Positions 1 to 64,000 of a stretch of 64,000 nt of DNA are shown piece by piece. Under the pieces are notes generated by a model. The model was not told the DNA's origin and did not search any database. It saw only the letters and a list, made by a program, of their open reading frames with translations. Location of the stretch: NCBI GenBank assembly GCA_037355855.1, contig CM074758.1, positions 4,561,001 to 4,625,000 on the forward strand, given 5' to 3'. The DNA is from Pseudo-nitzschia pungens. Lineage: Eukaryota; Bacillariophyta; Bacillariophyceae; Bacillariales; Bacillariaceae. How positions within the stretch are numbered: the first letter of the stretch is position 1; the number at the start of each line of letters is the position of its first letter. The position numbers and the translations under genes are program-made.

Positions 1-399
1 TCATGCAGAATAATAAGGCTTGATACATCTGAGGTTAATACACTCAATGATATGCTCATTGTCAAGGAAAGATTCAGTGCCATTGGTATGGACTTGGGTG
101 ATGGTGAATGGACTGATTGCTCTGGAACCAAGGGCATCAGTCTTGTAGTAGTTGAAGATCATGATTTGATCACCAATGTTGTAATCATGGTGCTTACAAC
201 GCTTGTTTTCTTTGAGGGCATCCTTGTCTATAACAGATTGACATTTGGATCTAAGGAGCTTGCTGATATCAGTGATGATGGTGGGGATTGGAAGAAACAT
301 ATCACGATGGAAGGCAATAGCACCAGGTGAAACGCCAAATGTTTTGTGCACAGTGCATCTCACAGCAAACTGTGCAGAGGCAAAAATATTGTCAATCAA
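1..399 (-). pseudogene. Ty3/gypsy integrase C-terminal fragment
   Basis: The minus strand encodes about 132 residues resembling the end of a gypsy integrase: a catalytic-core tail (FGVSPGAIAFHRDMF) followed by a C-terminal beta domain (YNIGDQIMIFNYYKT ... FTITQVHTNG). The same modules close the plus-strand gypsy element near 10350, where SPGSLVFNRDM and IIQVNDNGTVKL occupy the equivalent places. The stop codon is at bases 1-3. No ATG opens the frame and a TGA lies just upstream, so this is a 5'-truncated relic. It lies head to head with the plus-strand gypsy copy that begins near 769, which implies an old inversion or recombination. The solo LTR at 409-763 landed at that junction later. Confidence 0.7.
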
Positions 400-408
400 T
401 CACTATCG

Positions 409-763
409 TGTAACACTCTAGGGTAGAATTAGATGGAGTGGTACGCGATAGAGGTATTTTAATAAAGAATAATTATAAAATTGTGTGTTACAAAAAGAGA
501 ATGGTTGAATACTTTACGAGATGGGAATGATTCCTTGAGTATCGATGAACGATCGAATAATGATATATTATTCGGCGGGCATAATATCAATAATCGGCGA
601 GTCATGGGACTCTTGATATTTATCTTGATATTTGTCACCAGTATCCTTTGTATGTGTATATATACTGAACATACATACCTGAATACCATATATATTGGAG
701 TACATGCGGGATTCAAATAATCATTTAGAGCCCTCGTAGAGTAACATACGGTAGCATGTTACA
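409..763 (-). mobile_element. Solo LTR, gypsy-type, with 5-bp target duplication
   Basis: The 355-bp sequence runs from TGTAACACTCTAGGG to GCATGTTACA and is flanked by TATCG at 404-408 and 764-768. It is related to the LTRs at 12079-12401 and 14843-15190 and, in reverse orientation, to the gypsy 3' LTR at 10380-10641. Shared stretches include CTCTAGGGTAGAA and CATGCGGGATTCAA. No internal region is attached on either side in the proper orientation. The perfect direct repeat indicates a full insertion that later collapsed by LTR-LTR recombination. Orientation is assigned from the gag-only relative, which is on the minus strand. Confidence 0.75.
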
Positions 764-768
764 TATCG

Positions 769-3700
769 ATCCGAATAAGACAGCAGCAACAAATGGACCA
801 ACCTTGTCCCTGGCAAGAAATTGGTCTACCGGTACAGCAAAAAATCTCTATTGCAATCCCGGAAAATCCAAAGATTACACCAAAGGAGGTGTGCTGGAGC
901 AAAATTATTTAAAGCTGTTGTCGACTGCTGGAAATCCAGCAGAACAGGCATCCCCGAATAAGAGCAACGTGGCTCCTATTCCGAATACGAGCAACGTGGC
1001 TCCTATTCTTCTAACCAACGTACAGTACATACAAGGCATCCCACTCAAAGCAAGACCACTACTAGCGCTACTATATAGTGGATCCTCCGGAACTCTAATC
1101 AACAAACGAGCACTACCATTTGGCACAATGCCACTTCGAAGCAAGCATCAAGTCCTAACAACTACAGCGAATGGAAGCTTTGATACTACAGAATACATCA
1201 TCATGAAGAATCTCAAGCTACAAGAGTTTGGCAACTACACCATAGACCAACAAGAGGCAAGGCTCTTCCATTCCCCTAACTGCAAATATGATCTGATACT
1301 AGGAAGAGACTTCCTCCACCTGGCACAGATCAATCTCCTATTCAAAGAAGGCACAGTACAGTGGATGGACAGAACCATTCCCATGAAGGACACGTCCTTA
1401 TACCACGAGACCGATTACACCATGCTCATGGAAGAACTAGAGGACGCTGAACTCTTTGCTGATGATCTTTTTGCCAATCCATACAAGTCCAAAGTTATTC
1501 TCAACAGAGCCTACCAAGAAACAGATCCATCTACAGTCGCACAGCAACAGTCCCACATGTCCAAGACCGAGCAGCAGCAGTTCCAAGCCATACTAAACAA
1601 GTATCCAAACGTCTTCAATGGAGAACTTGGCAAGTATCCACACAAGAAGATCTCGCTAAAACTAAAGCCAGGATCCAAGCCCATACACAGCAAGAAGCCT
1701 TACCCAGTTGCATACAAAAGAGAAGACCTATTCAAAAGAGAGCTCCAGAATCTTTGTAATGATGGAGTCCTCAAGCGTTGCACTGGACTGGCCGAATGGG
1801 CATTTCCAACCTTCATAGTACCCAAGAAAGATAACAGGGTACGATGGGTATCAGACTTTAGGGAACTGAATGAACTCCTTGAAAGACGTCCTTATCCAAT
1901 CCCCCGGATACAGGATATCATGAACAAGCGAGGCAAGTAGTACACTCATTTCACCAAGATTGACTTGTCCATGCAATACTACTGCTTTGAACTGGATGAT
2001 GCAAGCAAGAAACTATGTACCATAGTGACGCCATATGGTTGCTATGAGTATCAGAGACTCCCCATGGGTGTCAAAGTCTCTCCAGATGTTGCCCAGCAAC
2101 TAATGGAAGATATCCTACAAGACACTGACTGCACTGTTTATATTGATGATATTGGCGTTTGGACCAATGGATCCTTTGACCTCCACATGAAGACTATCGA
2201 CAAGATCCTAGACCGGCTCAACAAAAATGGGCTCAAGTGCAACCCCCTCAAGTATGATTGGGCTGTACAAGAGACTGATTTCCTAGGCTATTGGATGACT
2301 CCCACAGCAGTTAAGCCATGGAGGAAGAAGATTGAAGCCATCCTACATATGGACCGACCACGAACTGTGACCCAAGTCAAGTCCTTCCTAGGCGCTGTAG
2401 GATACTACAGGGATATGTGGCCTCGCAGATCGCATGTCTTAGCTCCTCTATTTGATATCACAGGGACCCCCAAGAAAACTCCCCAAGCAGCTGCCATCAA
2501 GGGCAAGCAAAGGAAAGCTCCTTCAGCTTTCACTTGGGGTCCTGCTCAAGATAAAGCCTTTCAAGAGATGAAAGCAATGGTGGCAGCAGATGCGCTGAAC
2601 ACCTATCCAGACCTTAACAAGCCCTTTGAACTGTATACTGATGCCTCCGACCTACAACTAGGTGCTGCCATACTACAAGATGGCAAGCCCATTGCATACT
2701 GGTCCAAGAAACTATCTGATGCCCAGAAGAACTATACTACTATGGAGAAAGAACTCCTAGCAATTGTACTCTGTTGCAAAGAGTACCGAAAAATGCTACT
2801 TGGTGGTGTTATCAACGTATACACCGACCACAAGAACCTTACATTCAGGACCCTTTCAGTCCAACGAGTCCTCCGGTGGAGACTATTCCTTGAAGAATTC
2901 GGTGTCAACCTCACCTATGCTGAAGGCAAGAAGAATGTTCTTGCTGATGCCTTCTCCAGACTCCCCCGGATGGATCCACCTACAGTGGGGAAGAAAGAAG
3001 CCCTTGGTAAGGGCACTCTTATCGATTTCTTGAAACTTGAAGTCCCCAAGCAAGATGAAGAACTGTTTTTAGCAGAGTTCCCAAATCTATTCCAGCACTT
3101 ATGCAATGACGCAGACCAGGAGTTATACTCTTGTTTGCTGAACAATGAGTGTCTAGTCAATCTACCAAACACCCAAGACTTGGAATGCCCGGTTAACTAT
3201 AACAAGATATACCTCCATCAGCAGAAGGACCCGACTGTCAAGTTCAAGATCCAATCCAAGGCATTCTTCTACCAAGAATTGCAAGGCAATAACATCCTTT
3301 GCTATGCCAACCAATCCAATCCAGACAACTGGAGAATTTACATACCAAGCTCGTCTCTTACGAATGATACCATCAAATGGTACCATCTCCTGTTGGGTCA
3401 TTGTGGATCCACCAGATTATATAAGACTATCTCAGCTCGCTTCTACGCCGACAACCTGTCCAACTTATGCAAGTCCTACATTTGCCCTGATGATTGCATC
3501 CAATACAAGAGCAGGCAAGCTAAATATGGGAAGCTTCCTCCCAAAGAAGCCCCGGTATCGCCCTTCAATGAAGTCCACGTCGATCTTATAGGCCCTTGGA
3601 AGATCACTGCTCAAAACAAGATCTACAACTTCAAGGCCCTCACCTGTATTGATCCAGTTACCAACCTTCTTGAAATCATCCGGATCAGGGATAAATCTTC

Positions 3701-3785
3701 CCAGCATGTCTCTGATCAATTCAAGAACTGCTGGCTCTCAAGATATCCTAGACCAAACAGATGTATTCATGACAATGGTGGCGAG
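769..3785 (+). pseudogene. Gypsy pol, first part: protease, RT, RNase H, integrase N-terminus
   Basis: A retropepsin-like segment reads LLALLYSGSSGTLINKR; families in this group normally have DSG, so the catalytic Asp appears replaced by Tyr. Reverse transcriptase follows (VPKKDNRVRWVSDFRELN, LPMGVKVSPD, catalytic YIDD near 2137), with a TAG nonsense codon at 1938-1940 inside the domain and the same frame resuming directly. RNase H carries LYTDASDLQLGA and YTDHKNLTF. Integrase has an HHCC-type zinc module and the first two catalytic Asp residues (VHVDLIGPW and IHDNGGE). The reading frame ends at the insertion point of the copia element. The ATG at 756 lies inside the solo LTR and is not a native start. 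Confidence 0.85.
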
Positions 3786-4032
3786 TGTTGAAATATTAAA
3801 CGAAAAATGAAAATGTCAATAAGGCCCACGAACAAAAACCAAGACCAAGCAAGATTAAACCAAGACCAACCAAGATTAAACCAAGACCAACCAAGACTAA
3901 GAATCAAGTGTGAGACAATTTTCACGTGACGTAAGAACATTTCGAAGATGATCCTAGTTCTCATAACTCGTAAACAACTCTTATTTAAACTTCAAATAAA
4001 CAACAGACGACTAATTGATTTTAATCACAATA
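3786..4032 (+). repeat. 5' LTR of the young copia element
   Basis: It is 247 bp long and matches 9493-9739 throughout. It contains an internal near-repeat of AAGATTAAACCAAGACCAACC. Bases 3964-3978 are the exact reverse complement of 4033-4047, the first 15 bases after the LTR. A stramenopile initiator-like TCATAACT precedes that stretch, so transcription could begin there, but no start site is demonstrated. Confidence 0.92.
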
Positions 4033-4047
4033 GTTGTTTACGAGTTA
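4033..4047 (+). promoter_or_regulatory. Probable primer-binding site complementary to the element's own LTR
   Basis: GTTGTTTACGAGTTA begins at the first base after the LTR, where a primer-binding site belongs. Its exact reverse complement is at 3964-3978 in the LTR and again in the 3' LTR. It does not fit a tRNA 3' end (no TGG) and does not extend into a plausible anticodon stem. Fold-back of the transcript 5' end, as in the Tf1 retrotransposon of fission yeast, would place a primer here. That is an inference. Confidence 0.6.
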
Positions 4048-4051
4048 GTAC

Positions 4052-5662
4052 ATGACCGACAAGAACGCCCCCGTACCTGTCACTCCAGATACAACGAGTA
4101 TAAGAGGCAGCGGGCTTCCAACACAACAAAGCCCGGCGGTTAGGATTGAAAGGGCCCTGAGTAAGATAAGAAACATTCAGAGGCTCCGACACGAAAGCCT
4201 ACACGACTACATCCTCCGGCGTCCGACAGACAACCAAAACAAGCACCCAGCGGATAACGCGACGAGCTTTTACGACATGTCGGATAAAACCACCACCGCA
4301 ACAGTCGCCCTGGAAGACTACGTGGCAGACACCAAGATGATTGCGGCCCCAACGATCCTGGACGTAATGGATTTTCGGGAAGACCTTAGCAATGCATTGA
4401 GCCGGATTGAGACTGACCAACACGACCCCGATATCGGCTTTGCTTTCCTCGTCGAATCAATTGAAAATTATCGCATCCGAGCTGGGGACGACGAGGCAAC
4501 ATTCCCTGGTAAACCCAGACGCCCCAAGGCACCTACAGCAACAAACGCAGGGTCCACCACCACGACAGCTGGTGGTGGGAAAACGACGAGCGCCATCTCT
4601 ACGACACAATGGAAGATTTACGAGCGCACCCTGGAGTATTACAATCAGTGGGTACGATACGACAGACAAGCACGAGACCTCATTGAAGCCAAGTTCCCGA
4701 ACCAACTGTTGGACAAGATCCACCCGACGTTGAAGACCCTCAAGGGGATCAGTGCGCGCGAGGCACTGGACCACGTTGAAAGCAATGTTGGGAACGATAC
4801 CAAGAAACGGGCACTCTACTCCAAGCTCCTCAAAGCCATCATGAACCGAAAATACAAACCGAACAAATTGGGCCCCCGGGAATATCTCCGAGACATGGAT
4901 GCTGATCGCCTCCAACTCAACAAGCTCCGATTGACCATCATGGATGAAGAGGAACTGATGACGTTCTGCCTCATTGGATTTCGAGAGGCAGGACACGACC
5001 ATCTGGTGATGATACGACTCGAGGAGGAATGGAAATCCAAGCCCAGTAAGACCTGGTTGACGTTCAAAGAGTTCTGGATTTGCAAGTTAGAAGAGATTTA
5101 CAGCGAGGGCCCCACCCGCCGTGGGAATGCCCACCTCACCGAAGAACTCGACGACCGCCTGGCAGACCTTGAAGCCCGCATTATGAACGATACGGCCCAC
5201 ATGGCAACCCAACAGGAGGACCTTGCCTCTGCCTACCAAGCTGCACTCCTTACTGGGGCACACCAACCACACCGCCACAGTCCTGGGATTACCCCGAGCG
5301 CCCCAACCACGCTGGATTCCCCCCATCTCGCAGCCCTTGTCCACGGCCTTGTCCAGCAGGCACTCCAGGCCCAACAACGACCAGCACCTCCATCGACGCC
5401 CACCGTGCCTCCCTCCGGCTCTGGCGGCTCCCCCAAGCCCCCCCGCACTTGGAAACAGTGGAAATTCTATTGTTACACCTGCGGGGTCAACCTGTCTCAT
5501 GGTACCAGTGACTGTACCCGGCGCAAGAAACTCCCCGGTCACTCCAACCACCCTCACGCAACCCACGCTGATAACCAAGGTGGCCAGAATCGTACCAACC
5601 ACTTGTGGCTGAAGTGGAGCCACCCCGAGACCGGTTGTGCCTTTGACAGCCCCACCACCTGA
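4052..5662 (+). CDS. gag: Gag of the young copia element
   Basis: The 536-residue protein starts with ATG 20 bases after the LTR. The N-terminal half is hydrophilic. The middle carries helical capsid-like sequence (residues about 200-360: RTLEYYNQWVRYDRQ, then LKAIMNRKYKPNKLGP), and the C-terminal part is Pro/Gln-rich. A zinc-knuckle-like CYTCGVNLSHGTSDC (CX2CX5HX4C) sits near residue 475, spaced one residue wider than the classical CX2CX4HX4C. Its role would be particle assembly and RNA packaging. The frame ends at TGA 5660-5662, directly followed by CGG. The same frame then stays open through the whole of pol. Confidence 0.88.
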   Translation: MTDKNAPVPVTPDTTSIRGSGLPTQQSPAVRIERALSKIRNIQRLRHESLHDYILRRPTDNQNKHPADNATSFYDMSDKTTTATVALEDYVADTKMIAAPTILDVMDFREDLSNALSRIETDQHDPDIGFAFLVESIENYRIRAGDDEATFPGKPRRPKAPTATNAGSTTTTAGGGKTTSAISTTQWKIYERTLEYYNQWVRYDRQARDLIEAKFPNQLLDKIHPTLKTLKGISAREALDHVESNVGNDTKKRALYSKLLKAIMNRKYKPNKLGPREYLRDMDADRLQLNKLRLTIMDEEELMTFCLIGFREAGHDHLVMIRLEEEWKSKPSKTWLTFKEFWICKLEEIYSEGPTRRGNAHLTEELDDRLADLEARIMNDTAHMATQQEDLASAYQAALLTGAHQPHRHSPGITPSAPTTLDSPHLAALVHGLVQQALQAQQRPAPPSTPTVPPSGSGGSPKPPRTWKQWKFYCYTCGVNLSHGTSDCTRRKKLPGHSNHPHATHADNQGGQNRTNHLWLKWSHPETGCAFDSPTT

Positions 5663-8600
5663 CGGTGTTGGGGGGAAGATAAGTCTCATCCCGTAACTAC
5701 CTATAAAGATGCATTACTTACCAACTTACTTCCCCCGAGTACCCCTCACCACCTTGGATTGGCTGCCTCCCGCTTGCCCGCTGCTTCCCCGACGCCACGC
5801 CTTGGTGCCCTGGATTCTGCTGCCACTGACCACTTTGTCCCTTCTACCTACGTTGGCCCTGCCCATCGCCCAGCCGGGACACACGGGATCCGTGTCGGCT
5901 GCGCTAACGGCTCCACGATGCAAGCCACCGCCACTGACGAGCTCCAATTGGCAGCCCTTCCACCGGGCGCGCGCGGGTGCCACAAATTCGATGAAGTCCA
6001 CCTGCCCTTGGTTTCCGTCCCCAAGCTCTGTGATCACGGCTGTACTGTCACGTTCCAGGGCTCCACCGTCAGTGTCCAGGACCCCTCCGGCACTCCCCTC
6101 TTGTCCGGCCACCGTGATCCCCTCCGAAACCTCTTCATGGTCCCCATCCACGATTCTGCCCCTCCACCTGCATCTCCAAGGGTGAAACTTCCCCCCGCTC
6201 CCCAGGGGGCGACAGCAGCAAATGCATACGAGATCCAGCCGGTACAAAAACTCATCCAATACCTTCATGCCGCAGCTGGGTTCCCCGTCAAAAGCACATG
6301 GATCCACGCCATCACCAAGGGTTGGTTCCTTGGATGGCCGGGACTAACAGCTGACCGAGTGCACAAATATCTCGGTCCCAATGTGTACACCACCAAAGGC
6401 CACATGAAACTCATCCGACAAGGAATCCGCAGCACCAAAGAAACAGTCAAACCCCTCGGCCGCGGCCAAAGGGGCCCATGCCGGGACCTTGGTGCGGGAC
6501 TTGTGACGATGACAGAACTACAGAAAGGACTGAAAACACACGGCATCCTGGCTACGGACCTGCCAGGCAGGTTCCCTACCACCTCCAGCCGAGGGAACAA
6601 GTACATCCTCATCCTATACGACTTCGACAGCAATTACATCAATGCGGTACCTATCAAGTCACGTGAAGCTGTTGACCTTGTTGCAGGGTTTGCCACATGT
6701 TACGACACACTCCTGGCCAAAGGCCTCACGGGACGCCTCGTTCGCCTGGACAACGAAATCTCAAAGAACATGATCAAGTATCTCACACAACAGGACCTGG
6801 AATATCAGCTTGTCTCACCTGGCGACCACCGTGCCAACCACGCGGAACGTGCCATCCAGACATTCAAGGACCATTTCATCTCCATCCTCAGCGGCGTGGA
6901 CCCCAACTTTCCCCCAACGGCTTGGGATCACCTCATTGACCAAACAGTCATCACTCTCAATCTCCTGCGGCCCTCACGATACAACAAGGATATCTCAGCA
7001 TACACCCAAGTCCACGGCATGTTTGATTTCAACGCCACACCCCTTGCACCATTGGGCTGCAAAGTCCTCATCCACAACCGAGCTGACCACCGCCTGGCTT
7101 GGGAACAGCGTGGCACTGATGGGTTCTACATTGGACCGGCGCTACACCACTACCGAAACTACCAATGCCTTGCAGATACAGGGGGTGTCAGGACCAGTAA
7201 CACCGTTGCTTTCTTTCCGAAATGCTGTGAACTGCCCCGCACGTCCTCCACTGACAAGTTCAACATGATCCTTGAAGACCTACACGGCCTCTTACAAGCA
7301 CCACATCCACCCACGCCTTACATCACCCACCGAACCCAGGTCCACGAGGCCCTCCACCGGATTGGTGACATCCTCAAGACTGCTGAATCTCCAAGGGTGG
7401 CCCCGCCAGTGGCGCCACCACGAACCCAACGTCACACCGCACAGAGGCCACACACCCCGATTCCTGTGGGGCCTCCAAAAAAACAGCGGGATCGCCAACA
7501 ACCTGACCCCGAAACCATGCTGGGGCAGATTATCCGAGAGAAAGTCCCAGGTGCGAATGACAGGGAAGGCCGAGTGACAGATTATGACCCAAAGACTCAA
7601 GAATTCAAGGTTGAGTACCTGACGGGTGCCCCCAAGCACATGTGTTTTGACCACATTGTAACGCTCAGAAAAACACGACAACGCTTTGCCCCGACCAACC
7701 TCAGACAACACAAGGGGCACAAGCTGCTTGGCATGAGTGCACAAGAGCTCCAATACCCACCCTTAGGGCTTCAACAACCAAGGCACTATGCCTGCAGTGG
7801 GTCAATCTGGGACGAGGAACTGAAGAAGTGGGCAGCGTACAGAGACTTGGTCAAACACCCCAACAAGGAAGTGAGAGACTTATGGTTAAAATCGGGAGAA
7901 GATGAATTTGGGAGGCTGTTTCAAGGGTTCAAACCCAACGGAGTGGAAGGGATGGACGTTCTGGACTGGATCCCACGAAGTAGTGTACCAACTCACAAAC
8001 AAGTCACCTACCCGAGATACACAGTGGCCATACGACCGGAAAAGAGTGACCCACATAGGACCAGGATCACAGCGGGGGGCGACCGGCTCGAGTATGATGG
8101 TGATGTCACAACTCACACAGCCACACTCGAAACCATCAAAGTACACTGGAACAGCGTAATCTCTACACCAGGAGCTAAGTACTGCACCGGAGATATTTCA
8201 AACATGTACCTATGCTCAAAATTGGATGATGCCGAATACGTACGATTCAAGTATGAGATGATACCACCCAGAATTATCCAAACTTACAACCTTGAAGGTC
8301 TCGTCCACCATGGATACGTGTATGCCAAGATCAAACGTGCATGGTATGGCTTAAAACAATCAGGCAAGATTGCCCACGACGACTTGGTAGAACACTTGGA
8401 CAAACATGGGTACAAGAAAGTACCAAGGACAGAGGGATTGTTTGTGCACAAAACCAGGGACATCTCATTCACACTGGTCGTAGATGACTTTGGGATCAAG
8501 TACACAAAACAAGAGGATGTAGACCACTTAGTCAACTGTGTGAGGGAGAAATACCCATTCAAGGTTGACTGGGATGGTAAACAGTATGTTGGAATACACC

Positions 8601-9517
8601 TGAAGTGGAACTATGATGCAAGTGAAGTTGAAGTAAGCATGGATGGGTACGTGGAACAAGCCCTGAAAGAATTCAAACATGCCACGCCCAAACAGTTTTA
8701 CAAGGGACCATCAAAACACGTCCCACCCAACTATGGGGAGAAAGTTCAATTTGCAACTGTTGATGAGAGTGGGGAAGCTTCTCCAGAGATAGTCAAGTTC
8801 ATGCAAAAGGTCACCGGGAAGTTCCTATATTACGCACGAGCAGTTGACAACACCATGTTACATGCACTCAACGACATAGCGTCAGCCAAGAACACAAAAG
8901 CAGCCTATGATGCCACAGTCCATTTCCTGAACTATGCAGCAAGCAATCCCAACGGTAAAATAGTTTACAGGAGGAGTGGAATGATATTGAGAGTGGACAG
9001 CGATGCAGCATACCTTGTGAGTCCAGGGGCCAAGAGCCGTGCAGGTGGATATCACTTCCTTAGTGACAAGGAAGGAACAATATTCAATGGGCCAATTTTA
9101 GTGCTGGCAAAGATCATAAAGAATGTGATGGCGTCAGCAGCGGAAGCTGAGGTTGGGTCACTCTTCATGAATGCACAGGAGGCTATACCAATCAGACAGG
9201 CTCTCATTGAATTGGGACACGAGCAACCACCGACACCATTGAAGACAGATAACAGTACGGCGCAAGGCATCATAAATGGCACCATCAAACAAAAGAGATC
9301 CAAAGCGATTGACATGCGTTTTTATTGGTTAAAAGACCGGGCAGAGCAAGGACAATTCAAGGTATTCTGGGAACCCGGCAAAAACAATTTGGCAGATTAC
9401 CCAACCAAACACCACCCAGGAAGTCATCACCAAAAAGTACGTCCTATTTACTTGTATGATCGCAAGAAGAGCCCTAGAACCATCCAAGGGTGTGTTGAAA
9501 TATTAAACGAAAAATGA
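5663..9517 (+). CDS. pol: Copia Pol, probably made by UGA readthrough from Gag
   Basis: This is in the same frame as gag and separated from it only by the TGA at 5660-5662. No ATG occurs before the protease active site (LDSAATDHF, near 5812), so independent initiation is unlikely. Domains in order are: protease; pre-integrase and integrase core with D (ATDLPGRF), D (VRLDNE) and E (RANHAERAIQTF); reverse transcriptase with GDISNMYL, AWYGLKQSG and VVDDFG (a YVDD variant); and RNase H with VDSDAAYL, AEAEVGSL and KTDNSTAQGI. The stop at 9515-9517 lies 25 bases inside the 3' LTR. The total Gag-Pol product would be about 1821 residues. Confidence 0.9.
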   Translation, partial: RCWGEDKSHPVTTYKDALLTNLLPPSTPHHLGLAASRLPAASPTPRLGALDSAATDHFVPSTYVGPAHRPAGTHGIRVGCANGSTMQATATDELQLAALPPGARGCHKFDEVHLPLVSVPKLCDHGCTVTFQGSTVSVQDPSGTPLLSGHRDPLRNLFMVPIHDSAPPPASPRVKLPPAPQGATAANAYEIQPVQKLIQYLHAAAGFPVKSTWIHAITKGWFLGWPGLTADRVHKYLGPNVYTTKGHMKLIRQGIRSTKETVKPLGRGQRGPCRDLGAGLVTMTELQKGLKTHGILATDLPGRFPTTSSRGNKYILILYDFDSNYINAVPIKSREAVDLVAGFATCYDTLLAKGLTGRLVRLDNEISKNMIKYLTQQDLEYQLVSPGDHRANHAERAIQTFKDHFISILSGVDPNFPPTAWDHLIDQTVITLNLLRPSRYNKDISAYTQVHGMFDFNATPLAPLGCKVLIHNRADHRLAWEQRGTDGFYIGPALHHYRNYQCLADTGGVRTSNTVAFFPKCCELPRTSSTDKFNMILEDLHGLLQAPHPPTPYITHRTQVHEALHRIGDILKTAESPRVAPPVAPPRTQRHTAQRPHTPIPVGPPKKQRDRQQPDPETMLGQIIREKVPGANDREGRVTDYDPKTQEFKVEYLTGAPKHMCFDHIVTLRKTRQRFAPTNLRQHKGHKLLGMSAQELQYPPLGLQQPRHYACSGSIWDEELKKWAAYRDLVKHPNKEVRDLWLKSGEDEFGRLFQGFKPNGVEGMDVLDWIPRSSVPTHKQVTYPRYTVAIRPEKSDPHRTRITAGGDRLEYDGDVTTHTATLETIKVHWNSVISTPGAKYCTGDISNMYLCSKLDDAEYVRFKYEMIPPRIIQTYNLEGLVHHGYVYAKIKRAWYGLKQSGKIAHDDLVEHLDKHGYKKVPRTEGLFVHKTRDISFTLVVDDFGIKYTKQEDVDHLVNCVREKYPFKVDWDGKQYVGIHLKWNYDASEVEVSMDGYVEQALKEFKHATPKQFYKGPSKHVPPNYGEKVQFATVDESGEASPEIVKFMQKVTGKFLYYARAVDNTMLHALNDIASAKNTKAAYDATVHFLNYAASNPNGKIVYRRSGMILRVDSDAAYLVSPGAKSRAGGYHFLSDKEGTIFNGPILVLAKIIKNVMASAAEAEVGSLFMNAQEAIPIRQALIELGHEQPPTPLKTDNSTAQGIINGTIKQKRSKAIDMRFYWLKDRAEQGQFKVFWEPGKNNLADYPTKHHPGSHHQKVRPIYLYDRKKSPRTIQGCVEILNEK

Positions 9518-9739
9518 AAATGTCAATAAGGCCCACGAACAAAAACCAAGACCAAGCAAGATTAAACCAAGACCAACCAAGATTAAACCAAGACCAACCA
9601 AGACTAAGAATCAAGTGTGAGACAATTTTCACGTGACGTAAGAACATTTCGAAGATGATCCTAGTTCTCATAACTCGTAAACAACTCTTATTTAAACTTC
9701 AAATAAACAACAGACGACTAATTGATTTTAATCACAATA
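9493..9739 (+). repeat. 3' LTR of the young copia element
   Basis: It is 247 bp, a direct repeat of 3786-4032 with no difference seen. The last 25 bases of pol overlap its start. The target duplication GCGAG follows at 9740-9744. Confidence 0.92.
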
Positions 9740-10355
9740 GCGAGTTCTTAGGGGCTGAATTCCAACTCACTCTACAGCAGTATGGAGTCCAATCAGTCCC
9801 CACAACAGTTAAGAAGAATCCACAAGCTAATGCCATCTGTGAGCGTGTCCATCACACAGTCGCCGATATCCTACGCGTTCTAGTACATGTTAATCCTCCA
9901 CAAGCCAACGCCAGAGCCACTCAGCTCATGGATAATGCCCTAGCAACATGCATGCATGCCTCTCGATGTCTCGATGTGCAGTCAGCACCTCTTTACAAGC
10001 CTCTCCAGGATCCCTGGTCTTCAACAGGGACATGATGATAGATCTGCCACTAACCTCCAATCTATTAGCCCTCAAGCAGCTACGACAACAAGGAATCAAC
10101 AGAGCTCTGCTTCGGGACAACGCCAAGCGAATAGAACATATCTTTCGAATCAACGACAAGGTATGGCTGCAGGAGCCAGACCCAGACAAGCTACAGCCTA
10201 GAAGAACAGGCCCCTTCAGTATCATACAAGTGAATGACAATGGTACAGTTAAACTGCAGAAAGCCCCTTCAGTAGCAGAAACAGTGAACATCCGGAAGCT
10301 AACCCCTTACAAGGAACCGGAGTCGGAGTCAACAGCTATTCACAGGGCATCGTAA
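9740..10355 (+). pseudogene. Gypsy pol, second part: integrase catalytic Glu and C-terminal domain
   Basis: This continues the integrase interrupted at 3785. FLGAEFQLTLQQYGV is followed by NPQANAICERVHHTV, which holds the catalytic Glu. At 9961-9976 the 8-mer TCTCGATG is repeated in tandem. Ignoring one copy joins the CMHAS frame to the CAVSTSLQASPGS frame, so the duplication is the cause of the frameshift. The C-terminal domain (INDKVWLQEPDP, FSIIQVNDNGTVKL, NIRKLTPY) ends at TAA 10353-10355, 24 bases before the 3' LTR. Confidence 0.82.
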
Positions 10356-10379
10356 GATTCGTCTAATCATGAGGCACTA

Positions 10380-10641
10380 TGTGACATGCTAGCGTAGCGA
10401 GCATGAATCACGATTAAATAATTAACCGAATCCCACATACGAGCTGACCGGTGTTTGAATACAAATATTCAAACTGTACGCCGGACGCTCCAGCAATGCA
10501 TGTGTGTCGTTATTCAAAATACGAGCACGGCGCGTGTTTGTATATTCAAACGTTCACATGAAAATCGTAACGCTCGCTTAAGAGTTGAAACTTTAGTCAC
10601 AATTTTAATACTACTCCAATTTTCTACCTTAGAGTGTAACA
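10380..10641 (+). repeat. Gypsy 3' LTR
   Basis: It runs from TGTGACATGCTAGCG to CTTAGAGTGTAACA and is 262 bp. Reverse-complemented, its end matches the start of the LTRs at 12079 and 14843 (TGTTACACTCTAAGGTAGAA) and it shares the GAATCCCACAT-type block with 409-763. The gag-only element at 12079-15190 therefore belongs to a family related to this gypsy. The LTR abuts an open reading frame at 10642 that it has probably truncated. Confidence 0.75.
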
Positions 10642-11581
10642 GACAGGTACACTGATATTCAGCTTGACTGGCCTGATGTTAATGCTGCAAGCAGGCTTTG
10701 CCAGAAAGGTGTCTGTCTGTACACGTCAAAAGATGACAGTGGGCTTTCAGATGAGTGGCTCGCCGCGACGATAGCTCCTGGTATGAGATCAGCGTTTGGT
10801 AATGGCGTTGTCACGATCCTTTCAAAGCCCTTGGTGTGGGCTTGTTTCGATGCCCATGCTGTGGACATGGTTCCCCCGGGCCTTAGGGGGAAGATTGTTC
10901 TTGCTTATGAGGAGTTGGATGGACACTTGGAGGAGGAGAATCCAATCCAAAGAGTGGAAGTGATCCCCACGAACAACAATGGCGTTGTTAGCTTAGATGA
11001 GATCCCTGCAGATGAGGCAGATATAGCACTTGGGGCGCCCCTTGGGGGATTGCAGTGGAGGAATGCCATATATGCAAAGTTGTCAACTGTTCAAACGAAT
11101 ACTGCTGAGATCCGGAACCATTATCTTACAGAGGTTGCTGAACTGAAGAGAATGGTTCGAACTCTGACGTCGGTGGTCCGGGGTCTTGCTGCTGCTCCAG
11201 CACAATCCAGCACGAAGAAGGAATCCAATAGTTCCTGCTGATTCAATCCCCCAGGGAATTGCTCCTTCTTGCCGCCCTGCAACTCTGCATCCCCATCCAC
11301 GGACGCTGCAAGCCATGAGGGATGAGTATGTGAATGGGATTGGAGGAAGGAAGCCTGCAAGAGAGTTCAATTGAAGGGAGAGGGGTCAGGAGAAGTACAA
11401 GTACTCCAGAAGAAAGATTATCTGGGGATGTATTGAGCGCTTAACAAGGAGAGGGAATGATCTTAACACAGCCATTAGAAGGATCGAAAGCCACTATGGA
11501 TCGAACCTGTCAATGACGCAGCTGATTAATGCCATGAGACGCGACGAGTGGAATGGAGGAGCTTCCTCGCTTCGAAATTAG
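10642..11581 (+). pseudogene. GCR1_C-like DNA-binding domain protein, truncated and frameshifted
   Basis: The frame is open from the LTR edge at 10642 to TGA 11239-11241 (TDIQLDWPDVNAASRLCQKG ... YLTEVAELKRMVRTLTS). It has no start codon because the gypsy element cut its 5' side. A second frame continues with LHPHPRTLQAMRDEYVNGIG and GRKPAREFN, then an in-frame TGA, then KYKYSRRKIIWGCIERL, IRRIESHYG and INAMRRDEW, ending at TAG 11579-11581. The pattern W/Y-x-GIGGRKPA ... YSRRK ... YG is what I associate with GCR1_C-type domains, which are abundant in diatom and other algal transposon-linked genes. One frameshift and one nonsense codon show decay. Family assignment is from memory of the motif and is moderately sure. 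Confidence 0.55.
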
Positions 11582-12073
11582 TGACTTGTTGTTGGTGACA
11601 CAGCAGCTGTTGGACAGGGGAAGTACCCCTGTTGTTGCTGCTATCAGCTGTTTTCAATTTCAAGTTTATTGTTGTCCCTTTGTTTGCTGTCCACCGGGGG
11701 ATCAGTTCACTGAATCAATTCGGCCGATCGAATCGGAGATCGATCGATGTTTTCGGATCATTTTTTGTCGCCTCCGCCATTACTTGTTGATTGTTGTGTA
11801 GTGTAATACATCTGTAGTAGAAAATGTGTACATGCGCACCTTGCAGTCACCTTCATTGCTTTCAAGAGAGAATGGTTGGGGTAAGATTATTGTCATGTCC
11901 TGTCATGTGATCGACCCAGCATTGTCTGCAACTGCGGCGAGAACCCATGTCAATGATGTGTTTTTTGTTTTGATTTCCACTTGTATTTTTTTTTGAGATG
12001 AAATCGAACGGTCTTCGTGGATTTTTTGGCTCCTCACTTGCTGACTTAGAGCGCTGCTGGTGCGCGCAGCGCA
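11582..12073. other. Spacer without recognisable gene
   Basis: About 490 bases follow the GCR1_C-like relic. They contain only short open frames, a T-rich stretch near 11985, and the CCAAT target duplication of the next element at 12074-12078. Some of it may be 3' untranslated sequence of the relic. Nothing else is recognised. Confidence 0.5.
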
Positions 12074-12078
12074 CCAAT

Positions 12079-12401
12079 TGTTACACTCTAAGGTAGAAAT
12101 ACGTGATAGGAGTATTTTAAAGAGGTATGATTAATAAATTGTGTTATAAAAGAGAATGGTTGAATACTTTACAAGATGGGAATGATTTCTTGAGTATGGA
12201 ATGAATGAACGATCGAACAGTAATAATGTTCGTTGAGTCATTTGAATTCTTGTTTATCTTGATATTTGAATATCCAATTAGTATTGGATTGTATGTGTAT
12301 TCTCGTACGTTGAATATTCAGTATATATACATGAATATTACGTATATAATCTTGTGTATTGGAGCACATGCGGGATTCAATAATCATTTCAGCATGTAAC
12401 A
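12079..12401 (-). repeat. 3' LTR of the gag-only element
   Basis: It starts TGTTACACTCTAAGG and ends GCATGTAACA. Relative to its partner it has lost the segment between ATCATTT and CAGCATG that holds AGAGCCTCTCGTAGG. A few single-base differences are visible. Confidence 0.85.
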
Positions 12402-13529
12402 TAGTTCCCCAATGATTAGGTGAAGTTTGCATGTGGTTCAATACAATGAGGTTCGAAGTTGAGTAGTATCGATGGAGAGATATGCTTGTTCGGAGAACCG
12501 GTTGAGGATGATATATGCCATTTGAAATATTTCGAAGATATATGGTAATGTAGATTGAAGTGGGATTGAAGAAGGTTCTTTTTGATACTCTAAAAATTGA
12601 AGATTTGTTTCTTGTTCTTGAGAAGGGTCATAATGACATGCTAAAGAATAGCAAAAAGAGTCGAAGAAAATTCTTTTCCTCCCCCAACTGTGATGTACCT
12701 CTCGGGGTAGTGGAGCTGATTTGAAAATAGGTGGGTTTGAAAGTGATTGCTCTTCGTAGGCATAAAAACACCTCCTGTAATAGGAGTTAGGTAGGTGAAA
12801 AGCCGGAGCGTTGAATTGTGATCGTTGTTCAAAGTTGGAGCGTTGCTGTGTCTGAGCGTTGCTGTGTCTGCGAATGTATAGTGACGCAGAGAGGGGACGC
12901 ATTGTTAGGTACGGTTTGAAGCGATATGTAAATTCGGTTGCGATTCGCGATTGCCGGATACTTTGCCGGTCTTTATTTGTGTGTGTTTGCAGCAGTCGAC
13001 TGGAGTTTTGAATTTTGGAACTCCAGAGCACCTCTGTGGGTGTAGAATATGGATTTTGTGGGATTGCTCTGTTATTTCTGGAGCTCCCTGTGGACTATTT
13101 GTTTGTCCGGAACAAGGTTGGCCTTGTTATTGCTGCTGTACCCTTTATTTTGTTTGCGTCTTGTACCCTTATTGATATCGATAAATAATTTGATTCGATT
13201 CGATTCGATTGATTGATTCATGGCTTTAGCGTCTGTACCCTTGCAAGTCGATCCGCGTCCGGATCTCTCGCTTTATTTATCTGCCATTTGAATCTGTTAT
13301 TTTTATTTATTTGGTTGATTGTTGTTGCCGTCACTGTGGAGCGGACTGGAGCGCTTTGTGTTGTAATTCGAACGTTTCATTTTTGCAACAGGGCTCATCT
13401 CTGTAGGTTCCTTCCCCTCTGTTCTCGGGAGTTCTCCTCCATGCGTCTTCCCAGTCAGCAGGGCTGATCTGGCATTCAGTTCCAGGGGAGCTGAAGGCAC
13501 GGTGCTGGATATCGTGATCCTTTTGTTCG

Positions 13530-14621
13530 TTAGTTGGCGTGCCATCGTAGGCTGCCGTCTGATTGTTTTTCGACCCGGCCGCCATGTTGCATGCAATAGG
13601 ACTCAATTGCTTGCTGTTCGTGTTGTTTTACGTGGGCTTGGAGCGATTCCGTTGAAGCGGTGCTTCCAGTTTCATTGCTAGGAGTCGTAGCAGTGCTGTT
13701 GTTGCTGCTACTGCTCTTATTTCTTTTGGAATATCTGTTCTTCGGACATTCGGACCAATCGTGATCATGTCCCGGAATTCTGCAGGGATTGTTATATTTT
13801 CTTTTGCCACTGGATGGCTCCTGCTCTGTTTCTTCTTCGGATTCAGCGTTGCTATCACTGTCCGAATTAGAGCTGTTGCTATCGATGCTGTCAGCGTCCG
13901 AATCAGAGCTGTTGTTATTGCTTTCAGCGTCCGAATCAGTGTTCGATGTTCGTCTTTTGCTTTGGCGTTCTAAGCAGCTCATGTGGTCGACGATGAATCG
14001 TACAGTGGTATCTTCTTGTATTCCTTGGTGGATGAGACCATAGCTGTTGATCCATTTGCTTGGGAAGGTGTGAAGCAGAATGGTCTTGGCTTCTGTTGGT
14101 GATAGGTCAGTTCCATGTCCTTGGAGTCTTCTGGTATATTTGAAGAGGATTTGCATTCGGTCTGCATGGTCTTTGCATGAAACAGTGCTTGGTTTCTTGC
14201 ATTCGGAGCTTCGAAGGTAAGTGTGCATGATATCTTTGGCGTCTGTCGCATTGCAGAATTGCTCGATAAAGTCAATGATTGCTTGTTCATATCCTTCGGC
14301 GCTTTCTTCATATTGGAATTCAGCTGGATCCAGGGGATCCTGTAGCATTTCATTCCACTTGGATTGAGTGTCTGTATTTAGACATCTGCTGAAGTAAGTA
14401 ATGTAGTCGGTGGTTGGTAGTCCTAGGAGCTTTGCAGCGTTCCTGAAGGCTTCTTCAACAAATAGAAATTCTTCTAGACCTCCTTTGTTGGTGAATAAAG
14501 GGATCTTCATGCTGTCTTGCTTTCCATTGGGATGTGTAATGGAGAGCTTGGTTCTTTTGGGCTTGCTCCTGTTGAAGGAAGGAGTATAATTAATTGGAGG
14601 GTCTCTGTAGAGGCCTGCCAT
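13530..14621 (-). CDS. gag: Gag protein of the gag-only element
   Basis: The 363-residue frame is intact, with ATG at 14621. The N-terminal two thirds resembles a gypsy capsid (IPLFTNKGGLEEFLFVEEAF, then HMSCLERQSKRRT). A long acidic Asp/Ser/Asn/Glu tract follows (residues about 225-270). A Cys/His knuckle NPCRIPGHDHDWSEC, in the CX4H...C style of stramenopile gypsy Gag proteins, lies near residue 285. The C-terminus is Ser/Thr-rich. No pol frame follows. Retention of a full Gag without pol suggests selection for particle formation or for packaging in cis. Confidence 0.8.
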   Translation of the reverse strand: MAGLYRDPPINYTPSFNRSKPKRTKLSITHPNGKQDSMKIPLFTNKGGLEEFLFVEEAFRNAAKLLGLPTTDYITYFSRCLNTDTQSKWNEMLQDPLDPAEFQYEESAEGYEQAIIDFIEQFCNATDAKDIMHTYLRSSECKKPSTVSCKDHADRMQILFKYTRRLQGHGTDLSPTEAKTILLHTFPSKWINSYGLIHQGIQEDTTVRFIVDHMSCLERQSKRRTSNTDSDAESNNNSSDSDADSIDSNSSNSDSDSNAESEEETEQEPSSGKRKYNNPCRIPGHDHDWSECPKNRYSKRNKSSSSNNSTATTPSNETGSTASTESLQAHVKQHEQQAIESYCMQHGGRVEKQSDGSLRWHAN

Positions 14622-14842
14622 GTTGATTCGGAGCGTTCGATCGATTCGGAGCGTTCGATCGTATCGGCGTTTCGTTTGTCGTAGTTCGCGTTCGATCGGT
14701 TGTAGATTTCGATCGACGTTGTTTCTTTTTTTGATTGTCAGGGTATCGATGTACGCCTGTTGTTTAGGATAAAGGATGTTTCTTGGATTCAGTACTGAGT
14801 TCCTGTCTGTCTTCTACTTTAAAAGATAAACAGTAATTACTG

Positions 14843-15190
14843 TGTTACACTCTAAGGTAGAAATACGTGATAGGAGTATTTTAAAGAGGTATGATTAATA
14901 AATTGTGTTATAAAAGAGAATGGTTGAATACTTTACGAGATGGGAATGATTTCTTGAGTATGGAATGAATGAACGATCGAACAGTAATAATGTTCGTTGA
15001 GTCATTTGAATTCTTGTTTATCTTGATATTTGAATATCCAATTAGTATTGGATTGTATGTGTATTCTCGTACGTTGAATATTCAGTATATATACATGAAT
15101 ATTACGTATATAATCTTGTGTATTGGAGCACATGCGGGATTCAATAATCATTTAGAGCCTCTCGTAGGGTACCTACGTCAGCATGTAACA
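14843..15190 (-). repeat. 5' LTR of the gag-only element
   Basis: It is 348 bp, TGTTACACTCTAAGG to CGTCAGCATGTAACA. The first internal bases on the element strand form the perfect 12-nt palindrome CAGTAATTACTG (14831-14842), exactly at the primer-binding position. Confidence 0.87.
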
Positions 15191-15195
15191 CCAAT

Positions 15196-16381
15196 GATAT
15201 GCGTTACATTGTATGTGTGTTTTGTACTGGTATTTATAGTTGCATTTAATTTATAAATCACCACAGTAATTAATTTTAAGACTTACCGGTAAATTACGGT
15301 AAAAAATCTTAACCTTACTTCGTATTTGTTGTCATTATTTATTACTACTACTTCGTACGAAGTAATTACCGGTAAGGTTACGTAATACGTACGAAGAAAG
15401 GTTACGGATAGCTTCAAGTAATGAAGAATTAAGGTTTTTTACTTCGTAATTGAGTCATTCCCGGAATTAAATATCGGAGTATTACATATTAGCATTCCCG
15501 GAATATTAGAACACATATACAAATTGCGCAACCAACGGAAGAACTAGATCGGCCTCGACAGATGAGGCCTATTTTGGAATTTGGAATCTTGTCAAAAGAA
15601 ACAAAAATTGTCTTTTGAATGCCAACCGGCGCATCACCTTTTTTTTTGGCGCGTCGTGACACATGTTTGATTCCACGTGTCGACATTGAAATTTTTGATT
15701 TTTAGATTCCATCTAGTTTTATGTACGCTCATAGTCCGACAGACGGCACTACAAGGTTATGTAAATTTGCATCAGATATACGAGTCTGCTTATTACAAAA
15801 TGATACTTTACATAAGATATGAACGCCTAAAAACATACTATGCTCTCTTTGCTCAGCTCTCACTCTTCTTCTGTAAATCACCTTTAAACTAACTGCTCCA
15901 TCATGCCCTCCTACTATCAATCAATTCCTTTGTAGCTCTAGGGGAGTATCTTGTAGTAACTGAGTGTATGCAACAGCATTCAAACAGTATCCTCTGTATT
16001 TCGGCAAGAAGTATCCCTACGGGTACAAGTATCAAATTAAAAAAAGAGATCACAAGTAAGGCAAGCTAAAACAAGCGATTGCGTGTAAAAACTGAATCCA
16101 TACTTTCGATAATGCACGAAAAATAATGAAGACGTGAACAACACTTATATGCGCCGCAATTTGAATACTTCGTACGACTACACTCACTTGTACTTGTAAT
16201 TATTTGTAGACACAGGGAATAATGATGCTAGATTTGAACTGATTAATATGAACTGCATATAGCACTGGTACGGTTACTTGTACAAGTACGGTCGTCCTGG
16301 CTTTTTCTTGGATTGGGAATGAGTGGGTCCGAAACACGCCGAGCAGTGGTTTGTTCACGAACACAAACACAGAAACTGCTA
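15196..16381. other. Intergenic AT-rich DNA
   Basis: No gene is recognised. Short palindromic motifs built from ACTTCGTACGAAGTA and TTACCGGTAA recur between 15280 and 15420, as they do in other intergenic parts of the window (29990-30620, 55960-57010, 63200-63420). These look like a genome-wide compositional habit of this organism and not a specific element. Confidence 0.5.
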
Positions 16382-16386
16382 CCGGC

Positions 16387-16860
16387 TGTTAAAATGTAGC
16401 TGAAACAGGGTTTAAGCTGATAGATCCTAAGGCAAGCTTGGAGATATACAGCAGGAGCAGCAAACCGGTTGAGGTGCCGGTCTGTTCTATCGATAGTCTC
16501 GGATTCACCACTACGACCGAACGAATCGATCAGATCTATTCTAACTACCTCTTCTGGGCTCAGTCAGTTAGATCTTAGGCTTGTAGTTCTACAGAGGCTG
16601 CTGGAGGAGCAGGATGTAAGTATCAAGGTATTCAAATCAGAGTTAAACTAAAGATGTGAGGACAACAACCTTGTCGGGAGTTCGACGTTGCTGTCTTGTT
16701 AATTCTACTGAGTGGTTGCTGCTGCTGCTTGTTTTCTTGTACTGAGAACCCAGTAGAAAATTATTTATTTTCTTTTCGCGCAGTGTGTGAGCGTTCATAT
16801 GTAATGTATGTAGGGTTAAGGGTTTGTCAAACGAAAACCGATTTTGGTTACAATTTAACA
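16387..16860 (-). repeat. 3' LTR of the autonomous copia element
   Basis: 474 bp, TGTTAAAATGTAGC to GGTTACAATTTAACA on the plus strand. On the element strand the polypurine tract GATGGGGAG (16861-16869) abuts it. Confidence 0.92.
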
Positions 16861-16917
16861 CTCCCCATCTGTTCCTTGATTTTGCCATGTTCAATCTACC
16901 AACAGGGTATGATGTCA

Positions 16918-19900
16918 TCAATCTTGAATGAAAAGATCACCGGTGTTGCCTTCATAGTTGAAGATGGGTTTAATCAGGGAATAGACAGAATTGTGACTCC
17001 AATGTTTGGTGAGGATGTCAGCACAGTTGTCCTTACCAACAATGTGTTGCAGGTTGATGAAGCCTCGTGCAATCATGCCTCGAACATAGTGATATGTGAG
17101 GATATTGTGTCTCTTGTGAAGTCTTGCATAAGGAAATGAAGCGCTGAGTACTTGCTTTTCATTGTCTCCCCATCCAAATGATGTGTCTTTGACAGGGATA
17201 CCCATGTATCGAAATGATTGGCGCAAGTCTACAATCTGTTCAATGCATGTCCTTGCTGCAACAAATTCAGCACCGAAAGTTGCAGTCTCCACAGTGGATT
17301 GTTTCTTGGAGAACCACATGATTGGTGTTTTGTTTGCAAAATGCAGAATGCCAGTGACAGCTTTCCCAGAGAGGATATCATGCATGAGATTTGCATCATA
17401 GAAATGGTTGAGGACAACAGGTTTGCCAAGTGGTGTTGGTGCATCAGTTGGCAGTTCTTCCTTGCATTCACCATACACACTGAGTGACCAATCGTGAGAC
17501 TTGTTGTCAGAGGCAGAAACTGGGAGTTCTGGAGCTTGGGTGCGAAAGCGAATTTTGAATCCTTTGAACTTTGTTACATAACCGTAGATGCGTTTTGCAC
17601 GTTCCAAGTGACCTTGTCTTGGTTGGGCTCTGAAACTAGACATTGTCATCACAGCTGTTTGAATATCAAAGCGCCCAATCGTGACAAGCCATTGGAGGGA
17701 TCCAATCATGCTCTGGTATTTCTTGGTGTCTTCTTCATCAAGGAAGTCAGATGTGTCAAGTTCAGGATGGTCATTTTCTTCAAGTGGAGACTGTGCTCTT
17801 GTTTTAGGTGCGCATCCAAACATCTGTTGATAAGAGGTTTCAAGTTTGGAGATGAATTTGGATGGATCCATACAGAGGATCCCATGTTTGTCTCTTGTGA
17901 AACCACATCCAAGGTGGAATTGCATAGGTCCTGAACCTTTGAGTTTGAAGTTGTAGGGTTCAGCTTGGAGGACTTCGAGGAATTGGTTTGGGTCTGACAT
18001 GCATACACAAAGGTCATCAACATAGGTTGCAACATATTCATAAACAGGCTCCCCATGTTTGTTAACGCCAGGACGCATGAAGATTTCAGCTTCATTCTTG
18101 GACCGTTCAAAACCTTGTTCAATGAGGCAGGCAGCGAGAAGATCACCAAAACATTTCCCAGAAGAGCGTAGGCCATAAAGAGCTTTGTGGATAAGCAGCA
18201 TGTGACCTTTGAGTGGACCAAACTCTGGACCTGCTTTGATGCAGACCTTTTCAGAGGTTAGGGCTTCTAAATAGGCATTTCCAATGTCAGTACCCCATGC
18301 ATCAAGGGAGTTGAGTTCAGCTGCAAACAGGCACATGCGAAGGCCTCGGAGTGACACCACACCAGCATACACGCTGTCAAGTGGTACATCTGTGAGATTG
18401 CCATTGGCTACAAGTCTAGCCTTGTGACGTCCATCATGTTTGACTGCGAAGATCATGTGGACTTTGATTTGTTGATATCCAGAAGGAATGTTGGATGCTT
18501 CAAAAAGTCCATTGTCAATAAAGGTGTCATAGTCATGGAGTTGTTGCATTTCAAGCTTGATGGCATCTTGCCATTTGGTGTTGCCATTCTGGATGTCCAG
18601 TTGGACAGCTTCTTCATGATTGTTGGGGACTTGGAATCCATATTGGTATTTGGGACTGGTGTTGAAGGATCTGAGTTTGGCTTGTTTGGTGAGGCGCTCC
18701 AACTGTTTGGTACGTTTGGCCAGTTTGACAATGCGCCGAAGTCGTTTCCATCCTCTGGTTTGTAAGAGGTTGTGTTCCTTGGCATATTGTGCCACAGTGA
18801 CAGGGTCATCAGCTGCCATTATGTTGAGTGGTTCAAAAGTACGTTCCATGTTTTCCCATTCAACCCATAGATTGTAAAGGCTTCCCTTGTAGTCGGGATG
18901 GCGATGAGTCAATGGACCTTGGTGTCCAAGAATGCGTCTGAATGCCCACAATGGGCCATCTTCTTGAGTTTCGTCACGATGGATGTGATTCATGATGTCA
19001 TTGTATGCAATGACATCATCAACAGTGTCATTGTCGTGATTGCATTTGAACTTGATGAGGTCAGGGTTCGTTTGGAGCTTGTCGAGAATGCTGACAACAG
19101 TGGTTCGGGTCCTTGTGCCATCAGGATTGGAAATGAGGAAGGAACGTCCAATGAGATCATCAGGAGGGATGGCATCAATTGTTTGTAGCTCCCCATGTTG
19201 GTTGCATACAGGATTGCCATCATGGTCAAGTAGAACTACCTTCGATGGACCGGTGTCAGGAATGTAATCAAGGCTTGGATCAGCTGGTGAGACGCTTGTG
19301 TCAAGATAAGCAAGTTCAGGATCACCAAAATCTGATTCAAGGCGTGGAGTACCCGTTTTGTCTTTGGTGTAGACAACCTGATGGAAAGGTGCATCACCCA
19401 TCTCCCCATAGTTGTGCTTGATTGGAACAATTTGCCATTTGCCATCAATCTGGGCATAAGTGTCAGAGGCACGATAAACAGAAGAGGAAGCAGGTGAGAC
19501 AGGAGGGGGGTCAGACGCAGTGCAAGACGGGGTGTCACCAGAGGCAGTGGGTAGGTGAGAGGAATTGAGGTGCTGACGCCAGGCGAGGAAGGCATCATCA
19601 GTGAAAGAGCCAGCACGTTGGTTGCGAGTAGAGGCATCTAACGCAGTGCGGACATTGCTCCGAGGGACAATCTTGTTGGTGTCAGGGACCCAAATGCTGA
19701 AGGTCATGGCATTGCCGACGTGATCAGCGAGGCCAACAAAATGCCCGAAGCGTTCGGTGGGAGACCCAAAGGGGGAGTCATCCACTTTGAAGTAGACAGG
19801 CTCGAACCAAAAGAATGCGGTGTAGGCAGAGATGTCACCAAGAGTGCCAGTGGCAACAAAAATGGGTTGACGATCATGGAGAGTGGGGTCAGAGATATGG

Positions 19901-22900
19901 TTGAGTAAGCCAGCAATATATTGCATGCAGTGGAACCACAGGTGAGGGGGGGTGCCAGTGCGGTCCATGACACGATTGACAGTGCGGAGAAAGGTTTGAT
20001 AGCGTCGCTCAAACTTGTTTTGGTGTTGGTAATATGGTTCAGATTGCCAGAGCCGAATCCAGAGGAGGCGAAGGTAGTCAAGAACACGGTTGCTGGCTTG
20101 GTATTTTCCAGAGTCACAAAGCAGGCGAAGTGGTCTTCCCAAGGTGCGAACAAAATTCTGGAAGCAGGAAAGGAATTCACCGGTAGTTTTCATGGGTTCA
20201 ACGTGGATGATGTGGGAAAGGCGCCCAAAGAAGAGTTGAGCCATTTTGGAACCTCCATCAATGGCGGGGGTGTCACAATAGATGGCATCGGAGAGGACAT
20301 CATCATTAAAGGGGCGGACATTCATGGCAGGTTGAGGTGCTTTGTAACGCTTGAAAAGGTTGCCGTCAGGACTGTTGGGCATGGAACCGTATTGAGTGGA
20401 GTTCTGAAAGGTGGCATGAATCCTGTCAATGGGAATCCAGGCAAAGAATGGTTTCAGGGCGGCAAAGTCATGAGGGGTGGCAACAGAGATGCGAGGCCGG
20501 TTGGTGGCATGGAGTGTGTCATCAGAGGAAGAGACGACATCGGCAGAGGGCTCGAGATGGGATTGGAGAGCGGTAAAGGCACAGCGAGCAAGGAGTTCAC
20601 TGTGAAAATAGTCAGCATCGTGAAGCCAAAACGAACCGGCAGCAGAGGCAGAGACAGAAGGGCCATCATTGTCAATGTCAGGGACGTTGACAAACTCGTG
20701 GAAGTGGACACAGGAACCAGAATTTAGGAGGGTGGTGTGAAACTGTGTGGAGGAATCAGGGTGCCTGTGTTTGAGATTGCGAGGATTGCCCTGTAGATCG
20801 ATGTCAGGGTGAGGAAGGTCGGTGAGAGTGTCAGGGTATAAGGTCACAAATGAGGGATCACTGGCAAGGTATTCGTGATCAAGGAGGGTGGGATCCCAGA
20901 ATTGGTCAGAGGTCATGATCACATGGGGCAGGGAAGCATATTCGGCCGGAGTGAATTTACGCATGCGCAGATATGGGAGCCCGTGTTGAATGGAGAGGGG
21001 AAAGACAAAGCCATCAGGGGTGGAGATGATTTGTTTGCCACCAGATTTGATGGATTTGTCATCAACGGTGAGGTGGTGGGCTTCCAACTGAGCAGAGGAG
21101 ATGATAGAGTCGTGTTTCCCAGTGTAGGCACATTCATGAAAAATCAGGATGACAGGACCACGGTTGGAGTGGCAATATGCACCAGCGGTGGCAATGGGAA
21201 TGTTCTGCATCTGGTGATTGTTGATGCCAGTGACATGCACAAACCGTTTTGGGACATCGACAGAGATAAGGGTAGCATCGCGCCCAATGATACAGCCATT
21301 GGCACCACGATCGATCATTGCAAGATTGGGAGTGGAGAAACGACCCTGGCTGCAGCAATAAGTGTGGTGTTGACAGGCTGACCAGTTGTGGGGACTGGTA
21401 TGTTGTTGGAGGAGATGGGTGACGGACTGACAAGCAATAGGGTCATCAAACCGAGCAACAACAGAACTGGAACCATCAGCCATGCGAGCAACAAGTTGAG
21501 TAGGTGGTTTGGGCTTGTTGTCAGCAAGGAGGCGGGCGGGATGTCCAGGGGACATGGAAGATGCAAGTGGAAGTTGGGTGTGTCCAGAGGGCTTGCTGGA
21601 TTGAGATTGCCTGGTGGTGGCGTGGCGTTTGGAAAGTTCTTGGAAGGACCCTGTGGGAGTGGAGCCGTGTTGGCGAGCAATCCATTGGGTGACCAAAGCA
21701 TCGGAGGCATCGTTGGCAACATCATCGGAGGCATCGTTGGCAATATCATCAAAAGCAGAAGGATCAGAAAAGGTGGTAGAAGCCGGGAGGGATGCGGGTG
21801 CAGTGTATGGTCCAGTGAGAAGGTCAGTGGCATAGGCTTTGCGGCCAACAGGTTTAGTAGTTGGGGTGGAAAAGGAATGAAGGTCAGGGAATTTAGTGGG
21901 ATTGAGAACAGCAATGAATTTGCGTTTATCCACAGGATTCATTTTTCTCCAAAGGGTCATGCCCTCAGGTGTGAGACTTTTCCAGAAAGAGTCAGGAAGG
22001 CGTGTGCTGGGATCAGGTTTACGGGGCTGAGAGGCACGGAAAGCAGCATAGGTTTGGACATCATCCATGAAGTCATCAGTCAACTCAGAGGCGTCAAGGA
22101 ATGAAAAGGCTTCGTGGAGGTTGGCGCGAATGGTGCTCCGAGAAGTGGGCAAAGTGAGTGTTGCACGAGAGTCCAGTCGTGTTGCTTCAGCCAAGAGAGT
22201 GGTTTTGAGGTTAAGGATGTGGACAGTGTCGTTGCCTTGGGAAAGGTCACTAGTGGAAGGAAGAGGCACTTTGGAAAACTGGTCACTGAGATGAGCATCA
22301 TATGCACAGGCATTGAGAAGGAGGGTCCGAAGCATGTGATATTGCATGGGGGACTTGGGGGCTGTCATCTTGCATAAGAGGTCATATTGGTCAAACCAGT
22401 GTGTAAGAAATTTGACAGTGGATTCCTTCCAGGAGGCAAGGTTGAGGGATTGAAGGGTTTGGGTCTGTTTGGCAATGTCAAACTCTTGAGTGAAGGTCGA
22501 TGCACGGAGTTTAATGTACTCAAAATAAGCAGCTCGTCCATCCATGGTGTGTGTGTGTGTTTGGACACAGGAGAGGGAGAGGTCAGACTTGAGGACACGG
22601 AGGATAAGAACCCAGAAAAAGGTGCATTGTTTCTGAAAGAGTTTGTGATGGTAGCCGTCGAGAGTGGAGGTATCCCATTCAGGGTTAAGGAACTGATCAA
22701 CATCAAAGTCATAAGCAGCAAGTTGAGCACGAAAGCCGGTGAGCCAGGTTTCAAACCGAGTGTCATTCTTGAGAACATCAAAAACAGTGACATCATGGGA
22801 TCGTTTGATCCAGTTCTCGTATTTGAGTTGTTCATCGGTTTTGACAAAGCGGGAAGAGGAGGTGGGCTGTGTGCGGGAATTCAGGTCGTGTACGTTCATT

Positions 22901-23460
22901 GGGTGGGTTGGTGCAGGTTGGGTCGGTGCTGGGGATGGTAGTGTAGGACGATGAGTGCGTCGAAAAGCAATGAATGCATCGGAATCGTAGTTGGCGAAGT
23001 CCAGGGAGGCATCCGGGCTGATGGTAGCGTTAAGGTGGTTCATGTATGCAGCAAGCGTATTGAGACGGAAGGCATGGCTGCGGGAAATGGAGACATGTTT
23101 TCCGTTGTCTTGATACTGGAAACAGGAGATGAGTTCAGCAGAGAGGAACCGGAATTCTAGCCAGGTAGTACAGCCGCCGAAGCGAAGCGCGTCACAGATG
23201 ATATCTCCGTCTTCAGTATGTATGTTGAGGAAGTGCCGAAGGATGTGTGTGACATGAGGGTCAAACGAGGGAAAGAAGTCACCGTCGTCGGTGGATGCAT
23301 CATTCGCCTCGTTGGTGGTCGTGCTTGCGTGATCATCGGACATCGTGTTCGTGTTCGTGTTGAATCGGGTGCGAGCTGCAGTTTCAATAGATTGGAAGGT
23401 ACGGTAAGTGTCTGCGTTGGTGTTAGGGAATGGAGCTCGTTGTCTGGTTTGGTATGGCAT
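16918..23460 (-). CDS. gag-pol: Single-frame Gag-Pol polyprotein, copia (CoDi-like)
   Basis: A 2180-residue frame starts at ATG 23460 with no internal stop. Residues 1 to about 720 are Gag, with strong similarity to the 716-residue Gag at 35631-37781 (shared blocks KRSHDVTVF, SSMSPGHPARLLADN, ARFDDPIACQSVTHLL). Protease follows with MIDRGANGCIIGRDA, an Asp-Arg-Gly variant seen in diatom copia. Next come integrase (GGSKMAQLFFGR region, LCDSGKYQ, HQNKFERRYQ) and reverse transcriptase (WGTDIGNAYLEAL, ALYGLRSSGK, YVATYVDDLCVC). RNase H closes the frame (FYDANLMHDILSG, ATFGAEFVAA, DNCADILTKHW). Unlike the element at 3786-9739 there is no stop between gag and pol. Confidence 0.92.
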   Translation of the reverse strand: MPYQTRQRAPFPNTNADTYRTFQSIETAARTRFNTNTNTMSDDHASTTTNEANDASTDDGDFFPSFDPHVTHILRHFLNIHTEDGDIICDALRFGGCTTWLEFRFLSAELISCFQYQDNGKHVSISRSHAFRLNTLAAYMNHLNATISPDASLDFANYDSDAFIAFRRTHRPTLPSPAPTQPAPTHPMNVHDLNSRTQPTSSSRFVKTDEQLKYENWIKRSHDVTVFDVLKNDTRFETWLTGFRAQLAAYDFDVDQFLNPEWDTSTLDGYHHKLFQKQCTFFWVLILRVLKSDLSLSCVQTHTHTMDGRAAYFEYIKLRASTFTQEFDIAKQTQTLQSLNLASWKESTVKFLTHWFDQYDLLCKMTAPKSPMQYHMLRTLLLNACAYDAHLSDQFSKVPLPSTSDLSQGNDTVHILNLKTTLLAEATRLDSRATLTLPTSRSTIRANLHEAFSFLDASELTDDFMDDVQTYAAFRASQPRKPDPSTRLPDSFWKSLTPEGMTLWRKMNPVDKRKFIAVLNPTKFPDLHSFSTPTTKPVGRKAYATDLLTGPYTAPASLPASTTFSDPSAFDDIANDASDDVANDASDALVTQWIARQHGSTPTGSFQELSKRHATTRQSQSSKPSGHTQLPLASSMSPGHPARLLADNKPKPPTQLVARMADGSSSVVARFDDPIACQSVTHLLQQHTSPHNWSACQHHTYCCSQGRFSTPNLAMIDRGANGCIIGRDATLISVDVPKRFVHVTGINNHQMQNIPIATAGAYCHSNRGPVILIFHECAYTGKHDSIISSAQLEAHHLTVDDKSIKSGGKQIISTPDGFVFPLSIQHGLPYLRMRKFTPAEYASLPHVIMTSDQFWDPTLLDHEYLASDPSFVTLYPDTLTDLPHPDIDLQGNPRNLKHRHPDSSTQFHTTLLNSGSCVHFHEFVNVPDIDNDGPSVSASAAGSFWLHDADYFHSELLARCAFTALQSHLEPSADVVSSSDDTLHATNRPRISVATPHDFAALKPFFAWIPIDRIHATFQNSTQYGSMPNSPDGNLFKRYKAPQPAMNVRPFNDDVLSDAIYCDTPAIDGGSKMAQLFFGRLSHIIHVEPMKTTGEFLSCFQNFVRTLGRPLRLLCDSGKYQASNRVLDYLRLLWIRLWQSEPYYQHQNKFERRYQTFLRTVNRVMDRTGTPPHLWFHCMQYIAGLLNHISDPTLHDRQPIFVATGTLGDISAYTAFFWFEPVYFKVDDSPFGSPTERFGHFVGLADHVGNAMTFSIWVPDTNKIVPRSNVRTALDASTRNQRAGSFTDDAFLAWRQHLNSSHLPTASGDTPSCTASDPPPVSPASSSVYRASDTYAQIDGKWQIVPIKHNYGEMGDAPFHQVVYTKDKTGTPRLESDFGDPELAYLDTSVSPADPSLDYIPDTGPSKVVLLDHDGNPVCNQHGELQTIDAIPPDDLIGRSFLISNPDGTRTRTTVVSILDKLQTNPDLIKFKCNHDNDTVDDVIAYNDIMNHIHRDETQEDGPLWAFRRILGHQGPLTHRHPDYKGSLYNLWVEWENMERTFEPLNIMAADDPVTVAQYAKEHNLLQTRGWKRLRRIVKLAKRTKQLERLTKQAKLRSFNTSPKYQYGFQVPNNHEEAVQLDIQNGNTKWQDAIKLEMQQLHDYDTFIDNGLFEASNIPSGYQQIKVHMIFAVKHDGRHKARLVANGNLTDVPLDSVYAGVVSLRGLRMCLFAAELNSLDAWGTDIGNAYLEALTSEKVCIKAGPEFGPLKGHMLLIHKALYGLRSSGKCFGDLLAACLIEQGFERSKNEAEIFMRPGVNKHGEPVYEYVATYVDDLCVCMSDPNQFLEVLQAEPYNFKLKGSGPMQFHLGCGFTRDKHGILCMDPSKFISKLETSYQQMFGCAPKTRAQSPLEENDHPELDTSDFLDEEDTKKYQSMIGSLQWLVTIGRFDIQTAVMTMSSFRAQPRQGHLERAKRIYGYVTKFKGFKIRFRTQAPELPVSASDNKSHDWSLSVYGECKEELPTDAPTPLGKPVVLNHFYDANLMHDILSGKAVTGILHFANKTPIMWFSKKQSTVETATFGAEFVAARTCIEQIVDLRQSFRYMGIPVKDTSFGWGDNEKQVLSASFPYARLHKRHNILTYHYVRGMIARGFINLQHIVGKDNCADILTKHWSHNSVYSLIKPIFNYEGNTGDLFIQD

Positions 23461-24260
23461 AGAATATCCGAAATTCGATGATATAGGATCCAGTATCTGG
23501 AAATAGAATAAGATCCAAGAACAGGAAGTTTATATGCCTGGTGGGAATACAGGTGGTATTACAGCTGTATTCAGGAACTCAGTGAAGGTTAAATATTGCT
23601 GAACGCTCGAAGTCGTCGTTGTTGTTCGAAACGCCGTTGTCGTTGTCATTCGAAAACACCGTTGTCGTTCGAAAACACCGTTAGAACACCTTTGTTGTTC
23701 GAAAGCGCCTTTGTCGTTCGAAAGCACGGTTAAAACAGCAGTCGCTGAGCGTTTTATGGAGGGACGTAGTTGTTGTTATTCGAAAACGCCGTTGTTGTTG
23801 TTCGAGAAACGCCGTTGTTGTCGTTCGAAAAGCAACGTTCGTGTGGTGTGGATAAGTCCGAGGAGGTGTATCCGGCAAAGGACAGGGTATATTTGCTTGG
23901 TGGATGCAGAGGAAGATACAGCTGTATTCGGAGAATACAGATCTATCAGTGGGAGGTTATATGTTGTACTTGGGTCTCGTCGTCGTGACTGGAGGAATAA
24001 GTGCAGCAGCAGCAGAAGAATTTCGAAAAATTCTTTCTCCGTCAGTTCTTGGAGTTTCGAGACGCCGTTTGTACCGTTGTATCCAAAATAACAAGGAGAA
24101 TAATAATACCTGGAACGGCCTTGCGACAGGGGGCTTGGTGTTCCAGTGTAGGATTAAAACAACGTCGATTCTGTCTTTCGTCGTCGTCGTCGTTGTTCCT
24201 TGTTCCTTGTTGTTTCGTGTTACTGGTAGATCTCCAGCTTTGCAAGCTTAAAATAAGCTT
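23461..24260 (-). other. 5' leader of the autonomous copia element, with repeated TTCGAACGACAACG-type motif
   Basis: Between 23600 and 23840 the element strand repeats a 17-22 base unit with a CGTTTTCGAACGACAACG-like core about eight times. The same motif array occurs at 35330-35500 in the leader of the gag-only relative. Conservation in both, in non-coding RNA ahead of gag, suggests a packaging or dimerisation role. That is inference. Confidence 0.5.
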
Positions 24261-24273
24261 GCGACTGTTAATC
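24261..24273 (-). promoter_or_regulatory. Primer-binding site matching a tRNA-Asn(GUU) anticodon arm
   Basis: On the element strand GATTAACAGTCGC is the first internal sequence. Its complement, GCGACTGTTAATC, reads as anticodon stem GCGA, loop CTGTTAA (anticodon GTT) and the first two 3' stem bases TC. The same site is at 34880-34892. Priming by a 5' half-tRNA is known for Drosophila copia with initiator tRNA-Met. Confidence 0.55.
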
Positions 24274-24747
24274 TGTTAAAATGTAGCTGAAACAGGGTTT
24301 AAGCTGATAGATCCTAAGGCAAGCTTGGAGATATACAGCAGGAGCAGCAAACCGGTTGAGGTGCCGGTCTGTTCTATCGATAGTCTCGGATTCACCACTA
24401 CGACCGAACGAATCGATCAGATCTATTCTAACTACCTCTTCTGGGCTCAGTCAGTTAGATCTTAGGCTTGTAGTTCTACAGAGGCTGCTGGAGGAGCAGG
24501 ATGTAAGTATCAAGGTATTCAAATCAGAGTTAAACTAAAGATGTGAGGACAACAACCTTGTCGGGAGTTCGACGTTGCTGTCTTGTTAATTCTACTGAGA
24601 GGTTGCTGCTGCTGCTTGTTTTCTTGTACTGAGAACCCAGTAGAAAATTATTTATTTTCTTTTCGCGCAGTGTGTGAGCGTTCATATGTAATGTATGTAG
24701 GGTTAAGGGTTTGTCAAACGAAAACCGATTTTGGTTACAATTTAACA
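24274..24747 (-). repeat. 5' LTR of the autonomous copia element
   Basis: 474 bp, nearly identical to 16387-16860. It shares terminal sequence TGTTAAATTGTAACC ... CAGCTACATTTTAACA (element strand) with the LTRs at 34415 and 38176, which implies recognition by the same integrase. Confidence 0.92.
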
Positions 24748-25824
24748 CCGGCACCACCCGATCGGAACACCCAATCGTTGCGTATGAATTTTGAAACAAA
24801 TAAGATTAGTGAGTACTGAAAAGGTTGCTTGCTGATGCCTTACAGCACGAGAAGAGGACAGACATTCTTGCTGCATGTCTCTAAGCCCTCCTGTTGCTCT
24901 TGCCCTTCTTGGGCGACTTGCCCTTCTTGGGCGACTTGCCCTTCTTGGGCGACTTGGTCTTCTTGGGCGACTTGGTCGGAGCTTTGGTGGGAGCCTTATC
25001 GCCGCAAATGCCGCCGGTGCTTCCCAGGGTAGTGCAAGCGGTGGTCTTGATCCAGTCCATGTTGCTGCTGGTTCGGGCGTACACATTGGGGATGTTGGCC
25101 TGGGCGCATCCCTTTGCAAAGGAGACCACACCCACGTGGGTATCGATGTACGTTCCATCGCCCTGTGCTGTTCGCACCACAATGGGACCACCCGAGTCGC
25201 CCTGGCAGACATCCTTTCCACCTGCAGCGTACATGGTACAAATCATCATGTCAAAAATGACTCCGCTTCCCCAAATGGGGTCGTAAGCGTTGCTGCAATC
25301 GGTGTTGCTGATAATCGGCAGGGTTACTTCCAGGAGATAGTCCGGAGACTTCTGTTGAAAGTTTTGTTCATTGCCGGTGTTCGCCAGAGTACCACCCATT
25401 CCCATGGCCTGAATATTGGTCCCGTCGACAGGGTACGTAGCATTTTCGTTGAGCACTAGTTTGTAGACGGACTCATCGATGGTGACCGGTGAGTCCAGCT
25501 TTGCGAGGGCAAAATCGTATTCCATGGTGTCTTTGTTGTACTTGTCATCGTTCACCCATTGGGTGTAGGATCGGACCTCGGTCGTTGCCACCGAATTGTC
25601 TGGCGGGTCTTCCTCAAATTTCCAAGCACTGACATACGCGTAGCCCACACCATTCCGGGCGGTGGTGCAATCCATGCAGTGTGCCGCGGTGAGGACGACG
25701 TCGGGAGTGATGAGGGCACCACCGCAAAACTCATCCCAATTGTCACCTTTTTCATCGTCGTAGTTACATTGCAAGTGAACAAAATAAGGGTAGGTGCCGG
25801 CAGCGGCTGTTGTACCGCCCACGA

Positions 25825-26184
25825 TGTTTGGAGGGCTCGTAAAACCGTGTAGATTTGTACAGTACGAGGTTTGAGTTTCTTAACTGTTTAATTACATTGT
25901 TAAATCCTGAGTATTTCGATTACTGAGTGAATGGTCCATTCTGTTGTTTATTTGATTGTTTCCTCTCTTACATGCATTCTCGTGTTATTCACTTTATTCT
26001 CTTTATTGCTGATTCACTTAATTCTCTTTCTTTGGTGATGACTCATCGGTCTTTCTCTATTTTGCAATGTCTCTAGTCCCGGTCATCTTTATTCCCGGCC
26101 CATATTCAATCAAGAGTCTTGTTCAATAGTCTTAGGAAGCATATCATATGTGTATATCGTATGTCCGAGTATCACGTCCAAACA
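25825..26184 (-). repeat. 3' LTR of the gag-only element in the protease gene
   Basis: 360 bp, TGTTTGGAGGGCTCG to CACGTCCAAACA on the plus strand. It is repeated at 29356-29715. Confidence 0.92.
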
Positions 26185-27405
26185 CACTACCCTGCTTCAA
26201 AGACTTTTGAATCACACTTCCTTCTTTAACGTTTCGCCACCAATCCTTTGGGCCTCTTCAGTTTATTGTTACGTCGTTAAATAATGTTTCAGTTACTTTT
26301 CAGTTACCGTCCGTATTCATTTGTATCATTTGCGTCGTTACATCTTCACACTTCTTGTATTGCTTCCGTTGTTAAGTCTTCGCACGTTCTGTCTCAAGTA
26401 CGTTATGTCTCAAACAATTGCGTTCGCTCAATCCTTAAACTCTTCAACTCTTCATCATCATATTCATTCAATGCTCAAACTCTTTGTAAATCTCTTTTCA
26501 TTTGTAATCTTTCCTTCCTGTTGCCAGTCAAGTGATCTTCATCGCATTCATCACTCGAACACTCATTTCCTATCAATCGATTCAATAATCAATCCTCCAT
26601 TTCAATTGTTGTCTTTCTTACAATCAGATCCGTCCACGTCGCAATCAGTCAGTTGCGCTTCCGTACAATCAGATTGCTCCATGTTACGATTGATCCGTAC
26701 AATCAGATTGTTCCGTGTTACGATCGATCCATTGCCACACAATCAAATCGCTTTATTATCATCTTACGACCGATCCGTTCGATCGATCCGATAACTCTTC
26801 ATTCAACCGTTATTGTTGCTTTGCTTTCAATATTCATTCGTTTCCATCAGTTCCTTTCATTCTTTTGCTTCTATAAACGCCACTCGATCGATCTGTATCA
26901 ATCCGTCTCTGTAAACTCCACGCGATCGATCTGTATCGATCTATCGATCCGCTCTCCTTAAATCGTTCAATCGTCTGCCGTTGATTCGTCCGCATCAAGC
27001 TTGATTCCGTATCCTGCTTAATTCCTTCAGCGATTCCGTATCCTGCTTCTGTTAATTGTTTCTCTTTAACTCTTCTGTATCTGTAAGAGTCAATTCTTCC
27101 GTATTCCATTTTCGTTCTGCACTCGATCGATCTGTGTCAATCGGTTAATTTCTTTCTCCAATAATTATTCCGTAATCTCCGTGTACATTCCTTTCTCCAA
27201 TAATTATTCCGTAATCGTTAATTCCTTTAATGCTTCCATTGATCGGCTTGTTCCTCCGTTCCATTGATCGGCTTGTTCCTCCGTATCATTTAGCTGCTTG
27301 TTTTTTCGTATAATTTCTCTGCTCTGTAACTTGCTTCGTAGTTCCTCTTCGTTGCGTCACCATTCCATTTGCCATTGAATCATCAAATCACCTCACTACC
27401 CTGAT
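26185..27405 (-). other. Non-coding 3' region of the gag-only element
   Basis: About 1.2 kb, strongly pyrimidine-rich on the plus strand, so purine-rich in the element RNA. No pol remnant is recognised. The first 100 bases after gag match those after the sister gag at 62407; beyond that the copies diverge. Confidence 0.6.
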
Positions 27406-28503
27406 TCAAAGGTATTGGAAGGCGAGTGCAACGCCGGTGAGCTCTGTATCGAGCTCTTGCGCAAATTTATCAGTAAGTTTAGACGTCCAGTTTGCGGGAC
27501 GTTGATTCTTATTTCTTTCAATTTCCCAACATTGGATCGTGGCATGTGGACCATCACATACAGCACATAGTGGTTTCACCTTTGGATTGTCGCTTGCCCG
27601 GAGTGGACAGTTCTTTGCAATATGCCCCTTCTCCTGACACCAGTGGCAAATTGTATCTTTTAACCAGGCCATTGCTGAGTGCGCTTTCCTATTGCCGCCG
27701 TTGCTGCTGCTGCCGTTGCCACCATCCCCATCTTTAAATTTGCCGTTGCTATTGTCATTAACATTGTTGATATCTGCGCCAAGGAGGCTCATATCATTAG
27801 GTCTGGGCTGACGTCCCTTCAAAACAATCACTGAATGTAAGTTGGTCGCCGTCGTCTCCAGCTTCTCCCAGATTTCATATATTGGTGTATCCGCGTCTCG
27901 TAAGTCATTTAACCTGGTTGTCAATGAGATCACCAGGTACTGCGGAACTCCACTGAGTAGTGTTGCAAATAACTCATCTTCTGATGGTTTGATTGTCTTG
28001 TACTGGTATTTCTGCATCAGTCCAAACAATCGTTCAAAAATTTCCTTCGGGGGATCCAATGCCCCCATCTTAACTGCCTTTAGATCCTTATCCAGTTGAA
28101 TCCTATCAGCTGTATCAGTTCGCCTGTACAGCTTGAACAGCTCGTCAAAAATTCGATGGACTCGGCCTCTTGGCCACTTCCGGACTATTTCCGCATTTTC
28201 TTCTGTCGTCGCTCCTCTATCCATCTTGGATTTCTCAATAATGGCATATCCCGTATTGTTGTTGTTGAATGCCGTATACAGATCGTTCAAAGCTTTGGTG
28301 TGCTTCTTCAATGCCTTCCTCTGCGCCTTCTCCATGGATGCGTACACTGTTGCTTCACCGTCACTTGGTAGATCTGGGTGTGGCTGTGTGCTCACTAACT
28401 CTGGGTACTTGCTCATGCTTGCGTGAGCTAGGAATTGGCGGAACCATCCTTCAAAATCCACGTCTCCTGTGTTCGTCAGCAAGGGAATTTTGAGGTACCC
28501 CAT
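27406..28503 (-). CDS. gag: Gag with two zinc knuckles, gag-only family, copy 1
   Basis: About 365 residues, starting at ATG 28503 (the in-frame GTG at 28515 is less likely). The body is capsid-like (DVDFEGWFRQFLAHASMSKYP, then RVHRIFDELFKLYRRTD). Near residue 295 a classical CCHC knuckle reads CHWCQEKGHIAKNC (CX2CX4HX4C), and a second reads CAVCDGPHATIQC (CX2CX3HX4C). The frame has no defect and matches the protein at 61228-62406 at most positions. Preservation of Gag in two diverged copies, both without pol, argues that Gag is functional. Confidence 0.85.
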   Translation of the reverse strand: MGYLKIPLLTNTGDVDFEGWFRQFLAHASMSKYPELVSTQPHPDLPSDGEATVYASMEKAQRKALKKHTKALNDLYTAFNNNNTGYAIIEKSKMDRGATTEENAEIVRKWPRGRVHRIFDELFKLYRRTDTADRIQLDKDLKAVKMGALDPPKEIFERLFGLMQKYQYKTIKPSEDELFATLLSGVPQYLVISLTTRLNDLRDADTPIYEIWEKLETTATNLHSVIVLKGRQPRPNDMSLLGADINNVNDNSNGKFKDGDGGNGSSSNGGNRKAHSAMAWLKDTICHWCQEKGHIAKNCPLRASDNPKVKPLCAVCDGPHATIQCWEIERNKNQRPANWTSKLTDKFAQELDTELTGVALAFQYL

Positions 28504-28515
28504 ACTGGTTGTCAC

Positions 28516-29355
28516 TTTGCTCCGTTAAATATATCCTTGTCCTTCTTCCGTCGATCGTCCGATAATAAAGCGCGACGCCGACTCGTTTGCTTCTTCTTTC
28601 AATCGTATCCGTATCCGCGGATAGATCCTTTCTGTTGTTCGATCGTATTCGTTTCTGCGAATAGATCCCCGTGTTTGTTCTGTTTTCTTCTGCGATTGTT
28701 CGTCGAATCAAATCGCCTGCAAGACCAAATTCTTTCGTTGGTCCAATATCTTTCTTTCGTTGTTTGTCGTATTTTCTTATTCTTCTTCTTCCAATCGTGC
28801 TCGTCTCAGCGAGTCGATCCTGATCGTATTCGGCGCGTTTGCTCTCCAGAATAGATCCGTGGCTGATCAATGCCACCTGCAAGACTGGCTTTGTACCTCT
28901 TGGTCTGCTCCCTTAGTCCACTGCAATCTTATCCACTTGGATAGACCCAAATCGTATCCGTGCCACGTTCTATGCTCCGGATAGATCTGCTGACAATCAA
29001 ATCGTATTCGTCTTCAGCGAATAGATCCTTGTTATCGTTGTTGTTGTTCTTCAATCGTATTCGGCTCTTTCTTCTCCGAATAGATCCTTGTTATCGTTGT
29101 TGTTGTTCTTCAATCGTATTCGGCTCTTTCTTCTCCGAATAGGTCCTTGTGATTCGTTTATCACCTGCAAGACTGAGGTCCTTTCCCGTCAGTCCAATTC
29201 GTAATCGGAATTCAATATTCTTCTCTTCTGCAATCGTATCCGCGCTTCGTTGTTTCGTTGTTTCGCAGATAGATCATTCGACGTTCTTGCTCTCGCCTCG
29301 TGTACTGATCTCTCGTCTTTACAAAGCGCTCCTCGAGATAAAATTCTTCGAAGAA
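28516..29355 (-). ncRNA. Structured 5' leader of the gag-only element, copy 1
   Basis: On the element strand the leader contains repeated stem-loops of the form GATCTA + stem + loop + stem + TACGATT, as in copy 2 (60350-61130). On the plus strand they appear as CGTATCCG...CGGATAGATC and CGTATTCG...CGAATAGATC. A 58-base unit with one such hairpin is duplicated at about 29029-29145. The leader begins with the 12-nt palindrome TTCTTCGAAGAA at 29344-29355, next to the 5' LTR. Confidence 0.6.
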
Positions 29356-29715
29356 TGTTTGGAGGGCTCGTAAAACCGTGTAGATTTGTACAGTACGAGG
29401 TTTGAGTTTCTTAACTGTTTAATTACATTGTTAAATCCTGAGTATTTCGATTACTGAGTGAATGGTCCATTCTGTTGTTTATTTGATTGTTTCCTCTCTT
29501 ACATGCATTCTCGTGTTATTCACTTTATTCTCTTTATTGCTGATTCACTTAATTCTCTTTCTTTGGTGATGACTCATCGGTCTTTCTCTATTTTGCAATG
29601 TCTCTAGTCCCGGTCATCTTTATTCCCGGCCCATATTCAATCAAGAGTCTTGTTCAATAGTCTTAGGAAGCATATCATATGTGTATATCGTATGTCCGAG
29701 TATCACGTCCAAACA
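29356..29715 (-). repeat. 5' LTR of the gag-only element in the protease gene
   Basis: 360 bp, no difference seen from 25825-26184. CACGA follows at 29716-29720, after which the protease coding sequence resumes. Confidence 0.92.
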
Positions 29716-29808
29716 CACGATGGCGTGCTCGGGACCGGCGTACACGGGGGAGGCGAGTGCTGCCGCCGCCAGAAAGGCACGGACGAGAGAAGTTTTCATG
29801 TTCACCAT

Positions 29809-30737
29809 GGTCTCTGGAGTTGTCTTCAGGGTTTGTCTCGGGAGTTGTCTTCGAGGCAATCTTCGAGGTTGTCTGGTTTGACGTGAAGCAAGGTAAGGTT
29901 ATGCTATACAGGCCTACGGTACGGTACGAATGAACTGTTGCGGTAAGGATATACTTGTCTCAAAGGTGCTAAGATATCCAATTACGAAATAATAACCTTA
30001 CTTCGTACTTGTACTTGTTTCTAGATTTCTCTGGGTGTTCTTCCGATGGGAAACCTGGAGAAAGTGGAATTATGAGATGAGCTTTTTGTGCCTTTGGATG
30101 TGGATCGTTTTGCTCCTCACCACCGTACAGTATTGGAACCGTACAAGCACGTACAAATTACACCACAGGTAAACCTCACCCCATCGGTTTGGTGTCGGAA
30201 AGAATTCGTAATTTTCGGTTTGAAAGCACAGCAGAAGTGACGTTCGATCGCCTGTAGAAAGAAGGCGGGGCACTTCTCGATTCGGCCTCTACAGTACCGG
30301 TACGTAAGATTAGTATTCATACGATAAATGTTTCCTTTTACGAAAGTTCCTTTATTTTTCGTCATTGGACCACATTCTTTTTTTTGTTTCCGTTGATCGT
30401 TGTTGAGTAAAATATCTAGCCTAAAGATACGAAGTGGCGCATGTGCTCCATCTCTGGGATGATGAAAGGTGCGCGTAGGTCAGTCTCAAGCACGTTGAAT
30501 ATTGTCCGTTCATCTTTTTTCATTCATTTTTGTGACGAACAATTATTTTGAAATTGCACTGGGCGAAATTTACGGATACCGTACACGTAGTACCGTAGAC
30601 TACCGTAGTTCGGCTAAGGTTACCGGTATGAGGACATCGGAATTCGGAATCCACTTCCTCCACCTCAACCTGCCAATGAATTCATGCTTCTACACTACGT
30701 GTAAGGCTTAAGTAACCGAGACAAGACGGTAAAGTGA
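29809..30737. other. Upstream region of the protease gene, intergenic
   Basis: No gene is recognised. The first 200 bases upstream of the protease ATG would hold its promoter; no clear TATA box is seen. CGGTACGGTACG and TTACCGGTA-type motifs are scattered through it. Confidence 0.45.
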
Positions 30738-30836
30738 CTTACTACGGAATTCCTATCAGCTGTCCCCCGGCTTCCGTAGAAACGAGTAGTAGGGGATGTA
30801 GAACCAGGGGACAGCTGATAGGAATTTTGTAGTAAG
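30738..30836. repeat. Short hairpin with 30-bp arms
   Basis: CTTACTACGGAATTCCTATC...CTGTCCCC (30738-30767) is the reverse complement of 30807-30836 with two mismatches, around a 39-base loop. Pairing can be extended outward, imperfectly, through CGGTAA at 30728 and TTACCG at 30840. It has no coding content and resembles a fold-back or MITE-like element. Confidence 0.65.
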
Positions 30837-30871
30837 ATCTTACCGTAGTAACCGTCGAGTAGGACCGATTT

Positions 30872-31231
30872 CCCTTGCAATCATGCGCGCGAGATTTCTC
30901 AAAAGTGGTTCTCGCAAAATTCGAGCAGCTCGACACTAAGAAACACTAGTTAAATTTTTAGGTTACAAATCGCACCTCCCCTGATTTCAAATCGACCCCA
31001 CCTAAAAAAATAATCTGATTAAGCACTCTATGGGAATGTCCACTTTCAGATTACAGCTCAACCAATGCACCTCTGTAGACATCATAGAAGAATATTTTTT
31101 GTTTTCACGAAAGCAGGTTGTAATCAGGTCTGTAATCTGATCACACCGGGCGCGAGGAGCAACTCAGCAGTTATTTAACATAGTTTGTTTGCGAGAACCA
31201 CTTGAAACCTCGCTGCGTGATTGCAAGGAAG
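30872..31231. mobile_element. MITE-like element with about 45-bp imperfect terminal inverted repeats
   Basis: CCTTGCAATCATGCGCGCGA ... AAGTGGTTCTCGCAAA near 30870-30920 pairs with TTTGCGAGAACCACTT ... CGTGATTGCAAGG near 31190-31231. The inside is non-coding. The inner block ATCACACCGGGCGCGAGGAG ... CAGTTATTTAACATAG (31140-31185) recurs beside the palindrome at 31531-31567, so the two repeats belong to one family. Confidence 0.5.
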
Positions 31232-31352
31232 AAGGGAGCTACTTGACTGGTTACATCAAGAATAACTGTCAAGATTGCTCCCGCTGAACGAACAGTAACC
31301 CTCCTTTGGTCTCAGCCTCGTTGCACTCGGCTTTGACTTCAGGGGGATTGCA

Positions 31353-31534
31353 GTGTGAAATCTCCTGTAACCTGGGCGCTAGTTCCTGTGTAATCAGAAG
31401 TAATCACCCTCTGCCCTATAGAAAAACTATTGTGTGCGCAGTCGTTTGCGGGCACAATAGTTTTTCTATAGGGCAGAGGGTGATTACTTCTGATTACACA
31501 GGAACTAGCGCCCAGGTTACAGGAGATTTCACAC
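31353..31534. repeat. Near-perfect 182-bp palindrome
   Basis: The arms are about 80 bases each and appear identical (GTGTGAAATCTCCTGTAACC on the left, its exact complement on the right), around a loop of about 20 bases near 31437-31456 (TGCGCAGTCGTTTGCGGG). Translations of the two strands are almost the same over the region, which confirms the symmetry. It is probably a fold-back/MITE element. Confidence 0.8.
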
Positions 31535-31629
31535 CGCGTGCGAGCAACTCGACAGTTATTTAACATAGCTACTTTGGTTCCATTGTTTTGTTAGCAACCA
31601 GAATATCTTATATAACTGACCTGCTACAA

Positions 31630-32330
31630 GTTGGGGTATGTACTAGATCTGGTGGTACAAATCCCACAAGAAGGACCCAGGATCTTGTATAGCATCTTGT
31701 CTAGCATCCTGTCTAGTAGTGTGGTCCCACCACCTACCCCAGTACATCAGTTCCATCTATCATCTGTTAGCACCCTGTACATCTTATGATATGGGGTTGC
31801 TAAGAGTTGGGGTATGTAGATCTGGTACAAATCCTACTAGAGGGGCCCAGCATCTTGTCTAGCATCATCTGTTTGGTGTCCTCCTTTTCTTCTACAGGTC
31901 CTTCTATATCTTTGTAGCACCCTGTATGCCTTAGTTAGTATAGTAATCCTGGGCTGCTAAGAGCTAGTACTAGGGTATGTAGATCTTGTACAAATCTTAC
32001 TAGAGGGACCTAGCATCCTGTCTAGTATCCTGTCTAGTATCCTGTCTAGCATCCTGTCTAGCATCCTGTCTAGCATCCTGTCTAGCATCCTGTCTAGCAT
32101 CCTGTCTAGCATCCTGTCTAGCATCCTGTCTAGCATCCTGTCTAGCATCCTGTCTAGCATCCTGTCTAGCATCCTGTCTAGCATCCTGTTTTGTATCTAC
32201 CCCTCTATTCTACTAGTATGGTTCCTTCTATATATTAGCAAGCTGTATATCTTGTACTAGTGCAGCAGGACTGATAAGAGCTGGCATATGTACTAGCCAT
32301 GGTACATCAGCATATCTATCTTACTCCACA
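31630..32330. repeat. Minisatellite cluster with three diverged higher-order units
   Basis: Units starting with GGGGTATGTA-type sequence near 31633, 31808 and 31973 share GTACAAATC(C/T)(C/T)AC, AGCATC(C/T)TGTCTAG and CACCCTGTA blocks. In the last unit the 12-mer TAGCATCCTGTC expands to about 15 tandem copies (32011-32189). A diverged unit of the same kind lies at 33035-33200 beyond the LTR. No coding function is supported; the open frame through the array is a repeat artefact. Confidence 0.7.
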
Positions 32331-32418
32331 GCCCAATTACTAGATGTGACAGCACCCAATCTATAAGGTCCTTTTGACTCTCCTGACTTTTTCACAATTC
32401 CCATCAGACATAGGGGGA

Positions 32419-33023
32419 TGCGTTGATATTGCTCGTCAGCAATCTTCGTAGAAATTGAATCGACTCGTAGATAAACTGTCTTGTACTGGTCTGAAAAATA
32501 GGGGAAAGCCCTAACAATAATAACACGTATATCCCTGGCAAATGGTGAGACTACAGTGGACTGTTCAAGGTCTATTGCATACACTTAGTAGTTACTACAA
32601 GGTACTTCCCTAGAGGTACATCGGAATCGATCGAAAGGGGAGGGCATGATAGGTGTGTTTATTTTAGAGAGAAATATAAAGAGTGAATACAGGGAGCTGA
32701 GCGCAGCTCAGCTCTGTATCGTATCGTGACAGCGTTCCGATAACTCATATAATAACAGCGCTCTGTAGCTCTGGTACTGTATTCTACGGAGTAGCGTATC
32801 GGAGTATCGATTAATTAGATCGAATCGTGCGCTAGCTCACTTGCGCTAGCGCGTTGGGTAACTGTTTGGGCCGGGTATCCGGTCATGGTACATATTATAC
32901 ACCAATGACCTGACCCCGGCGGTAGCAAGATAGTATCTTAGCATGATATCATGGTAGGTTAGCACCACCAGTATCTCGTAGCTTAGCAACCCTAACCCTG
33001 TAGCATTTAGCTACACCATAACA
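32419..33023 (-). repeat. 605-bp LTR, left copy
   Basis: TGCGTTGATATTGCTCG to GCTACACCATAACA. It differs from 47020-47624 at two or more positions (ACTCATATA versus ACTCGTATA, TATACACC versus TATAAACC). GATGC occurs at 32417-32421 and 33024-33028, so this copy may be a solo LTR if its border is three bases inward. Confidence 0.7.
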
Positions 33024-33120
33024 GATGCTTTACTCGGGGTACGTACGATTGGTACAAATCGTACGCGACGGCCCTAGTAACTTCTGCTAGCATCCATACT
33101 AAGCAGGATATAGGTCTGCT

Positions 33121-33192
33121 GCTAAGCCTGTTGCTAAGCCTGTTGCTAAGCCTGTTGCTAAGCCTGCTGCTAAGCCTGTTGCTAAGCCTGTA
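33121..33192. repeat. 12-bp minisatellite, six copies
   Basis: GCTAAGCCTGTT is repeated in tandem six times, one copy with CTGCT. It lies in a segment related to the cluster at 31630-32330. Confidence 0.8.
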
Positions 33193-33199
33193 TGCTACC

Positions 33200-33990
33200 A
33201 AATAGCACACAGCTCAGCACTCAGCTCAGCACCTGTTAGTAGTCAGCTACTGGAGGCTGCTGCCTGTAGCCCCAGTACACTCTCCTACACAGGAGCCTTA
33301 GCACAGATCATAGCAGCACCCTGGATATCTTCATAGTCCCCGTGATTCATGCTAGTAGTCCTGTACTGAGCAACTGTACTGGTCCCCGGAAACAGATACT
33401 CCCAGGGGAACACCAATACTCTTGCTTGTTGTACCAGGACACTTGGATGGATCATAACAAAATTCAGGGTTGTATCCATATAACTTGTCAGAGATCAAAC
33501 TGCATCAAATATTGCAGTTCTCTATCAGAGGCCCGGCCGATTCATGGTAGAAAAAAAAAAAGAGGGGGTTGGACCGAAAGGCGTTTTGCCCTTGGTCCGA
33601 TTCCTTGACACATACAAAGACAGATCAATCGGCCTATTGTTGTTTCAAATTTTTATAGTCCCCGGAACCGTTGTACCGGAGACTCCCAATATATAACACA
33701 AGATAAGGTCGGATTGAAAGAATTGCATCCGAAACAAGGTTGCGTCCAGAAAGATCTGTTATCGAAAAAACGAAATCGAAATCAACTGTGTTCGAACAAT
33801 CCGAAATCTGCTGCGTTCGAATAATTCGAAATCGATGTCGACTGCTTACGAAAATCGAAATTGACTGCTTCCGAAAAATGAAATCAAAATTTGCTGCGTC
33901 GACTGCTTCCGAAAATCGGAATCGAAATTTGCTGCGTCCGAGCTGCTTGTCAGGGACCAAAGGTATCCCAAATAATGCAGCTAACAGCTC
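33200..33990. other. Non-coding stretch beside the copia pol end
   Basis: No gene is recognised. A purine run lies at 33550-33567. Between 33760 and 33930 a CGAAATCGAAAT...GACTGCTTCCGAAAA motif repeats about six times. If the LTR pairing is right, this is the 3' untranslated part of the large copia element. Confidence 0.4.
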
Positions 33991-34414
33991 CTACCACATG
34001 CAGCGCTCACAGTGGCTCTTCAACATGGGACCATTCAGCAGCTTGGTGAATAAGTCAGCAATATTGGTCTCGCCAGGCTCCTTTGCAATTCGAATTGTCC
34101 CAGCAGCAATAGACTCGCGCGCCTTGTGGTAAGCAACGCTGTTATGTTTCTTGTTGCATGGACTCTCCGGCCTGGTTGTGTTCTTAACAACAGACTCGTT
34201 GTCACAGTACACATTGGTAGGACCTTCAATAGGAACGCCCATCATTCTGAGCTTGTATGTAAGACCCTCAATCAGTTCAATGGCAATTCGAAGCGCAACA
34301 ATCTCAGATCCAAAGGTTGAGGTCTCCACAGTGGTCTGGCGTTTGCTGAACCACAGGATGGGGGGCCTGTTCAGGAATATAATAATTCCTGTATGGGATC
34401 TTCTTGTTGCTTTG
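33991..34414 (-). pseudogene. Copia RNase H C-terminus of the large element
   Basis: The minus-strand reading is METSTFGSEIVALRIAIEL, YCDNESVVKN (catalytic Asp), HNSVAYHKARE and GETNIADLFTKLL, the standard end of a copia RNase H. It continues the pol broken at 38641 by the gag-only element; CTTTG is duplicated at the break. The frame of this last segment is open. Confidence 0.85.
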
Positions 34415-34879
34415 TGTTAAATTGTAACCGTGACACGATTCATTGCATGCGCGCACCATGCGCACAATAGTTTCCTACAGGGCTTCCAGTACTGCTTGTA
34501 CACTGACAGCAACGTTCCACGTACAACTTGTACATGACAAGCAAGCAGCAAACACAACAAAACAGCAACGTCGATTCCTTGACAAGCTTGCTGTCCCCAT
34601 ACCTTTAGTTTAACTCCGATTCGAATACCTTCATACATACATCTTGTTGCTTGAGCAGCTCCCTGTAGAACTACAAACCTAGGATCTAACTGACTGTGCC
34701 AAGTGGTAGTTAGAATAGATCCGGCCAACTGTTTTCCCCTTTGGTCGTAGTGGTGATCTGAGACTATCGATAGAACAGACCGGCACCTCAACCGGTTTGC
34801 ATGCCTTTGCCATTACAACCAACAACCATCTTCCAGCTTGCTCCTTATTCTCCGAGCTAATTTCAGCTACATTTTAACA
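34415..34879 (+). repeat. 5' LTR of the gag-only copia relative
   Basis: 465 bp, TGTTAAATTGTAACCG to CAGCTACATTTTAACA. The following 13 bases are the same half-tRNA-Asn-type primer-binding site as at 24261-24273. Confidence 0.92.
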
Positions 34880-35630
34880 GATTAACAGTCGCAAGCTTAT
34901 TTTTAAGCTTGCAAAGCTGGAGATCTACAGGCCGCGCAAAACAACAAGGGACAACGACGACGACGACGACGAAAAGACAACGACCGACGCTGTTCTCAGT
35001 TTTAATTCTACACTGGAACACCAAGCCCCCTGTTGCAAGGCCGTTCCAGGTATTATTATTCTCCTTGTTATTGCGGATAATACAGTACAAACGGCGTCTC
35101 GAAACTCCAAGAATTGACGGAGAAAGAATTTTTCAAAATTCTGCTGTGCTGCACATATTTCTCCAGTCACGACGAGACGCAAGTACAACGACGCAAATAC
35201 AACATATAACCTCCCACTGATAGATCTGTATTCTCCGAATACAGCTGTATCTTCCCTTGTATCCACCAGGCAAATATACCCTGTTCCTCTGCCGGATACA
35301 CCCTTCTCGGATTTATCCACACCACACGGACGGTGTTTTTCGACCAATAACGGTGTTTACAACTGCTGTTTTAACGGTGTTTTTCGAACGACAACAGCGC
35401 TTTCAAACAACAACGGCGTTTTAACGGTGTTTTCGAACGACAACGGTGTTTTCGAACGACAACGACGTTTCGAACAACAACGACGCTTTTGAACGACACA
35501 AGACAGTGCTCAGCAATATTTAACCTCCACCAAGGTCACGAATACAGCTGCAATAACCTCTGTATTTTCCCCTGGCATATAAACTCCCTGTTCCTGGATC
35601 TTATCCTATTGGATTTCAGCCACTTCCTTT
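34880..35630 (+). other. 5' leader with TTCGAACGACAACG motif array
   Basis: It begins with GATTAACAGTCGC. From about 35330 to 35500 a roughly 20-base unit with the core GGTGTTTTCGAACGACAACG recurs six or more times. The array parallels that in the leader of the autonomous element. Confidence 0.55.
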
Positions 35631-37781
35631 ATGCCTCGTCGACGCACCCGACAAAGCGCTCCCTTCCCCGCATCCAACCAAGATCAGTACAGAGACCTAC
35701 GATCCATTATCACCGCATCCCATTCTCTTTTTGATCGTCCAATGGCCTCTGAAGAATCCGACAACATGTCCGCTGAGTCCCCTGCGGCCGATGCACCAAT
35801 TGCAGCTGCAACCGACGATGCCACCACCACCACCACCACCCATGCAGCTGCAGCTGCACCTGCTGCCGCCGCAACAACTCCATCACCTCCGGTTATTGCT
35901 GGCAATCTCACCACAAAATTTGATAGCAATCTCACCACAAAATTTGATCATTACTGTGCCCGTGCTCTTCACGAACTTTTTGATGTCAATGATACGGACT
36001 CCCTGCTTTGTAATGCCCTCATCACTTCCAGCATTACCACGTGGCGAAAATTCATTCGATTGACTGAGCCCATTGTCAACCGACTTCAATACCGTGATAC
36101 TCGCAACAACTACTTTGATCTCCCTCCATTCACATATGTTCAGCTCCTCCAATTTGTCAAATTCCGTGACCATCTCAACGCCGTGAAACAACCCTACCGT
36201 GACGTCACCCTTTACACGGCTGACGCATTTGACGCTTTTGTTGATGGTCTCAACGTTGGCACTGTCATGTGTCCTCCTCGGTCCCCCCTTCCTTCCAATC
36301 CAGCTCCCCGATCCGACCCTCAGCCCTCTAAGAGTGATGACCAAATCAAGTTTGAACAATGGAGCAAACGCTCCCATGACGTCACTGTCTTCACTGTTTA
36401 TAAAAATGATGCCCGCTTTGAACTCTGGGCCACTGGTTTTCGTGCTCAACTGGCCGAATATGATATCGATGTGGACACCTTCCTTGATCCTACCTGGGAT
36501 CCTTCCACTCTTTCAACATTTGGCAAGAAATTATTTGACAAACAATGCAAATTCTTTTGGGTCCTCTTGCTTCGGGTTTTTCGCTCCGACCTTTCCTACA
36601 CCTGCGTCCAGGGCCACACCAGCACATGCGATGGCCGCGCTGCCTATTTTGAGTTCCTCAAACTCCGCGAATCCACCCACACCCATGAATTTGATGTGGC
36701 TGGCCAATCCCAGCGCCTTCAACGCCTCAATCTCGTTGACTGGAATGACTCTACAGTCCGTTTCTTGACCAAATGGTTTGAGCAATACGATCATCTCTGC
36801 AGGATGACCGCCCCTGCTCTCCCTATGAAATATCACATGCTCCGATCCACCCTCCTGAATGCAGTTGCGTCTGATGCTCATCTCAGTGATCAATTCTCCA
36901 AAGTCCCCATGCCTTCTGCCCATGACTCTGATTCTGTTGAAGTCCAACACATCCTCAAACTCAAGACCACCCTCCTTGCCGAAGCCACCCGGTTGGATTC
37001 CCGTGCTGCTCTCACCCTCCCCACCTCCCGAGCTGATATCAAACGAGCTGATATACAATTCCAAGCCAATTTGCACAGTGCTTTCCCATATCTTGACTCC
37101 TCTGCCTTCACCGATGACTTTGTCAACGATATTCACTCCTATGCTGCTTTTCGTGCCAGTTCTGCCTCTGATAGCCCTGACCTTTTGACCCTGTCCCATC
37201 GCCTTCCCCATGCAATCTGGTCCACCTTGAGCCCTCTTGCCAAGCAACTCTGGACTCAATTCCCATCTGTTGACCGCCAAAAGATTGTACTCAACCTGAA
37301 TCCCAACAAGTTTCCTGACACTCCACCTAGTCCCAACCCCGGTTCTGATAAACCTGTTGGCCGTCAAGCCTACTTCCATTCCACCGGTGCTTCCCCTGAA
37401 CACACTACTCCTGTTCCCATTTCCAGTGATCCCCTTGCTCATACTGACTGGGATGCTAATGCTGCCCTGGTTACCCAATGGATTGCTCGCCAGCATGGTT
37501 CCACACCCACTGGCTCCTACCAGCAACTTACCAAGACGGGCAAAACACCTCCCAAATCCAACCTTCCGCTTGCCTCTTCCATGTCCCCTGGCCATCCAGC
37601 TCGGCTCCTTGCTGACAACCCCAAGGCCCCCATCCAACCCAAGGCCCCCACTCAACTCGTTGCTCGTATGGCTGATGGCTCTCAATCTGTTGTTGCCCGC
37701 TTTGATGATCCTATTGCTTGCCAATCTGTTACTCATCTTCTCCAAACACACACCAGTCCTCACAACTGGTCCACTTGCTGA
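35631..37781 (+). CDS. gag: Gag of the gag-only copia relative
   Basis: A 716-residue open frame starts at ATG 35631. It aligns through its whole length with residues 1 to about 720 of the 2180-residue Gag-Pol at 16918-23460 (MPRRRTRQSAPFP versus MPYQTRQRAPFP; KRSHDVTVF; HMLRSTLLNAVASDAHLSDQFS; VTQWIARQHGSTPTGS). It has an Ala/Thr-rich N-terminal segment. It stops at NWSTC where the autonomous protein reads NWSACQHHTYCC and then the protease, so the cut is exactly at the Gag-protease junction. No CCHC knuckle is visible in either protein. Confidence 0.88.
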   Translation: MPRRRTRQSAPFPASNQDQYRDLRSIITASHSLFDRPMASEESDNMSAESPAADAPIAAATDDATTTTTTHAAAAAPAAAATTPSPPVIAGNLTTKFDSNLTTKFDHYCARALHELFDVNDTDSLLCNALITSSITTWRKFIRLTEPIVNRLQYRDTRNNYFDLPPFTYVQLLQFVKFRDHLNAVKQPYRDVTLYTADAFDAFVDGLNVGTVMCPPRSPLPSNPAPRSDPQPSKSDDQIKFEQWSKRSHDVTVFTVYKNDARFELWATGFRAQLAEYDIDVDTFLDPTWDPSTLSTFGKKLFDKQCKFFWVLLLRVFRSDLSYTCVQGHTSTCDGRAAYFEFLKLRESTHTHEFDVAGQSQRLQRLNLVDWNDSTVRFLTKWFEQYDHLCRMTAPALPMKYHMLRSTLLNAVASDAHLSDQFSKVPMPSAHDSDSVEVQHILKLKTTLLAEATRLDSRAALTLPTSRADIKRADIQFQANLHSAFPYLDSSAFTDDFVNDIHSYAAFRASSASDSPDLLTLSHRLPHAIWSTLSPLAKQLWTQFPSVDRQKIVLNLNPNKFPDTPPSPNPGSDKPVGRQAYFHSTGASPEHTTPVPISSDPLAHTDWDANAALVTQWIARQHGSTPTGSYQQLTKTGKTPPKSNLPLASSMSPGHPARLLADNPKAPIQPKAPTQLVARMADGSQSVVARFDDPIACQSVTHLLQTHTSPHNWSTC

Positions 37782-37930
37782 CACCTCCTGTTTCCCACAC
37801 TGTTCCTCTGCTCCATTCCCTTCAGTCATCTGGGGCGTTCTCTTTGAGAGCTGCCATTGGAAATCTTGCAGAGTACCAACCCCAACTCAACCTCCTCAGA
37901 TCCCACATATCTGCCTCTCTCACACACCAA

Positions 37931-38175
37931 ACATGGGGCGCATCTTCAAGCTGATATTGCCCAACCACATGGGGCATATCTTTACGCTCTGTGTCATTAC
38001 TCAACCACATGGGGCGCAATTCCCTTGCGCTATTGCCCACCTTCACCAACATGGGGCGCAATCTCTGCGCTATCGCCCATCATTTCATTCATTTCATTCC
38101 CGTGTGTGTCACAGCTCCAACATGTCCATGACAACGAAGAAAGATTCTCTTGCTTCCCTGATCATAGATGGGGCG
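37931..38175 (+). promoter_or_regulatory. Repeated ACATGGGGCGCA motifs before the 3' LTR
   Basis: ATGGGGC occurs at about 37933, 37969, 38009 and 38051, and the last copy (AGATGGGGCG, 38166-38175) abuts the 3' LTR as its polypurine tract. The copies carry CCAACATGG or CCACATGG on the 5' side. Extra copies may be duplicated polypurine tracts. Confidence 0.5.
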
Positions 38176-38640
38176 TGTTAAATTGTAACCGTGACACGAT
38201 TCATTGCATGCGCGCACCATGCGCACAATAGTTTCCTACAGGGCTTCCAGTACTGCTTGTACACTGACAGCAACGTTCCACGTACAACTTGTACATGACA
38301 AGCAAGCAGCAAACACAACAAAACAGCAACGTCGATTCCTTGACAAGCTTGCTGTCCCCATACCTTTAGTTTAACTCCGATTCGAATACCTTCATACATA
38401 CATCTTGTTGCTTGAGCAGCTCCCTGTAGAACTACAAACCTAGGATCTAACTGACTGTGCCAAGTGGTAGTTAGAATAGATCCGGCCAACTGTTTTCCCC
38501 TTTGGTCGTAGTGGTGATCTGAGACTATCGATAGAACAGACCGGCACCTCAACCGGTTTGCATGCCTTTGCCATTACAACCAACAACCATCTTCCAGCTT
38601 GCTCCTTATTCTCCGAGCTAATTTCAGCTACATTTTAACA
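38176..38640 (+). repeat. 3' LTR of the gag-only copia relative
   Basis: 465 bp, identical by eye to 34415-34879. CTTTG follows. Confidence 0.92.
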
Positions 38641-41599
38641 CTTTGCATCCGGCATGGTCCGCATCGACAAAACAGCTCATGATAACAGCCTTCCCAAGCG
38701 CTTCAGGAGCATCCAGCGGCAACACCTCCTTGGCGTCTGGGTAGAATTCACTCCAGTCGCAATCGGGGAATCTGGTCTCATCCACATCAGGGCGTGTCTC
38801 ATCGAATACTAGCTTGGATTGCGCATGCGCCTTGAGATAAGCAAACATGTGCAATACTTGATTCAAATGCCCTGTTCGTGTTTGCGCTAGATATCTAGAC
38901 ATAAGAGATACAGGAGGCATGACCAAATCCAATCTCCCAAGTTCACACAACCACCTCAAGACGCCAATCAATCCTTGGTAGTAATTCTGCTTGCTTGGGT
39001 CCAGTTCGGCGGTTACATCAACCTCAGGTCGATAATCTGACGTCAACGGGGTCGACACCTTGTTCGGAAGGTACTTGTAACCGTACTGCTCGGTGCCAAG
39101 CTCCTTCTCCACTGCGTCGATGGCTTTCTTGGCATATTTCTCGGAGGACATCGCCCATTTGGGAATTGGGTCGTCTTCAACCACATGCGAATGGATATCA
39201 GCGCCCAAATACAAGGTTGGAACTTCTATAGTCCCGTCCTTCAGCGTGAAGCGCTGCTTGATACTTTCCAGCTGCCGTCGAGGATCTTCACTGCAACAGA
39301 TAATATCGTCAACGTATGCAATCAAGTAGGCCCAGTACCTAGAACCATCCTTTCGCGTCTCCACCCGCATGTGAACATCAGGGTCGGCTTTACAGGGTTG
39401 ATATCCTAACGTTCGTAGGTGCTTGGTCAAATAGGATCGGAACGACGCGCCTGCAACAGGAAGCCCGTACAGTGCTCGAACGATCTTACATACCTGACCT
39501 ACCAAATGCGGGGGAAAACCATCTTCAGCTCATGCAACTAAATAATACTTCTTCTTGATCGGCGCTGTAAGATAGGTGTTCTGGATGTCCGCAGACAGTA
39601 CATCCAAATTGTTCAGCGCTGCCAACAGGAAGAAGATACTGACTGAATCTCTGCTTGGTACACTGCTGAAGGTATGCTCCTTGGCTGTCGCTTGTACCTT
39701 ATGGCCATCGGCGACCAATCTAGCCTTTCGCGTGAGGGATCCCAATTTGACGTCGAATATCATATGGGTAGTGATCCTGCTGAATCCTTCGGCCTTGAGA
39801 CCTTCGACGGTGTAGCTTGGATCAAACTCGAACGCCATCTCGTTGTTCCTCATCTCCTTCGCAATCGCCTTCTCCCAATAGTCCGTTCCAGTCTTTCGGT
39901 CGATGGCGAGGGCTTCAGGAATAGAATGGGGTAACTCCACTCCAAACTTGTGCGTCCTATCCCAGTACTTGTTCCGCTTGGTGGCCTTGAGAATTCGCCT
40001 CTTCCTTCGTAGTACATGGTGAATCCACCATAGGAATGCTGGCTGCTCTGAAGTCTTGGCGGATATGGCATACTCAGCAGTCTGCACAGGAAAGGACTCT
40101 TTCAGATCGCTCAACTTACACCAGGATTCGGTTCCGTCTGTCCAACTGACGAGCAATCGCCATCCCTTGGTGGTAGGACTGGGGATTTTGCGGCCGTACT
40201 TGTTGGTGATCGTAGCGTCTTGCTTCCTGACGGCGGATCTGTCCCTCTCGTGATCAATGATCTCGTCCAACAGAGAAAACATGCGTCCGTCGTCGTCAAT
40301 TTTGCTGTACATACTCTCAGCAACTATATTGGCGGTGTACTGCTCAACGGAGCCATCTGGAAACTGCAGATCATACATTCTGGTATCAAGGATAGGGTTA
40401 TCATTCCTCTTGCCAATCGGATTGCCATCAAGATCAGCAGAACGATTCTTCAGAACACACCAAAGCCGCTCGTCGCCCTTCTGGATCATCACATTGTTAC
40501 CAATATACTCATCATAGTCATCCCCATCAGGTATGAGATCGTCAATATCTGGAATGGAAGCTTCCGGCTTGGCGAGCTCCCACCTTTCTTGGTGTCCTTC
40601 AAATAACTCCGCAGGGGGATCAGGGTAGGTAGCTTGGAACTTTGCGTCGTTATCTTCAACTTTGTCCCCGATCTTGGATTCCACTGCTTGGTCAAATGAG
40701 TCCATATACCGCTTGACGTCATGTGAACGCCATTCTTCTTCAGTGACAGCGCGGACTGTGTTAGTGCTTATAGGCATGGCCGTCTCGTTCAGAATCCAGT
40801 GGCAATCCCCGCCTCCGAATCAATCACCGCACGGGCCAAGCCACCGTCCCAGCTTCTCGGTCCCATCAGAGAGGTCAACCCAATAGACGAAATCATACCA
40901 TTCATGGGCTTGGTACAGAGATATGTCAGGCATGTACCCATGTACAATTTCGAACGGCGTTCGACCCATCGATTAGCTGTGCGTTGACGGATTGCAGCAA
41001 CGAGCTCTCCGCAGAAAGCCCACAGGCGCTTGGGGGATCGCTTCCGGGCCGTCTTCTTGCGGATGCTTCTGCTGATATGGCCGATGCTGAGCTCCGCGCG
41101 ATTCTGGAAGGGGCATCTTGGCTGGATAAAGGTCTGGTGGATATGGTTCTTGCTGACAACCTTATTCCATGGAGTCTTGTAAGTCCCAGGAGCTCCTTGC
41201 TCTCGAGCGCCATCGGATATCAAATGCTCGGGGATCCCAACATCGTGGATGAAAATCTTCAGTCCCTCATACGCTTGTTTCTTGCCCTGTATAGGTATGA
41301 ACTCATCCTAGGCCTTACCATTGCTGAAAACTTGGGAATGAATCTTGTCGCATGATACTTGGGACCTTTGCCATCCAGGTGTCGGTATACCACTTGCCAG
41401 CCGCAATGCGCTTGTTTCTGAAGCTCTGCATTGGCAATCGGCGGACAAGGGGATGTAATGGGTTGCGGAAGCCTTTCTGCGTCGTGACTCGAAGAGTATC
41501 CGCAGCCTTTCTCGGAGATACACCCCAAATCTTGGACAGACGGTCGGAGTCAATCTTGCAGTAGCGTTCGGTGTCGATCGTCGGGCCCCACTTGGCTCA
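38641..41599 (-). pseudogene. Copia pol of the large element: integrase and reverse transcriptase
   Basis: From the 5' side: a pre-integrase segment (ERYCKIDSDRLSKIWGVSPRK, 41599-41330), a TAG and a frameshift near 41350, then an integrase core with SDGAREQGAPGTYK (Asp) and FQNRAE (Glu). A variable region and RT follow (DVLSADIQNTYLTAPIKKKYY, then TGA 39530-39532, then VRALYGLPVAGASF and AYVDDIICC with the catalytic Asp pair). RNase H begins (MSCFVDADHAGC) and is cut by the element at 34415-38640. Three in-frame stops in the element are TGA, consistent with CGA-to-TGA decay. Confidence 0.8.
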
Positions 41600-42775
41600 T
41601 CTGGAGATGGTGTCGAGCTCGGGATCGACTGGTTCGACTGCATCGTCGTCCCATCGAACATGCTTGTAAACGGCTGACAGGCAGACGGGAGAATCAGACT
41701 CCCTACAGCGGGGATCCAATTCGAAGTGCTCGCGTCTGTTGGTGTAGGCGCGCTCGTACAATGGCGTAGTATGCAGGGCATTGATTGTAAGCCTTGGTAC
41801 TGCTGCATCCTTGTCTACATCATTGTCCCCGCAAGTCTTCAAGGAATCGCCCGAAAAGAGAGAAGATAACTGCGCATCTAAACGGGAGCCGGATGCGATC
41901 GCACATGGGGTCAGATCACGGCGGGTACAGAGTTGCTGAAGACTCCGCAGCTTGTACTTCTCATAGCAATCATGCTGTGGTAGAATCAGCTTGTCGCTCC
42001 GAAGAGGCTTGTCGTACAGATGGGGACTGAAGTTGGATCGTGTTTCGACGGGCTCCATCTTGCGCTTGTTGGACTTCTTGGACTGCTTGGTCGGCGCGGA
42101 CGCGATGGGCGTCTCCGCGCGAAGGACAGACACCGTAGGATTCAACGGATGAGAGCCGTCGATAGCTTCTTTGGCTTGCTCGAACTTCTTGCTCTTCGGA
42201 TCCCAAGGGAAGTCTCGGGTTGCAACGACATGATCGTATTTAGCCATCTCATGCTTGGTTGGCTTGCAGGAAGGGAAATAGGACACGACTCCATCAAGCA
42301 TGAGCTTGATGTCAAGGGTGTGTCCCGCATGGGGATCTTCAGGATCGGTATTGTCAATATGGATGGAGTGAGTGGACTGTTCGTCATACTGACGGGGCGC
42401 CTCATTGACACGATTGGGATGGCAGTCCCGTATCTGATTCAGACAAATCAAGCTGTGGGACAACGTGTCGCCAAAATACAGCGCTTCGTGGAAATAAATC
42501 AACCAGACTTTCCCGTTGGACGCTGTGTAGGCTGTAACACAAGTCCCAATAGGAATGTTCTTGATAGGCTCAAGCTCAGGCGAAAAAGGATGAACATCGA
42601 CGTGACTGACGACTTGGTCTTCAAGCAAGATCATATTGGAACCGGCGGCAGTCGTATCAGCGTGGCTGTCCAACTCGCATTGCCCCTCAGGGCTAGGTGG
42701 GGGGCGCGCGCGTGGCAGATCCATCTGGTACAGCAGCCGGCCGACCCTACTCAGTTTCGGGCACCGGCCGTCAGT
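41597..42775 (-). pseudogene. Copia protease region of the large element
   Basis: The retropepsin site reads CELDSHADTTAAGSNMILL and is followed by a long spacer to pre-integrase. It is in the same frame as gag, separated only by TGA 42776-42778; the first ATG is at 42724. A second in-frame TGA (41597-41599) ends the segment. Because other decay marks are present, the gag/pol TGA here may be mutation and not recoding. Confidence 0.75.
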
Positions 42776-43306
42776 TCAGTTCTTGGGGGTCTGTCCTTGG
42801 TTTGAGCCGTTGCCCTTGTTCTTGCCCTTCCTGCGCCCCTTGGGCCCAAAACTGTTCCCGGCGCCTTGGGTCTCGTTCGCAGCAGGCATGGTCTGGTTTA
42901 AACTCGTTGACTGAATAGTTCGGGGCTTCTTCTTCTGACGGAGGTCATACAACTGCTTTCGTTGTTCCTTGGAGAAGGTCCTGTAAACCTCGAGGCGGGG
43001 ATACTTTTTGTCTTCAATTGTCCCACTGTACGATCCGCCGTTGCTGCTTCCTTGATTGCCACCACCACCTTGGCGTACAGAGGAGATACTTCGTGCCCTC
43101 TTCGTTGAAGCCGCGCCCATCTTCTGTATGCCGAGGCATTTCTTGAAGAAAGAGACGCACTCGTTGAAGTCCTTGGTGTACTTGTCGGTTTGAAGGACCT
43201 GGATCTTGGGGTTCTCAAACCGTTCATCTTGGATGCTGTGGATGAAATTCATGGTGAAGTCTTGCTCGTCGGGCAACTTGTCGTGGTTGGCGAGCGTAGT
43301 CTGGAA

Positions 43307-44669
43307 TAATAATAATAATATACGTATTTAAATAACTTTAATCACCAAAGGTGAAACTAAATTACTCAGTCTGTAACCAGACTTTAACGTCGCCTCCATC
43401 ATAGAGTCAGGACCCCAAGTGGTAGAACGACAAATTTTCAAACAAACCTTGAACATCAAGCAGGGAAAAAGACAAACAAGTCCCACAAAATAGGGACTTA
43501 AGAGAAAGTGAGATGGGAAGGAAGATAGTGGGATAAGATCCAGTATCAAAAGGTATATGACAGGATGAGAAGCAGGAACAGAAGACAAAAACCAAGGTAC
43601 AAAGTGTAATCAACCCTGAGGTCCAATAAGCCAGGCTCTGAGGAGAGCAGCCTCTCGTTGATATGGCTGCACTGGTTGGACAGGTGCTTCATACTGCTTC
43701 CTGGCAAGGTGGATGGTTGCAAGCCACTGCCGCTTGGCAGTCAGGGTGTAACCTTGTAGGACTTGGAAAGGGGTTTGTAAAAGGGAGTGTGACTGGGGAA
43801 GTGCACCAGCTGCACCAATGGCCAATTCAGAAGAGATGGAAGCATCAAGAGATTGGTGTTGTTCAGCATCAAGAGTGCCCCCAGGACCATGGAGTCGTTC
43901 ATTCCTATAGGTCCAAAGATCCCAGGAGGTAAGAAAGAACTGATGGATGATAGCTGTAGACCAACGTTTGGGAGAGCGCTTGCTTCCAATGTGGGAGTAG
44001 TAGTCAGCCTGGCTTTGGTACCAGCAAGGAGACCACCTACCAAGGAGCCAGTTGTGCCAACCAATAGTCCTCTGTGCCCTGACAGCAGAAGCAATTGCAA
44101 GGGAGTAGGATGATGGATAAATGTTCTGGCCCTTCTGAACTCTGGTGAGAAGGTCCACAATGGCAGCAACCAAGGATGGATCGGTCTGCTCAACTTCAAG
44201 CCTCGTCTGCAGGGGTCCCTTGAAGGCAGACACACTGTGCCTGACAGCCCCAGGATCCTTGCAGGAGAGCACATGAGACACCTTCTCGTTGTCTGCATCA
44301 CACAATGGGCATCTGGAGTGATCCTGATACTGGTAGTGAAGGAGTTGGTTGCCAACACCAATGCAACCAGAAGCAAACTTGACAAACCACCTTTGCATGC
44401 CAGGAGGTAGACGCTTGAAGGCAGACTGATGGGCACACCAATGGATGGAACTCAAAACAGGTTGTGGAATGGGGATATCATGGTGGGTCTGCCAGTATTG
44501 GAGAAGAGGAGGACCCGAAATGGCAATATGCAAAGCATTCTGATCAAACCTTGAACACTTGCATCCATTGAGGGAAAAAGCCCAGGGCTCAAACACAAGT
44601 CTGGGATAGTGATGGGCTGAAGCTCTATGGAAAGAGAGAAATGCCTTGGCCATGCTGTCAACCTGATGA
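43307..44669 (-). mobile_element. 5'-truncated LINE (non-LTR retrotransposon) insertion
   Basis: TTGGCGAGCGTAGTCTGG is repeated exactly at 43287-43304 and 44670-44687, a long target duplication as made by target-primed reverse transcription. The 3' end on the minus strand is a short (ATT)n tail beside the repeat. The body holds the C-terminal part of an ORF2 protein and about 300 bases of 3' untranslated sequence. 5' truncation is usual for such insertions. The insert shows no stop codon in its frame, so it is probably young. Confidence 0.88.
43610..44669 (-). pseudogene. LINE ORF2 C-terminal region with CCHC zinc module
   Basis: About 353 codons are open. The frame is FHRASAHHYPRLVFEPWAFS, then CPLCDADNEKVSHVLSC (CX2CX8HX4C, the zinc module found after RT in non-LTR elements), then SWDLWTYRNERLHGP near the end. 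RT and endonuclease are missing through 5' truncation. The insertion happens to be in frame with the upstream Gag, so a fused Gag-LINE frame runs from 46048 to 43610. Confidence 0.75.
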
Positions 44670-46048
44670 TTGGCGAGCGTAGTCTGGAAATTCAGCCAAG
44701 TCCTGCAGTGCTTCTCAAAGTTGTAGGTTTGAGAGTCCCCTGTGTATTTCGAAGTGAACATGCTCGTACGGACCTTGTCAAGGATAGCCGCGACGTTGGT
44801 TTCGGAGAAGGCATTCTCATAGAGGGTTAGGAAAGCGGCTCGGGCGTTTCCAGTTGGATTCTTCGCGTCCTTGTACCTTCGAGTGTAAGCCCAGCCAGGT
44901 CCATCGCGAACTGCGTTACAGAGCAGCACCCAAACGTCGTGGTTGTCAGTGACAAACTGTGGGCCTTCGAGCGTTGCACATTGAACATTGTAGTCCATCC
45001 AGTTGGAGAAAGTCCCGTCCTTCCCAACAGTGGCGGTCCTATCAGCTGCAGTCACCGTCGCTTGCTCCTTCGGACGGATAACATATGATAGGGGGAATCC
45101 TTGTTCATTGTACTGGAAGCGGAGGAACTGACGGAAGTTTTCTTCCCACTGACGGAAGTTGTCAAGGCTGGCGAGCTTCGGCGGAGTAATGGATGCTGAG
45201 ACTGTCTCCTTGTCGGCGGTTTCCATTCTGTGTAGACGATCGCGCGTTCGGTTGGCTGTGAGGGGATCACTCAGCCAAGTATGGGCTGTAGGCTTGATAC
45301 CAATGAGTGGTTGGTAGCGGATCCACTCCGAAAGAAGCTTAAAGGATTGTCTGAAGGAAAGTCTGATGAATACTTGTTCAGGGTGGGGACACATCGGATG
45401 ACGGTCCCCATTGAAATCACGGAGGTACTTGGGAAGTTCCTTCGCGGAGAGTTGCTGGATCGCCTTGATGCTGTTTAGGCCATTCCGGAATAACTCGTCC
45501 GCTGTATCACCGTTGCTGAAACCAGTAAGGATCTTGTGGAGTTCTAGCTCTCTTGAAGTGAGCTTTGCTCCATTCTTGTACCCAGAGATGCCTCCATTAG
45601 CCTGGGCTGTGGCGTGAGCTTGGAGGATATCAGGGCTAGCTCCTGCAGGTGCAGGAGCGGCAGTAGGAGCAGGAGCACGAGCGGCGGCAGCAGCAGCGGC
45701 AGCAGCAGCAGCTTCAGCAGCAATCCGAGCTGCATTCTCGTTGCGCATTGCTCTCAACTCTTCAGCAACAGCAAGCAGGATCATCTCAGATTGAGGTTGG
45801 ATGTCAAGGTTCGGTTCTTGCTGGATCCTGGAGACTCCAAACGCAGTAGGAGCGACAGGAGGGACCCCTGTAGGTGCTCCAGCAGGGAAGGCTCCAATGA
45901 CGGCGGCGCCAGCAATTCCAGGTGGGAAAGCGTTGGCTCCAGGGACAGCGCCGCCTCCAGGGACAGCGCCGACTCCAGCGGCGACTCCAGTTGGGGGAGT
46001 GTCGGCGGCAGCAGCTGCGGCGGCTTGACTTCTGGTTTGCTTGGCCAT

Positions 46049-47019
46049 GGTTGACTTGACTTGCTCTGAGTAACTAACTTGCTTCGGTTCTGAACCAAAT
46101 TCTTTTGTGGTGGGGACTGTTTCCGATAAAAGAAAAGGTTTCGTGTCGATGACCAAAAGGAAAGGGTACGTATCGATTGTTCTGTGTCGACAGTTCTGTG
46201 TCGTCATCCAAAAGAAGAGCATCTGAATCGATGGTCCGTGTCGACTGTTCCGTGTCGACGTCTGAAAGAAAAGGGTACGTGTCGACAATTCCGTGTCGAC
46301 AGTATCGTGTCGGCCAAAAAGAAGGAATTCTATTTGGTCTACCTGCTACTTGGTCTGTCTGCTCTGGTCCAATTGATTTGATTTTTGAGATATGACTGAT
46401 CTCAGGGTCCTGGTTCCGACTGGAACAAGGAATCACTGTTGCCAAGTCCGGGTGGTCGGTATTTTCTGTTTCTGAAGTTCCCTTGGCTAAAAATTGAAAT
46501 CGATGGCATGGCAGGTTGAGGGTGATCAGTGGCCTCATTATTCTGGTCGGATGGTCCTGACGTCATGTCCTTGGTCTGCTGGATATGACTGTTCTCAATG
46601 GGAAGTACGTGGCGTTCTGTCTTCCACGAAGGTTCCATCCGTGGCAAACGTCCCCTTGAATCCTGTAAATTACGGGGAATCATGGACGCTGCTTTCTCCA
46701 CGTCTGTCTTGCTCCTTCCCCACCGGACTGAGCCTCCATGGTGCCACCATGATGCTCAGCTACCGTACTCTGTATCAATAGGTCCGCAGAGGTGGATGTG
46801 CGGGCTCCGGTCGGTTTGCGCATCGTCTGTCTGCTGGGGAAGGGCTCCCCATTAACATCAGGGATCTCACGATGTCAGCTGCTGGTCCAGTTACAGCTGA
46901 AGTTTTACATCCAAGTGTAGGCATGGATGCCAGTGGTGATCAGCCAGCTGGGTTTCTTGCTTCACGCGCTCTAGCCGGCGTCCCGGTTCATAGTGGGTCA
47001 AGCGGTGGGTCTGATAAAC
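46049..47019 (-). other. 5' leader of the large copia element
   Basis: No gene is recognised. On the element strand CTGTCGACACGGAA-type units repeat several times at 46150-46310. The first internal bases after the LTR (GTTTATCAGACCCACC) complement GGTGGGTCTGATAAAC, which reads as stem GGGT, loop CTGATAA (anticodon GAT) and AC, the arrangement expected for an Ile-type half-tRNA. Confidence 0.45.
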
Positions 47020-47624
47020 TGCGTTGATATTGCTCGTCAGCAATCTTCGTAGAAATTGAATCGACTCGTAGATAAACTGTCTTGTACTGGTCTGAAAAAT
47101 AGGGGAAAGCCCTAACAATAATAACACGTATATCCCTGGCAAATGGTGAGACTACAGTGGACTGTTCAAGGTCTATTGCATACACTTAGTAGTTACTACA
47201 AGGTACTTCCCTAGAGGTACATCGGAATCGATCGAAAGGGGAGGGCATGATAGGTGTGTTTATTTTAGAGAGAAATATAAAGAGTGAATACAGGGAGCTG
47301 AGCGCAGCTCAGCTCTGTATCGTATCGTGACAGCGTTCCGATAACTCGTATAATAACAGCGCTCTGTAGCTCTGGTACTGTATTCTACGGAGTAGCGTAT
47401 CGGAGTATCGATTAATTAGATCGAATCGTGCGCTAGCTCACTTGCGCTAGCGCGTTGGGTAACTGTTTGGGCCGGGTATCCGGTCATGGTACATATTATA
47501 AACCAATGACCTGACCCCGGCGGTAGCAAGATAGTATCTTAGCATGATATCATGGTAGGTTAGCACCACCAGTATCTCGTAGCTTAGCAACCCTAACCCT
47601 GTAGCATTTAGCTACACCATAACA
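47020..47624 (-). repeat. 605-bp LTR, right copy
   Basis: A direct repeat of 32419-33023 with two or more differences. On the element strand it would be the 5' LTR of the large copia element, beginning TGTTATGGTGTAGC. The flanking ATCCA does not match the left flank. Confidence 0.75.
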
Positions 47625-47820
47625 ATCCACCGTTCTCCGGGTGGTCTAACGCATTGGCCGCGGAATCGAGTCCAAAGCATCATTTTTTTTAGAGGGGGAA
47701 GGGAATGGAACCAATAATGAAAACGAATGTGAAAAATTAAGCACTCCATCAACAACCAGTCGGATGGAAGTATGGTTTGGTTTGGTTCCGGCGCAGCACG
47801 GCCCTTCCGGGGTAGATGCG

Positions 47821-48600
47821 ATTCGATTCGATTCGATTCGATTCGATTCGATTCGATTCGATTCGATTCGATTCGATTCGATTCGATTCGATTCGATTCG
47901 ATTCGATTCGATTCGATTCGATTCGATTCGATTCGATTCGATTCGATTCGATTCGATTCGATTCGATTCGATTCGATTCGATTCGATTCGATTCGATTCG
48001 ATTCGATTCGATTCGATTCGATTCGATTCGATTCGATTCGATTCGATTCGATTCGATTCGATTCGATTCGATTCGATTGGATTCGATTGGATTCGATTGG
48101 ATTCGATTGGATTCGATTGGATTCGATTGGATTCGATTGGATTCGATTGGATTCGATTCGATTCGATTCGATTCGATTCGATTCGATTCGATTCGATTCG
48201 ATTCGATTCGATTCGATTCGATTCGATTTGATTTGATTTGATTTGATTTGATTTGATTTGATTTGATTTGATTTGATTTGATTTGATTTGATTTGATTTG
48301 ATTTGATTTGATTTGATTTGATTTGATTTGATTTGATTTGATTTGATTTGATTTGATTTGATTTGATTTGATTTGATTTGATTTGATTTGATTTGATTTG
48401 ATTTGATTTGATTTGATTTGATTTGATTTGATTTGATTTGATTTGATTTGATTTGATTTGATTTGATTTGATTTGATTTGATTTGATTTGATTTGATTTG
48501 ATTTGATTTGATTTGATTCGATTGGATTTGATTCGATTGGATTTGATTCGATTGGATTTGATTCGATTCGATTCGATTCGATTCGATTTGATGCGATTCG
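47821..48600. repeat. Pentanucleotide array 1 (ATTCG/ATTGG/ATTTG)
   Basis: In order: 51 copies of ATTCG (47821-48075), eight ATTGG-ATTCG decamers (48076-48150), about 15 ATTCG, 58 ATTTG (48226-48515), then mixed units. A pure 5-mer reads open in every frame, so the long frames across it (SNRIE or SNQIK repeats) are not evidence of a gene. It lies at the 3' side of the minus-strand gene candidate ending near 48600. Confidence 0.95.
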
Positions 48601-49989
48601 ACTCACTCGTCCGTAGCTCTGCCGGCTCGTCAAAGTCGACACAAAAGAGACGCTGTTCGTCGATGAGCTTCTGCAACTCGTCTCTTCCGAGCTGATTGGC
48701 GATCTCGTCCGAGAAATTCCCAAGCTCTTTGGCGACCCGGATCATGACGGAGTCGACCCCATTCAGGAACCGCCGCCTCCGTTCCTCCTCGCTTTCCCGG
48801 TTCTTCACGACGCAGTCGGGTTCGGGGAGGAAATCGTCGGGACGGGGGATGAGCTCGAGAGCGGGGAGGTACGACTGGGTGACGGTTGTCTCGTACTCCT
48901 CTTTCCGTTGGTCGTTTTCGGATAACTTCTTGGTCTTGCACATGGTCCTTCTGGTTCCGATGACCCTCTCGATAAATACCTTGACAAGTCGGACGATCTT
49001 TTCCTTTTTGTCTGAAAACTTTGGGAGGGTCACCATCGAGCTTTTTGGGCAGTCCTGCGAGGCTCACGGTTGGATACTGCACGCAATGAACAGAACTACG
49101 AGGATGTGCGCGCGCGGTGACAGCGAGAAAGAGATAGAGATAGAGAACAGCAGCGGCAACAGCAGCAGCAGCAGCGGCAGCAGCAAGAACAACAACCCCA
49201 ACAATTCCCGAACCACGAGGCTCAACTTGAGCTTGACTCTGTCTTCTTCCGTTTCGACGAGCTCGAGTTTTTGAAGCCATCCCGTGACCTTGACAAGTTT
49301 TTTTCGAGTCTGTCGGTTTTTGAAGACATGCCTTGGTCTTGACAAGTTTTTCTTCGAGTCTGTCGAGGTTGAGGTTCAGGCTTGTCGTTGTTGTCGTTGT
49401 CGTTGTCGTTGTCGATGGCGTTGCCGATGCAAACGTCGTTGTCCTGGGGTGGAGAGCAAAGGCTTTCGCGCTGGGAATGGTATCGGGAACGGTCAACCAA
49501 AGGAACCCAACGGCGGGGAGCAAAAGCGCGTGGTGGTGAAGAAAGAAAAGAATGGGGATTCAACGAGATGAAACAAAGAAAGGAAAAATGATGGAAATAA
49601 ACTTAGACAGGGAAAGACGAGAGATCGACTGTCAATCTTGTGGACGACGCCCTCGTCTGCCGTACAGGGAAATAAACATGGTACGGGTACGTAAGCCTTA
49701 CTACGAGTTACTTGCGGATTGACATACAATCTTCGTGTACGAAGTGTGCTAGTACTAGTATTACACTTTGAGGGTCTGTAACAATTGCTACAGTCATCTT
49801 CGATCGTATGAACCTATCGTCATTCTTCAAAAGGCTAGGATGTGAACATGCTTGGCTGATATCTGAGGGAATGAAATTGTACGCAGTGCTTGCTTGCGCT
49901 GCAGTAAGCAAAAAAGCCTAAAAAAGACAGGAGAAAATTATAACAACCCATTAATTGAGGCAATTAATCCAGGCAAAATTAAGGTGCCT
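48601..49989 (-). repeat. First copy of a 1919-bp tandem duplication
   Basis: The unique part from 48592 to 49989 recurs at 50511-51908 with a constant offset of 1919. Only one substitution was noticed (GCCGGCTC versus GCTGGCTC near 48622). Each copy has its own pentanucleotide array on the left, so unequal exchange between arrays is the likely origin. Confidence 0.9.
48606..49036 (-). CDS. Unrecognised acidic helical protein fragment, copy 1
   Basis: From ATG 49036 the frame reads MVTLPKFSDKKEKIVRLVKV, then LPALELIPRPDDFLPEPDCV, EEERRRRFLNGVDSVMIRVA and DELQKLIDEQRLFCVDFDEP, then enters the microsatellite. The sequence is rich in charged helices and looks like real coding DNA, but I do not recognise the family. 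A TGA precedes the ATG by 12 codons, with a possible splice acceptor CTCGCAG between, so an upstream exon is possible. Another minus frame (49523 to about 49250) shows a hydrophobic start and SAKAFALHP, reminiscent of a diatom plastid presequence. Confidence 0.45.
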
Positions 49990-50519
49990 ATTCGATTCGA
50001 TTCGATTCGATTCGATTCGATTCGATTCGATTCGATTCGATTCGATTCGATTCGATTCGATTCGATTCGATTCGATTCGATTCGATTCGATTCGATTCGA
50101 TTCGATTCGATTGGATTCGATTGGATTCGATTGGATTCGATTGGATTCGATTGGATTCGATTGGATTCGATTGGATTCGATTGGATTCGATTGGATTCGA
50201 TTGGATTCGATTGGATTCGATTGGATTCGATTGGATTCGATTGGATTCGATTGGATTCGATTGGATTCGATTGGATTCGATTGGATTCGATTGGATTCGA
50301 TTGGATTCGATTGGATTCGATTGGATTCGATTGGATTCGATTGGATTCGATTGGATTCGATTGGATTCGATTGGATTCGATTGGATTCGATTTGATTCGA
50401 TTTGATTCGATTTGATTCGATTCGATTCGATTCGATTCGATTCGATTCGATTCGATTCGATTCGATTCGATTCGATTCGATTCGATTCGATTCGATTCGA
50501 TTCGATTTGATGCGATTCG
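49990..50519. repeat. Pentanucleotide array 2 (ATTCG/ATTGG)
   Basis: 24 ATTCG (49990-50109), 28 ATTGG-ATTCG decamers (50110-50389), three ATTTG-ATTCG, about 17 ATTCG, then mixed units. Its make-up differs strongly from array 1 (no long ATTTG run) although the 1.4-kb flanks are almost identical, so array turnover is much faster than point mutation here. Confidence 0.95.
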
Positions 50520-51908
50520 ACTCACTCGTCCGTAGCTCTGCTGGCTCGTCAAAGTCGACACAAAAGAGACGCTGTTCGTCGATGAGCTTCTGCAACTCGT
50601 CTCTTCCGAGCTGATTGGCGATCTCGTCCGAGAAATTCCCAAGCTCTTTGGCGACCCGGATCATGACGGAGTCGACCCCATTCAGGAACCGCCGCCTCCG
50701 TTCCTCCTCGCTTTCCCGGTTCTTCACGACGCAGTCGGGTTCGGGGAGGAAATCGTCGGGACGGGGGATGAGCTCGAGAGCGGGGAGGTACGACTGGGTG
50801 ACGGTTGTCTCGTACTCCTCTTTCCGTTGGTCGTTTTCGGATAACTTCTTGGTCTTGCACATGGTCCTTCTGGTTCCGATGACCCTCTCGATAAATACCT
50901 TGACAAGTCGGACGATCTTTTCCTTTTTGTCTGAAAACTTTGGGAGGGTCACCATCGAGCTTTTTGGGCAGTCCTGCGAGGCTCACGGTTGGATACTGCA
51001 CGCAATGAACAGAACTACGAGGATGTGCGCGCGCGGTGACAGCGAGAAAGAGATAGAGATAGAGAACAGCAGCGGCAACAGCAGCAGCAGCAGCGGCAGC
51101 AGCAAGAACAACAACCCCAACAATTCCCGAACCACGAGGCTCAACTTGAGCTTGACTCTGTCTTCTTCCGTTTCGACGAGCTCGAGTTTTTGAAGCCATC
51201 CCGTGACCTTGACAAGTTTTTTTCGAGTCTGTCGGTTTTTGAAGACATGCCTTGGTCTTGACAAGTTTTTCTTCGAGTCTGTCGAGGTTGAGGTTCAGGC
51301 TTGTCGTTGTTGTCGTTGTCGTTGTCGTTGTCGATGGCGTTGCCGATGCAAACGTCGTTGTCCTGGGGTGGAGAGCAAAGGCTTTCGCGCTGGGAATGGT
51401 ATCGGGAACGGTCAACCAAAGGAACCCAACGGCGGGGAGCAAAAGCGCGTGGTGGTGAAGAAAGAAAAGAATGGGGATTCAACGAGATGAAACAAAGAAA
51501 GGAAAAATGATGGAAATAAACTTAGACAGGGAAAGACGAGAGATCGACTGTCAATCTTGTGGACGACGCCCTCGTCTGCCGTACAGGGAAATAAACATGG
51601 TACGGGTACGTAAGCCTTACTACGAGTTACTTGCGGATTGACATACAATCTTCGTGTACGAAGTGTGCTAGTACTAGTATTACACTTTGAGGGTCTGTAA
51701 CAATTGCTACAGTCATCTTCGATCGTATGAACCTATCGTCATTCTTCAAAAGGCTAGGATGTGAACATGCTTGGCTGATATCTGAGGGAATGAAATTGTA
51801 CGCAGTGCTTGCTTGCGCTGCAGTAAGCAAAAAAGCCTAAAAAAGACAGGAGAAAATTATAACAACCCATTAATTGAGGCAATTAATCCAGGCAAAATTA
51901 AGGTGCCT
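50520..51908 (-). repeat. Second copy of the 1919-bp tandem duplication
   Basis: It matches 48601-49989 almost exactly. After 51908 the sequence becomes unique (GCCAATCATTCACATTG). Confidence 0.9.
50525..50955 (-). CDS. Unrecognised acidic helical protein fragment, copy 2
   Basis: The reading is the same as at 48606-49036, from ATG 50955. The C-terminal continuation differs: through array 2 it meets a stop after HLNFAWINCLN, whereas copy 1 reads on through array 1 into unrelated sequence. If expressed, the two products would differ only in the length and end of a pentapeptide tail. Confidence 0.42.
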
Positions 51909-52088
51909 GCCAATCATTCACATTGATTCCCCGCGTGACTAATAAAAGTATATGGTGCCATCCTTTCAACTAAACAATTCTTGACTTTCGTACCAATACG
52001 AACGCGTTCGCCACCAATGGGCTCTGAAACTCAACGAAGTTGGTCTCGAATCGGCGATGTGGAACTCAGTATTGATTTTCATTAACTA
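51909..52088. other. Spacer downstream of the secreted protein gene
   Basis: 180 bases containing the 3' flank of the minus-strand gene that ends at 52089. Nothing further is recognised. Confidence 0.4.
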
Positions 52089-54851
52089 CTAGAAAGAGGT
52101 GTTCGCGCTTGGATTCGCGCTTGGATTCGCGCTTGGCTTCAGGCTTGGCTTCGCGCTTGGCTTCAGGCTTGGCTTCGCGCTTGGCTTCAAGCTGGGCTTT
52201 GCGCTTGGCTTCAGGCTGGGCTTGGCGCTTGGCTTCAGGCTGGGCTTTGCGCTTGGCTTCAGGCTGGGCTTCGCGCTTGGCTTCAGGCTGGGCTTCGCGC
52301 TTGGCTTCAGGCTGGGCTTCGCGCTTGGCTTCAGGCTGGGCTTCGCGCTTGGCTTCAGGCTGGGCTTCGCGCTTGGCTTCAGGCTGGGCTTCGCGCTTGG
52401 CTTCAGGCTGGGCTTCGCGCTTGGTTTCAGGCTGGGCTTCGCGCTTGGCTTGAGGCTGGGCTTCGCGCTTGGCTTCAAGCTGGGCTTCGCGCTTGGCTTC
52501 AGGCTGGGCTTCGCGCTTGGCTTCAGGCTGGGCTTCATGCTTGGCTTCACGCTTGGCTTCGCGCTTGGCTTCAGGCTGGGCTTCGCGCTTGGCTTCAGGC
52601 TGGGCTTCGCGCTTGGCTTCAGGCTGGGCTTCATACTTGGCTTATCACTTGGCGCGACACTGGGCTTCGCGCTTGGCTTCAGGCTGGGCTTCATACTTGG
52701 CTTATCACTTGGCGCGACACTGGGCTTCGCGCTTGGCTTCAGGCTGGGCTTCGTACTTGGCTTATCACTTGGCGCGACACTGGGCTTCACACTTGGCTTC
52801 ATGCTTGGCTTGTCACTTGGCTTATCACTTGGCGCGACACTGGGCTTCACACTTGGCTTCATGCTGGGCTTCATACTTGGCTTATCACTTGGCGCGACAC
52901 TGGGCTTCACACTTGGCTTCATGCTGGGCTTCGTACTTGGCTTATCACTTGGCGCGACACTGGGCTTCACACTTGGCTTCATGCTGGGCTTCATACTTGG
53001 CTTATCACTTGGCGCGACACTGGGCTTCACACTTGGCTTCATGCTTGGCTTGTCACTTGGCTTCATACTTGGCTTATCGCTTGGCTTCATGCTGGGCTTC
53101 ATACTTGGCTTATCACTTGGCGCGACACTGGGCTTCACACTTGGCTTCATGCTGGGCTTCATACTTGGCTTATCACTTGGCGCGACACTGGGCTTCACAC
53201 TTGGCTTCATGCTGGGCTTCGTACTTGGCTTATCACTTGGCGCGACACTGGGCTTCACACTTGGTTTCATGCTAGGAACCACGCTGGGCACACCGCTCGG
53301 GGTAGCACTTGGAGACAAACTGGGCACACCGGATGGAGAAACACTGGGGACACCGGATGGGGAGGTCGAAGGAATGGAACTTGGAACCATGCTTGGTGCA
53401 ACAGTGGGTTTGGAAGAAGGAGCCGTACTTGGGGATGCGCTCGGAGAAACTGAAGGTGAGGCGGAAGGAGAAGCACTTGGAGAAGCAGAAGGAGCCTGAC
53501 TTGGGACATCGGATGGCGCCTCACTTTGAGCGATTGCAATCGCTGGTGGCTCTTTCCCTGTCGCTGCTCTAAAGATATCTCCAATGTTTCCTGAGAGAAT
53601 GTCGGCTTCAAGCTGTGCTTTGATGAGTAAAGGGTCAGTTCCGGCCGCAGACTGTTTCTTGGACCACTCTATGAAGACGTCGAAGCACACATTAGTACTA
53701 CCTACGTCGGCACAAACACGAATGGTGACCTCAACGCTAACTGTTGTGGCCAATCTCCTTGCGTCTGTTGACCCCAATCTCCTTCTCGCTACAGATGTTG
53801 CAACCGCTGTGAAATCAGCTTCAACAGTATCGGCGGTTGTGCCAGCCGGGTAGTCGGCCTCGAGGATAGTAGCGGCAGCGGAAGTTTCGGTGGGAGCCAT
53901 CGAGGGAGAAGCGGATGGCGACGCGGAAGGCGATGCAGAGGGTGATGATGATGGAGCATCACTGACACTGGGAGCATTTGAGGTGGACGGGGCATTACTG
54001 AGACTGGGACTGGCACTGGGATATTCGGATTTGGACGGGGCATTACTGAGACTGGGACTGGCACTGGGTGCAACAGACAGGGTTGGACTGACCGATGGGC
54101 TTTGACTGGGAATTGAAGATGGTGTGTCGGACGGGCTTTGACTGGGAATTGCCGATGGTGCGTCGGATGGGCTTGCACTGGGAATTGCCGATGGTGCGTC
54201 GGACGGGCTTGCACTGGGAATGTATGATGGTACGTCGGATGGAACTGTGCTTCCGCCTACGAGTGTTGGGGATGCACTCGGAGTAGCCGATAGGGGTTCA
54301 AAGCAGGCACCACATTTCGCGGGGCAATAATGTAAAACTTTCTTCTTTTTATAGGCCTTTTTGCGACACAGGCTTGTATCGATGTCCGCGCATTTGGTGC
54401 TTACACCCTTGAAGTTGAACGAGACCGCGTCCGTGCAGGAACAACTCAAGTTACAGGAAGCGGGACAACTATCTTTGACCAGCATGTTGGTTGTGCTATC
54501 CGTCTTGTCGCATCGGCCATTTTGATTTGCTGCGGCCCAGGAACAATCCTTGCTATCATCGTTGTTGTATCGAAAATCGGGGTCGTCACCTTGCTCGCAG
54601 TTGCGTGGGTAAGCACACTTTTTGGTGCAGGTGAGGGGGCAGTAGTGAAAGACCCTCTTACCAGTTGTTTTGTCCTTGATATTACATCTGATTCTACTTC
54701 TTTTCTGTGCTGCCCAACTGCAGTCCTTCTTTTCCTTGCCGTTCAAACGGAATGAGGCATCATCTTCACAAAAATTAAGCTCATCTGCCCGCGACGGGAT
54801 TGCTCCCAGCACGACAGACAGAGCGACGACAATAAGCAGCGTCAATTTCAT
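52089..54851 (-). CDS. Secreted Cys-rich (ShK-like) and Pro/Ser/Lys-repeat protein
   Basis: The chosen start is ATG 54851, giving 920 residues with signal peptide MKLTLLIVVALSVVLGAIPS. A TTTTACAG just upstream may be a splice acceptor in the 5' UTR. Three Cys-rich modules follow (DCSWAAQKR ... HYCPLTC; DCSWAAANQ ... SCPASC; KCADIDTSLC ... HYCPAKCGAC), resembling ShK-type folds. Then come PSxxPS spacers, a globular domain of about 120 residues (ATILEADYPAGTTADTVEAD ... IEWSKKQSAAG), more PS repeats, and about 360 residues of Lys-Pro-Ser repeats: a 20-residue unit with VAPSDKPS, then an 8-residue unit LKPSAKPS. It is probably cell-wall or surface located; the Lys/Ser spacing (KxxxK) invites comparison with silica-associated proteins. 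Confidence 0.8.
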   Translation of the reverse strand: MKLTLLIVVALSVVLGAIPSRADELNFCEDDASFRLNGKEKKDCSWAAQKRSRIRCNIKDKTTGKRVFHYCPLTCTKKCAYPRNCEQGDDPDFRYNNDDSKDCSWAAANQNGRCDKTDSTTNMLVKDSCPASCNLSCSCTDAVSFNFKGVSTKCADIDTSLCRKKAYKKKKVLHYCPAKCGACFEPLSATPSASPTLVGGSTVPSDVPSYIPSASPSDAPSAIPSASPSDAPSAIPSQSPSDTPSSIPSQSPSVSPTLSVAPSASPSLSNAPSKSEYPSASPSLSNAPSTSNAPSVSDAPSSSPSASPSASPSASPSMAPTETSAAATILEADYPAGTTADTVEADFTAVATSVARRRLGSTDARRLATTVSVEVTIRVCADVGSTNVCFDVFIEWSKKQSAAGTDPLLIKAQLEADILSGNIGDIFRAATGKEPPAIAIAQSEAPSDVPSQAPSASPSASPSASPSVSPSASPSTAPSSKPTVAPSMVPSSIPSTSPSGVPSVSPSGVPSLSPSATPSGVPSVVPSMKPSVKPSVAPSDKPSTKPSMKPSVKPSVAPSDKPSMKPSMKPSVKPSVAPSDKPSMKPSMKPSDKPSMKPSDKPSMKPSVKPSVAPSDKPSMKPSMKPSVKPSVAPSDKPSTKPSMKPSVKPSVAPSDKPSMKPSMKPSVKPSVAPSDKPSDKPSMKPSVKPSVAPSDKPSTKPSLKPSAKPSVAPSDKPSMKPSLKPSAKPSVAPSDKPSMKPSLKPSAKPSLKPSAKPSLKPSAKPSVKPSMKPSLKPSAKPSLKPSAKPSLKPSAKPSLKPSAKPSLKPSAKPSLKPSAKPSLKPSAKPSLKPSAKPSLKPSAKPSLKPSAKPSLKPSAKPSLKPSAKPSLKPSAKPSLKPSAKPSLKPSAKPSLKPSAKPSLKPSANPSANPSANTSF
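52099..53270. repeat. Coding tandem repeats, 24-bp and 60-bp periods
   Basis: GGCTTCAGGCTGGGCTTCGC-type 24-bp units (52100-52620) and 60-bp units with TTATCACTTGGCGCGACACT (52630-53250) encode the Lys-Pro-Ser tail. Near-identity among units points to recent homogenisation. Confidence 0.9.
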
Positions 54852-57060
54852 ATTTGTTTGAACCACCTGTAAAAGGAAGTCGAGGCCAATCGTGTAAAAT
54901 TTGGAAAGGATAGGACTAGATGAGAGAACCATACAAAGGAGATAATCCGTCGACGAAGGTTCGCCTCGACGACAGCACCCTTTGGCTTCCCGACTGCCTC
55001 CCAATCGTGCATCACATCGATTCAGCAACAAACCAAATTTCTATTTTGATTCCAGGACGGGTGGCGGGAGGGGCGTCGTTTGGTTTGCATCGGGGTGTGT
55101 TTGTGCTCGGTGCCGTCGATTGGTTGCTGTCCTTAACAGAAAGAAAGCATTCGTCGGTCACCGTCGACAGACGCATCATGTTGTCATCCGAGGAACTTTT
55201 GCGATGATTGATTGATGAATTAATTAATTACGTAGTAAATAATTCATTCATTCATTCGATCTTCCGACGATGCTGCCCCAACCTCCGAGAAAAGACTTCG
55301 GTTGTCTCTATCGGTCAGCGGCAGTCCGCGGTCTTCGAACCGTATAGTTTCGTTTGTCCATCAACATCAACAGCAGCAGCAGTAGCAGCAGCAGTAGCAG
55401 CAGCAGCATCACGTCAAAACAATCATAACAAACACCACAGAACTAGTCCACGTACCAGACGGAGAAATTGCTTTTCAACAATTTATTGGATTGGAAATTT
55501 GATTTTATGAGGTGTGCCAACCTGTACTGTTCAAAGCGTCGCGACAGTGATGTATTGTTCTTTATGCATTGGAGCGAGTATATCACAGGTGCAGTGTCGT
55601 GTTGGATTGTCACTTCTTGCTTTGGTGCGGTGAAAAACGCAAATTGGAGGAATTTGGCAAAAAGAGATACAAAAACGTCGACGACATTCGTGGAAACTTC
55701 TTTGGAACCAGACTCCCGCTGTTACCGATTGAACCGTCGTCCGTCGCCGAAAAGTTTTCCACACTGCGAGGGTCGTAGACGATGGAATCATCCACTGTAA
55801 ATCTATGACTGAAGTGACTGAGTCATTGTAGGATGAATAAGCCTCAATCAACGATGACCATAAACTCGAGAATTTTGATATCGTGACCTCTACCGGTAAG
55901 GTACTCGTGGGAAGGAATAGTACACAAACACGTCAAGACTGCCTCCAAACGTAACCTTAAGGTTACTTGTACGTGTGACGTATTGAATACTTTTGCGGTA
56001 GGTCGTGTTCCGAACACTGAGGATTTCCAGTACACAAGACACGTGAACACGGGTACAATACCGTAGGCAGGGGTGACCGTAGGAAATGTACATAGGAGTA
56101 ACTTACCTGCTACCAAACGTTCGGGTATTTACGTGTAGTCGTAGAGAACAAACAAAAAATACGATAATACGTAGAAATACGTACGTACGAAATATTTGAA
56201 ATTTTTTATAAAAAAATTATTATTGATTCTGAAAATATCCGAGAGATTTGACAATGATGCGGGTAAGATAGTTAAATAACAAAGAGTATCCAAAAGATAA
56301 ACCTCAATCTTGGTTCGTCTTGAAGGACGAAAAAGTAAGCTTACGAGTATCGTAGTCACAGTCGTAACTTACGGTTCTTTATTTTATGCGCTCCAACTTT
56401 CTGGCCCCCTACCGGTACTGAAGAGTAAGTAAGCCTTACTTTGTTCTCAATGGTTACAGTGAGATCTTAGCACATTACTTAATGTACTGAATCTCGCGAT
56501 TATTTTATTTTTGACGTTTGCCGAATATTTTTCCCGAGTTCATCAAGTGTTCGGTTTTCCATCCAAAACACTGGAATTGCCAAAAAAATGAATTTACGAA
56601 AGTTAATGAATTTATCTGCTAAGCCTTACCAGTACCGTACAAGTTCTAGGTTCGCATATATTTTTTGTAGTTCATAGTTACGGAGTTGCATTATTCCGGC
56701 AACAAAAAAGTCAAAAACGTGACGAAAAAGCCGATCAACGACGATCTGTAACACCGTTGCTCTACGGTACAACTTTTTTTCGGGGCTCGTGAAAATACTA
56801 TGCACCACCAGTTTCGAGCAAGATCCAAACATCATAAGGTTACCGAGGTATCCTACCGTATCAGCAGGGCAATGCATCGAATTTGTAAAGAATTGATAAT
56901 AATCTATTACGACGGAAGTAATCAATGTTTTTTATCAATTGCACTACCGGTATTGGCACAGTAAGTTGGTAGTTTGCAATAGCGTTTTTGAACCTACAAA
57001 ACGGTACTAGATACCACCAGGGTAAAATACGGCATCTCAAAAAAAACTTTACTGTGGAAA
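54852..57060. other. Intergenic region
   Basis: No convincing gene. The first 300 bases would carry the promoter and 5' UTR of the secreted protein. A CAG-rich tract is at 55360-55415. From 55860 the DNA is AT-rich with TACCGGTA and AAGGTTACTTGTACG motifs. Several frames of about 100 codons at 55460-55850 overlap on both strands and show no family features. Confidence 0.4.
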
Positions 57061-57299
57061 CTTGCACATTTTGGCGCGATGTGTAAAAAAGAAGGGAGAT
57101 AAAAGATGGTGGGGCGTGTTGGTGGTGTTTCGAACGCGTGATGCTACTTTCGACGTGTCCACCATGGCAGGCACCGCCATAGGCACCATAGGCACCACCA
57201 CCACAACAACAGCACCACCATCCGCCATTACTAGCGTACGAGTTTCACAAACTCGATCTGATCAATCCGCATCCATTGAACTTGCAACCCCCTGATGCA

Positions 57300-58810
57300 T
57301 CGGGGCAGTAATGATACTAGTAGCAGTAGTACTAGTACTAGTAGGCACCTCATCAGAACAACAATCAGAATGCAGTTGTATTATTTATTGAGTAGTATTG
57401 GTAGTACTACTATTAGTACTACTACTAGTAGTAGTAGTAGTAGTAGTAGTACATGGATTTTAGTTGTAATATCTAAAAATTGACAAGTTGCATTCTTAGT
57501 ATCCTCTGTTTGTTCACTACTAGTAGTACTTCTTGTACCTTTTCTGTCCCAAAACCACCACCAAAAGAACTGCTGGTGTTTGTTTGGAATAAATCAGGTC
57601 AAGTACTAGTAGTAGTAGTAGTATGCACCAGCACCAGTACCAGCAGCAGTTTTCCAAATCAAATGGAATTTGTTCTTTTTGCTGCTGCTGCTGCTGCTGC
57701 TGGTGGTGGTGGTAGCAGTGCTGGATTGAATTCTCCTTTTTGGGGATCAACTTGCTTCCATGTTGGTGGTCAAAACACCACCAGCAGCACCAGCACCGCA
57801 TTGGCCAACTGAATGTGGGTTCCGCTCAGACAAAGAAGCAATCTCGATTCCGAACGAATCATCGTTCGACAGCAGCACCCAAAAAATTATCGCTATCCCA
57901 CTACTAGTAGTAGTACTATTACTAGCAGCATACTCAACTCATACAACTAGTACTACCAGTAACACTGCAGCATGCATGCTCTTCGATGCGGTAACTACTA
58001 CTACGCACAGTACTACTACTAGTACTACTACTAGTTGTAGCAAGTTCTTCTCAGCAGTGTGGTGGTGGTGTCTCCTTTTTGAAAAAGATCTGATGACAGC
58101 ACCAAAAAAGGGGTCTCCGGAACAACAAGATGAGTATCATCATCACCAGCAGCAGTTCCTCCTGCTGGCGTATCATGATACTACTAACTCTACTAAGATT
58201 ACTACTAGTAGTAGTACGTAGTATTAGTGTTCTTCCAAAACAGGAGAAGACTTTCGAAACTTGCCTTGGTTTCCAATTTTCAGTTTCTACTAGTAGTAGT
58301 AGTACTACTACTAGTAGTACTAGGAATACGACGTAGTAGGAGTACTAGTACTAGTATCCATACCAGTACCACCACCAGCATTCAATCCACCATACACCAG
58401 CAGCAGCAGCAGCAGCTGGTTAGTTTGGTGTAAACTCTGAAGAGCCAGAGGCAAGAATGGGCAGAGGCAGCAGGGGCAGGAGTGCTGGATGATCAACAAC
58501 CTTCTTCGCACAGTACTGCTACCAGTAGAGTACTACTACTACTAGTAGTAGTAGTAATAGTATCTCTGCGGTTTCAACAAGAACAAGAACAACAACCGCA
58601 TCCCGCTGAAATCGACGGTGCTGGTGCAGGTGCTGGTGCTGGTGCTGGTGCAGTGTTCCTCCTTGGGTCTTGTCACCTACGTAGTACTAGTAGTACTACT
58701 ACTAGTACAGAAGTACTACTACTAGTACCTGCGATATTGTTCCTCGTCGTTTGTGAACGATTTCGAGACTGCAACTTCTTTCTAGTACTACTAGGGTACT
58801 AGCTACTACT
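57300..58810. repeat. CTACTAG/TAGTAGTA-rich simple-sequence region
   Basis: About 1.5 kb where short runs of (CTA)n and (TAG)n, often joined as ACTACTAGTAGTAG palindromes, occur dozens of times between unique stretches. CAG and ACC runs are also present. Open frames here are low complexity (SSSTTTSS). No gene is supported. Confidence 0.6.
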
Positions 58811-59849
58811 AGTAGCTGAACTGTTGGGGTGCTTTTGCGAATTTCGTCATTATCATCATCATCATCATCATCATTAAATAATCATAAATCCCAATCATTA
58901 TAGTTTTCGTTTTCGGTTTTGATTTCGGTTTTGATTTCGTTTTTGATTTCGGTTTTGATTTCGGTTTTGTTGTTATTGTTATTGTTGTCGTTGCTGTTGT
59001 TTTCGTTCGTTCCGTTTTCGCTTCGTCCAGACCGCGTGCGCCACCATTCCGTTGGCCAGAGCCCTCGCCTCGAATCCCCAGTGGGCCGGAATGTCGCCCT
59101 CGAAGCGCTTCGGGCCAAAGGTCCGGTCCTGCGCGACGACGACGCCCCCGAAATCCACCAGGTCCATGTGCTCCGGCGTCTCGGTCCGAAACCACTCCCG
59201 GGCGGCTCGATTGAGCTCCTCGGAGCCCCTCCCCTCGTCGGCGACCTCCTCCTGGCTCGGCCCGATCGTCTTGACCAGGACCAGCAGGTCCGGTCCCGAG
59301 ACGACGCGCAGGGCGTCGAGCGCACGGATCTGGCGTTCCTCCTTGGTCGTGTTTGTGGTCGTGTTTGTGGTGGTCACGGGTTGGGGGTTGCAGTTTTCTT
59401 TCACGACCTCCCAGATCCCCAGGGACAGGACCAGCACCGTGTAATTGCTTCGGATCGTGGCCGCGGTGGTTTCTTGCTGGATCCAATCCGAGACCCTATC
59501 GAAACAGACGAATTTTGTGTAATCGAATTTTCCAATCGCAAAGGGATCGTCGCTGTCGCTGTCGCTGTCGTCGGAAGTGTTGTTGTTGTTGTTGTTGTTG
59601 TTGTTATTGTCGGCGTCGGAAGTGTTGGTGCTTCCGATCTCGCACCCCGATCCGGTCCCGTAGACCTGCGCCATTTCCACAAACTGCACCCCGCCGGCGC
59701 AGGGATACCAGCACTCCTTTTTCGGTTTCGGGGTCCGTCGCGGGCAGTGGTGCGGGGCTTCCTCGGGATTGTAGACCGACGATAGGCCGTTGCTTATGTA
59801 CCTGTTGACCTCGGAGAGGGGGACGTTGTTTGGGTTTTTCGCGCTCACC

Positions 59850-60275
59850 TGTTTGGACGTGACATCCAGATGTGATATGTGCACTTATGATATGCTTCGT
59901 AAGACTATTGAATATGGACATAAGACCATTGAATATGGACCGGGAATGAGAATATGAATGACCGGGACTAGAGACATGAGGGATTACCACTTACTTGAAG
60001 GGACATTACCAAGGTTACTAAAAATAGGACTCTAAGTACCGAGTCTACAGTGCATTAAGTATAAATACACGGGCTCTAGTAGACTCGTGTACAGAAGGTT
60101 AATTGTGTGGATAAGAATAAGAACAGGAAACAAGAGATGAGAATGGAGAATCGATGGTCTGAATGATCATCTCAGTAATCGAAATACTCAGGATTTAACA
60201 ATGTAATTAAACAATTAAGAAACTCAAACCTCGTACTGATACAAATCTACACGATCTTTCAGAGCCCTCCAAACA
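59850..60275 (+). repeat. 5' LTR of the one-LTR gag-only element
   Basis: 426 bp, diverged from the 360-bp LTRs of the sister copy but with the same ends. The palindrome TTCTTCGAAGAA (60276-60287) follows, as at 29344-29355. Confidence 0.8.
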
Positions 60276-60349
60276 TTCTTCGAAGAATTTTATCTCGTTA
60301 GGGGAGCGCTCGAAAGACGAGAGACCAGTACAGTGGGGGAGAGAGTATC

Positions 60350-61130
60350 GACTGATCTATCCGTCAACGACGAAACGACGGATACGATTGCAGAAGAACG
60401 TTGATCGATTTATCCGCAGTGCGAAATAAGGAAACGACGAAACGCGGATACGATTGCAGAAGAGAAGAATATTGAATTACGATTACGAATTGGACTGACG
60501 GGAAAGGATCTCAGTCTTGCAGGTGATAAATGAATCACAAGGATCTATTCGGAGAAGAAAGAGCCGAATACGATTGAAGAACAACAATGATAACAAGGAT
60601 CTATTCGCTGAAGACGAATACGATTTCATTATCAGCAGATCTATCCGGAGCATAGAACGTGGCACGGATACGATTTGGGTCTATCCAGGTGGATAAGATT
60701 GCAGAGTGGACTAAGGGAGCAGACCAAGAGGTACGAAGCCAGTCCTGCAGGTGGCACTGATCAGCCACAGATCTATTCCGGAGAGCAAAACAAAGCACCG
60801 AATACGATCAGGGTCGACTTGCTGAGTCAAGTACGATTGCAGAAAGAAAGAATAAGAAAATACAACAAAAAACAACGAAAGAAAGATATTGGACCAACGT
60901 GAAAGAATTTGGTCTTGCAGGCGATTTGATTAAACGAACAATCGCAAACAAACAAAAAAAAAAAACAGAACAAGAAGCAGAAGGATCTACTCGCTGAGAC
61001 GAGTACGATTGACAGAAGAAAAGATACATTTGGACCAACGAAAGAATTTGGTCTTGCAGGCGATTTGATTCGAAGCTGATCAATCGCAGAACAAATACGA
61101 AAGGGTCTATCCGCGGAAACGGATACGATT
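60350..61130 (+). ncRNA. Array of covarying stem-loops in the gag-only element leader
   Basis: At least ten hairpins share GATCTA or GGTCTA before the 5' arm and TACGATT after the 3' arm, yet have different, always complementary arms: 60358-60365/60377-60384, 60411-60417/60444-60450, 60546-60552/60564-60570, 60602-60607/60615-60620, 60642-60647/60665-60670, 60682-60687/60690-60695, 60817-60821/60828-60832, 60988-60993/61000-61005, 61108-61113/61120-61125, and one bulged at 60774/60798. Between them lie four modules of two more hairpins joined by TTGCAG (GGACTGA/TCAGTC then GTGAT/ATCAC at 60492-60538; others at 60708-60768, 60891-60945, 61032-61087). A packaging, dimerisation or translation role is inferred. 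Confidence 0.7.
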
Positions 61131-61227
61131 GAAAGCAGAAGCAAACGAGTCGGCGTCACGGTTTATTGTCGGACGATCGACGGAGGAAGGACAAGGACAT
61201 ATTTGATAGAGTGAGGTGACGAGCAGC

Positions 61228-62406
61228 ATGGGGAGGTACAGCATAATTCCCAAGCTGATGAACACAGGAGACGTGGATTTTGAAGGATGGTACCGACAAT
61301 TCCTAGCTCATGCAAGCAGGTGCAAATACCCAGAGTTAGTGAGTTCGGATCCACACCCTGATCTACCAAGCGACGGTGAAGCAACAGTATATGCGTCCAT
61401 GCGGAAAGAACAGCGGAAGGCATTGCGGAAGCACACCAAAGCTTTGGACGATCTGTATTCGGCATTCCACAATAACAATACGGGGTATGCCATTATTGAG
61501 AAATCCAAGATGGATAGAGGAGCGACGACAGAAGAAAATGCGGAAACAGTCCGGAAGTGGCCAAGAGGCCGAGTCCATCGAATTTTTGACGAGCTGTTCA
61601 AGTTGTACAGGCGAACTGATACAGCGGATAGGATTCAACTGGATAAGGATCTAAAGACAGTTAAGATGGGGGCATTGGATCCCCCGAAGGAAATTTTTGA
61701 ACGATTGTTTGGACTGATGCAGAAATACCAGTACAAGACAATCAAACCATCAGAAGATGAGTTATTTGCAACACTACTCAGTGGAGTTCCGCAGTACCTG
61801 GTGATCTCATTGACAACCAGGTTAAATGATTTACGAGACGCGGATACACCAATATATGACATCTGGGAGAAGCTGGAGATGACGGCCACAAACTTGTACA
61901 ATTCAGTGATTGTTTTGAAGGGACGTCAGCCCAGACCTAATGATATGAGCCTCCTTGGCGCGGATATCAACAATAGCAATAACAATAGCGACGGCGGATA
62001 TGATGTTGGTGATGGTGATGGTGAAAACAGCAGCAGCAAAGGCAGCAACAGCAACAGCAAAGGCAGCACCACCGACGAACGAGGTGGAAGGAGCAAGAGC
62101 AGTAACGGCGGCAATGGGAAAGCGCACTCAGCAATAGCCTGGTTACAATATACAATCTGCAATTGGTGCCAGGAGAAGGGGCATATTGCAAAGAACTGCC
62201 CACTCCGGGCAAGCGACAATCCAAAGATAAAACCATTATGTGCTGTATGCGAGGGCATCCATGCCACAATACAATGTTGGGAAATTGAAAGAAATAAGGA
62301 TCAACGTCCAGTAAACTGGACGTCTAAACTCACTGCTAAGAAATTTGTGGAGCAGGAGCTTGATACGGAGTTCACCGGCATCGCACTCGCATTCCAATAC
62401 CTTTGA
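61228..62406 (+). CDS. gag: Gag with two zinc knuckles, gag-only family, copy 2
   Basis: About 392 residues from ATG 61228 (an in-frame GTG lies 12 bases upstream). It is closely similar to the protein at 27406-28503, with a longer Ser/Asn/Gly-rich linker before the knuckles. The knuckles read CNWCQEKGHIAKNC and CAVCEGIHATIQC. The frame is intact although the element has lost its 3' LTR. Copy 1 and copy 2 differ at scattered sites mostly without breaking the frame, as expected under selection on Gag. Confidence 0.85.
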   Translation: MGRYSIIPKLMNTGDVDFEGWYRQFLAHASRCKYPELVSSDPHPDLPSDGEATVYASMRKEQRKALRKHTKALDDLYSAFHNNNTGYAIIEKSKMDRGATTEENAETVRKWPRGRVHRIFDELFKLYRRTDTADRIQLDKDLKTVKMGALDPPKEIFERLFGLMQKYQYKTIKPSEDELFATLLSGVPQYLVISLTTRLNDLRDADTPIYDIWEKLEMTATNLYNSVIVLKGRQPRPNDMSLLGADINNSNNNSDGGYDVGDGDGENSSSKGSNSNSKGSTTDERGGRSKSSNGGNGKAHSAIAWLQYTICNWCQEKGHIAKNCPLRASDNPKIKPLCAVCEGIHATIQCWEIERNKDQRPVNWTSKLTAKKFVEQELDTEFTGIALAFQYL

Positions 62407-63062
62407 ATCAGGGTAGTGAGGTGATTTGACGATTCAATGGCAAATGGAATGGTGATGCAACGAAGAGGAACTAAGGAAATTAAAGAGCGGCAAGTTACAG
62501 GAAGTTACAGAAGCACAGAGCGTAGAAGCATTAATGAAACGGAAGAATCACGGAATTAACGAATGCGGAACAATTAACAGAAGCCGAATACGCGATAAGG
62601 ATACAGAAAGTAGGGAATGATGATACACACCGTGGTGTACATGGTTTGCATGTCCTGCCGGGCCGTCGAGTCTCCGATCCAGAGGGTGTTTTCCGTCGCA
62701 AAGAGGCGCTGGATCTTGCTTCCGCTCAGCGACGGAATGTTCGGCGGGGGAATCCAGAGATTGCCGTTCATGGAGTACCAGTTATCGGTGTTGTTTCGAT
62801 CGATTTCGTACAAGTAGGAATAGGAATAGGAATTGCTGTCGGAATTGCTGCCGCTTCGTCCAGCGGTTGCGGTTGCGAATGCGGTTGAAGTTGCGCTGTA
62901 CCACTCCGAGAGCCAGGTGGCATCGGGAGTGATCGCCGAGTCGCTCCGCAGGAGCACCAAGCCGAACGCCACCAAGGATATCAAAACCCATTCTCCTTTC
63001 GCGTTTGATCGATTTTTGCGGGGGTTGGTTTCGTGGCGGACGATGATTCTTTTCGCCTTCAT

Positions 63063-64000
63063 GGTTGTTGGAATTCGAGATCGGGAAGTAATAATACTAC
63101 TAGTAATTAAAAATGATGTTCGTCAACGGTAATCTTTTTTAATAATCAAAAGCGAAAGCGGAGGGAAGAAAAACTACGCACAGTGCATAAGATTTTACGG
63201 TAAGATAAGGTTTACCGTGTGGTAACTTCCCCGAGTCACAAGGTTGGGCCTTCAGAAGGGGACTACATACCGGTGATCCTTACGGTAACCTTACTGGAGT
63301 TGTGCCGTACCGGTAGTGTGGTCTGTTGAAGAATGTCTTGGCTGACAGTGCATCGTATCGCACAGTACGGTACAGTACAGTACAGTACAGTACGGTAGTA
63401 ATTACGTAGTACAAGTACGTACTCGGGCCATATGAAATCTTGCATCTCGCAGAATAAAAATAAGGTTCTTACTTTGTAATAAGATCGGTCATGTTTGGAG
63501 GGCATGATGGTGTTGATTGAGCGTGTTTATTTTACAGAAGAAAAGAAAGAGTGTAATAGGATTTAAACTCGCTGTCTTGAATCGTATCCTAACAGCAGCA
63601 TGGAGAGGTGGATAAATCAACACAGCATCGATGATTGTTTATGAAGAAATAATTATCTCCTGTGTATTGCTTACAGCCAGCATGAAATTAGTAGTAGTAC
63701 ATACAATCAGCACAATTTGAGAACCTAATCAGTGGTGACAACAAGAATCTACACTCGACAACAGAAGGCAACAGAAGCAATGGTAAGCCAACCAAAAACA
63801 AACACAAGATACTATTGACATGACAACAGCAGTTGTCAAATCAGAGTCAGATCACTTGATTGATGTGTTACATGTTTACACGAGATGCGCGAGAAAAGAG
63901 TTGTTATTACTACTAGTAAATCTTAGTACTACTAGAAAATGCACAGTTGAGGTGAATTGAATTGAATGACGAAACGAGAGCAAGCGATTATCAGACAGAA
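63063..64000. other. Intergenic end of window, possible start of another LTR element
   Basis: The first part would be the promoter of the SGNH-like gene. GTACAGTACAGTACAG simple repeats are at 63360-63395. From about 63500, GAGGGCATGATGG ... GTGTTTATTTTACAGA resembles a segment inside the 605-bp LTRs (GAGGGCATGATAGGTGTG ... TTTATTTTAGAGA), so a related LTR may begin near 63512 and run toward an element beyond the window. Borders cannot be fixed. Confidence 0.3.

Follow-up and report, generated by a model that had tools for sequence, protein, structure and literature searches.

The leaders of a Copia-type LTR family in Pseudo-nitzschia pungens carry up to about 14 hairpin modules each, upstream of the Gag gene. 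Pairing within the hairpin units has been preserved by paired changes, both between tandem units and across copies, and the array occurs in members of four kinds: gag-only, gag-pol, gag-broken, and gag-less. We propose, with moderate confidence, that the array is a multivalent cis-acting RNA region that most likely serves recognition by the predicted Gag and packaging. The analysis covered the window, which is the whole stretch of 64,000 nucleotides, and a genome of 66.9 Mb in 28 contigs.

Two window copies and their hairpins

Two copies of the element lie in the window, a right-hand copy and a sister copy on the opposite strand. Their parts are as follows.

59850..60275, + strand: 5' LTR of the right-hand copy (TGTTTGG...CCAAACA), from the sequence
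60276..60287, + strand: perfect 12-nt palindrome adjoining the 5' LTR, from the sequence
60276-61227, + strand: leader of the right-hand copy
61228..62406, + strand: Gag ORF of 392 aa with a CCHC zinc knuckle, from the ORF list and Pfam matches below the curated cutoffs
25825..26184, - strand: sister 3' LTR (BLAST pair 25824-26187, trimmed by eye)
27406..28503, - strand: sister Gag ORF (ATG at 28501-28503 by reading; ORF listed from a GTG at 28515)
28600..29275, - strand: sister array of ten A hairpins, from the covariance model
29356..29715, - strand: sister 5' LTR, identical to the sister 3' LTR (BLAST pair 29355-29718, trimmed by eye to TG...CA)

Neither window copy contains pol. The Gag of the right-hand copy gave a weak Copia-type gag match and a CCHC knuckle match, both under the Pfam curated cutoffs. 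No second LTR was found for this copy within the window. Forty-six genome matches to the LTR query (59848-60276) were among the matches listed.

The modules of the right-hand leader are of two types. A-type hairpins lie on the Gag-sense strand, and B modules consist of two hairpins around TTGCAG or CTGCAG.

60354..60390, + strand: A1 hairpin, 8 bp (stem count; model E value, 5.3e-08)
60407..60456, + strand: A2 hairpin, 7 bp, with a long loop (stem count and model)
60493..60516, + strand: B1a hairpin (stem count; missing from the minimum-energy fold of L031)
60523..60538, + strand: B1b hairpin (stem count and restricted covariation test set)
60542..60576, + strand: A3 hairpin, 7 bp (stem count, restricted covariation test set, and model)
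60598..60626, + strand: A4 hairpin, 6 bp (model; one covarying pair, E value of 0.04, possibly between paralogous units)
60638..60676, + strand: A5 hairpin, 6 bp (stem count and model)
60678..60701, + strand: A6 hairpin (stem count and model; the innermost counted pair would leave a 2-nt loop)
60708..60745, + strand: B2a hairpin (stem count and restricted covariation test set)
60751..60768, + strand: B2b hairpin (three adjacent covarying pairs, E values of 0.0, 0.003, and 0.003 with 400 null runs)
60770..60810, + strand: A7 hairpin with a bulged pyrimidine (stem count and model)
60812..60839, + strand: A8 hairpin (stem count and model; missing from the minimum-energy fold of L031)
60892..60945, + strand: B3 double hairpin (stem count and restricted covariation test set)
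60984..61011, + strand: A9 hairpin (stem count and model)
61033..61087, + strand: B4 double hairpin (stem count; second stem missing from the minimum-energy fold of L031)
61104..61131, + strand: A10 hairpin (stem count and model)
60618..60866, + strand: array core common to gag-pol relatives (79-81% identity to L078-L080)

When a covariance model built for the A unit was run over 72,054 bases, comprising the window and four loci, it returned 21 matches with E values of 1 or less. Twenty of these had E values below 0.01, and all 20 fell inside the two leaders, ten at 60354-61131 on the plus strand and ten at 28600-29275 on the minus strand; the remaining match had an E value of 0.48. The matches are partly recoveries, because the model was trained on units of the same family, some of them from the window. 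The claims that the right-hand leader holds ten such hairpins and that the sister element has the same kind of array both agree with these counts. The A-unit helix has a conserved base (UAU paired with AUA) between the flanks GAUC and CGAUU, and its upper stem is variable. Its loops range from 4 to more than 30 nt, the longest with nested hairpins, and have no common motif. The flanks had been described as constant, but GGTC precedes A6, A8, and A10, TAAGATT follows A6, and TACGATC follows A7. A fourfold A-B-C order had also been described; by reading, there are four B modules in the right-hand leader, but the order recurs only loosely. A search of 59800-62600 against Rfam gave no family match, the one hit being a minus-strand match inside gag with an E value of 0.72, far under the gathering score.

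Hairpins that keep pairing through paired changes

For the comparison between units, units were chosen by their flanks only, and pairing was not used for the choice. This sample held 222 instances from 38 leaders (112 distinct instances and 78 distinct arm pairs). Pairs 3 to 6 were complementary in 243 of 312 cells, whereas dealing the 3' arms among the units gave a mean of 201.2 (standard deviation, 5.2) and a maximum of 222 in 5000 shuffles. Over pairs 3 to 7, sliding the 3' arm by one base lowered pairing from 0.71 to 0.50 (-1) or 0.41 (+1). The excess over dealt arms supports the earlier claim of compensatory change in a selected RNA structure. Pairing was 99.1% in 18 units preselected as clean-looking, a value biased by that choice.

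Pairing was then counted across copies on a structure of 109 pairs drawn on L031. The gag-only set comprised 19 nonidentical leaders of the gag-only group, including the gag-broken L069 and the gag-less L074; the tree tests on this group left out L045 and L070, and the identical duplicates L040 and L047 were dropped. A 34-row set added 15 gag-pol leaders, with L052 and L060 dropped. Leaders L041, L042, L071, L073, and L075-L077 were used in no test. In the tree-aware null, the same substitutions were moved among stem columns on the same tree, starting from the inferred ancestor. The gag-only set had 1472 of 1512 stem cells paired, compared with a null maximum of 1411 in 1000 runs. There were 52 cells with a change on each side (null maximum, 25) and 13 pairs with a double change (null maximum, 9). 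Compensatory change thus extends across copies, with paired cells and double-change cells both above the null maxima. The number of further pair types in the 19 leaders showed no excess (32 versus a null mean of 32.8). In the 34-row set, 2056 of 2140 cells were paired (null maximum, 1888), with 82 double-change cells (null maximum, 55) and 20 double-change pairs (null maximum, 11). When the A6 pair that leaves a 2-nt loop was excluded, the paired cells were 1462 of 1493 in the gag-only set and 2045 of 2106 in the 34 rows. The arms had been said always to pair; they do so mostly, in 97.4% of cells across copies, but not always. Because likeness among several of the 19 rows reaches 98-99%, the row number overstates the independent evidence; the tree-aware null takes this likeness into account.

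Covariation of individual column pairs gave a mixed result. A restricted test, run with our own R-scape-like script on the proposed pairs only and with 400 null runs, found 4 of 109 pairs at an E value of 0.05 or less in the gag-only set: three neighboring pairs in B2b and a single pair in A4. The A4 result may reflect a comparison between paralogous units. With the gag-pol leaders included, 1 of 97 pairs was significant. An unrestricted scan of all column pairs in 34 leaders found none at an E value of 0.05 or less. The division of gag-only from gag-pol leaders shaped most of its ranking, in which the three adjacent B2b pairs stood second and about twenty-first. Covariation across family copies, which the sequence-only reading had put forward as a check with R-scape, was significant with our script for a few proposed pairs but not in the unrestricted scan.

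One alternative is that a single ancestral inverted repeat was copied in tandem, so that pairing was inherited rather than selected. Self-matches within the leader reach 86-97%, some units are clearly duplicates, and unit number varies between copies as whole blocks, all of which duplication would produce. However, the arms differ between units and yet match within units, beyond the match of dealt arms, and the paired changes exceed a null that itself starts from the inferred ancestor. Simple duplication without compensatory changes, the case that had been set against the original claim, is contradicted by this within-unit matching, and we consider it extremely unlikely as an explanation of the pairing.

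Folded without constraints, the L031 leader had a minimum-energy structure that contained 90 of the 109 proposed pairs; this structure lacked B1a, A8, and B4b and had four of the six pairs of A6. Fold energies were compared with dinucleotide shuffles for four sequences. Positions 60350-61130 fell below their shuffles on both strands (z of -4.3 sense and -3.1 antisense), and the sister leader gave z values of -3.3 sense and -1.5 antisense. The controls gave -1.8 and -1.5 for the LTR and -1.3 and -1.5 for the first 780 nt of gag. These predicted energies favor the sense strand in both leaders folded. Leaving aside one sterically impossible pair, standing G-U cells outnumbered A-C cells by 54 to 11 in the gag-only set and by 104 to 22 in the 34 rows. 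Branch changes that left a Watson-Crick pair went to G-U rather than A-C in 19 versus 15 cases in the gag-only set and in 30 versus 15 cases in the 34 rows. The argument for the sense strand, and so for RNA, is moderate, and with these branch counts it is mainly one of the persistence of G-U states.

The same counts bear on whether the repeat acts instead as DNA, as a cruciform or a protein site. The near equality of G-U and A-C branch changes in the gag-only set would suit a DNA role, as would the low antisense energy of the window leader. The standing G-U excess in both sets and the 34-row branch events speak against it, as does the lower z of the sense strand in both leaders folded. A DNA role is very unlikely.

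Members that carry the array

An exact pattern of the two commonest A stems, too narrow to catch units of other types, gave 60 listed sites in the genome, 30 per strand, whereas a backwards control gave none. By coordinates, all 60 listed sites lie inside leaders of the hairpin-array family. The A model gave 249 matches over 43 loci, which by reading of the table lie on the Gag-sense strand of family elements. A Gag protein search of the genome listed 92 matches, including about 20 gag-only copies. Seventeen further matches, at 64-75% identity, lay in open frames of 423-1814 aa, six of which were at least 1763 aa; these 17 copies were called gag-pol by Gag type and frame. Both gag-pol ORFs tested (L079 and L080; 1812 and 1807 aa) matched RVT_2 at 8.8e-32. 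These two elements have LTR pairs of 286 and 289 bp, each 100% identical.

The gag-pol leaders are about 410 nt long and include the array core. Leader positions 343-591 of the window copy were 79-81% identical to L078-L080, and L030, a gag-pol copy by Gag type and frame, had a leader match of 84%. The dS between the Gag of L030 and nine gag-only Gags was 2.0-3.2. As judged from the sequences, the common leader core would reflect either strong constraint or exchange by recombination between families. Among ten Gags (the nine gag-only Gags and L030), the median dN/dS was 0.28 over 44 overlapping pairs, and gag looks constrained on this measure. The array had been attributed to a gag-only family. 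It is indeed carried by gag-only copies, but the limit is too narrow, because longer-frame relatives, with RVT_2 in both of the two tested, carry the array core.

Target-site duplications of 5 bp, called by eye, and identical or near-identical LTR pairs were found in L081, L082, L083, L086, and L087, and the same layout was seen in L089, L090 (the sister copy of the window), L091, and the gag-pol elements L079 and L080. The family thus has both marks of the Copia superfamily, RVT_2 in a coding member and an LTR pair with a short duplication. L083 consists of LTR, leader, Gag, and LTR, with an ORF of 367 aa. It and the sister copy have the TR-GAG layout of LTRs, one Gag ORF, and no Pol, and L079 and L080, with their identical LTR pairs, are candidate autonomous partners that might trans-mobilize these TR-GAG-like copies. 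The more distant Gag loci L075-L077 and the locus L071, which holds 500 N letters, gave no A-model match.

Unit number differs among members. At an E value of 0.02 or less, the model counted 10 A units in L031, L032, L033, L044, L047, and L048; 9 in L035 and L072; 4 in L034, L036, L037, and L051; and 3 in L041 and L042, two copies with a Gag start similar to that of the gag-pol type. Gag-only and gag-less members had 4-10 A units per copy, mostly 7-10, a range that overlaps the 2-6 of the 17 gag-pol leaders, in which nested units, undercounted by the model, are common. A stricter script found 3-9 units in 21 gag-only leaders and 1-6 in 17 gag-pol leaders, with 0.005 units per leader in 200 shuffles.

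A units persist, at 7-9 per copy, where the Gag start or the whole of gag is missing. L086 (contig C1) and L087 (C7) are 100% identical over an element of 3,614 bp, lie in different flanks with different 5-bp duplications (ACTAT and TAGGT, by eye), and have nine A units each. They lack an ATG-started Gag N terminus, and their longest Gag-frame ORF is 271 aa. Two insertions with a common Gag defect indicate that the element moved without supplying whole Gag, although L086 and L087 could still make a C-terminal piece of Gag that includes the knuckle. L081 and L082 consist of LTR, array, and LTR with no gag. Their longest ORFs are 55 and 46 aa, their LTRs are 98.9% and 100% identical, their duplications are AAGAT and ACCCG (by eye), and they carry eight and seven A units. 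The deletions may postdate insertion, because the gag-deletion junction of each was found once.

Seven Gag protein homologues were found, all named jgi/Psemu1 at their source, which we take to be Pseudo-nitzschia multiseries. Six peptide patterns found no Gag in viral contigs. The sole match to the array pattern in the viral collection, L085, was rejected as chance; it has no LTR, leader, or gag match, and its ORFs presumably resemble those of tailed phage. At L088 (C7:3633500-3643499), two gag-only copies with identical leaders lie about 4 kb apart among three evenly spaced LTR matches, as if arranged LTR-gag-LTR-gag-LTR.

Candidate roles of the array

The sequence-only reading had raised internal translation initiation as one role. 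The L031 leader holds 2 AUG, compared with a mean of 17.8 in dinucleotide shuffles, none of 400 being as low. There were 11 AUG in 14,247 nt of 17 gag-only leaders and 3 in 6,326 nt of 15 gag-pol leaders. In the gag-less L082, the first 740 nt contain 4 and the remaining 686 nt contain 26; L081 has 2 in 648 nt. Part of the shortage may reflect the repetitive makeup of the leader, because L031 is also poor in CAT, the reverse complement of ATG (4 versus 12.4, with none of 150 shuffles as low). Internal initiation is disfavored because the leaders are AUG poor, and the array is kept where the Gag start or gag is gone. More broadly, the array could work in Gag translation by slowing, shunting, or internally recruiting ribosomes, with packaging signals elsewhere. 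Its place upstream of Gag suits such a role, and AUG-poor leaders fit scanning; however, the avoidance of AUG is adverse to internal recruitment, though it may be partly compositional, and 7-9 units are retained in copies that lack the Gag start or gag. A role in Gag translation is fairly unlikely.

Under the packaging proposal, an RNA-binding protein, most likely the zinc-knuckle Gag of the family itself, would dock once on each A unit. The array would bring several Gag molecules together on the RNA of the element, and RNA bound in this way would be selected for packaging and reverse transcription. Ribosomes would most likely reach the Gag AUG by scanning through the array. Contact would be made with the conserved helix base and the flanks rather than with the loops. 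A zinc knuckle reading GGAG loops was considered and rejected; because the loops span 4 to more than 30 nt without a common motif, the data do not suggest it. Packaging signals of RNA viruses often have a common loop motif. By computation, the leader contains structured RNA close to the 5' LTR, as retroviral-type packaging signals do.

The data fit export, dimerization, and protection as well as they fit packaging. The array might thus serve another RNA step, namely nuclear export of unspliced RNA, dimerization, or protection against decay, and a host protein may take part in it. The facts that favor packaging favor this reading equally, nothing speaks specifically against it, and a palindrome adjoins the LTR. 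Repeated RNA motifs for export occur in retroviruses, as in the constitutive transport element. We regard such a step as possible, though doubtful. In L055 and L056, two gag-pol copies, both arms of the post-LTR palindrome are altered and palindromy is kept; the palindrome could signal dimerization or unusual priming. The palindrome at 60276-60287 occupies the expected tRNA primer site, and 67 tRNA places were listed.

An extension of the packaging proposal is that the array is an expandable multivalent packaging code. Hairpin number would then be a heritable dose that sets how RNAs compete for common Gag particles, and nonautonomous members would have gained units over gag-pol elements in an arms race run through copy number. 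We offer this as speculation and think it unlikely.

We know of little work on LTR-element packaging outside yeast and retroviruses. In the parts of the literature consulted, Ty1 packaging needs map to the 5' end, and the minimal trans-mobilized Ty1 element consists of 380 nt from the 5' end plus 357 nt from the 3' end (PMC4974528). Ty1 and Ty3 have a structured 5' region, and LTR-adjacent sequence is enough in cis for trans-mobilization (PMC4974528); the likeness to the present family is the structured 5' leader. The 5' fold of Ty1, the best-known packaging region of an LTR element, is described there as compact and as containing a pseudoknot, in contrast to the repeated array found here. In RNA viruses, multiple packaging signals on one RNA promote assembly (PMC6281560), a likeness of multiplicity. 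The viral signals are dispersed according to that account, whereas the hairpins here are clustered in the leader, with a conserved base and flanks and variable loops.

Plant TR-GAG elements have LTRs around a single Gag ORF and related gag-pol elements in the same genome, as is the case here (PMC8704663, citing Chaparro et al. 2015). They are described in plants, and the sections of PMC8704663 consulted do not mention a hairpin array, which is a feature of the Pseudo-nitzschia family. The CoDi elements of diatoms are of Ty1/copia type, like the family here, and some have tandem CCHC fingers in Gag (PMC2806351); the words "hairpin" and "untranslated" each occur 0 times in the main text of that paper. 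We found no description of a tandem hairpin array in an LTR-element leader in the open-licence literature, although absence there is no proof. The gag-only layout (TR-GAG) and cis-acting 5' leaders (Ty1 and Ty3) are known, and the tandem hairpin array would be new. The cis needs of LTR-element RNA become directly testable in this family, because it offers many natural unit sequences with paired variation together with elements stripped to LTRs plus array. An array that gag-pol, gag-only, and gag-less members have in common would also show how elements that parasitize other parasites remain compatible with the helpers they need.

Elsewhere in the window, further retroelement coding lies at 1965-3791 and 16918-23460. 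One of these frames has RVT_1 and RNase H together with a weak match to an integrase zinc-binding domain; the other, of 2180 aa, has RVT_2. A frame of 1252 aa at 5759-9517 has a partial RVT_2 match. Positions 31350-31537 hold a 91-nt inverted repeat with a 6-nt spacer and 97% complementarity, positions 32010-32189 hold a 12-bp tandem repeat in 15 copies matching at 98%, and a frame of 980 aa at 52089-55031 contains PT disordered repeats (PF04886).
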